The notes below the pieces were generated by a model. The model made no database searches, was not told the origin of the DNA, and was given only the letters and a program-made list of their open reading frames with translations. A stretch of DNA of 34,969 bases. It comes from an uncultured Acidimicrobiaceae bacterium (lineage in GTDB: Bacteria > Actinomycetota > Acidimicrobiia > Acidimicrobiales > MedAcidi-G1). Below are positions 1-34,969 of this stretch, in pieces (the stretch's first letter is position 1; the number at the start of each line of letters is the position of its first letter). The stretch covers positions 1 to 34,969 of the forward strand of contig CAJWFS010000012.1 of NCBI GenBank assembly GCA_913030665.1, written 5' to 3'. Made by a program: the position numbers and the translations under genes.

Positions 1-128
1 GCATCCCGTGGCAGGTCCACCTGGACCAGAAGGGCTACATCGAGGATCGTCGCCCGAACGCCAACATGGATCCGTACGTCGTCACCCGCCTGATCACCAA
101 CACCTGCTGTGAGGCCCTTGCCGGCTGA
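1..128 (+). CDS. glnII: Glutamine synthetase, eukaryote-like type II (GSII), C-terminal end only
   Basis: This is the last 41 codons of a gene whose body lies before the window, read in frame 3 and ending in TGA at 126-128. Glutamine synthetase makes glutamine from glutamate, ammonia and ATP in the cytoplasm. The residues [18 protein letters not shown] match the conserved C-terminal block of the type II (eukaryote-like) enzymes, where the Arg-Arg pair and the Asp-Pro-Tyr stretch are near-invariant. The bacterial type I enzymes end differently. A clear hairpin terminator follows 23 nt after the stop, so this gene probably ends its transcription unit. Only the tail is visible, so type II is assigned from that block alone. 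Confidence 0.83.
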
Positions 129-150
129 CGGAGGACGTGGACGTCGTGCT

Positions 151-186
151 GTGCCCCGGGCCTCGGCTCGGGGCACTTTCGATTTT
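151..186 (+). terminator. Rho-independent-like terminator after glnII
   Basis: A perfect 8-bp stem (GTGCCCCG at 151-158, CGGGGCAC at 169-176) with a 10-nt loop is followed by a T-rich run (TTTCGATTTT). It lies just after the glnII stop and before the next plus-strand gene. Confidence 0.75.
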
Positions 187-329
187 CGCCTGCCTTTACA
201 GATGTAGACCTCTCCCGGACCTCATCTGGCCCTAACACTGCGTCTGCATCGTGGTCACTGCTCCACAGGAGCATGAACCAGTAGACGAACCCGGCCCGTA
301 CCGGCGGCCAGGAGCGAGGAGTGATCACG

Positions 330-905
330 ATGGACGAGCACACGGAGACGGACACATCGGGCAGGACCAGGAAATGGATCCTGCAGGGAGGCGCAGCGGG
401 CGGCCTGATCCTGGTGGGCTCAGTCCTGCTGGCGTTCTTCTCGCCGATCGGTGCGACGCCGGCAGAGCCGGCGGCCGAATCACAGGCGTGCGAGCACGCC
501 CACCAGCGACCCGGCGAGATGCGGCCCCGGTTGGCCATGGGCGAGGGCCACACCAGGGGTGAGATGGGTTCCATGGGCAAGGGCCACGACATGGGCACCA
601 TGGGTGCTCGACCAGCGGCTCGTATGGGCACCGCCCTCGGTGGACGGGTAGCCGAGTTCCTGGAAATGGATCGTCAGGAGCTGGGTGGGGCCGTGCGGGG
701 TGGGGCCAGCATCGCCGACCTGGCCGGTGACCGCGTCGATGAGCTGGTGGCCGACCTGGTAGCACGAGCCACCGAGAGGATCGAGCAGGCGGTGACCGAT
801 GGGAGGCTGGACCGTGACCGGGCCGATGAGATCCTGGCCCGAGTCGAGGAGCGGATCACGGCACGCCTCAACGGGGGGCAGCCCACCGGACCGGCAGGTT
901 CGTAG
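330..905 (+). CDS. Membrane-anchored Met/His-rich protein with helical C-terminal domain, function unknown
   Basis: This is a 191-residue protein from the ATG at 330, with GAGGAG at 316-321 spaced 8 nt; a GTG at 321 is an alternative start. A short charged N-terminus is followed by one hydrophobic segment (about 18-37), so the rest is probably outside the membrane. Residues about 63-100 are unusually rich in Met, His and Gly, including repeats such as GEMGSMGKGHDMGTMG, with a nearby Cys54-x-His56-x-His58. This composition is typical of copper or silver binding linkers. Residues about 106-181 are predicted helical and resemble short two-helix domains seen in secreted actinobacterial proteins (F-L-x-M-D-R-x-E-L, later E-R-I-x-x-A-V-x-D-G-R-L). 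A metal-binding role is inference from composition only. It stands alone between glnII and nadE. Confidence 0.72.
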   Translation: MDEHTETDTSGRTRKWILQGGAAGGLILVGSVLLAFFSPIGATPAEPAAESQACEHAHQRPGEMRPRLAMGEGHTRGEMGSMGKGHDMGTMGARPAARMGTALGGRVAEFLEMDRQELGGAVRGGASIADLAGDRVDELVADLVARATERIEQAVTDGRLDRDRADEILARVEERITARLNGGQPTGPAGS

Positions 906-968
906 GGGTACCCGACAGGGTCCGTCCCGCTATCCGCTTCCGGAAACGGTGGCCTTCAGGAGCCTCGG

Positions 969-974
969 TACGCT
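969..974 (+). promoter_or_regulatory. -10 element (TACGCT) for leaderless nadE
   Basis: TACGCT fits TAnnnT and ends 6 nt before the nadE ATG. There is no Shine-Dalgarno sequence in between, so transcription probably starts at or next to the start codon. Confidence 0.55.
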
Positions 975-980
975 GGACCC

Positions 981-2672
981 ATGACCCGGATCCGGTTGGC
1001 GCTGGCGCAGATCGACACCGTCGTGGGTGACCTGGCGGGCAACGTGGAGCGGATCTCGCGCCGGTTGGACGAGATTGCCGACTGCGACCTGGCGCTCTTC
1101 CCGGAGATGGCGGTGACCGGCTATCCGCTGGAGGACCTGGTGCACAAGCCCGGCTTCGTGGCCGACAGTCGGGCCGCTGTCGCTGAGGTGGCCGCGATGA
1201 GCGGCAGCTGTGCGCTGGTGGTCGGGTTCGCCGATCCGGGACCCGGTGGGGTGGTCCACAATGCTGTGGCCGTCTGTCACGGTGGCCGGATCGTCGGCAC
1301 GTACCACAAAGAGTGCCTGCCCACCTACGACGTGTTCGACGAGGGCCGGGACTATGAACCCGGCTCGGGCCCCCTCCAGCTGTTCCGGGTGGGTGGTGTC
1401 CGGGTGGGGGTGGTCATCTGCGAGGACCTCTGGGTGGCCGGTGGGCCGGTGGGGCGCCTCCTCGACGGTGGGGCCGAGATGATCGTCGCGGTGAACGGTT
1501 CGCCGTACCACCAGGGGAAGCAGGCGGCACGGGAGTCCATGGTGACGGCCACGGCCGCCGCCTCGGGTCGTCCGGTGGCCTACCTGAACCTGGTCGGCGG
1601 ACAGGACCAGTTGGTATTCGACGGCGGGTCGATGGTGGCCGACCCGGCAGGGATGGTCGTGGGACGTGCTCCACGATTCCGGGAGGCCGTGGTCATCCTC
1701 GACGTGGACGTTCCTGCGGTGCGGTCGGGCGACGGGGACCTTCCGGTGGTGGAGGTGTCAGGCATCGTGGAACGCGGTGACCACCTCGTGGCACATGTCG
1801 TGGAGCCGCTCGAGGAGGTGGCTGAACTCTACGAAGCCCTGGTGATCGCGACGCGCGACTACGTACGCAAGAGTGGCTTCAGCGACATCTGCCTCGGCCT
1901 CTCGGGTGGCGTGGACTCGGCGCTGGTGGCCACGATCGCCGCTGATGCGCTCGGGCCGGAGCACGTACACGCTGTGCTGATGCCATCCAGGTACTCGAGC
2001 GACCACTCGATCGCAGATGCCCTGGCCCTCGCCTCCGCCCAGGGCCTGGACGCCATCACGATGCCGATCGAAGACGTACACCTGGCGTTCGCGGGAACGC
2101 TGGCGACGACGCCCGAAGGTGGACCGGTCGGCCTGACCGACGAGAACCTGCAGTCCCGCATCCGCGGCGTGCTGCTCATGGCCCGGGCGAATGCCAATGG
2201 CTGGATGGTGCTGACCACAGGCAACAAGAGCGAGTCGGCGGTCGGCTACACGACCCTCTACGGAGACACGGTCGGGGCCTTCTCCGTGATCAGGGACGTC
2301 TACAAGACCAGGGTCTACGAGCTCTGCCGTTGGCGCAACACCGGACAGCTGGGAAGCGATGGTCGTCCCGTCATCCCAGAAGAGATCCTCTCGAAGCCTC
2401 CTTCGGCCGAACTCCGGCCCGACCAGCGCGATGATCAGAGCCTGCCGTCCTACGACGTCCTGGATCCGCTGCTGGAGGCATACGTGGAGGGCAATCGGAC
2501 CAGGACCGAGCTGGTGGAGGACGGTCACGATCCCGATCTGGTGGACCGGGTCGTGAGGCTGGTGGATGCGGCGGAGTTCAAGCGCCGACAGACACCGCTG
2601 GGACCGAAGGTGACCATCAGGGGATTCGGGCGGGACCGCCGAGTTCCCATCGTGAACCACTACCGGGGCTGA
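981..2672 (+). CDS. nadE: Glutamine-dependent NAD+ synthetase
   Basis: This 563-residue two-domain enzyme carries out the last step of NAD+ synthesis: ATP-dependent amidation of deamido-NAD+ with ammonia from glutamine. Residues 1 to about 265 form a nitrilase-type amidase domain with the Glu-Lys-Cys triad visible as E42 (FPEM), K110 (YHKE) and C147 (VICED). The C-terminal domain carries the PP-loop ATP site SGGVDS at 308-313 and the conserved TTGNKSE further on. Length and domain order are normal for the actinobacterial and eukaryotic-style form. The ATG at 981 has no Shine-Dalgarno but sits 6 nt after a TACGCT box, which supports a leaderless start. The small gene at 2682 follows 9 nt later and is probably cotranscribed. 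Confidence 0.95.
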   Translation: MTRIRLALAQIDTVVGDLAGNVERISRRLDEIADCDLALFPEMAVTGYPLEDLVHKPGFVADSRAAVAEVAAMSGSCALVVGFADPGPGGVVHNAVAVCHGGRIVGTYHKECLPTYDVFDEGRDYEPGSGPLQLFRVGGVRVGVVICEDLWVAGGPVGRLLDGGAEMIVAVNGSPYHQGKQAARESMVTATAAASGRPVAYLNLVGGQDQLVFDGGSMVADPAGMVVGRAPRFREAVVILDVDVPAVRSGDGDLPVVEVSGIVERGDHLVAHVVEPLEEVAELYEALVIATRDYVRKSGFSDICLGLSGGVDSALVATIAADALGPEHVHAVLMPSRYSSDHSIADALALASAQGLDAITMPIEDVHLAFAGTLATTPEGGPVGLTDENLQSRIRGVLLMARANANGWMVLTTGNKSESAVGYTTLYGDTVGAFSVIRDVYKTRVYELCRWRNTGQLGSDGRPVIPEEILSKPPSAELRPDQRDDQSLPSYDVLDPLLEAYVEGNRTRTELVEDGHDPDLVDRVVRLVDAAEFKRRQTPLGPKVTIRGFGRDRRVPIVNHYRG

Positions 2673-2681
2673 GGCGGCGGG

Positions 2682-3122
2682 ATGGACATGGACGCGGTGC
2701 CGGATCCACTCACGACCGCCGAAGGCGTGGCCGAGTTCGTCGTGCTGGCTGAACTCTCGATGGCGTTGTCAGAACGACTGGGCGGATGGTCGACCGACGG
2801 TGCCGATCCGGATTCGTCTGCGGCCATGGCGTCGCTGGCTGCCCGGCTGGGTGGGCACTCCGCCTGGTGGACGGAGCGGATCCCCGAGTCCGTGCTCCTC
2901 GAGGGAGAGCGGGCCGCGGCATCGGGATCGGGACGTCTTGCCGAGGTACTTGGCCTCCTCGACGTGGCAGCCTCGGATCGCAGGGCGGCCGTGGTGCCGG
3001 TACTGGACCGCCTGGTGGCATATCTGGGTGCTCTGGCCGAACGCCTGTCGCCGCTTGGCGACGCCCCAGCACGCAGGACCATCCGGCTGGTACTGGCCGA
3101 TCTCGAGGACCGCCCTCGCTGA
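2682..3122 (+). CDS. Small conserved-looking helical protein, unknown function
   Basis: This 146-residue protein starts 9 nt after nadE, so it is probably in the same operon; a purine-rich stretch before the ATG (GAGGCGGCGGG) can serve as ribosome site. I do not recognise the family. The sequence is almost wholly alpha-helical in character, with four helix-like blocks: about 14-35, 48-66 (with W62-W63), 80-98 and 100-120, then a basic end. It has no signal peptide or membrane segment. The arrangement could be a four-helix bundle of the ferritin-like kind, but I see no clear pair of E-x-x-H metal motifs, so this stays a structural guess. The operon with nadE does not by itself reveal a role. 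Confidence 0.7.
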   Translation: MDMDAVPDPLTTAEGVAEFVVLAELSMALSERLGGWSTDGADPDSSAAMASLAARLGGHSAWWTERIPESVLLEGERAAASGSGRLAEVLGLLDVAASDRRAAVVPVLDRLVAYLGALAERLSPLGDAPARRTIRLVLADLEDRPR

Positions 3123-3184
3123 TACGCGTGAGCGGTCGTCGTTCCCGGGCGTCGCCGATACATCCGGGATGGGCGGTGATGGTT

Positions 3185-3200
3185 CGTGACAGAGGTCACG
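3185..3200. promoter_or_regulatory. Perfect inverted repeat CGTGAC-N4-GTCACG, possible operator
   Basis: Two perfect 6-nt arms separated by 4 nt (AGAG) lie directly upstream of a possible promoter for the sigma-factor gene. The size and symmetry suit a dimeric regulator, but I cannot name one. Confidence 0.4.
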
Positions 3201-3201
3201 T

Positions 3202-3232
3202 TTGGGCGTTGTGGTCGCGAAGGTCGTAGATA
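3202..3232 (+). promoter_or_regulatory. Possible promoter of the sigma-factor gene
   Basis: TTGGGC at 3202-3207 and TAGATA at 3227-3232 are spaced 19 nt, which is a little long. They are the best -35/-10 pair in the 243-nt gap and lie just after the inverted repeat at 3185-3200. The match is weak. Confidence 0.3.
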
Positions 3233-3261
3233 AGGTGACCGCGGATCGGGGGAGTGGGCAG

Positions 3262-3274
3262 CACCTGTCAGGTG
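3262..3274. promoter_or_regulatory. Perfect inverted repeat CACCTG-T-CAGGTG
   Basis: This 13-nt palindrome with a one-base centre lies in the probable 5' leader of the sigma-factor mRNA, about 90 nt before its start codon. It could be a protein site; as an RNA hairpin it would need a larger loop than one base. Confidence 0.3.
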
Positions 3275-3365
3275 GGTCGACTTATCCGGTCGGATGATCG
3301 GACAAGGTGAACGATTCGGTGAGCACCAGCGAGATCGGTGCTCCCCCGGCTGGAGGAGATCGAGG

Positions 3366-4304
3366 GTGGCCAAGGAGCGGGTCGAACGGGACGAGGAAGA
3401 CCTCGTCAGGTTGTATCTCACCGACATCGGGCAGTATCCGCTCCTGACCAAGGAGGGCGAGGTCCGACTCGCCCAGCAGATCGAAGCCGGGGTCGAGGCC
3501 AGTACGGCGCTCGCCGAGACGGTCGATTCCCTGTCGCCGGCCCGTAAGCGCGAGTTGAAGCGGAACCTCAAGCGGGGCGACGATGCCCGGCGCACCTTCG
3601 TCCAGTCGAACCTCCGTCTGGTCGTCTCGATCGCCAAGAAGTACCAGGCTTCCGGGCTACCGCTCCTGGACCTCATCCAGGAGGGCAACCTCGGCCTGAT
3701 GCACGCCGTCGAGAAGTTCGACTGGCGCAAGGGCTTCAAGTTCTCCACCTATGCGACCTGGTGGATCCGGCAGGCGATCACACGCGGCATCGCCAACACC
3801 GGCAGGACGATTCGGCTGCCGGTTCACGCCGGCGACACGCTGGCGCGCCTGCAGAAGGCCAGGTCCCGCCTGGAACTGAAGTTGGGTCGGCAGGCCACCC
3901 TCTCCGAGCTCTCCGCCGAGGTGGAGATGCCGGAGGACAAGGTGACCGAGGCGCTTCGATTCGCAGCCGAACCGCTTTCCCTGAGCGAGCCGCTCAGGGA
4001 GGATGGCGATGCCGAGCTGGGTGACGTAGTCGAGGACCGGTCGGCCGAGTCACCCTTCGAGGTGGCGGCCACCTCCCTCCTCCCCGAGGAGATCAGCCGA
4101 CTCCTGGCCCCGCTGGACACCCGCGAGCGCGAGATCCTGAAGCTGCGCTTCGGCCTGGATCGCGGTGAACCCCGGACCCTCGAGGAGGTCGGGGAGCACT
4201 TCAACCTGACACGGGAACGCATACGCCAGATCGAGGCCCGCGCCATGTCGAAGCTCCGTCATCCGAGCAGCGACACCGGCGCCCGCGACCTGCTGGCCGT
4301 CTAG
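3366..4304 (+). CDS. RNA polymerase sigma factor, sigma-70 family (group 1/2, RpoD/HrdB-like)
   Basis: From the GTG at 3366 the protein has 312 residues; GGAGGAG at 3352-3358 with 7-nt spacing decides this start over an upstream in-frame ATG at 3294. Region 1.2 is at about 10-45 (LYLTDIGQYPLLTKEGE). Region 2 is at about 76-146, including the core-binding and -10 recognition helix ending in TYATWWIRQAITR. Region 3 is at about 155-225. Region 4 is at about 245-300 with the -35 recognition helix-turn-helix (TLEEVGEHFNLTRERIRQIE). There is no long region 1.1, so it may be a primary-like alternative factor rather than the housekeeping one; I cannot settle that from this window. It stands alone, with two perfect inverted repeats in its upstream gap. 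Confidence 0.93.
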   Translation: MAKERVERDEEDLVRLYLTDIGQYPLLTKEGEVRLAQQIEAGVEASTALAETVDSLSPARKRELKRNLKRGDDARRTFVQSNLRLVVSIAKKYQASGLPLLDLIQEGNLGLMHAVEKFDWRKGFKFSTYATWWIRQAITRGIANTGRTIRLPVHAGDTLARLQKARSRLELKLGRQATLSELSAEVEMPEDKVTEALRFAAEPLSLSEPLREDGDAELGDVVEDRSAESPFEVAATSLLPEEISRLLAPLDTREREILKLRFGLDRGEPRTLEEVGEHFNLTRERIRQIEARAMSKLRHPSSDTGARDLLAV

Positions 4305-4416
4305 TCCCGACAGGGCATTCGTCCGGTTCCGGGGGGCGACAACCCGGCTCTCCCACGAGTAGTTGGTGTCAGGGCCGGCAACCCCGCCTTAGGCAGGTCC
4401 GTTCCGGTGGATCGAC

Positions 4417-4512
4417 TGGCGGAGGTGGACGGGAATCGAACCCGCCGGACGGGGATCGCCCGTCCCACCCGCTTTGAAGGCGGGGGAGCCCACCAGGTAC
4501 TCAGACACCTCC
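4417..4512 (-). tRNA. selC: tRNA-Sec (selenocysteine), anticodon TCA
   Basis: Read on the minus strand, a 96-nt tRNA including an encoded CCA folds clearly. The anticodon stem CCCGC/GCGGG closes the 7-nt loop CTTCAAA, giving anticodon TCA, which reads UGA. The variable arm is long, with a perfect 7-bp stem GGACGGG/CCCGTCC, and the T loop is TTCGATT. The acceptor has seven pairs starting GGAGGTG; the eighth pair expected in bacterial tRNA-Sec is a T-C mismatch, and the outer T-stem pair is G-T. A long variable arm together with TCA separates it from tRNA-Ser(TGA). Nothing else of the selenocysteine pathway (selA, selB, selD) is in the window. The 112 nt between the sigma gene and this tRNA hold only a weak 6-bp hairpin (4383-4397). 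Confidence 0.88.
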
Positions 4513-4519
4513 ACCGGTG

Positions 4520-4525
4520 ACGGTA
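4520..4525 (-). promoter_or_regulatory. -10 element (TACCGT) for tRNA-Sec
   Basis: On the minus strand TACCGT ends 7 nt before the mature 5' end of the tRNA. Transcription would start at or within a base of the mature end, so little or no 5' leader would be left to trim. Confidence 0.5.
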
Positions 4526-4590
4526 CGGGCGGAGCCCCCTGGAAACCACACCGTGCAGGGCAACCAGCGCGGTCGTAGCCGTCGCGGACG

Positions 4591-4596
4591 TAGCAT
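4591..4596 (+). promoter_or_regulatory. -10 element (TAGCAT) for the 24-codon ORF
   Basis: TAGCAT ends 6 nt before the ATG at 4603 with no Shine-Dalgarno between, the same layout as other probable leaderless genes here. Confidence 0.4.
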
Positions 4597-4602
4597 TCGT
4601 CC

Positions 4603-4677
4603 ATGAGGAAGATCCTGATGCTCGGCGCCCTGGCCGCACTCGTGGCCGTGGCGGTCCGGAAGGTCCGCTCGATCTAG
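4603..4677 (+). CDS. 24-residue hydrophobic peptide, single membrane helix
   Basis: The ORF encodes a basic N-terminus (MRK), about 15 hydrophobic residues and a basic tail (RKVRS), the form of a small single-pass membrane peptide. Three things support it. A TAGCAT box lies 6 nt before the ATG as at other leaderless genes here. The composition is membrane-like in this frame only. Its TAG stop shares the palindrome CTAG (4674-4677) with the stop of the convergent HAD gene. There is no ribosome binding site. It resembles in general form the very short actinobacterial membrane peptides of the DLW-39 kind but lacks the acidic DLW tail, so no family is assigned. It may also be a chance ORF. Confidence 0.42.
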   Translation: MRKILMLGALAALVAVAVRKVRSI

Positions 4678-5462
4678 CCCTGTGGTGCCTGGCGACGAAG
4701 TCGTCGGATTCCGGCTACTGCGCCCAGGACGATCACCGCCGTGAGGGCGCTGGCCGCAATCCAGTTCCGGTCTATGGGAATACGGTCTCCCAGGGGAACC
4801 GGATTGTCGAACTCCCGGATCAGCCATCCCCGTTTCTCCGCCTCGCGGCGAAGGTCCCGATCGGGGTTCACGGCCACCGGGTGGCCCACCAGTTCCAGCA
4901 TCGGCAGGTCGGTGGCCGAGTCGGTGTAGGCCCAAGACCCGCTGAGGTCCAGGTCCAGGTCGTGGGTGAGACGGAGGATGGCTTCGGCCTTCTCAGGGCC
5001 CTGTGCGTAGAACTCGACCTCTCCGGTGTAGCGGCCCTCCGAGTCGATCATCGGTGTGGTGGCCACGTACTCGTCGACCCCCAGGTGGTCGGCTAGTGGC
5101 GCCACGATCTCGACAGGCGATGCCGACACGAGGACGAGGAGCCGGCCCTCTGCGCGATGGTGTGCGAACAGGTCGAGTGCCTCGTCGTAGACGATCGGCT
5201 CTATCACCTCTGCCAGGTGCTCACGGGCGAAGCGTTGGAGGCTCTCCTGGTCCCAGCCGGCGGCGAGGCGCAGCGCGGTGCGGCGGGCACGGTCCATGGA
5301 CGCCTTGTCGGCACCGAAGAAGCGGAAGAGCAACTGGCCCCAGGCCGCCCGGAGCACCATCGCAGCGTTGAGGTATCCGGCTCGACGCAGGGCGGGCCCG
5401 TAGGCCGCCATCGAGGCGCGGGCAATGACCGTCTTGTCGAGATCAAAGAAGGCCGCCTCCAC
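4674..5462 (-). CDS. HAD-IB family phosphatase with C-terminal membrane anchor
   Basis: This 262-residue protein of the haloacid dehalogenase superfamily (SerB-like subclass IB) probably hydrolyses a small phosphorylated metabolite. The nucleophile motif is at D7-L-D9-K-T near the N-terminus. The second motif is in LVSASPVEI and the last in YTDSATDLPML. Residues about 237-253 near the C-terminus are hydrophobic and followed by a basic tail (RRLRR), so the enzyme is probably tail-anchored with the catalytic domain in the cytoplasm. The GTG at 5462 is chosen because the HAD motif starts at once after it and a TAGGCT box lies 7 nt upstream; the reading frame continues far upstream but there looks like antisense of the bldG-like gene. 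HAD-IB genes are common in this part of actinobacterial chromosomes. The substrate is unknown. Confidence 0.88.
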   Translation of the reverse strand: MEAAFFDLDKTVIARASMAAYGPALRRAGYLNAAMVLRAAWGQLLFRFFGADKASMDRARRTALRLAAGWDQESLQRFAREHLAEVIEPIVYDEALDLFAHHRAEGRLLVLVSASPVEIVAPLADHLGVDEYVATTPMIDSEGRYTGEVEFYAQGPEKAEAILRLTHDLDLDLSGSWAYTDSATDLPMLELVGHPVAVNPDRDLRREAEKRGWLIREFDNPVPLGDRIPIDRNWIAASALTAVIVLGAVAGIRRLRRQAPQG

Positions 5463-5469
5463 CCGACCG

Positions 5470-5475
5470 AGCCTA
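5470..5475 (-). promoter_or_regulatory. -10 element (TAGGCT) for leaderless HAD gene
   Basis: On the minus strand TAGGCT ends 7 nt before the GTG at 5462, with no Shine-Dalgarno sequence. It supports that start. Confidence 0.5.
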
Positions 5476-5648
5476 GGACGGGTGGACCGGGTGACTAGTA
5501 CGAGTCGGTGACCGTGCGGCACCTGGCCCGGACGGATGCGCCGCTCGTCGGTCCGCTGCTGTCCGACGTGGTGCTGTCGGCCACCGTTTCGATGCGGCGC
5601 GAGCGCCGAGGCGGCCGACGACGACGTCGGGTCCACCCGATGGTCGTC

Positions 5649-5654
5649 TACCGT
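5649..5654 (+). promoter_or_regulatory. Possible -10 element (TACCGT) for the bldG-like operon
   Basis: TACCGT lies 40 nt before the GTG at 5695, giving a leader of roughly 34 nt that contains the ribosome site GGGAG. It is in the 232-nt divergent gap with the HAD gene. Confidence 0.35.
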
Positions 5655-5694
5655 TGGGGTCGTCCAGAGCTCGACGGAGGGTGCGGGAGACAAG

Positions 5695-6042
5695 GTGCAG
5701 CTCGACGTCCACCGGTACGCCCGTGAGTCCTGCGTCGTCCTCGCCGTGCTCGGGGAGTTGGACCTGGCCGGTGCTCCCCGACTGCGCCAGTCGGTTGTCT
5801 CCGAGACCGCCACCGGCATCCGCCACCTGGTCCTCGACCTGACAGCGGTCGACTTCATCGACTCCACCGGGCTAGGGGTGGTGGTAGGTGCCCTGAGGCG
5901 ATTGAGGGCCCATGGTGCCGAGCTCTCGGTCGTCTGCCCGGAGCAGAGGATCCGTCGTGTCTTCGAGATATGCGACCTGGACCGGGTCTTCACCCTGCAT
6001 GGCACCGTGGACGATGCGGTGTCCGCAAGCGGGTCGGTGTGA
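5695..6042 (+). CDS. bldG: Anti-sigma factor antagonist, STAS domain, BldG-like
   Basis: This 115-residue single-domain STAS protein starts at the GTG at 5695 (GGGAG at 5685-5689, 5-nt spacing). In partner-switching systems, the unphosphorylated antagonist binds the anti-sigma kinase and frees its sigma factor. The signature DFIDSTGLGVVV places the phosphorylatable serine at S57, the same number as in Streptomyces BldG, and the overall length is close too. The next gene, overlapping by 4 nt, is the matching kinase. Further on lie topA, tmk and holB, which I recall are also near bldG in Streptomyces, so orthology is likely. An upstream extension of the frame is not protein-like. The symbol is used by similarity; the developmental role known in Streptomyces need not apply. 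Confidence 0.87.
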   Translation: MQLDVHRYARESCVVLAVLGELDLAGAPRLRQSVVSETATGIRHLVLDLTAVDFIDSTGLGVVVGALRRLRAHGAELSVVCPEQRIRRVFEICDLDRVFTLHGTVDDAVSASGSV

Positions 6043-6485
6043 GCAGCGGAGCCCGCCCGGTGGGTTCTGTGGAGATTGCCGTGCCCCCCGTTCCCGAGTA
6101 CCTGCAGATGGTGCGGGCGATCGTGGGGGCCGCCGCCGCCCTGGATGACCGGCTCCAGGCCGGTCGGGTGGCTGACGTTCGCCTGGTGGTGTCAGAGGCC
6201 GTGACCAATGCGCTCAGGGCCCAGGCAGCGGTCCAGGCCGCCGACCCGATCCTCGTGCGCTGTGATCTGAGGAGTGACCGGATAGTCGTGGAGGTCGCCG
6301 ACCATGGTCCGGGATTCGATCCGTCCGCCGTACCCGACCTGCCGAAGGTTGAGACGCCGGAGCGCCTTCGCCACGAGTCGGGCCTGGGCGTATCCCTGAT
6401 GCGTCAGCTGGCCGACTCCGCCGTGTTGGACAGCGGGCCGGATGGCACCGTGGCGAAGCTCACGTTCGTCGTGAGGGATGCCTGA
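6039..6485 (+). CDS. Anti-sigma factor serine kinase, RsbW/SpoIIAB-like ATPase
   Basis: This 148-residue protein starts at the GTG at 6039 and overlaps the stop of the STAS gene as GTGA, so the two are translationally coupled. It is a GHKL-type ATP-binding fold. The N-box is E53-x3-N57 (SEAVTN), the G1 box is D88-H-G-P-G-F and the G2 box is ESGLGVSL (113-120). Such proteins hold a sigma factor inactive and phosphorylate the STAS partner on its serine. The N-box Glu that acts as general base is present, so kinase activity is expected. No sigma factor follows in the operon; the sigma-70 gene at 3366 is 2.7 kb upstream in a separate unit, and a link to it is not shown by the sequence. Confidence 0.88.
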   Translation: MSSGARPVGSVEIAVPPVPEYLQMVRAIVGAAAALDDRLQAGRVADVRLVVSEAVTNALRAQAAVQAADPILVRCDLRSDRIVVEVADHGPGFDPSAVPDLPKVETPERLRHESGLGVSLMRQLADSAVLDSGPDGTVAKLTFVVRDA

Positions 6486-6586
6486 GGTAGGCACCCGAAC
6501 GTCGATGGACGGGCTCGGTCCCGGGGCCATCAGGTGGCATGTAGCAAGGTGACCACTACGGTTTCTTCCGGCCGAATCCGAACTGG

Positions 6587-7921
6587 ATGGGACAGATGGT
6601 AGGCAGGGGATCAGATACTGGCCTCACGTGGCTGGGCAGCGACCGACCCCTGGCGCGCTCCGTCGGAAGGCCCATGGCGCGCTTCCTCAGCATCGAAGCC
6701 TCTGGCGGAATACTGCTCATGGTTGCCACGATCGTGGCCCTCGTCTGGGCCAACTCGCCATGGTCCGGCTCCTATTACGACTTCTGGCACACCGAGGTCA
6801 ACCTCTCGATCGGTGAGGTCGTCTCGCTGGACGCCAACGGTCACTCGCTCACCCTGGTGGAGTTCGTGAACGACGTTCTCATGGCCGTCTTCTTCTTCGT
6901 GGTGGGTCTCGAGATCAAGCGGGAGATGGTGACAGGCGAGCTGCGGCGACCCAGGGCGGCCGTTCTCCCGGTGGCTGCCGCCCTCGGTGGCATGGTGGTA
7001 CCGGCCCTCGTCTTCTTGGCGTTCAACGGATCGGGCGCCGGCTCGATCGGCTGGGGCATCCCGATGGCCACGGACATCGCCTTCGCCGTCGGCGTGGTCT
7101 CGCTGCTGGGCCGGCGGGTGCCGACCTCGTTGAAGGTCTTCCTCCTGAGCCTCGCCATCGTGGATGACATCGGGGCGATCCTCGTGATCGCGATCTTCTA
7201 CACGTCGAACCTGGCGATGGACTGGCTGTACCTGGGGCTGGCAACCACTGTTGCCGTGGTGCTTCTGACCAGGGCGAAGGTCTGGTACACGCCCTTCTAC
7301 ATCATGCTCGGATCGGTGCTCTGGTACGCCATGTTCAGGTCGGGGATCCACACCACCATCGCCGGGGTGGCCATGGGCCTCCTCACCCCGGCCCGTCCCC
7401 TGCTGGACCGGGCGGTCATGCCCCCGATCGAGCTGGGAAAGATGGATGCGGCGGACCTGCGGGATGCAAAGTTCCGCCTGAACGAGTCGGTGTCGGTGGC
7501 TTCCCGACTGGAGAACCGCCTCCATCCGGTGACCGGATTCGTGATCATCCCGGTCTTCGCCCTCGCCAACGCAGGTGTCGACATCAGCGGGGAGTCCCTC
7601 TCAAACGCCCTCACCTCGGGCATCACCCTGGGCATCGTCTTCGGACTGGTGGTCGGCAAGATCATCGGGGTGTCGTTGTTCAGCTTCTTGGCGCTGCGCC
7701 TCGGTCTGGCCGTCATGCCGGCCGGGATCACCCGTCGACACATCGTCGGAATATCGGCTATAGCCGGCATCGGTTTCACCGTCTCGCTCTTCGTCACCGG
7801 GTTGGCCTTCGATGCGGTCGCCCTCCAGGACGAGGCCAAGGTGGGCGTCCTAGTGGCTTCCATCGTGGCGGCGGCGATAGGCGTGCTGATCCTCAGGGGC
7901 GCCCGGGAGCAGTCGGAGTGA
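6587..7921 (+). CDS. nhaA: Na+/H+ antiporter NhaA
   Basis: This 444-residue, multi-span inner-membrane protein exports sodium in exchange for protons. It holds the NhaA hallmarks: FFFVVGLEIKRE at about 102-113, MATDIAFAVGV with D163, and the ion-binding aspartate pair D193-D194 in AIVDDIGAI. At least ten hydrophobic segments are visible, ending near 438. The start at 6587 is the longest plausible ATG and lacks a clear ribosome site; ATG at 6596 or 6674 are alternatives (the family-like part begins near residue 31). The stop overlaps the topA GTG by 4 nt (GTGA), so topA translation is probably coupled to this gene, an unusual pairing. A TACGGT box at 6557 may be its -10 element. Confidence 0.94.
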   Translation: MGQMVGRGSDTGLTWLGSDRPLARSVGRPMARFLSIEASGGILLMVATIVALVWANSPWSGSYYDFWHTEVNLSIGEVVSLDANGHSLTLVEFVNDVLMAVFFFVVGLEIKREMVTGELRRPRAAVLPVAAALGGMVVPALVFLAFNGSGAGSIGWGIPMATDIAFAVGVVSLLGRRVPTSLKVFLLSLAIVDDIGAILVIAIFYTSNLAMDWLYLGLATTVAVVLLTRAKVWYTPFYIMLGSVLWYAMFRSGIHTTIAGVAMGLLTPARPLLDRAVMPPIELGKMDAADLRDAKFRLNESVSVASRLENRLHPVTGFVIIPVFALANAGVDISGESLSNALTSGITLGIVFGLVVGKIIGVSLFSFLALRLGLAVMPAGITRRHIVGISAIAGIGFTVSLFVTGLAFDAVALQDEAKVGVLVASIVAAAIGVLILRGAREQSE

Positions 7922-10900
7922 CCAGGGCGCTCGTCATCGTGGAGTCCCCGGCGAAGGCCAAGACCATCGCCGGCTACCTGGGCGACGGTTTCGTGGTGGA
8001 GTCCTCGATCGGCCATGTCCGCGACCTGCCCCAACGTGCCTCCGACCTTCCAGAGAGCCAGCGGGGAACCCCGTGGGCCAAGTTGGGGATCGACATCGAG
8101 AACGGCTTCGAGCCGTACTACGTCGTCAACGGCGACAAGAAGGAGCAGATCGCCCGTCTGCGCCGCCTTCTGAAGGATGCCGACGAGCTGTACCTGGCCA
8201 CGGATGAGGATCGGGAGGGCGAGGCCATTGCGTGGCACCTGCTGGAGATCCTGAAGCCGAAGGTGCCGGTGAAGAGGATGGTCTTCCACGAGATCACCCC
8301 AGCGGCGATAACCGAGGCCCTGTCACAGACCCGCGATGTGGACCGCAACCTGGTCGATGCCCAGGAGACCCGTCGGATCCTCGACCGTCTCTACGGTTAC
8401 GAGCTGTCACCCGTCCTGTGGCGGATGATCGGCAAGGGACTTTCGGCAGGCCGGGTGCAGAGCGTGGCCACCCGGATCGTGGTCGAGCGAGAGCGCCAGC
8501 GAATGGAGTTCATGGCTGCCGGCTACTGGGACCTAATGGCCACCGTCACCGATGCCGACACAGGATCGTTCACCACCCGACTGGTTGCCGTCGACGGGAC
8601 GCGGGTGGCGTCGGGTCGGGACTTCGGCGACGACGGTCGTCCCACCCGTGAGGATGTCCTGGTGCTGGACGAGGCCGCCGCTGGCGCACTCACCGCCGGC
8701 CTGGTAGGGCGTCCGCTGACCGTCGCCAGCGTGGAACCGAAGCCCTACCGACGTCGACCCGCAGCGCCGTTCATCACCTCGACCCTCCAGCAGGAGGCCG
8801 GTCGCAAGCTGCGCCTCTCGTCATCACTGGCGATGCATGCCGCACAGGGGCTCTACCAGAAGGGCTACATCACCTACATGCGGACCGACAGCACCACGTT
8901 GTCGGATACGGCGATCTCGGCTGCCAGGGCGGTTGTGCGCGAACGGTTCGGAGCCGACCACCTTCCGGATGCTCCACGAACGTACGCCAACAAGGTCCGC
9001 AACGCCCAGGAGGCGCACGAGGCGATCCGGCCGGCTGGCGACCGGTTCAGGCATCCGGACGACGTGGCCGGCGAGCTGTCGAAGACCGAGGCCCGGGTCT
9101 ACGAGATGATCTGGCAGCGCACCGTGGCCTCCCAGATGACTGACGCCGTGGGGGAAACGGTCCGAATCACTCTGACCGGCGAGGTGGGCCCCGATGGTGG
9201 CGGCGTCGCCTCGGCCGTCACTTTCTCCGCCAGCGGCACTGTGATTAGCCACCAGGGCTTCCGGCGGGTCTACCGGGAGGATGTGGACGAGCCGGAGGAG
9301 GGAGACGACGAACGGGTGCTCCCGGCCCTGGAGGTCGGAGTGACGGTGAACGTGGTCGAGGTCCTCCCCGAGGGCCACGTGACACAGCCCCCGGCCCGGT
9401 TCACCGAGGCTTCGCTGGTAAAGCGGATGGAGGAGTTCGGGGTGGGTCGACCATCCACGTACGCCTCGATCATGGAGACCATCCAGCGCAACTACGTCTT
9501 CAAGAAGGGTTCTGCGCTGGTTCCCACACTCAGCGCCTTCGCCGTGACGGCGCTGCTGGAGTTCCACTTCCCCCGGCTCGTGGACTACGGCTTCACGGCC
9601 GCTATGGAGGAGGACCTGGACCAGATCGCCAACGGCAGCGCCGAGCGCGTGCCGTGGCTGGAGGCCTTCTACTTCGGGTCCGAAGATGACATCGGCCTCC
9701 ACGCCAAGGTCACCACACGGCTGGGTGACATCGACCCCCGGGGAGTCTCCACGGTGTCCCTCGGCGTCACCGACGACGGTCAGCCCGTGGTCGCCCGCTT
9801 CGGCAAGTTCGGGCCGTACGTCCAGATGGGAGACGACACCGCCACGATCCCGGACGACGTGCCCCCGGACGAGTTGACGGTCACCCGGGCGCTCGAGTAC
9901 CTGAACACCCCGAGCGACCGGGAACTGGGGACCGATCCGGGGACCGGCCTGGTGGTGGTGGCGCGCTCCGGCCGATTCGGGCCGTACGTGTCGCTGGGCA
10001 GGCTTCCCGATCGTCCGAGGCCCGGTTCCCCCGAGGCCCGACTCATGTCCGTGCCGTGGAATCGCAAGGAGGTCAAGGTGGCCGTTGCGTACCTCCGCCT
10101 CGCCGCCGGCCGGCTCGACTGGACGGGAGCGAAGCAGCTGTTCGGCCTCCCGGGGAGCGGCATAGCCAAGGGGACGCGTGACCGCCTGGCCGGTGCCGTC
10201 GACGGCGGGTCCACCCCGCTGGAGGCGATGAGCGGGGCCGACGAGCTGGGGGTCGCCGGCAAGGGGCTGGCTGGCGTGCGAGCAATCGTGGACCTGGCAG
10301 ACCGGATCGCGGTGGGGTCGGCCGCCTCACCGGCCGAGGTCATGGAGTCCGCCCTGGAGGCCTCCGGGTACCTGGAGGAGGTGCGGTCCGACGACCGGGG
10401 CGAGGATCGCCTAGCCAACCTTGACGTGCTGTTCGAGGCTGTGGCGGGCTTCGCCGACGTGGCTTCGCTGCTGGACGAGATGGACCGGCAGGCCGAAGCC
10501 GACGATGCGCCCCGCCCGAGGACGGCGTCGCTGTTCCAGACGATGACCCTGGAGCGAATCACGTTCGAGGATGCCATGCAGCTCCTCAGCCTGCCCCGGG
10601 TGGTCGGGGTGGATCCGACTGACGGCGTGGAGGTAACCGTCCAGAATGGCCGCTTCGGCCCGTACCTTCGGAAGGGTTCCGACAGCCGCAGCCTAGAGAC
10701 GGAGGAGCAGTTGCTGACCATCACCATGGATGGCTGCCTGGCCGTCCTGGCCCAGCCCAAGCGACGCGGCAGGACGGCCGCTAAGCCACCGCTGCGAGAA
10801 CTCGGGGTGGATCCGACATCGGGCCGGACGATGATCCTGAAGGACGGCAACTGGGGGCCGTACGTGACCGATGGCGAGTACAACGCCTCGTTGAAGCGTG

Positions 10901-10989
10901 GGGATGCCGTCGAGGAGCTGACCGATGAGAGGGCGACGGAGCTGCTGGCCGAGAGGCGGATGAAGGGCCCTGCCAAGAAGCGTCGTTGA
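7918..10989 (+). CDS. topA: DNA topoisomerase I (type IA)
   Basis: This 1023-residue enzyme relaxes negative supercoils through a transient 5'-phosphotyrosyl cut. The N-terminal Toprim domain shows E9 (IVESP) and the acidic triplet D96-E97-D98 (ATDEDREGEA). The catalytic tyrosine is Y320 in YITYMRTDS. Downstream, instead of zinc-finger Cys motifs, are several actinobacterial-type C-terminal repeats recognisable by G-x-(F/W)-GPY, at about 9799, 9967, 10648 and 10849 in nucleotide terms. The tail is short and basic (KGPAKKRR), with less lysine-rich sequence than I would expect in Streptomyces. The GTG start overlaps the nhaA stop. The topA-MFS-tmk-holB order is typical of actinobacteria. Confidence 0.97.
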   Translation: MTRALVIVESPAKAKTIAGYLGDGFVVESSIGHVRDLPQRASDLPESQRGTPWAKLGIDIENGFEPYYVVNGDKKEQIARLRRLLKDADELYLATDEDREGEAIAWHLLEILKPKVPVKRMVFHEITPAAITEALSQTRDVDRNLVDAQETRRILDRLYGYELSPVLWRMIGKGLSAGRVQSVATRIVVERERQRMEFMAAGYWDLMATVTDADTGSFTTRLVAVDGTRVASGRDFGDDGRPTREDVLVLDEAAAGALTAGLVGRPLTVASVEPKPYRRRPAAPFITSTLQQEAGRKLRLSSSLAMHAAQGLYQKGYITYMRTDSTTLSDTAISAARAVVRERFGADHLPDAPRTYANKVRNAQEAHEAIRPAGDRFRHPDDVAGELSKTEARVYEMIWQRTVASQMTDAVGETVRITLTGEVGPDGGGVASAVTFSASGTVISHQGFRRVYREDVDEPEEGDDERVLPALEVGVTVNVVEVLPEGHVTQPPARFTEASLVKRMEEFGVGRPSTYASIMETIQRNYVFKKGSALVPTLSAFAVTALLEFHFPRLVDYGFTAAMEEDLDQIANGSAERVPWLEAFYFGSEDDIGLHAKVTTRLGDIDPRGVSTVSLGVTDDGQPVVARFGKFGPYVQMGDDTATIPDDVPPDELTVTRALEYLNTPSDRELGTDPGTGLVVVARSGRFGPYVSLGRLPDRPRPGSPEARLMSVPWNRKEVKVAVAYLRLAAGRLDWTGAKQLFGLPGSGIAKGTRDRLAGAVDGGSTPLEAMSGADELGVAGKGLAGVRAIVDLADRIAVGSAASPAEVMESALEASGYLEEVRSDDRGEDRLANLDVLFEAVAGFADVASLLDEMDRQAEADDAPRPRTASLFQTMTLERITFEDAMQLLSLPRVVGVDPTDGVEVTVQNGRFGPYLRKGSDSRSLETEEQLLTITMDGCLAVLAQPKRRGRTAAKPPLRELGVDPTSGRTMILKDGNWGPYVTDGEYNASLKRGDAVEELTDERATELLAERRMKGPAKKRR

Positions 10990-11098
10990 CGTGGTCGGGC
11001 TCTCCGTGGCCCACTCACGGCGCCGTTGGCTTTGGTCGTGGATCCGGCCCGTCCGGGGTCGACCTGGTGCCGCCATCTGGGCGCATGCCGCCCTCCCG

Positions 11099-11104
11099 TA
11101 GAGT
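11099..11104 (+). promoter_or_regulatory. -10 element (TAGAGT) for leaderless MFS gene
   Basis: TAGAGT ends 6 nt before the GTG at 11111, with no convincing Shine-Dalgarno. It suggests that MFS-tmk has its own promoter in the 121-nt gap after topA. Confidence 0.45.
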
Positions 11105-11110
11105 GGCGGG

Positions 11111-12574
11111 GTGAGCGGACCGATCGGACGAGACTCGGCCGACCGTCGGGAGGATCCGGTTCCCGGCGACGAGTTCACGCCGTTCCGCATTCTGGGTCGA
11201 CCCTCGGTGCTCCGGTCCCGGCTGTTCATCAACCCGGACTTCTACCGCCTCTGGCTGGCGCAGGTGGTCTCGGCCACCGGAGACTGGCTGGGACTCCTGG
11301 CCATCTCCATCCTCGCCATCCGGGTGGGTTCCGGGAACGAGGGCGCCGCCCTCAGCCTGGTGCTGGCCGCCCGGATCGTGCCCGGCTTCTTCTTCGGGCC
11401 GGTGGCGGGCGTGCTCGTCGACCGCTGGGACCGCAAGAAGACGATGGTGACCTGCGACATGGGCAGGGCCATGGTCATGCTGGCGCTCCCGTTCGTGGAC
11501 ACCCTGGTCGGGTTGTTCCTCGCTTCGCTGCTGCTGGAGGCATTCACGATGCTGTGGGGGCCGGCCAAGGAGGCCTCGGTCCCGAACGTCGTCCCCGTCG
11601 AGTCGTTAGCTACCGCCAACTCACTGTCCCTGGTCGCCGCCTACGGGACCTTCCCGCTGGGCGCCGGACTGATGGCCCTCTTCGGACGGTTGTCGACCGC
11701 ACTCTTCGACTCCTCCTGGGCCGACAACGTGCGCCTCGACGACATGGGGCTGGCCTTCTATGCCAACTCCGTGTCGTTCCTGGTGACCGGGTACCTGATC
11801 TTCACCCTCGACCTGCCGAAGCGCCCACGGGCCGAGCGCGAGCAGGCGAAGGGTCGTCGTGCCGCCCTGGCCCATCCGGTCCAGGAACTCCGCGAGGGCT
11901 GGCGGTACGTCTTCGTCAACCCCGTGGTGCGCACGGTGAACATAGGCCTGGCCACCGGGTTGATGGGTGGCGGGATGCTGGTGCCGTTGGGTGCCATCTA
12001 CGCCGACGAGGTGCTGGGCGCCGGGAAGTCGGGCCTCGGTGTGCTGATCACGGCCCTCGGCCTGGGTGTGGCAGCCGGGGTGGGGCTCGTGTCGTGGCTC
12101 CAGCGACGTCTGGACAAGGCGAGGGCGTTCACCTGGTCGTTGGTCGGGGCCGGCGTGTTCCTGGGCCTGGCTGCGTCCGTCAGCCAGGTGCACCTCTCCA
12201 CGGCAATGGTGTTCGGCATCGGGATCTGTGCAGGTTCGGTATACGTACTCGGCTTCACCCTGCTGCACGAGAACGTGGATGATCAGTTGCGGGGGCGGAT
12301 CTTCTCCACCTTCTACGTGCTGGTCCGCGCCTGCGTCCTGCTGGCCCTGGTGGTCGGGCCGCTGATCGAGGACCTCCTGGACAGGCTCTCCAGCGTGCTC
12401 TGGGACCGTCACGTGGAGGTGCTCGGGCTGGGCATCGACGTGCCGGGGGTGCGGCTCACGCTCTGGTTGGCTGCCCTTATAATCCTGGCTTCCGGCGGCG
12501 TGGCCGTCGCCTCGTTGAGGGCCGGCGAGCTCGGCAACGCGGGGTCGGACAGCGATGGCGAGGAGGCGCAGTGA
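11111..12574 (+). CDS. Major facilitator superfamily membrane protein, coupled to tmk
   Basis: This 487-residue membrane protein has 10-12 hydrophobic segments starting near residue 45, after a soluble N-terminal stretch of about 40. The MFS loop signature between helices 2 and 3 is visible as GVLVDRWDRKKTM. The sequence resembles the MFS_3 or enterobactin-exporter-like group (LLHENVDDQLRGRIFSTF near the end). The last residues are acidic. The stop overlaps the thymidylate kinase GTG by 4 nt. In several actinobacteria an MFS-like domain is fused to the front of thymidylate kinase in a single polypeptide; here the two are separate but coupled. The substrate is unknown. Confidence 0.88.
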   Translation: MSGPIGRDSADRREDPVPGDEFTPFRILGRPSVLRSRLFINPDFYRLWLAQVVSATGDWLGLLAISILAIRVGSGNEGAALSLVLAARIVPGFFFGPVAGVLVDRWDRKKTMVTCDMGRAMVMLALPFVDTLVGLFLASLLLEAFTMLWGPAKEASVPNVVPVESLATANSLSLVAAYGTFPLGAGLMALFGRLSTALFDSSWADNVRLDDMGLAFYANSVSFLVTGYLIFTLDLPKRPRAEREQAKGRRAALAHPVQELREGWRYVFVNPVVRTVNIGLATGLMGGGMLVPLGAIYADEVLGAGKSGLGVLITALGLGVAAGVGLVSWLQRRLDKARAFTWSLVGAGVFLGLAASVSQVHLSTAMVFGIGICAGSVYVLGFTLLHENVDDQLRGRIFSTFYVLVRACVLLALVVGPLIEDLLDRLSSVLWDRHVEVLGLGIDVPGVRLTLWLAALIILASGGVAVASLRAGELGNAGSDSDGEEAQ

Positions 12575-13170
12575 CCGGGCACTTCATCGCGGTAGAAGGG
12601 GCAGATGGCACCGGCAAGAGCACGCAGGCCCGGTTGCTGGCGGAGCGGCTTGGGGCGTTGTTCACACGGGAGCCCGGTGGCACGCCGCTGGGCGAACGGA
12701 TCAGGGCCCTGGTCCTGGATCCCTCCGGGGATCCGCCGGTGGATCGCGCCGAGGCGTTGCTAATGGCCGCGGCGCGTGCCCAGCACGTGGCCGAGGTGGT
12801 GGAACCGGCCCTGGCCGCTGGGCGAGACGTCGTGTCCGACAGGTACGTGGCGTCGTCGGTGGCCTATCAGGGGTACGGACGAGGGCTGGGGGCAGAAGCC
12901 GTCATGGCGGTGAACCGGTTCGCCACGGACGACCTGCAGCCCGATCTCGTGGTCCTGATCCTGGTGGATGCCCCGGTAGCGGTTCGGCGTCTCGGGGATC
13001 ACCTGGACAGGATCGAGCAGGCCGGCGACGCCTTCCAGACAGCGGTGGTGGCCGCCTATTCGGAGATGGCGATCGCTGACCCGGACAGGTGGCTGGTGGT
13101 GGACGGCAACGGCACTGTCGAGGAGGTGGCCGCCAGGGTGGCCGCAGCGGTCGAGGAGCGACTGCGATGA
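12571..13170 (+). CDS. tmk: Thymidylate (dTMP) kinase
   Basis: This 199-residue cytoplasmic enzyme phosphorylates dTMP to dTDP with ATP, for dTTP supply. The P-loop is GADGTGKST at 10-18, the substrate loop is REPGGTPLGE, and the DRY motif is SDRYVASSVAYQG. The length is standard. The GTG start overlaps the stop of the MFS gene by 4 nt, so translation is coupled. The holB gene follows after 49 nt, as in many bacteria where tmk and holB are adjacent. Unlike some actinobacterial versions it carries no fused membrane domain. Confidence 0.95.
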   Translation: MTGHFIAVEGADGTGKSTQARLLAERLGALFTREPGGTPLGERIRALVLDPSGDPPVDRAEALLMAAARAQHVAEVVEPALAAGRDVVSDRYVASSVAYQGYGRGLGAEAVMAVNRFATDDLQPDLVVLILVDAPVAVRRLGDHLDRIEQAGDAFQTAVVAAYSEMAIADPDRWLVVDGNGTVEEVAARVAAAVEERLR

Positions 13171-13219
13171 CCGGCCCACGAGGTCGGTCTGCGGGGTTGG
13201 CCTACGAGGCCGACCCACG

Positions 13220-14296
13220 ATGAACGACGAAGACCTCTGGGCGACCGTGGTCGGGCAGGATGCGGCGGTTTCCCTCCTACGGTCCACCCTCGTCGCGCCC
13301 GTACACGCGTTCCTCTTCGTGGGTCCGCCGGGAGCCGGACGCGCAGAGGCGGCCCGGGCATTTGCCGGAGCGCTCTTCGCCGGGAACGGATCGGACGGCG
13401 AGCCTGATGCCGAAGGGGCGGTACGCCATCGACGCCTCGCCGCCGCCGGCCAGCACCCCGACCTGGTCCGGGTGGAGCCGGATGGCCGCGCCCTCCTGGT
13501 GGCTGACACGGAGAGGATCACCCTGGAGGGTTGGCGGTCCCCGGTGGAGGCACGCCGCAAGGTGATCGTGGTTGATCGCTTCGACACCGCCGAGCCTGAG
13601 GCGGCGGCGAGCCTGCTCAAGACCATCGAGGAACCGCCCGCCACGACGATCTTCGTGCTGCTTGCCGAGGAGGTGCCCGCCGAGCACGTGACCATAGCGT
13701 CGCGCTGCTTCCGGGTGGACTTTCCACCGCTGGCCGACGAGGTGGTGGCAGCCGCCATGGTCGCCGACGGGATGGACGCCGAACGTGCCGCTGTGTTGGC
13801 TGACGCGGCCGCCGGGAGCATCCACCGCGCCCGCCTGCTGGCCGAGGACCCGGCCCTCCACGGTCGGCGCAACGCCTGGCATTCTGTCCCGTCGCGCCTG
13901 AATGGTTCCGGGGCGGCGGTCGCAGTCATCGTCGAGGAACTGAGGGCGATGATCGACGGTGCCCAGGCTCCGCTGGCGACCCGCCACGAGGAGGAATTGG
14001 CGGCGCTGGCTGAGCGCGAGGAGGCGTTCGGCTCGCGTGGTTCCGGTCGCAGCGAGCTGGTGGGCCGCCAGAAACGCGAGCTGCGTCGCTTGCGCGACGA
14101 CGAGCTCAGGTTCGGCCTGGCCACCCTCAGCCGCGTCTACCGGGATTCGGCCCTGACGGCCAGCGAGGCCGGCCTGCCGGTGGATGCGGCTATGGATGCG
14201 ACGGCTCGCATTACCGGTGCCACGGGTGACCTGGTCAGGAATCCGAACGAGATCTTGCTGCTCCAGGCGTTGCTCCTGGACCTGCCGATGGCCTGA
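13220..14296 (+). CDS. holB: DNA polymerase III subunit delta-prime (clamp-loader AAA+ protein)
   Basis: This 358-residue AAA+ protein of the clamp loader sits directly after tmk. The N-terminal part has HAFLFVGPPGAGRAEAARAF, where the P-loop position normally held by Lys is Arg, as expected for a delta-prime subunit that does not hydrolyse ATP. The sensor-like stretch SLLKTIEEPPATTIF is typical of the family. The zinc-binding Cys cluster of tau/gamma subunits is absent. The rest is helical, with a charged stretch about 256-297 (RHEEELAALAEREE onwards) as in actinobacterial HolB. A hairpin follows the stop, shared with the convergent SDR gene. Confidence 0.9.
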   Translation: MNDEDLWATVVGQDAAVSLLRSTLVAPVHAFLFVGPPGAGRAEAARAFAGALFAGNGSDGEPDAEGAVRHRRLAAAGQHPDLVRVEPDGRALLVADTERITLEGWRSPVEARRKVIVVDRFDTAEPEAAASLLKTIEEPPATTIFVLLAEEVPAEHVTIASRCFRVDFPPLADEVVAAAMVADGMDAERAAVLADAAAGSIHRARLLAEDPALHGRRNAWHSVPSRLNGSGAAVAVIVEELRAMIDGAQAPLATRHEEELAALAEREEAFGSRGSGRSELVGRQKRELRRLRDDELRFGLATLSRVYRDSALTASEAGLPVDAAMDATARITGATGDLVRNPNEILLLQALLLDLPMA

Positions 14297-14301
14297 GCCG
14301 T

Positions 14302-14339
14302 CGAGGGCGGACCTGCAGTGGGTCGGACCCGGGCCCTCG
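14302..14339. terminator. Hairpin between convergent holB and SDR genes
   Basis: Perfect 7-nt arms (CGAGGGC at 14302-14308 and GCCCTCG at 14333-14339) can form a stem with extra inner pairing in the 65-nt convergent gap. There is no T-run on either strand, so it is either a weak bidirectional terminator or an mRNA end hairpin. Confidence 0.4.
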
Positions 14340-14361
14340 TGGCGGCTGAACCCGGTCTGCT

Positions 14362-15159
14362 CTATTCAGGGGTGACGTAGGCGGCGGTCAGCCCGCCATC
14401 CACACTCAAGTCGGTGCCGGTCACGTACGAGGACTCGTCAGACGCCAACCAGAGGGCGGCCTGCGCAATCTCCCCGGCTTCCCCGAAGCGACCCATAGGC
14501 ACGTGGACCAGGCGCCGTTGCCGCTTCTCCTCCGTGTCCAGGAAGGACATCAGCAACTCGGTGCGGAGTGGTCCGGGGCACAGGGCGTTGACGCGGATGC
14601 CCTCTCTGGCGTGGACCACGGCCAGTTCACGTGTCATGGCCAGCACGCCACCCTTGGAGGCGGTGTATGCGAGCTGCGGGGTGGCTGCCCCGACGAGGGC
14701 AACGAAGCTGGCCGTGTTGATCACGCTTCCTCCGCCGGAGCGACGCAGGGCCGGGATGCCGTGGCGGCAACCGAACCAGACGCCCTTCAGGTTGATGGAC
14801 ATGGTCAGGTCCCAGACGGCTTCCTCGGTGGCCTGAGCGTCGCCGTCGTCGGGGTGCATGATCCCGGCATTGTTGAACAGCACGTCCAGTCGCCCGAACG
14901 CCTCCTCGGTGGCGGCGATGGCGGCGGCCACCTCGGCCTCGACCGCCACGTCGGCGGCCAGGGCGATGGCTTCCCCGCCCGCACCGGTGATTTCGTCCAC
15001 GACCTGCTGCGACCCGTCGAAGTCCACGTCCACAGCGACCACCCTGGCTCCCTCGGCAGCGAATAGGAGGGCGCTCTCGCGGCCGATCCCCGATGCGGCG
15101 CCGGTGATGAACGCCGCTTTCCCGGCGAGGCGGCCGCCCGGTGTGCGGTTGGTCGTCAT
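14362..15159 (-). CDS. Short-chain dehydrogenase/reductase (SDR)
   Basis: This 265-residue classical SDR has a Rossmann cofactor motif TGAASGIGRE (about 19-28), NNAG at 96-99, and catalytic S151, Y165 and K169 (YTASK). An acidic residue at the end of the second strand (VAVDVD, D44) points to NAD(H) rather than NADP(H). The C-terminal SSYVTGTDLSVDGG is typical of 3-oxoacyl-ACP reductase and glucose-dehydrogenase-like members. The ATG at 15159 is chosen because the family-like sequence starts soon after; an ATG at 15176 in the same frame is an alternative, and neither has a strong ribosome site. It is divergent from the molybdoenzyme remnant across 187 nt. The substrate cannot be told from sequence. 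Confidence 0.9.
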   Translation of the reverse strand: MTTNRTPGGRLAGKAAFITGAASGIGRESALLFAAEGARVVAVDVDFDGSQQVVDEITGAGGEAIALAADVAVEAEVAAAIAATEEAFGRLDVLFNNAGIMHPDDGDAQATEEAVWDLTMSINLKGVWFGCRHGIPALRRSGGGSVINTASFVALVGAATPQLAYTASKGGVLAMTRELAVVHAREGIRVNALCPGPLRTELLMSFLDTEEKRQRRLVHVPMGRFGEAGEIAQAALWLASDESSYVTGTDLSVDGGLTAAYVTPE

Positions 15160-15346
15160 TGCCTGCAGGCCCGGCATCTGATTCCGACGGGTCCTGTCGG
15201 TCGTAGGGCTCGTTTCGGGCGGGCTGTGTTCCAGGGCGATGGTACGGGGCGGCTCATGGCGGTGAGCCTGCCACACCGACCCGGCCATGTGGACCTGACG
15301 CACCGCCGTCGTGGTCGAAGCCGGCCCGGTCTGAAAGGCTCGACCC

Positions 15347-15721
15347 ATGACCGGTACCGAGGTGCTCCAGGACGGCGCCAGCATCGTGAGGGGCGCCTGT
15401 CATCACGACTGTCCAGATACCTGTGCCTGGGAGGTGGCGGTCGAGGATGGCCACGCCGTCCAACTTCGTGGCGTGGCCGACCACCCGTTCACCGCCGGCG
15501 ACACGGTCCGGGTCTTCAACGACAGGGGGTCGGTCGAGATGCGTGCCGCCGTGGTGGACCGCGTGCAACCAGGTCTGGTGACCATGCCCTTCGGGTGGTG
15601 GGCGAAAGCCACCTCCGGCGGCAGGGAAGCCAATGCCCTGAGCAACCCGAGCCTTGGCCGGAAGATCGGTTCAGCGTCGTTCCACGACACCCTGGTCCAG
15701 GTGGAGAAGGCTGGGTCGTGA
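15347..15721 (+). pseudogene. Molybdopterin oxidoreductase remnant: N- and C-terminal ends joined by an in-frame internal deletion
   Basis: The 124-residue ORF matches the two ends of a large molybdenum enzyme. Residues about 1-49 are the iron-sulfur N-terminus, with C18-x3-C22-x3-C26 (CHHDCPDTC) and then ADHPFT, which in full-length members leads to the fourth cysteine. Here the sequence jumps at about residue 50 (nt about 15494-15500) to the C-terminal cofactor-binding domain ([17 protein letters not shown], then FGWW, and FHDTLVQV near the end). Full-length relatives are usually more than 600 residues, so most of the enzyme, including the fourth Cys and the molybdenum site, is missing. Start, frame and stop are intact, and the stop overlaps the next gene by 4 nt. 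It cannot work as an oxidoreductase. Either the frame is kept to translate the downstream gene, or the peptide has a new role. An assembly error is possible. Confidence 0.78.
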
Positions 15722-16581
15722 GCACCACGGTCACCATCACGGGAACGGGTACGCCGATCCCCACGCCGGACCGCGCCGGGCCGGGGGTCCTGGTCACACA
15801 CCGGTCCGATGGCCGGAAGACGGACCTGCTGTTCGATGCCGGGCGGTCGACGGTGATGCGGCTGGTGGGTGCCGGATCCGGTCCCGGGGACCTGAACGCC
15901 GTCTTCCTGACCCACCACCACTCCGACCACCTGGTGGGCCTCGACGACGTGCTCCTCACCAGGTGGGTCATGGATCGGGAACAGAACCTCCCGCCCCTTC
16001 AGGTGGTGGCACCCGACGGACCCTGCATTCCGTTCGTGGAGGGCCTCTGCCAGAGGTGGGCCGATGACCTGGAGGTGCGGTCCGCCCACTCCAGGCGCCA
16101 CGGTGGACCGTCGGTGCAGCCGACGGCGTTCGCATACCCGGAGGTTCCGACCGAGGTGTGGCGGTCGGGCGACGTTGGCGTGCTGGCCGGACAGGTGCGC
16201 CACGAGCCGGTCCATCCGGCGGTGGGCTACCGCATCGAGACACCGGATGGCGTGGTGGCGATATCAGGGGACACCCTGGTGTGCGATGAGGTTGCCGTCT
16301 TGGCCGCCGGGGCCGACGTGCTGGTCTACGAGGCCATGCGCTTCTCCGAGATCCGGAAGGCGCCCGAACATCGCCGGTTCATCCTCGACTACCACGCCGA
16401 CACGTTCCTCATCGGTGCGCAGGCTGAGGAGATGGGTGTTCCGCTGCTTGTGCTGACCCACCTGATCCCACCCCCCACGTGCGATGCCGACGAGCAGGCG
16501 TTCGCGGACGACGTGCGGTCGGGGGGTTACACGGGCGAGGTGGTCGTGGCGAGCGACCTCACCTCGGTGAGCCTGCCCTGA
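15718..16581 (+). CDS. Metallo-beta-lactamase-fold hydrolase (RNase Z / arylsulfatase-like group)
   Basis: This 287-residue protein starts at the GTG at 15718, overlapping the stop of the molybdoenzyme remnant (GTGA). The fold's metal motif is HHHSDH at 66-71 (H66-x-H68-x-D70-H71). Further ligands are likely in ISGDT and the late LTHLIPP histidine. The opening [10 protein letters not shown]-x-P resembles the strand-loop of RNase Z-like enzymes, but the sequence lacks obvious tRNA-binding features, so a small-molecule or phosphodiester hydrolase role is equally possible. There is no signal peptide, so it is probably cytoplasmic. It is separated by 6 nt from the convergent AlaX gene. The substrate is not predictable. 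Confidence 0.86.
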
Positions 16582-16587
16582 TGGAAC

Positions 16588-17301
16588 TCACCGGTCGTGG
16601 AGGACGAACCGGATCCGTTTGAAGCCCTTCCCCTTCGACTCGGTCTTGACGACCTCGAGGCGACCGACCTGGCCGGTTGACGACACGTGGGTCCCGCCAT
16701 CGGCCTGCCTGTCCAGGCCGACGATGTCGACGATGCGGATCTCGGTCACCGAGTCCGGGACCAGGTTCACCTTGGTCCGGATGAGGTCACGGTCCAGCAC
16801 AGCGTCGTCCCGGGCGATGAACGACACCTCTATGGGCCGGTCGGCGGCGATTTCGACGTTGCAGAGTGCTTCCACCTCGGCTGCGAAGCCCTCCGGTAGC
16901 TGGTCCACCTCGAAGTCCATGCGTCCTGAGAGGGCATCCATGTTGCCGCCGGTGACCACCCGCCTCCAGTCCCTCCACATGACCCCGCAGAGGACGTGCA
17001 TGGCGGTGTGGGTGCGCATCATCTGCCGGCGTCGGGCGTCGTCCACCTCGCCGGTGACTGCCGTGGCGACCTCGGGTACCGGACCGGCCAGGGTGTGGAG
17101 AACCCTCCCGTCGACGGTCTGGACGTCGAGGACCGCCGCCGCTCCGGTAGCCCACACCAGGTGGCCGGTGTCGTGTGGTTGGCCGCCGCTCGTGGCGTAG
17201 AAGGCGGTCCGGTCCAACTCCACGCGGTCGCCGTCGACGGACACGACGGTGGCATCGAAGGTGCGCAGGTCGGCATCCCTCAGGTACAGGCGGACTGTCA
17301 T
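16588..17301 (-). CDS. Alanyl-tRNA editing protein, AlaX-like
   Basis: This 237-residue stand-alone relative of the alanyl-tRNA synthetase editing domain hydrolyses mischarged tRNA-Ala, usually Ser-tRNA-Ala. An N-terminal beta-rich part (RTAFYATSGGQPHDTGHL) is followed by the zinc motif H98-T-A-M-H102 and the later GGTH with H205. The residue that is Cys in the synthetase CGGTH motif is Asp here (D201), so the metal site, if kept, has one altered ligand. The ATG at 17301 is supported by GGGAGG with 7-nt spacing, and it overlaps the stop of the upstream membrane-protein gene as ATGA. Length is that of the medium AlaX form. The C-terminus is basic (ESKGKGFKRIRF). Confidence 0.9.
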   Translation of the reverse strand: MTVRLYLRDADLRTFDATVVSVDGDRVELDRTAFYATSGGQPHDTGHLVWATGAAAVLDVQTVDGRVLHTLAGPVPEVATAVTGEVDDARRRQMMRTHTAMHVLCGVMWRDWRRVVTGGNMDALSGRMDFEVDQLPEGFAAEVEALCNVEIAADRPIEVSFIARDDAVLDRDLIRTKVNLVPDSVTEIRIVDIVGLDRQADGGTHVSSTGQVGRLEVVKTESKGKGFKRIRFVLHDR

Positions 17302-17798
17302 GACCCGGCCTCCCAGTCGGCAGGCCGGGTCCCGCCGACGGCCACACGCAGTTCGCCGCCCACCACCTGCCATTCCAACTGCTGCAGCCCCTGACCGTCG
17401 GGCGGCCAGGTGGCCGCCGGGTCGCATGAGTCCACGAAGACCGACGAGTCACCGTTCCACTGGGCCAGGCAGGTTCGGTCGCCTTCGGTCCCCGGCACCG
17501 TGGCGAAGAAGGCGTTCCAGCCGATGGCCGGGTCGTCGCCGGCGTGGGTGAGCCAGATCGGCCGCTTCCGGCCCGCCAGGTCGGGGAACGGCACAGGGCC
17601 GTTGTCGGCTATCTCGGCGGAGAGGCGGGCCGCGTCGATGCCACGGAAGTCGGCGTCGCCCAGCTTCACCTCGATGGCGTCGGTCGAGCCGGCCAGCCAG
17701 AGCACCAGGACCAGGGCGCCCACGGCGGCGGCCAGGCCCACGACCATCGTGGCGATGGCCCGCCGGATGTCGATCCGTATTCCCCGGGCGACGGTCAT
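17298..17798 (-). CDS. Single-pass membrane protein with extracytoplasmic domain, unknown function
   Basis: This 166-residue protein has a short basic start (residues 1-13), one hydrophobic segment about 15-37, and an outer domain of about 125 residues. The outer part has two cysteines about 16 residues apart (CLAQW and DSCD) that could form a disulfide, and several Trp residues. I do not recognise the family; a DUF4245-like actinobacterial lipoprotein or membrane protein is a possibility by general form (membrane helix, then a domain with IGWNAFFATVPGT), but I would not assign it. It is translationally coupled to AlaX (4-nt overlap). Its own start at 17798 has GGGAG 11 nt upstream. Confidence 0.8.
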   Translation of the reverse strand: MTVARGIRIDIRRAIATMVVGLAAAVGALVLVLWLAGSTDAIEVKLGDADFRGIDAARLSAEIADNGPVPFPDLAGRKRPIWLTHAGDDPAIGWNAFFATVPGTEGDRTCLAQWNGDSSVFVDSCDPAATWPPDGQGLQQLEWQVVGGELRVAVGGTRPADWEAGS

Positions 17799-17893
17799 GG
17801 CCTGCTTGGCTCCCTTCGGACGCCGGACCCGGGTGTGTCGGAAACCCGCGCCGCGGTTCAGCCCCGCTGGGTAGGTCCCATGGGGGCGCTGCC

Positions 17894-17899
17894 TAGTAT
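17894..17899 (+). promoter_or_regulatory. -10 element (TAGTAT) for sucCD
   Basis: TAGTAT is the closest match to a -10 box in the gap between the divergent membrane-protein gene and sucC. It would give a leader of about 72 nt that ends with AGGAGG before sucC. Confidence 0.45.
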
Positions 17900-17977
17900 C
17901 GCCTCGGTCGGGATCCCGGTGTCAACCGGGCCGACCGGTGGCCAGCGGGCCGGTTCCGACCGGCAGGAGGATGACAG

Positions 17978-19147
17978 GTGGACCTGTTCGAATACCAGGG
18001 CAAGCAGTTCTTTGCCCGGTACGGGATGCCGGTGTCCCCCGGCGAGATCGCCTTCAGCGTGGAGGAGGCCGTGGCAGCGGCCGAGCGGATCGGCACACCG
18101 GTGATGGTCAAGGCCCAGGTCCACACAGGTGGCCGAGGCAAGGCAGGCGGGGTGAAGTTCGCCGCCACGATCGACGACGTCCGGGAACATGCCGCCAACA
18201 TCCTCGGCCTGGACATCAGCGGGCATGTGGTGGGACGAGTGTGGATCGAGCTGGCGTCGGACATCGCCGAGGAGTACTACGCCTCGTTCACCCTTGACCG
18301 CTCGGCCAGGAAGCACCTCGGGATGCTCTCGGCGGAGGGCGGCGTGGAGATCGAGACCGTGGCGGATGAGAATCCGGATGCCATCGCCAAGGTCTGGATT
18401 GACCCGGTCGACGGCCTCGACGAGGCGGCGGCCCGGGCCTGGGTAGCCGCGGGGAACCTGCCGGAGGCTGCGGTGGAGGGCACTGTGGACATCCTCCAGA
18501 AGCTCTACACGGCCTACGTGGACGGCGACGCCGACCTGGTGGAGATAAACCCGCTCATACTCACCCCGGACGGCAGGATCCACGTGCTCGACGCGAAGGT
18601 CACGCTGGACGGCAGCGCCGTGTTTCGCCATGAGGACTACGCGGTGTTCGACGAGACCCAGACCCGCGACGAGCGCGAGACGGCGGCCCATGCCCGGGGC
18701 CTCCAGTACGTCGGCCTGGATGGCTCCGTGGGCGTGATCGCCAACGGAGCCGGGCTGGCCATGTCCACGGTGGACGTGCTCAACCAGGTGGGTGGCAGCC
18801 CCGCCAACTTCCTGGACATCGGTGGGGGCGCGAATGCCGAAGTCATGGCCGGAGCTCTGGAGGTCATCAACAACGACCCGGCGGTTCGGTCCATCTTCAT
18901 CAACATCTTCGGTGGCATCACCCGGGGTGAGGAGGTCGCCAACGGCATCATCGGGGCCCTCGAACGGGTCCGGATCGACGCCCCGATCGTGATCCGACTT
19001 GACGGCACCAACGCCGAGGAGGGTCGGGCCATCCTGGAGCCGCACCTGTCCGACACCCTCCAGATGGCTCCGACGATGCTGGAGGCGGCCCGACAGGCCG
19101 TGGAGTTGGCCGCGTCAGCGCGAACCGACGAGAACCGGGAGGCCTGA
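17978..19147 (+). CDS. sucC: Succinyl-CoA ligase (ADP-forming), beta subunit
   Basis: This 389-residue ATP-grasp subunit of the TCA-cycle enzyme converts succinyl-CoA to succinate with formation of ATP or GTP. Landmarks are the opening LFEYQGKQFFARYG, the glycine-rich loop HTGGRGKAGGVK, EINPL in the metal-binding region, and the C-terminal FGGITRGEEVANGI. The GTG at 17978 is fixed by AGGAGG at 17965-17970 with 7-nt spacing; an ATG at 17971 is out of frame. sucD begins 3 nt after its stop, so the two subunits are made together. Confidence 0.97.
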   Translation: MDLFEYQGKQFFARYGMPVSPGEIAFSVEEAVAAAERIGTPVMVKAQVHTGGRGKAGGVKFAATIDDVREHAANILGLDISGHVVGRVWIELASDIAEEYYASFTLDRSARKHLGMLSAEGGVEIETVADENPDAIAKVWIDPVDGLDEAAARAWVAAGNLPEAAVEGTVDILQKLYTAYVDGDADLVEINPLILTPDGRIHVLDAKVTLDGSAVFRHEDYAVFDETQTRDERETAAHARGLQYVGLDGSVGVIANGAGLAMSTVDVLNQVGGSPANFLDIGGGANAEVMAGALEVINNDPAVRSIFINIFGGITRGEEVANGIIGALERVRIDAPIVIRLDGTNAEEGRAILEPHLSDTLQMAPTMLEAARQAVELAASARTDENREA

Positions 19148-19150
19148 GCC

Positions 19151-20038
19151 GTGAGCATCTTCGTCGACTCCGACACGAAGGTCGTCTACCAGGGCCTGAC
19201 CGGCAGCCAGGGCCGCTACTACGGTCTGTTGAACCGTGACTACGGCACGCAGGTGGTGGCCGGCACCAACCCCAGGAAGGCCGGGACCGACGTGGACGGC
19301 ATTCCCGTCTACGCCACGGTGGCCGAGGCGGTCGCCGAGACCGGGGCTACGGCCTCGTGCATCTTCATCCCGGCACCCGGCGTCCACGAGGCCGTGCTGG
19401 AGGCTGCCAGGGGTGGTGTGGAGTTCATCGTGGCGATCACGGAGGGCGTACCGGCCCATGACGAGGCCGACCTCTACAACCGGCTCCGCCGGGACTTCCC
19501 CGACGTGCGGCTGTTGGGTCCCAACTGCCCGGGGATCATCTCTCCCGGACAGTGCAACATTGGCATCACCGCCGGCCATATCGCCCTGCCCGGTGGCCCC
19601 GTGGGCATCGTGAGCCGGTCCGGCACGCTCACGTACCAGGCGTTGTTCGAACTCAAGGAGAAGGGCATCGGCTGTACGACCTGTGTCGGCATCGGTGGTG
19701 ATCCTGTGCCCGGCACATCGTTCATCGACTGCCTGGCGGCGTTCGAGGCCGATCCGGAGACGAAGGCGGTGATGATGATCGGCGAGATTGGAGGGTCCGC
19801 CGAGGAGGAGGCCGCCGAGTTCATCGCCGACCACATGACCAAGCCGGTCTCGGCCTACGTCGCCGGTGTGACCGCTCCGCCCGGCAAGAAGATGGGCCAT
19901 GCCGGTGCCATCGTCTCGGGAGGTCGGGGAACCGCCGCCGCCAAGATGGATGCGCTGCGTGCCGCCGGTGTCCGGGTCGGCCTGAACCCGACGGAGGCCG
20001 GCGAGCACATGGCCGACATCGTCGCAGACCTGGGCTGA
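19151..20038 (+). CDS. sucD: Succinyl-CoA ligase, alpha subunit
   Basis: This 295-residue partner of sucC has a CoA-binding N-terminus ([18 protein letters not shown]) and the phosphorylated catalytic histidine H250 in [24 protein letters not shown] is the usual conserved block. The GTG start is 3 nt after the sucC stop, with GGGAGG at 19137-19142 inside the end of sucC. Size and motifs are standard. With icd at 23346, mdh at 29076 and sdhB at the end of the window, it forms a loose cluster of TCA-cycle genes. Confidence 0.97.
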
Positions 20039-20063
20039 CGGAATCAGCTGACGGGGCCACTGG

Positions 20064-20069
20064 TACGGT
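20064..20069 (+). promoter_or_regulatory. -10 element (TACGGT) for leaderless purN
   Basis: TACGGT ends 7 nt before the purN ATG, with no Shine-Dalgarno sequence. It lies in the 38-nt gap after sucD. Confidence 0.5.
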
Positions 20070-20076
20070 CGCCCAC

Positions 20077-20685
20077 ATGTCGTTGGCGGTGCTGGTCTCG
20101 GGAACGGGTTCGATCCTGGACGCGATGATGGCAGCCGGTCTGCCAGTCGCCCTGGTCGTCTCGGACCGCCCGTGTCCGGCCATCGCGTTGGCGGCCGACC
20201 ATGACGTGGAGGCGGTCGTGGTGCACCGGGACTCCTTCGGCGACGACTTCGACCGGGACGCCTACACGGTGCGCCTGACGGAACTGCTGGTCGACCGTGG
20301 GGTCTCGCTGGTGGCCATGGCGGGATTCGGCACGATCCTCGGCCAGCCGGCCTACGACCGCTTCGCCGGGCAGATCCTGAACACCCATCCCGCTCTGCTG
20401 CCCGCCTTCCCCGGCTGGCATGCGGTCCGCGATGCCCTTGCCCACGGCGTGACGGTGACCGGCTGCACCGTGCACCTGGCGACCCTCGAGGTGGATGCCG
20501 GGCCGATCCTGGCCCAGGGGACGGTCGAGGTCCGCCCCGACGACGACGAGGCCAGCCTCCACGGGCGCATCAAGGCCGTGGAGCGGCGCCTCTACGTGGA
20601 CACCATCCGTTCGGTCCTGGCCGGCGACTCGACCTTTCCGGTCCCGTCGGTTCCGGCTGGCGCCTTCGGGGGAGCATCCACATGA
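20077..20685 (+). CDS. purN: Phosphoribosylglycinamide formyltransferase (GAR transformylase)
   Basis: This 202-residue enzyme of de novo purine synthesis transfers a formyl group from 10-formyl-tetrahydrofolate to GAR. Catalytic N102 and H104 lie in NTHPALLPAFPG, and D140 lies in VDAGPILAQG, matching the Asn, His and Asp of the E. coli enzyme. The substrate loop near the N-terminus is LVSGTGS. The start lacks a ribosome site but follows a TACGGT box by 7 nt, so it is probably leaderless. purH overlaps its stop by 4 nt (ATGA), a natural pairing because both use the same folate. Confidence 0.95.
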   Translation: MSLAVLVSGTGSILDAMMAAGLPVALVVSDRPCPAIALAADHDVEAVVVHRDSFGDDFDRDAYTVRLTELLVDRGVSLVAMAGFGTILGQPAYDRFAGQILNTHPALLPAFPGWHAVRDALAHGVTVTGCTVHLATLEVDAGPILAQGTVEVRPDDDEASLHGRIKAVERRLYVDTIRSVLAGDSTFPVPSVPAGAFGGAST

Positions 20686-22211
20686 GCGCCCCTGCAGGTC
20701 GCAGGGCCCTGTTGTCCGTCTACGACAAGACGGGGATCGTGGACCTCGCCACCTCGCTGGTGGAGCTGGGGTGGGAGCTGGTCGCGAGCGACAAGTCGGC
20801 GTCGCTGCTGGCGGCCGAAGGCATAGCGGTGACCGAGGTGGCCGAGATGACGCAGGCCCCGGAGATGCTGGGCGGTCGGGTGAAGACCCTCCACCCGGTG
20901 GTCCATGGCGGGATCCTGGCTGACCGGTCGGATCCGGCCCACATGCACGACCTCGGCGAGCGTGGCATCACGCCCATCGACCTGGTGGTGGGGAACCTCT
21001 ACCCGTTCACGTTCGATCCGGGTATCGAGCTGATCGACATCGGAGGTCCGACCATGGTCCGGGCGGCGGCCAAGAACCACGCCCACGTCGGTGTGCTGGT
21101 GGATCCGGACGACTACGGGCCTGTCGTCGAGGAACTCAGGGCCGACGGCTGGCTGGGAGATGCCACCCGCCGCCGACTGGCCAGGGCGGCGTTCGCCCAC
21201 ACCGCTGCCTACGACGCCGCGATCGTCGCGTGGTTTGATGCCGATCCGGCTTCGGATCACGCCGGTGATCCCCTCAAACCCTCCATGCACCTGGCCCTGG
21301 AACGGGTGCAGGACCTCCGGTATGGCGAGAACCCCCACCAGGTGGGTGCCCGGTACCGGGCTGCGGGAACGACGGGGTGGTGGGACACCGCCGTGGCCCA
21401 CGGCGGAAAGGCCATGTCGTACCTGAACCTCTTCGACACCGAGGCCGCCTGGCGCCTCGTGCACCGTCTCGGCGAGGAGCCGTGTGCCGTGGTCGTCAAG
21501 CACGCCAACCCGTGTGGGGCAGCGGTCGGCTCCGACATCGCCGACGCCTACCTGGCAGCCCACGAGTGCGACCCGGTGTCGGCATTCGGCGGGATCGTGG
21601 CCGTGAACCGTCCTGTCACCATGGTGATGGCCGAGGCGCTTTCCGAGGTGTTCACCGAGGTGGTCGTGGCGCCTGCCTACGAGCTCGACGCGCTGGCCCA
21701 CCTCCAGGCCCGTCAGGACCTCCGGATACTGGAGGCCGATGGGCCTGGTTGGCCGGAGCTGGACGTGAGGGGGATCGACGGCGGTCTGCTGGTCCAGACC
21801 GTTGATCGCCTCATCGCCGAGCCGGCCACGTGGCAGGTGGTGACCGACCGGGAACCCACGGCGTCAGAGTGGTCGGACCTGGAGTTCGCGTGGCGGGTGG
21901 TAGCACGGGTGAACTCGAACGCGATCGTGTTGGTGAAGGACCGTCGTGCCGTGGGGATCGGCGCCGGCCAGCAGAATCGCCGTGACGCCGGACGTATCGC
22001 CGCAGAAAAGGCTGCTGGTCGGGCCGTCGGTGGGGCCTGTGCCAGCGACGCCTTCTTCCCGTTCAGGGATGGCCTGGACGCGGCCGCCGATGCCGGCGCC
22101 ACGGCTGTGGTCCAGCCGGGAGGGTCGATGCGTGACGATGAGGTGATCGCCGCCGCGAACGCCCACGGCATGGCGATGGTGCTGACCGGTGAACGCCACT
22201 TCCGACACTGA
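20682..22211 (+). CDS. purH: Bifunctional AICAR formyltransferase / IMP cyclohydrolase
   Basis: This 509-residue enzyme carries out the last two steps of IMP synthesis. The N-terminal cyclohydrolase part shows LLSVYDKTGI, the conserved KTLHP (in GGRVKTLHPVVHGG) and NLYPF. The C-terminal transformylase has the catalytic K273-H274 in VKHANPCG, then DPVSAFGGI and the end block with SDAFFPFRDG and VQPGGSMRD. The ATG overlaps the purN stop. Length is normal. folD, which makes the formyl donor precursor, follows 47 nt later with its own promoter. Confidence 0.97.
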   Translation: MSAPAGRRALLSVYDKTGIVDLATSLVELGWELVASDKSASLLAAEGIAVTEVAEMTQAPEMLGGRVKTLHPVVHGGILADRSDPAHMHDLGERGITPIDLVVGNLYPFTFDPGIELIDIGGPTMVRAAAKNHAHVGVLVDPDDYGPVVEELRADGWLGDATRRRLARAAFAHTAAYDAAIVAWFDADPASDHAGDPLKPSMHLALERVQDLRYGENPHQVGARYRAAGTTGWWDTAVAHGGKAMSYLNLFDTEAAWRLVHRLGEEPCAVVVKHANPCGAAVGSDIADAYLAAHECDPVSAFGGIVAVNRPVTMVMAEALSEVFTEVVVAPAYELDALAHLQARQDLRILEADGPGWPELDVRGIDGGLLVQTVDRLIAEPATWQVVTDREPTASEWSDLEFAWRVVARVNSNAIVLVKDRRAVGIGAGQQNRRDAGRIAAEKAAGRAVGGACASDAFFPFRDGLDAAADAGATAVVQPGGSMRDDEVIAAANAHGMAMVLTGERHFRH

Positions 22212-22222
22212 GTAGCGGGCCG

Positions 22223-22251
22223 TTCGACAGCCTTCGGACGTCCGATAGCGT
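22223..22251 (+). promoter_or_regulatory. Promoter of leaderless folD (TTCGAC - 17 nt - TAGCGT)
   Basis: TTCGAC at 22223-22228 and TAGCGT at 22246-22251 have 17-nt spacing; the -10 box ends 7 nt before the folD ATG. It is the most complete -35/-10 pair among the probable leaderless genes here. Confidence 0.55.
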
Positions 22252-22258
22252 CGCACGC

Positions 22259-23116
22259 ATGAGCGCACGACTTCTCGAAGGTGGACCGGTCGCCGAGGCC
22301 GTCTTGGACGATGTCAGGGCCCGGGTGGACGCCCTCAGGGCCATCGGCATAACGCCCGGCCTGGGCACGATCCTCGTCGGCGACGACGGCGCCAGTGCCG
22401 GCTACGTCCGCAAGAAGCACGAGACCTGTGAGTCGGTGGGCCTCGTCTCCAGCCACATTCAGGTCCAGGCCGGTGATCCTCCGGCAGCCCTGGATGAGGC
22501 CGTTGCGGCCTTCAACGAGGACTCGTCGATCCACGCGTACATCATCCAGCACCCGGTCGCCGACGGCTTCGACTTCAACGCCGCCCTGTCCGCCATGGAC
22601 CCGGGCAAGGATGCTGACGGCCTCCATCCGACGAACCTGGGCAGATTGGTCCTTCAGGAGGACGGGCCGGTGCCGTGTACGCCGGCTGGTATCCAGGCCA
22701 TGTTCGTGCACTACGACATCGACATCAGCGGAAGGCACGTGGTCGTGATAGGCCGCGGTCCGACGTTGGGCAGGCCGTTGGCGCTGCTGCTGACCACCAA
22801 GGCTCCCGGCGCCAACGCAGCGGTGACCGTGGTGCACTCGGCTGTTCCGGACCTGGCGGACCTGACTCGTGAGGCCGACATCGTCGTGGCAGCCCTCGGC
22901 GTACCGTCCTTCGTGAAGCCTGAGATGGTGAAGCCCGGAGCGGTCGTGGTGAGCGGGGGCATCTCCTGGGAGGGTCGCAGGCTGCTGGCCGACGTGGATG
23001 AGTCGGTCGGCGAGGTGGCGTCGTGGATTACCCCCCGCCTCGGTGGCGTGGGCCCGACGACGGTGGCCATGCTGCTGCGAAACACCGTCGAGGCGGCTGA
23101 ACGCTCTGTCTCGTAG
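22259..23116 (+). CDS. folD: Methylenetetrahydrofolate dehydrogenase / methenyltetrahydrofolate cyclohydrolase
   Basis: This 285-residue bifunctional enzyme converts methylene-THF to formyl-THF. The key residues are present: Y49 and K53 (GYVRKK), Q97 (IIQHP) and D120 (KDADGLHP). Several otherwise well-kept blocks differ from the E. coli form: IIQHPVADG replaces the usual QLPLP block, GRGPTLGRP replaces the GRSxxVGxP cofactor loop, and VVVSGGISWEGRRL replaces the usual DVGIN block. This matches a divergent form I recall from actinobacteria, so function is probably kept; the changed loop may affect NADP versus NAD use. There is no ribosome site, and a -10 box lies 7 nt before the ATG. It supports purN and purH upstream. 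Confidence 0.93.
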   Translation: MSARLLEGGPVAEAVLDDVRARVDALRAIGITPGLGTILVGDDGASAGYVRKKHETCESVGLVSSHIQVQAGDPPAALDEAVAAFNEDSSIHAYIIQHPVADGFDFNAALSAMDPGKDADGLHPTNLGRLVLQEDGPVPCTPAGIQAMFVHYDIDISGRHVVVIGRGPTLGRPLALLLTTKAPGANAAVTVVHSAVPDLADLTREADIVVAALGVPSFVKPEMVKPGAVVVSGGISWEGRRLLADVDESVGEVASWITPRLGGVGPTTVAMLLRNTVEAAERSVS

Positions 23117-23332
23117 CCGGGTCGCGTGGGCCCCGGCGCCGAGGTCCGGTGCCTGGGTCATGCACCTTCCGTCTGGGTGGTAGGTGCCCTACTTTCTCGT
23201 ATCACGGGAGATCCGACAGACGGCACCTTGCGGACAAGTTGGCCCGGCCGACTTCGGGATCACGTAAGTTCTTCTTCGATGCCGGCCCGGTCTGCCGGTT
23301 GTTCCGCTGAATGCCGATGGGCCCGCAATCGG

Positions 23333-23338
23333 TAGGGT
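23333..23338 (+). promoter_or_regulatory. -10 element (TAGGGT) for leaderless icd
   Basis: TAGGGT ends 7 nt before the icd ATG and no Shine-Dalgarno is present. The rest of the 229-nt gap holds a short hairpin after folD (23180-23192, GTAGG/CCTAC, then TTTC) but no recognisable gene. Confidence 0.5.
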
Positions 23339-23345
23339 CGTTCCC

Positions 23346-24542
23346 ATGGCAGAAAAGATCACCATGAACGATGGCGGTGTCCTGAACGTCCCCGACGACC
23401 CGATCATCCCGTTCATCGAGGGCGACGGCACCGGCGTGGACATCTGGCCGGCGGCCCGGCTCGTGCTGGACACCGCGGCGGCCAGGTACGGCCACTCCAT
23501 CGAGTGGATGGAGGTGCTTGCAGGCGAGAAGGCCTACAACGAGACCGGCGACTGGCTGCCCCAGAAAACGGTCGAGGCCTTCTCCGAGTACCTGATCGGT
23601 ATCAAGGGTCCGCTGACCACCCCGATCGGTGGCGGCTTCCGCAGCCTCAACGTGGCCCTCCGCCAGATCCTGGACCTCTACGTCTGCCTGCGACCCGTCC
23701 GTTGGTTCGAGGGGGTGCCGTCGCCGGTGAAGCGGCCCGAGTTGGTGGACATGGTGATCTTCCGCGAGAACACCGAGGACATCTATGCAGGCCTCGAGGT
23801 AGAGGCGATGACGCCGGATGCTCTGAAGCTCCGAGAGTTGCTGGAGGACGCATTCGGCTGGCGCATCGCCGAAGACGCCGGCATCGGCATCAAGCCGATC
23901 TCCAAGACCGGTTCCCAGCGACTACAACGGGCCGCCATCCAGTATGCGGTGGACCGCGGTCGTCCTCGGATCCACTGGGTGCACAAGGGCAACATCATGA
24001 AGTTCACCGAGGGTGCCTTCCAGAAGTGGGGCTACGAGCTGGTACGCGAGGAGTTCTCCGATGTCGCAGTCGGGTGGGACGACTGTGGTGGCGACCCCGG
24101 AGACAGGATCCTCGTGCAGGACACCATCGCCGACATCGCCCTACAGCAGGTGCTGACTAGGCCTTCGGAGTTTGACGTGATTGCAACCATGAACCTAAAC
24201 GGTGACTACCTGTCGGACGCCCTGGCCGCACAGGTGGGTGGCATCGGCATAGCCCCCGGGGGCAACGCCAACTACGTCACCGGCCATGGCATCTTCGAGG
24301 CCACGCACGGCACAGCCCCCAGGTACGCCGGTCAGGACAAGGTCAACCCCTCGTCGGTCATCCTCTCTGGAGCACTCATGTTTGAGCACATCGGCTGGCA
24401 GGACGCCGCTGACGACATCGTCCGGGGGATCGAGTCCGCGGTTGCCGACAGGATCGTGACCTACGACTTCGCCCGCCTGATGGATGATGCGACGGAGGTC
24501 AGCTGCTCGGAGTTCGCCTCGGCCGTCGCCGACCGGCTCTGA
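23346..24542 (+). CDS. icd: Isocitrate dehydrogenase, NADP-type (E. coli-like)
   Basis: This 398-residue TCA-cycle enzyme oxidises isocitrate to 2-oxoglutarate. The active-site loop [13 protein letters not shown] carries S100, the equivalent of the regulatory serine S113 of E. coli. [12 protein letters not shown] and [12 protein letters not shown] are conserved blocks. NADP contacts look preserved: the Tyr of RYAGQDKV, its Val, and the late Arg in FARLMDD; the Lys before the Tyr is Arg. This is the homodimeric E. coli type. The monomeric enzyme common in actinobacteria is not what is seen here. The upstream TAGGGT box suggests a leaderless transcript. An ABC exporter gene follows 22 nt later with its own ribosome site. 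Confidence 0.95.
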
Positions 24543-24564
24543 GCTGAATCCTCCGGAGGCAGCC

Positions 24565-26412
24565 GTGCCGAGGCCCGGTACAGCCATGGGCTTTTCGGAG
24601 AGCGTGTTCAGGCGCGGATGGCGATTGGTCCGACGTTCGCTGCGGGCCCATCCGTTGGCCCACGCCACCGCCATCATGGGCGCCAACGTGTTCGCCCTGG
24701 CCGTGGTGGGCTTCACCGTGGTCGTCGGTCGCGTCACTGACGAGGTGATCGTTCCGGGCCTGGACGGCGACGGGGTGTCGCGTCGGTCGCTCCTGGTGGC
24801 GGTGGTGACGGTCGTGGGGATCGGCGTCGTGCGTGGTGCATCGATCATGGTCCGCCGGTGGTTCAACATGCTGGCGATCGCCAGGACCCAACGGACATGG
24901 CGGTTGGCAGTCACCGACAGGTTCCTGGACGCCCCGATGGACTTCCACCGCTCGAGACCTGCCGGCCTCCTGCTCGCCCACGCCGATGCCGACGTGGAGG
25001 TGGCCACGTCCATGCTCATGCCGCTGGCGTTTTCTATGTCGGTGGTGGTGCTGGCCGTCGCATCGCTGGTCAGCCTGCTGGTCGTCCATCCACTGTTCGC
25101 GTGCGTGGCGCTGCTCCTGTTCCCGACGCTGACGGTGCTGAACCGTCGGTTCACGAGCGCTGTGGAGGCGCCTGCGGCCCTGGGCCAGGATGCTGTGGGC
25201 GTGCTCTCGGGCATCGCACATGAGAGCCTCGATGGTGCGATGGTCGTCAAGACCCTCGGGCGCGAGGGCGAAGAGGTGGACCGGTTCACCGAGGCCGCCG
25301 CCGAACTTCGCGGGCACCGTCTGGAGGTAGGTCGGCTCAGGAGTGGATACGCGCCGGTCATCTACGCCCTGCCGAACCTGGGGATCATCGTCCTGCTGGT
25401 GCTGGGTGCATGGCTGGTGGGCCGCGGGGCGGTGTCGATCGGCGACGTGGTCAGGGCCATGTCCCTGTTCAGCATCCTGACCCTGCCGATGGAGATCCTC
25501 GGCTACATGTTCCAGGAGATGCCGCGCTCGGTGGTTGCCATGGATCGCATCGACCGCGTCCTGGCGGTCAGCCCCGAAGCGAGGCCGGATCCGGTTCCCT
25601 CTGTAGGCGACCGGGTGGCCGTCGAGTTCGACGGGGTGTCATACGCCTACCGGCCGGTCGACAAGGGTGCCGCCAGAGTGGGGGGCGCGAAGCAGCCAAG
25701 CCTGGCACCGGTGCTGGCCGACCTTTCATTCCGGATTCGGCCCGGGGAGTCGGTCGCCATGGTCGGCGCCACCGGGTCGGGGAAGAGCACCATGGTCTCC
25801 CTGCTCTGCGGCCTCGTCCAGCCCACCGTTGGTCGGGTGCTGCTGGGGGGGGTGGACGTCTCAGACCTGGGTTCGGACGGTGCGTCAGGCATCGTTGCCC
25901 CGGTTCTCCAGGAGACCTTCCTCTTCGCTGACACGGTGCACAACAACCTGACCCTGGGGAACGACGTCACGGATGAGGAGATTGATGCCGCCCTTGTCGT
26001 CGTGGCGGCAGACGGATTCGTCAAGGCGCTGCCCGACGGACTCGACACCGTGGTCGGGGAGCGGGGGGCGACCCTGTCAGGCGGTCAGCGCCAGCGTCTA
26101 GCCATAGCCAGGGCGCTGCTCCGCCGTCCCCGGGTACTGGTGCTGGATGACGCCACCTCGGCCGTGGACCCGACGATCGAGGCCGGGATCCTCCGGAACC
26201 TGAGGGTCGCACCGGGGATGGGTCGGAGTGGATCTGACGCGGCCGTACCGACCCTCCTGGTTATTGCCCACCGGCTGGCCACGATCCGCATGGCGGACCG
26301 GGTGCTGTTTCTGGAGGGCGGTTCAATCGCGGCCTCCGGAAGCCACGAGGAGCTGCTGGACGTGCCGGCCTACGCCACCCTGGCCCGGGCATACGAGGAG
26401 GCCGGCCTGTGA
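24565..26412 (+). CDS. ABC exporter half-transporter, subunit with degenerate Walker B
   Basis: This 615-residue protein starts at the GTG at 24565 (GGAGG at 24555-24559, 5-nt spacing). A six-helix membrane domain of exporter type is followed by an ATPase domain with Walker A GATGSGKST (401-409), a complete signature LSGGQRQR (504-511), and Walker B LVLDD in which the catalytic Glu is Asp (D529). The H-loop is VIAHRLA. There are two small insertions in the ATPase domain: one after YAYRPVDKG, and one before the H-loop. The next gene overlaps by 4 nt and has the reciprocal defect, so the two form one heterodimer with a single strong ATP site. The substrate is unknown; lipids or drugs are typical for this class. 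Confidence 0.93.
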   Translation: MPRPGTAMGFSESVFRRGWRLVRRSLRAHPLAHATAIMGANVFALAVVGFTVVVGRVTDEVIVPGLDGDGVSRRSLLVAVVTVVGIGVVRGASIMVRRWFNMLAIARTQRTWRLAVTDRFLDAPMDFHRSRPAGLLLAHADADVEVATSMLMPLAFSMSVVVLAVASLVSLLVVHPLFACVALLLFPTLTVLNRRFTSAVEAPAALGQDAVGVLSGIAHESLDGAMVVKTLGREGEEVDRFTEAAAELRGHRLEVGRLRSGYAPVIYALPNLGIIVLLVLGAWLVGRGAVSIGDVVRAMSLFSILTLPMEILGYMFQEMPRSVVAMDRIDRVLAVSPEARPDPVPSVGDRVAVEFDGVSYAYRPVDKGAARVGGAKQPSLAPVLADLSFRIRPGESVAMVGATGSGKSTMVSLLCGLVQPTVGRVLLGGVDVSDLGSDGASGIVAPVLQETFLFADTVHNNLTLGNDVTDEEIDAALVVVAADGFVKALPDGLDTVVGERGATLSGGQRQRLAIARALLRRPRVLVLDDATSAVDPTIEAGILRNLRVAPGMGRSGSDAAVPTLLVIAHRLATIRMADRVLFLEGGSIAASGSHEELLDVPAYATLARAYEEAGL

Positions 26413-28220
26413 GCGACGTCGACTGGAGCCCGGCCGCCGAAGCCCCCGACGAGATCAGGGCGGCGGGCGCCTTCGCCATCCTGCGACGCGGACTGGCCGC
26501 CTCGCCGGAACTGCGCGATGGGCTGGTCTTCACCGCTCTGATGGCCCTGGCAGTCGCAGGCTCCAAGCTGCTCGTCCCGCTCACCATCCAGGCGGTGCTG
26601 GACGGGGCGATGACCTCTGACGGCGTGAGCATGGGTCGGGTCCTGGTCCTCTCCGGCGGAGCCGCCGTGCTGGTCGTCGGCAGCATCCAACTGGGTCGGG
26701 TCACGTACCTCCGGCTGGTCGCTACGGCTGAGAACGTGCTCTACGGCCTGCGGGTGCGCACCTTCGGGCACCTGCACCGTCTCAGCCTCGCCGAGCACAC
26801 GGCGTCCAGCAAGGGTGTGCTGACGGCCAGGGTGACCAGCGATGTGGAGACCCTCACCAAGTTCGCCCAGTGGGGCGCCGTGGCGTGGATCATCAACTCG
26901 GTCCAGATAGTTGCCGTGCTGGTCATCATGTCGGTCTATTCGTGGCAGCTGACGCTGGTGACGCTCAGCCTGCACCTGCCCCTCCTTCCGATCCTGCGCT
27001 GGATGCAGCAGCGCCAACTGCTCGCCTACAACCTGCTCCGCAGCAGGGTCTCGGAGACGTTCGGGGTGATATCGGAGTCGGTGCACGGGGTGGAGGTGGT
27101 ACGTACCTACGGATACCGGGAGCCGACCCGCCGCCGGGTCCGGTCCGCCGTGGACTCCCAGTACCGGCAGCAGCTGGTGGCGGCCCGGTACTTTTCCCTG
27201 GTTCTGCCGATCTCGGACGTCCTCGGGGTGGCGGCCATCGCCTCGGTCATCGGAGCCGGTGTCTGGTGGGGTGGCGCCTGGGGTGTGTCGTCGGGCGAGC
27301 TGGTGGCCTTCGTGTTCCTGTCGAACCTCCTGGTGGCTCCGATCACCGAGCTGGGAGAGGTGCTGGACCAGACCCAGACGGCGTTGGCAGGGTGGTGGAA
27401 GATCCTGGACGTGCTGGACACCCCCGTCGAAGTGGTGGACCCCGTCGAACCCCGGCCCGTCCCCGGTGGCGCTCTGGAGGTGCGGGCCGAGGCCGTGGAG
27501 TTCTCCTACCGGACCGGCGGGTTGGTGCTCCGCGGGATCGACGTCGTGCTGACGGCCGGCTCCTCAGTGGCGGTCGTGGGTGAGACCGGCTCAGGAAAGA
27601 CCACGTTCGTGAAGTTGCTGGCCCGGCTGGCCGATCCGACGGCGGGTCGGGTGCTGGTCGGAGGCGTCGACCTGCGTGACGCATCGCCGGAGGACCGGCG
27701 ACGGGCGGTGCGGATGGTCCCCCAGGACGGCTTCCTGTTCGATACCACCGTCAGGGCGAATATCGGATTCGGCCGGGTCGGTTCCGATGATGACGACGTC
27801 GATGCGGCCATCGACCTTCTCGGACTGCGCGAGTGGGTGGAGCGCCTTCCCGATGGCCTGGAGACAATGGTGGGTGAGCGTGGCGAGGGCCTCTCGGTGG
27901 GCGAACGGCAGCTGGTGGCCCTGGCCAGGGCACAACTGGGTGATCCGGGCCTCCTGGTCCTCGACGAGGCCACGTCGGCCGTCGACCCCGAGACGGAGAC
28001 CGCCCTGGAACGGGCGCTGGAGCGCCTCGCCATCGGTCGGACCACGGTCAGCGTCGCCCACCGGCTCTCGACAGCCGAGCGGTCCGATCTGGTGCTGGTG
28101 TTCGACGACGGTCGGATCGCCGAGAGGGGCACGCACACCGAGCTGCTGGAACGCGGTGGCATCTACGCGGGCCTCCATGACTCGTGGCTGGGCAACACCC
28201 GTGCCGTCGGGATGCCCTAG
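26409..28220 (+). CDS. ABC exporter half-transporter, subunit with degenerate signature
   Basis: This 603-residue protein starts at the GTG overlapping the previous stop (GTGA). It has an exporter-type membrane domain, then an ATPase domain with Walker A GETGSGKTT (391-399), the altered signature LSVGERQ (495-501, normally LSGGQRQ), Walker B LLVLDE with intact catalytic E520, and H-loop VAHRLS. Its altered signature would face the Walker B Asp of the partner, so both defects fall in the same composite site, as in known asymmetric exporters such as TM287/288 or BmrCD. The other composite site would be complete. The PIG-L deacetylase gene follows after 6 nt and may share the operon. Confidence 0.93.
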   Translation: MSDVDWSPAAEAPDEIRAAGAFAILRRGLAASPELRDGLVFTALMALAVAGSKLLVPLTIQAVLDGAMTSDGVSMGRVLVLSGGAAVLVVGSIQLGRVTYLRLVATAENVLYGLRVRTFGHLHRLSLAEHTASSKGVLTARVTSDVETLTKFAQWGAVAWIINSVQIVAVLVIMSVYSWQLTLVTLSLHLPLLPILRWMQQRQLLAYNLLRSRVSETFGVISESVHGVEVVRTYGYREPTRRRVRSAVDSQYRQQLVAARYFSLVLPISDVLGVAAIASVIGAGVWWGGAWGVSSGELVAFVFLSNLLVAPITELGEVLDQTQTALAGWWKILDVLDTPVEVVDPVEPRPVPGGALEVRAEAVEFSYRTGGLVLRGIDVVLTAGSSVAVVGETGSGKTTFVKLLARLADPTAGRVLVGGVDLRDASPEDRRRAVRMVPQDGFLFDTTVRANIGFGRVGSDDDDVDAAIDLLGLREWVERLPDGLETMVGERGEGLSVGERQLVALARAQLGDPGLLVLDEATSAVDPETETALERALERLAIGRTTVSVAHRLSTAERSDLVLVFDDGRIAERGTHTELLERGGIYAGLHDSWLGNTRAVGMP

Positions 28221-28226
28221 GAGCTG

Positions 28227-28985
28227 GTGTTGGAGCCACGCGAGCCACAGGACCGGATCGATCCGATGATCGGTCGGGGGGCCGGGGAGTGGGACCGGTT
28301 GGTCTCGGGCCTGCCCGCCGTCTCTGTTCCCTGGCCCCCGGTGGGCCCGATCGTGGTGGTGGCTCCCCACCCGGATGATGAGTTGCTGGCCGCCGGTGCC
28401 ACCCTGGCCGCGGCTTCTGATGCAGGGACCGAGATCACTGTCGTGGCCGTTACCGACGGCGAGGCATCCCACCCGCATCTGACCGGTGGTGAACGCGATG
28501 AGCTGGTGGGCCTGCGCCTCGCCGAGACCGACCGGGCGTATGCGGCGGCAGGAATCGTGGCCGTCCGCCACCGCCTGGAGCTTCCCGACGGCGGAGCCTC
28601 CGACCATGAGGGGCATCTGGCCGAACGGCTGGCCGCCCTGCTGGCCGGCTCTGCCTGGTGCCTCGCCCCGTGGGAGTCCGACGGCCACCCTGACCACGAC
28701 GTCTGTGGTCGGGTGGCAGGCGACGCCTGCCGGGACCTGGGGGTGCGGTTCGCGCGGTTCCCCGTCTGGTCCTGGAACTGGGACGATCCGTCGTCGCCGT
28801 CCATCCCGTTCGATCGGGCCGTGGCCTGGTCGTTCGGCAACGACATGGCGGCCCGGAAGCAGGCAGGCATCGCCGCCTACTCGAGCCAGGTGCAGCCGGC
28901 TGACGGTCACAGGCCGGTCCTCCCGGCAGGGTTCTTGGAGCACTTCGCCCGATGCTCGGAGGTGTTCCTGCCGGTAGCCGGTTGA
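28227..28985 (+). CDS. PIG-L / LmbE family deacetylase
   Basis: This 252-residue protein belongs to the zinc-dependent N-acetyl-sugar deacetylase family that includes MshB of mycothiol synthesis. The metal motif is APHPDDE (H48, D50, D51), and a second block is DGHPDHD with H154 and H157. The GTG at 28227 follows AGGAG by only 3 nt; the TTG at 28230 would have a better 6-nt spacing, so the true start may be there. It begins 6 nt after the ABC exporter pair, so it is probably in that operon and might act on the exported compound; that link is inference. It is somewhat shorter than MshB, so a different sugar or thiol substrate is possible. Confidence 0.88.
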   Translation: MLEPREPQDRIDPMIGRGAGEWDRLVSGLPAVSVPWPPVGPIVVVAPHPDDELLAAGATLAAASDAGTEITVVAVTDGEASHPHLTGGERDELVGLRLAETDRAYAAAGIVAVRHRLELPDGGASDHEGHLAERLAALLAGSAWCLAPWESDGHPDHDVCGRVAGDACRDLGVRFARFPVWSWNWDDPSSPSIPFDRAVAWSFGNDMAARKQAGIAAYSSQVQPADGHRPVLPAGFLEHFARCSEVFLPVAG

Positions 28986-29032
28986 GCCGAGCGTCACGCT
29001 TCCGCGCTGCGGTACCGGGTACGGGCGATCGG

Positions 29033-29038
29033 TAGCCT
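29033..29038 (+). promoter_or_regulatory. -10 element (TAGCCT) for mdh
   Basis: TAGCCT would start a transcript with a leader of about 31 nt that includes the ribosome site GAGGAG at 29064-29069. Confidence 0.42.
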
Positions 29039-29075
29039 CGCCCCCGTCAGGACCCTTTCGGAAGAGGAGCAACCC

Positions 29076-30065
29076 GTGAGCCCCACCCCCGTCCGAGTCG
29101 TCGTCACCGGTGCCGCCGGCCAGATCGGCTACAGCCTCGTCTTTCGGATCGCCAGCGGTGCCATGCTGGGTCCGGACCAGCCGGTCATCCTGAAACTCCT
29201 GGAGATTCCTCCGGCGATGGGCGCCCTGGACGGCGTGGCGATGGAACTCGACGACTGCGCCTTCCCGCTCCTGGCCGGTCTGGAGTTGAGCGATGATCCC
29301 GACACGACCTTCGGCGGGGCGAACGTGGCCCTTCTCGTCGGCTCCCGTCCCAGGACCAAGGGGATGGAGCGCCAGGACCTGCTGGAGGCCAACGGCGCCA
29401 TCTTCACCGGCCAGGGTCGTGCCCTGAACGACCATGCTGCCGACGACCTGCGGGTCCTCGTGGTCGGTAACCCGGCCAACACCAACTGCCTGATCGCCAT
29501 GAACAGCGCCCCGGACGTTCCCAGCGAGCGCTTCACGGCCATGATGCGCCTAGACCACAACCGTGCTCTCACCCAGGTGGCCCAGAAGCTCGGTACGAGC
29601 GTCAACGATGTGTCGCGGATGACGATCTGGGGCAACCACTCGGCCACCCAGTATCCGGACCTCGTCCACTGCGAGGTTCCCGGTGGCACCGCCGCCGAGG
29701 TGATCGGCGACCAGGCATGGCTGGAGGGCGATTTCATCCCGACCGTGCAACAGCGTGGCGCGGCCATCATCGAGGCCCGGGGGGCTTCCAGCGCAGCGTC
29801 TGCTGCCAACGCCGCCATCGATCACGTGCACGACTGGATGGCGGGAACGTCGGACGGCGACTGGGTCTCCATGGGAGTCCCATCCGATGGCAGCTACGGC
29901 GTGCCGGAGGGCCTGCTCTGCGGGTTCCCGGTCACCTGCGCCGACGGCAACTACGAGATCGTCCAGGGTCTGGAACTCGACGACTTCTCACGGGCCCGTA
30001 TCGATGCATCGGTCGCCGAGCTGGCCTCCGAGCGGGACATGGTGCGGGACCTGGGCCTGATCTAG
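29076..30065 (+). CDS. mdh: Malate dehydrogenase, NAD-dependent
   Basis: This 329-residue TCA-cycle enzyme oxidises malate to oxaloacetate. It is of the cytosolic-type group, with the NAD loop [11 protein letters not shown] (11-21), LLEIPPA at the end of the second strand, substrate-binding R91/R93 in [10 protein letters not shown]160 and R163 in LDHNRA, and catalytic H188 in [11 protein letters not shown]. The GTG start is set by GAGGAG at 29064-29069 with 6-nt spacing. Its stop shares the four bases CTAG (30062-30065) with the stop of the convergent SCP2-like gene, so there is no room for a terminator between them. Confidence 0.97.
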
Positions 30066-30430
30066 GAATAGCGGGCTGCGGCGAACACGTCTCCGAGGCC
30101 GTCCAGCACGGCCCGGTGGTCCACCAGCACGCGGGGGTCGCCCGACACGAGGACGTCCCCGTCGATCACGGCTCGTAGCGGATCCAGGGTCCCATCGGCG
30201 ATGGCGGTCGCAGTGGCCGCCCCGGTCGTGAAGCTGAGGTCGGGTTCGTCCGCCGGGCCGCTGACCACCCTCGCCGTGCCTCCTTCCAGCCGCACATGCC
30301 AGGTGCCTCCGTCGACGATCCGGTACTCGATGACGAGGGCCATGTCGGCGGTGGCGGCCAGAAGGCCGTCGTGGGTCGACGCAGCCGCGTCCATGGCTTC
30401 TATCCAGGCTTCGGTGAGGGGCTCTACCAC
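30062..30430 (-). CDS. SCP2 sterol-carrier-like domain protein
   Basis: From the GTG at 30430 this is a 122-residue protein. The pattern [18 protein letters not shown], then EPDLSFTT, then [17 protein letters not shown] resembles the SCP2 sterol-transfer fold (lipid-binding pocket), in the small stand-alone form common in actinobacteria. The reading frame continues far upstream without a convincing start; the GTG at 30430 is favoured because a TAGGCT box lies 8 nt before it and the domain begins at once. There is no ribosome site. It is divergent from the swivel-domain gene across 135 nt and convergent with mdh, sharing the stop tetranucleotide. The ligand is unknown. Confidence 0.78.
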
Positions 30431-30438
30431 GGTTTGGC

Positions 30439-30444
30439 AGCCTA
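30439..30444 (-). promoter_or_regulatory. -10 element (TAGGCT) for leaderless SCP2-like gene
   Basis: On the minus strand TAGGCT ends 8 nt before the GTG at 30430. Three GGGACC hexamers directly precede it. Confidence 0.42.
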
Positions 30445-30462
30445 GGTCCCGGTCCCGGTCCC
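30445..30462. repeat. Tandem hexamer GGTCCC x3
   Basis: Three perfect copies (18 bp) abut the -10 box of the SCP2-like gene, in the place where the spacer to a -35 element would be. Confidence 0.6.
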
Positions 30463-30565
30463 GCTCCGCCTCGACAATGGGGCGACGGCTACGGTCCGGG
30501 CTGCGACAACCTGGTTGGGACGTCCGGGCTGTGCGGGCCGGCCTGGAACGAGGGAGGGTGACCGC

Positions 30566-30916
30566 ATGACCGAGATCGGGCGTGGCCAGAAGACCTACGA
30601 CTACGGGCTCCGACGCGGTCGATGGCTCCGCCTGGAAGGCCCCGAGGACGTCCTTGGCCTCATGGACACTGGTGCTGACGGCATCGTGGCGGTGGTCCGG
30701 GATGCCGGCGCCACCTTCCTGGGACCGATCTTCGATGAGTTGGCCGGCGTGGTGTGCACCGGTGGCACCATCCGGAGCCACATCGGGATCGTCAGCCGCG
30801 AGTACAGGGTTCCCGGGGTGATTGCCGCCCAACTCACCGTGGAACCAGCCGATGGAACCGAGGTGGAGTTGGATGCGTCGGGTGACGAGGGCGTGATCCG
30901 TCTGGTGGCGCGATGA
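30566..30916 (+). CDS. Stand-alone phosphohistidine swivel domain (PEP-utilising enzyme mobile domain)
   Basis: This 116-residue protein starts at the ATG at 30566 (GGGAGGG at 30552-30558, 7-nt spacing). Residues about 35-112 match the mobile domain of PEP synthase, pyruvate phosphate dikinase and enzyme I, which carries phosphate on a histidine. The key stretch is CTGGTIRSHIGIVSREY with H72 as the expected phospho-acceptor, then the usual V-P-G-V and a late G-T-E-V-E-L-D-A-S-G. In the classic enzymes this domain is fused to an ATP-binding and a PEP-binding domain; neither is here. The next gene overlaps by 4 nt (ATGA) and is a protein I do not recognise, so the two probably form one system. 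Residues 1-34 are family-unlike and may be the docking part. Confidence 0.85.
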   Translation: MTEIGRGQKTYDYGLRRGRWLRLEGPEDVLGLMDTGADGIVAVVRDAGATFLGPIFDELAGVVCTGGTIRSHIGIVSREYRVPGVIAAQLTVEPADGTEVELDASGDEGVIRLVAR

Positions 30917-32055
30917 GCCGTGACCGTGTCGGTCGTGCCGATGGAACGGCCCGGAACCAGGTGAATTCCTGGTTGGCTGCCATCAACCCGGTGACCAGCC
31001 ACCTGATCGCTGAACGCACCTCCTATTCGTCGCAGCTCATCCCAGTGACCCCGTACGTGACCGTGTCGTGCATCGAGGCGTTCCTTCGCTACCCGGAGGC
31101 GGTGGCGACGATCGCCGCCGCCATGCCACCAGAGGAGATCGGTGCGGCGGCCCGGCGGCCCGGGTGCCAGGTCGACTCGGTGTTCCTGTGGGGGATCGCC
31201 AACTTCTTCCTCATCGGTCGCAACGTCATGGCGATGGTCGATCCGACGCTGGACTCCGTTGAGCGGACCCACACGGTGCTGGACTTCTGGGCGCGTGCCT
31301 CTCACGCCTACCGGGGTGGTCCTCACCTGCATGCCGCCGAGGTGGGCAACCGCGTCGATGTGCTGTCGCCAGAGATGGTCGCCCATCTGGCGGCCGGTGC
31401 CACGAGGGTCGACAACGAGCGCCGTGACCGGATCCGCAGGGCCAATGCCACGCTCATCAACCACCTGTTCCTGCTCTACTTCGACACCCGGGTGGGCCAT
31501 GCCGATACTGGCCCGTACCGCCTCGAGGATGGCCGAACCCTGATAGTCCGGGACTTCTACCGCCTCGGGGAGAGCGACTTCTCCTGGTCCAGCGTGGCCG
31601 CTGGCGTTCCGCACCGCAATCTCACGGCGGCGCTGGTCCTGGACCCGCAGGTCGAGGTGTCGATCACCGACTACGGGACGACCATCTCGTCGCCGGAGGA
31701 TTACCTGGAGCACCTGAACGGGTTCGGCCTCTACACGACCGATGGCGTGGTACCCGGTGGGCTGCCGGTGCCGCTCTCCGACCAGGAGCTTGAGGCAACG
31801 GCTGCGGAGGCGAAGGTGGCCCAGCGGAAGCACTACCGGGACATCGTCGCCATGGACCGCGATGAACGCATCGCCTGTGGCGCCTACGTCTACTTCACCT
31901 TCCTGCGACCGTTTGCCGAGATCGCAGGCGTGGCCGACGAGATCGACTGGACGTGCCCCAGGGACATTCCCGCGGACCTCTACCCACTTGTCACGGCTGA
32001 TATGGAGCCACCGGAACGCGACCCTGACGCCGACGTCTACCCGGCATACGCCTGA
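30913..32055 (+). CDS. Unrecognised 380-residue protein coupled to the swivel-domain protein
   Basis: This protein starts at the ATG overlapping the previous stop (30913-30916), so translation is coupled. I do not recognise the family. It has no signal peptide and no clear transmembrane helix, so it is probably cytoplasmic. An N-terminal helical half (about 15-190) includes FLWGIANFFLIGRNVMAMV and a His-rich stretch GGPHLHAAEVGNR. A more mixed second part has conserved-looking motifs LYFDTRVGHADTGPYRL, LIVRDFYRLGESDFSWSS and VSITDYGTTISSPEDYL. Neither a P-loop, an ATP-grasp signature nor the TIM-barrel motifs of PEP-binding domains are visible. The context suggests that it is the catalytic or substrate partner of the phosphohistidine domain. 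It ends 4 nt before the convergent DUF368 gene. Confidence 0.85.
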   Translation: MSRDRVGRADGTARNQVNSWLAAINPVTSHLIAERTSYSSQLIPVTPYVTVSCIEAFLRYPEAVATIAAAMPPEEIGAAARRPGCQVDSVFLWGIANFFLIGRNVMAMVDPTLDSVERTHTVLDFWARASHAYRGGPHLHAAEVGNRVDVLSPEMVAHLAAGATRVDNERRDRIRRANATLINHLFLLYFDTRVGHADTGPYRLEDGRTLIVRDFYRLGESDFSWSSVAAGVPHRNLTAALVLDPQVEVSITDYGTTISSPEDYLEHLNGFGLYTTDGVVPGGLPVPLSDQELEATAAEAKVAQRKHYRDIVAMDRDERIACGAYVYFTFLRPFAEIAGVADEIDWTCPRDIPADLYPLVTADMEPPERDPDADVYPAYA

Positions 32056-32059
32056 ACGG

Positions 32060-33004
32060 TCAACTCCTGGAGCGGGCCAGCCTGTCGACGCCCAACACCA
32101 ACACCACGGCTGCCATTGCGAGGGCCGTCGGTGCGACCAGGCCACCTATGGCGTCCGGCCAGCCGAGGCCTGCCCCGTCGACGGCCTCCTCCGCATGCCG
32201 GCTGACCACGCCGACACCGTGGGGCCAGGGCCAGAGGACACGTAGCGAACCGACCATGAGGCCGACCATCAAGGCCAGGACGTCGTCGTGGCGCCGCTCC
32301 AGCAGGCCGGCCAGAAGCGAGGAGAAGAACGCCAGGCCGACAATCGCACCGGCGCCGAACACGGCTGCGTCGAGGAGCAGGCGTTCATCCACCACGCCGA
32401 TCACCGCGGAGTACATGCCAAGGATGAGCAGCAGGAACGAGCCTGAGATGCCAGGCAAGACCATGGCACAGACGGCCACCGCCCCTGAGGCCAGCAGCAT
32501 CAAGGCAGACGGATCCGTGATCGGAGCCCCCTGGTAGCCCAGCCCGGCGAAGACGACGATGCTGACCAGGGCGGCTCCGCCGAGGCGCCGTTTTGTCCAT
32601 GCCACCTCGCGACGGGTCACCAGCACCGAGGCCACGACAAGGCCCAGGAACAGGCCGGCCATGGGTTCCGGGTGGTCGATGAGGGCGCCTTCAATCAGGT
32701 CGGCCAGCAGTACGACCGTGGCCAGGAGGCCGACCAGCAGCGGGACGAGGAACCACCAGTCCACCTCGCCGAGCCGTCGGAGGCCACCGCGGGGGTCGCC
32801 TCGGATGAACCGACCCAGCGCGCGCGAACCGCTGCGGATCGCAGCCAGCAGCCTGTCGTAGACCCCTAACAGCAGGGCCAGCGTTCCACCGGACACGCCG
32901 GGAACCACGTCGGCCGCTCCCATGCAGGCACCGCGTCCCAGCTGTGCCAGCAGCGTTCGCGTCCCGGGGCGGGCCTGGCCCCGGTGAGGCACGGTGTCCG
33001 CCAT
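32060..33004 (-). CDS. DUF368 membrane protein, undecaprenyl-phosphate transporter (PopT) family
   Basis: This 314-residue inner-membrane protein has about eight hydrophobic segments and the two inverted family motifs: GRGACMGAADVVPGVSGG at 23-40 and AVCAMVLPGISGS at 177-189. DUF368 proteins (PopT) have been shown to help return the lipid carrier undecaprenyl phosphate across the membrane for reuse in cell-wall synthesis. The ATG shares one base with the stop of the thioesterase gene upstream (TGATG), so the two are cotranscribed and coupled. The C-terminus ends with a hydrophobic helix and a short basic tail. The assignment to the family is firm; the role here is by family. Confidence 0.93.
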   Translation of the reverse strand: MADTVPHRGQARPGTRTLLAQLGRGACMGAADVVPGVSGGTLALLLGVYDRLLAAIRSGSRALGRFIRGDPRGGLRRLGEVDWWFLVPLLVGLLATVVLLADLIEGALIDHPEPMAGLFLGLVVASVLVTRREVAWTKRRLGGAALVSIVVFAGLGYQGAPITDPSALMLLASGAVAVCAMVLPGISGSFLLLILGMYSAVIGVVDERLLLDAAVFGAGAIVGLAFFSSLLAGLLERRHDDVLALMVGLMVGSLRVLWPWPHGVGVVSRHAEEAVDGAGLGWPDAIGGLVAPTALAMAAVVLVLGVDRLARSRS

Positions 33005-33441
33005 CAGGCCCCGGCACCCCCGTCGGCCACCAGGTAGGGGGTCAGGCGGGCGGCCATGTCGGCGGGGAAGCGGGTCGGCTTCCCGCTGGTGCCGGTGACG
33101 GCTGCCACTACCTCCTGTGTGGCCAGCACGACGTCGCCCCGTAGGAGACGCTGTCCCCAGCGGGACGAGGCGCGCCGCAGCTCGAGCACCTCGGTTTCGA
33201 TCACGAGGTTGTCGCCGGCGACAGCCGAGGCCAGGAACTTCGTGATGATCCGGGTGACGACGAACCGGAAGCCCTCGGATTCCAGGTCATGCAGTCCAAG
33301 TCCCGCCTCGTCCAGCAACTCGATCCTGCCGGTCTCGAACAACTGGACGTAGACGCTGTGGTTCAGGTGCCCGTAGGGGTCCAGCTCGTAGAATCGGACC
33401 TTCACCGGATGGCGGTGTGGGGCGGTCGGGGCGTTCTGCAC
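33004..33441 (-). CDS. Hot-dog fold acyl-CoA thioesterase, YbgC/FadM-like
   Basis: This 145-residue protein of the 4-hydroxybenzoyl-CoA thioesterase group hydrolyses acyl-CoA thioesters. The active-site block is RFYELDPYGHLNHSVY with catalytic D21, as in YbgC-type enzymes (usual form D-x-x-GH-x-N). The later strand RIITKFLASAVAGDNLVIETEV is typical. The GTG at 33441 has no ribosome site, but a TAGCGT box lies 7 nt upstream, which supports a leaderless start there. It is coupled to the DUF368 gene downstream by a TGATG overlap, which could link it to membrane lipid turnover, although that is only context. It is divergent from the alpha/beta hydrolase. Confidence 0.9.
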   Translation of the reverse strand: MQNAPTAPHRHPVKVRFYELDPYGHLNHSVYVQLFETGRIELLDEAGLGLHDLESEGFRFVVTRIITKFLASAVAGDNLVIETEVLELRRASSRWGQRLLRGDVVLATQEVVAAVTGTSGKPTRFPADMAARLTPYLVADGGAGA

Positions 33442-33448
33442 GCGGGTG

Positions 33449-33454
33449 ACGCTA
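33449..33454 (-). promoter_or_regulatory. -10 element (TAGCGT) for leaderless thioesterase
   Basis: On the minus strand TAGCGT ends 7 nt before the GTG at 33441, with no Shine-Dalgarno. It faces the hydrolase promoter about 70 nt away. Confidence 0.5.
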
Positions 33455-33523
33455 GCCGTCGGGGTTCCGGGGGCCGGGTCCGCCCGGGGTGGGTGGACGG
33501 CCGGGTGGCGGATGCCACAGGGC

Positions 33524-33529
33524 TACCCT
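33524..33529 (+). promoter_or_regulatory. -10 element (TACCCT) for leaderless alpha/beta hydrolase
   Basis: TACCCT ends 7 nt before the ATG at 33537, with no Shine-Dalgarno. It supports that start over an in-frame ATG further upstream. Confidence 0.5.
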
Positions 33530-33536
33530 CGGCCCC

Positions 33537-34391
33537 ATGGCGGGTACAGACTCACCGTCCGGAGTCCAGATCTATTCAGAGGTGTTCGAGCCGACGTCCG
33601 GAACATCCGGCGCTGGCGCCGTGCTGCTGGTGTCGGGAGCCGATTCCCACTGCACCCGTTGGACGTCGGCGTTCATCCAGCCGCTGCTGGACCTGGGACA
33701 CCGCGTGGTGCGATATGACCACCGGGACAGTGGCATGTCGGACAAGGTGCCGGCTGATGTCGGATACACGCTGGCGGACCTGGCCGATGATGCCTGTGCG
33801 GTCATGGACGAGCACGGAATCGTCCGGGCCCACGTGGTCGGTCGGTCCATGGGTGGCATGGTCGGTCAGGTGATGGCGCTGGACCATGCCGATCGTGTGA
33901 TCACGTTGACGTTGCTCTGCTCCAGCCCCGGTCTCGGTGACGAGAGCTTGCCGTCGGCCGCTGACTGGCTGTTAGACCGCATGGCCGAGAGGCTCTTTGC
34001 CCCGCCCCCGGCCGACCATGCCGAACGGGTCGCCTGGATGGTGGAGCTGGACGAGATGTTCGCTGGCAGCCGTTATCCGGTCACCACCGCTGAGCGGATC
34101 CGTACGGCCGCCGTCGAGGTGGAGCGGTGCTGGTATCCGGAGTCGGGTCACGGCCCGGCGGTCAACTCCTCGCCCTCCCGACTGGGCCGGTTGGGTGGAA
34201 TTGCCGTACCGACGCTGGTCGTCCACGGCACGGTCGACCCGGTGTTCCCCGTGGAGCACGCCCTGGCCCTGGCTGACGGGATTCCCGATGCCGGGCTCTG
34301 GCTGGTTGAGGGCCTGGGCCACGAGGTGCCCGATGGCCTGTTGCCGGCACTGCTCGAACGCATCCGGGAGCATCTCGCCGTTGGGGCCTAA
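33537..34391 (+). CDS. Alpha/beta-fold hydrolase (RdmC / esterase-like)
   Basis: This 284-residue protein shows the catalytic triad in order: S104 in VGRSMGG (the G-x-S-x-G elbow), D234 in VHGTVDPVFP, and H262 in GLGHEVP. The oxyanion region near 31-40 (LVSGADSHC) and YDHRDSGMSD are as in aclacinomycin methylesterase-like hydrolases of actinobacteria. It has no signal peptide, so it is probably cytoplasmic. The ATG at 33537 is preferred to one at 33489 because the fold begins near it and a TACCCT box lies 7 nt upstream. The substrate, probably a small ester, is unknown. It faces sdhB, with 39 nt between the stops. Confidence 0.9.
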   Translation: MAGTDSPSGVQIYSEVFEPTSGTSGAGAVLLVSGADSHCTRWTSAFIQPLLDLGHRVVRYDHRDSGMSDKVPADVGYTLADLADDACAVMDEHGIVRAHVVGRSMGGMVGQVMALDHADRVITLTLLCSSPGLGDESLPSAADWLLDRMAERLFAPPPADHAERVAWMVELDEMFAGSRYPVTTAERIRTAAVEVERCWYPESGHGPAVNSSPSRLGRLGGIAVPTLVVHGTVDPVFPVEHALALADGIPDAGLWLVEGLGHEVPDGLLPALLERIREHLAVGA

Positions 34392-34430
34392 CCGGGCGTC
34401 ATGAGGTCAGTCCTGACGCTGGCGCTGGGG

Positions 34431-34969
34431 TCAGTGCTGGCCGGCCAGAGCCCGGTTCCTGACCTTCGCCTTCATGTAGTCGCGGTTCATGAACGCGATG
34501 AAGTCCAGTGAGATCTCCTTCGGGCAGGCCTCCGAGCACTCGCCGTGGTTCGTGCACGAGCCGAAGAACTCCTCCATGGTCTCGACCATGGCCTCGGTCC
34601 TGCTCCACCGTTCGGCCTGGCCCTGGGGCAGCAGGCCCAGGTGGCCGATCTTGGCTGAGGTGAACAGCTGCGCCGCCGAGTTCGGGCAGGCGGCCACGCA
34701 GGCACCGCACCCGATGCAGGCGGCGGCGTCGAATGCCTGGTCAGCAGCGGCCTTCGGCACCGGGATGAGGTTGGCGTCAGATGCCGCTCCCGTACCGACG
34801 GAGATGTATCCACCGGCCTCGATGATCCGATCCAACGGGGACCGGTCGACGGCCAGGTCGCGCACCACCGGGAAGCCGGCCGCACGGAACGGCTCGATCA
34901 CGATCTCGTCGCCGTCGGAGAACTCCCGCATGTGGAGCTGGCAGGTGGCGGTGGCCTTCTGGGGTCCGT
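34431..34969 (-). CDS. sdhB: Succinate dehydrogenase / fumarate reductase iron-sulfur subunit, C-terminal part
   Basis: The gene runs off the end of the window at its 5' side; 178 codons before the stop are visible. Its protein carries electrons from the flavin subunit to quinone in the TCA cycle and respiratory chain. The two cysteine clusters of the C-terminal domain are [12 protein letters not shown] (near 34718-34683) and [12 protein letters not shown] (near 34556-34521). In frame before the internal Met at 34931 the sequence TATCQLHM continues the protein, so that Met is not the start. The 2Fe-2S N-terminal part is mostly missing, with one cysteine visible in TATCQLH. The cluster spacing is that of the Bacillus/Bacteroidetes-like (non-E. 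coli) type of SdhB. Confidence 0.93.

Follow-up and report, generated by a model that had tools for sequence, protein, structure and literature searches.

What does a phosphohistidine swivel protein do when no kinase domain stands beside it, and what is the partner with which it is translated? We addressed these questions in a window of 34,969 nucleotides, contig 12 of a metagenome-assembled genome (MAG; 1.94 Mb, 88% complete) whose closest named relatives are marine Acidimicrobiia MAGs. A first-pass annotation had reported in this window a 116-residue protein with the full swivel signature, including a histidine at position 72, translationally coupled by an ATGA overlap to an unrecognised protein of 380 residues, here called P380. 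On re-reading, the coordinates, the lengths and the coupling were all correct, the motifs quoted for the larger protein were found in its sequence, and the flanking genes, one divergent and one convergent, were as claimed (Table 1). The swivel protein matched PF00391 with an E value of 3.2e-7 and 30.3 bits, above the curated cut-off of 23.1. The ATP-binding and PEP-binding domains had been described as absent nearby, and indeed neither PPDK_N nor PEP-utilizers_C was found close to the pair.

Table 1. Positions of the swivel-P380 pair, its neighbours and the truncated PPDK genes
Feature	Position	Strand	Basis or remark
Shine-Dalgarno-like gagggaggg	30550..30558	+	5' of the swivel ATG; read from sequence
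Stand-alone phosphohistidine swivel protein, 116 aa	30566..30916	+	PF00391 profile match
H72 codon CAC, predicted phospho-acceptor, motif GGTIRSH	30779..30781	+	conserved in aligned swivels
ATGA overlap of P380 start and swivel stop	30913..30916	+	sequence
P380, 380 aa, proposed acceptor-substrate/phosphotransfer module	30913..32055	+	conservation and AlphaFold2 model
SCP2-like (sterol carrier protein) gene, divergent from the pair	about 30062-30430	-	PF02036 E 3.9e-7; start codon placed by eye
DUF368/VCA0040-like gene, convergent with the pair	32060-33004	-	profile search
Malate dehydrogenase (mdh), conserved upstream neighbour	29076..30065	+	NF003916 E 5e-169; syntenic
Succinate dehydrogenase iron-sulphur subunit-like (sdhB-like), conserved downstream neighbour	34431..34967	-	syntenic; identity from sequence
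Truncated PPDK (L134)	G000:C20:18208-19470		swivel and PEP-site motifs intact
Truncated PPDK (L135)	G011:C4:3319-4878		swivel and PEP-site motifs intact

In Acidimicrobiia the pair sits between the mdh and sdhB-like genes together with the divergent SCP2-like gene, and this holds for homologs down to about 50% identity. Wherever an Acidimicrobiia locus includes upstream sequence the SCP2-like gene adjoins the pair, except in a few loci that a contig end cuts short. Genes resembling sucCD and icd were identified by eye farther upstream in the window, and with mdh and the sdhB-like gene they make positions 17978-34967 a TCA-cycle neighbourhood, among whose genes lie purN/purH/folD-like genes and two ABC transporters. 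The TCA-cycle placement of the pair may reflect function or simply a conserved order of genes.

The pairing itself, found across one class and in several genera of Actinomycetes, is conserved far beyond chance, and its histidine does not vary. Homologs of P380 occurred in 34 of 61 related genomes, and in the inspected loci the swivel gene was directly upstream. Our census of the genome collection comprised 92 swivels near P380 relatives, at 60 named loci, and all 92 keep the histidine aligned with H72, each being followed by a P380. The two genes overlap by four bases in 39 of the 92 pairs and are fused in 18, the others being spaced from -8 to +12 bases, and all 18 fusions keep the order swivel-P380, the same as the gene order. 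The residues S71-H72 were invariant in 23 diverse swivels. Pairwise distances among swivels and among P380 proteins were correlated (r = 0.96 over 90 pairs), a value for which shared ancestry accounts in part, and in those Actinomycetes whose genomes carry three paralogous units the P380 types keep to their respective swivel types. The sole exception to adjacency that we found was in Novosphingobium, where the two genes lie 9 kb apart in a single cluster. Swivel and P380 are consequently a real and old unit, inherited together. One further locus, L078 (PCCM01000120.1), has the Acidimicrobiia type of pair with its neighbours, at 72% identity, under the label Gemmatimonadetes, probably through an error in labelling or binning.

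P380 could not be assigned to any known family: searches of Pfam, NCBIfam and PDB sequences gave no significant match, either with P380 alone or with an 18-sequence profile. The matches to GvpA, DUF4031 and TrmB were weak and not convincing. No relative was found in the IMG/VR viral collection, and our literature search found no paper naming the family or its cluster. In 56 homologs the residues R35, R103, R134, R193, R213, G200, Y202, W225, Y327 and W346 are invariant, and invariant arginines are common in phosphate or carboxylate sites. The AlphaFold2 model built with these 56 homologs was confident (pLDDT 92.3, pTM 0.91), yet Foldseek returned nothing from the PDB at E <= 0.001, the best E value being 0.85 and the query-normalised TM-scores of the PDB matches listed being about 0.15 or less; likewise, nothing was returned from the BFVD viral models at E <= 0.001. 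A natural swivel-P380 fusion from Acidimicrobiia (L109, about 540 residues) was modelled with a pTM of 0.87 as two ordered domains joined by a linker of low confidence at residues 118-154, as expected for a mobile domain, and Foldseek matched its swivel to PPDK, RPH (rifampin phosphotransferase), Enzyme I and pyruvate kinase C-terminal domains. On a plasmid of R. opacus B4, a 793-residue protein (L038, 7320-9701) joins a swivel to a P380-like part, and its C-terminal stretch weakly matches TrmB.

The genes that accompany the unit outside Acidimicrobiia suggest what it may do. The Rhodococcus members are about 30% identical to those of Acidimicrobiia. A plasmid of R. oxybenzonivorans carries three swivel-P380 units clustered with one protein annotated as 'pyruvate, phosphate dikinase'. 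The cluster also contains an AMP-binding protein (AMP ligase), a 202-residue protein, a biotin carboxyl carrier, a biotin carboxylase, a carboxyltransferase, a thiolase and a tyrosine phosphatase-like protein. The dikinase consists of an ATP-grasp and a swivel and passes the equivalog PRK05878 (784.8 bits, cut-off 456), which we take to be the profile of Mtb Rv1127c/VadK; this match and the domain make-up indicate a dikinase of putative VadK type. Most of the Rhodococcus set is found again in another phylum, in a different order, within about 13 kb of Novosphingobium resinovorum: P380, carboxylase genes, AMP ligase, thiolase, swivel, 202-residue protein and dikinase. The three-unit core with a DUF7065-like gene is also present in Pseudonocardia, Amycolatopsis, Hoyosella, Skermania and other genera, and smaller versions of the cluster are found on plasmids of Rhodococcus sp. 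008 and Methylibium petroleiphilum PM1.

Two other proteins recur in these surroundings. A protein of 198-202 residues and no known family lies directly upstream of or near the VadK-type dikinase (L144, 25962-26570; L040, 9448-10044; L149, 10750-11337), and is possibly related to Rv1126c, given as the operonic partner of VadK (PMC13400623). A DUF7064/DUF7065-type protein stands beside swivel-P380 units in several lineages (L037, L038, L040, L086, L102, L106, L110-L112, L115-L131).

In the window's own genus the means of loading the swivel is less apparent. The window's genome as assembled has no PPDK_N, and its sole PEP-utilizers_C lies on another contig. PPDK_N (PF01326) was found in none of the 17 genomes of the genus, and the N-terminal PPDK region of a relative, used as a query in the genus, gave one weak match with stops and nothing else. 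Over the family, PPDK_N is absent from 38 of 48 genomes and P380 is present in 37 of 48; by our own tally 31 of the 37 genomes with P380 are without PPDK_N, the figure for those of high quality being 13 of 18. These searches covered PF01326 and the relative's N-terminus, that is, ATP-grasps of PPDK type, and an unrelated ATP-binding protein may be the partner of the pair in this genus.

A PEP-utilizers_C protein is present in 43 of the 48 family genomes. Most of those that lack PPDK_N have it as an open frame of about 520-625 residues that corresponds to PPDK minus the ATP-grasp. This truncated PPDK lies between the glycyl-tRNA synthetase and DnaG genes in the two genomes inspected. In G011, a genome that is 94% complete, its alignment to PPDK begins at position 28 and runs to the end, with the PEP-site motifs GIGLCRTEHMF, FSFGTNDLTQM and GVCGEHGGDP kept, and the only two PF00391 matches there are this protein and the window-type swivel. 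Most of the genomes with the truncated PPDK hold other swivel proteins besides, and in G017 and G022 it occurs without P380. The gene seems to have a wide distribution, covering three genera of the family and part of a fourth, which also has full-length PPDK. Because HPr (PF00381) was found in none of the 48 family genomes, as compared with 7 of 14 controls, a role of the truncated PPDK as PTS Enzyme I is unlikely. On the evidence of co-occurrence, PEP acting through the truncated PPDK is the only recognisable candidate for the phosphate source, and PEP loading of the swivel is possible. Genome G000 also encodes two HpeH/RPH-like proteins with C-terminal swivels, intact histidines and no ATP-grasp (C73, L132, 2048-3742, minus strand; C94, L133, 2412-4148, minus strand), and for these too the genome offers no recognisable charging partner.

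From the conserved pair and its fusions, the intact histidine, a P380 model with no structural relatives and the contents of the clusters, we infer a direction of phosphate flow, a substrate site on P380, a substrate and a charger. The pair, we believe, is likely to form the acceptor side of a small-molecule dikinase made of several components, with the swivel loaded in trans. A charging enzyme coded elsewhere would place a phosphoryl group on H72, the swivel would dock on P380, which would hold the acceptor molecule, and the phosphoryl group would pass from H72 to that molecule; P380 would do, with another fold, what the rifampin-binding domain does in RPH or the substrate domain in HpeH. In short, a small molecule is probably what the pair phosphorylates. 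The charger in Rhodococcus and Novosphingobium would most likely be the co-clustered VadK-type dikinase, and the phosphorylated product would most likely then be carboxylated by the co-clustered biotin-dependent carboxylase. Since VadK-type dikinases own a swivel, the phosphate could come from them either directly or from histidine to histidine. Perhaps the substrate in Acidimicrobiia differs from that in Rhodococcus, given that the pair is found there in a TCA-cycle neighbourhood and not in a catabolic cluster. The Hpe pathway provides a precedent, with its set of kinase, carboxylase, phosphatase and CoA synthetase: HpeHI phosphorylates, HpeCBA carboxylates the phosphorylated compound and HpeD dephosphorylates (PMC9618137, PMC12167813). 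The similar set of genes is support, short of proof, for swivel-P380 standing in for HpeH.

The first-pass annotation had proposed either a phosphotransfer or substrate-activation system or a split enzyme with its kinase coded elsewhere, and the fusions and the co-clustered VadK-type dikinase support these proposals. The analysis turned up neither of the two findings that the annotation had named as fatal to its reading, a known family for P380 without any link to phosphotransfer or homologs lacking the company of the swivel gene. It had also cast the second protein as a substitute for the usual catalytic parts; this is better read as replacement of the acceptor-substrate domain, and does not extend to the ATP-grasp. 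If it did, P380 would itself be the charging enzyme, binding ATP, PEP or another donor and phosphorylating the swivel. The five invariant arginines would be in keeping with such an enzyme, as would a genus that keeps the pair yet yielded no PPDK-type ATP-grasp gene. However, the full cluster has one VadK-type ATP-grasp protein for three diverged P380s, as one would expect if a single donor served several acceptors, and we regard a charging role for P380 as unlikely. We find it improbable as well that the pair is a regulatory phosphohistidine relay, with the phospho-swivel acting on P380 or on nearby enzymes of central metabolism, along the lines proposed for VadK in the methylcitrate cycle. 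VadK reportedly autophosphorylates and binds methylcitrate-cycle enzymes (PMC13400623), and the position of the pair between mdh and sdhB in many Acidimicrobiia would suit such control, but the clusters of Rhodococcus and Novosphingobium, with carboxylase and CoA ligases, resemble catabolic pathways, and three specialised copies per cluster fit substrate specificity better.

The failure to find an ATP-grasp partner in the genus would also agree with an exchange, or reverse, reaction that moves phosphate between small molecules through H72 with no nucleotide. HpeH alone swaps phosphate between 4-phosphoacetophenone and acetovanillone (PMC12167813). Clusters in other phyla do contain an ATP-grasp dikinase, though, and exchange by itself has no clear benefit, which makes this reading very improbable. 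That P380 is a divergent substrate-binding domain of RPH/HpeH type, and the pair a rearranged HpeH, seems to us scarcely credible. Both keep the same company in some clusters, with a swivel and a carboxylase. Nevertheless, where Foldseek aligns the fused homolog to RPH the alignment spans no more than about 106-116 columns, as long as the swivel, and P380 by itself had no match; an hhalign comparison of P380 with two HpeH-like proteins encoded by the same genome was negative, the second profile having only two sequences; and the pair is swivel-first, in contrast to the C-terminal swivel of HpeH. For the first three of these reasons we do not regard P380 as the RPH/HpeH substrate domain, and we rejected a divergent RIF-binding domain on the swivel-only alignment and the hhalign result.

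The acceptor-side reading, combined with the truncated PPDK, leads to a broader and doubtful scenario, which we put forward tentatively: the swivel kinases of this marine lineage, both stand-alone and split, might take their phosphate from PEP instead of ATP. The donor enzyme would be a PPDK without its ATP-grasp but with swivel and PEP site retained, in a PTS-like relay that has no HPr and feeds small-molecule kinases with a new acceptor fold. In a lineage with no detectable PPDK-type ATP-grasp, a handful of purified proteins would be enough for a direct test of what loads the swivel.

What the locus holds is a conserved two-gene, sometimes one-gene, swivel module, with a partner of inferred acceptor role whose fold is unmatched in the PDB. 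This partner occurs in two phyla or more, in clusters with the look of unknown pathways that would degrade phosphorylated and carboxylated substrates. The swivel of the module is homologous to those of PPDK, PEP synthase and PTS Enzyme I, whereas the pair has the swivel only, with neither ATP-grasp nor PEP barrel. As in RPH, the swivel histidine would carry phosphate between two spatially separate sites; RPH, however, is a single protein of ATP-grasp, RIF-binding domain and C-terminal swivel (PMC4844700), and the fold of P380 is unmatched to the RIF-binding domain. HpeHI, CreHI and PpsAB are closer in design, being split kinases with the catalytic histidine on the swivel and with acceptor side and ATP-grasp on separate proteins (PMC12167813), and a further likeness is the biotin-dependent carboxylase, AMP ligase and thiolase linked to the unit in Rhodococcus and Novosphingobium. 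The differences are that P380 shows no detectable kinship with the HpeH/RPH substrate domain, that the swivel is a separate upstream gene or is N-terminal in fusions, and that an HpeI-type ATP-grasp is neither adjacent nor found in the window's genus. As the pair has neither the substrate-domain fold nor an ATP-grasp partner in the genome, we did not file it with the HpeH/RPH family. VadK/PRK05878 is, like the pair, a PPDK-derived phosphohistidine protein, and a member co-clusters with the three Rhodococcus units; VadK holds an ATP-grasp, in contrast to the window pair, and the available part of its description makes no mention of a P380-type partner (PMC13400623). These comparisons suggest P380 as a possible class of acceptors downstream of VadK-type dikinases. 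The acceptor modules known for swivel dikinases are the PEP/pyruvate barrel and the RPH/HpeH domain, and P380 looks like another.
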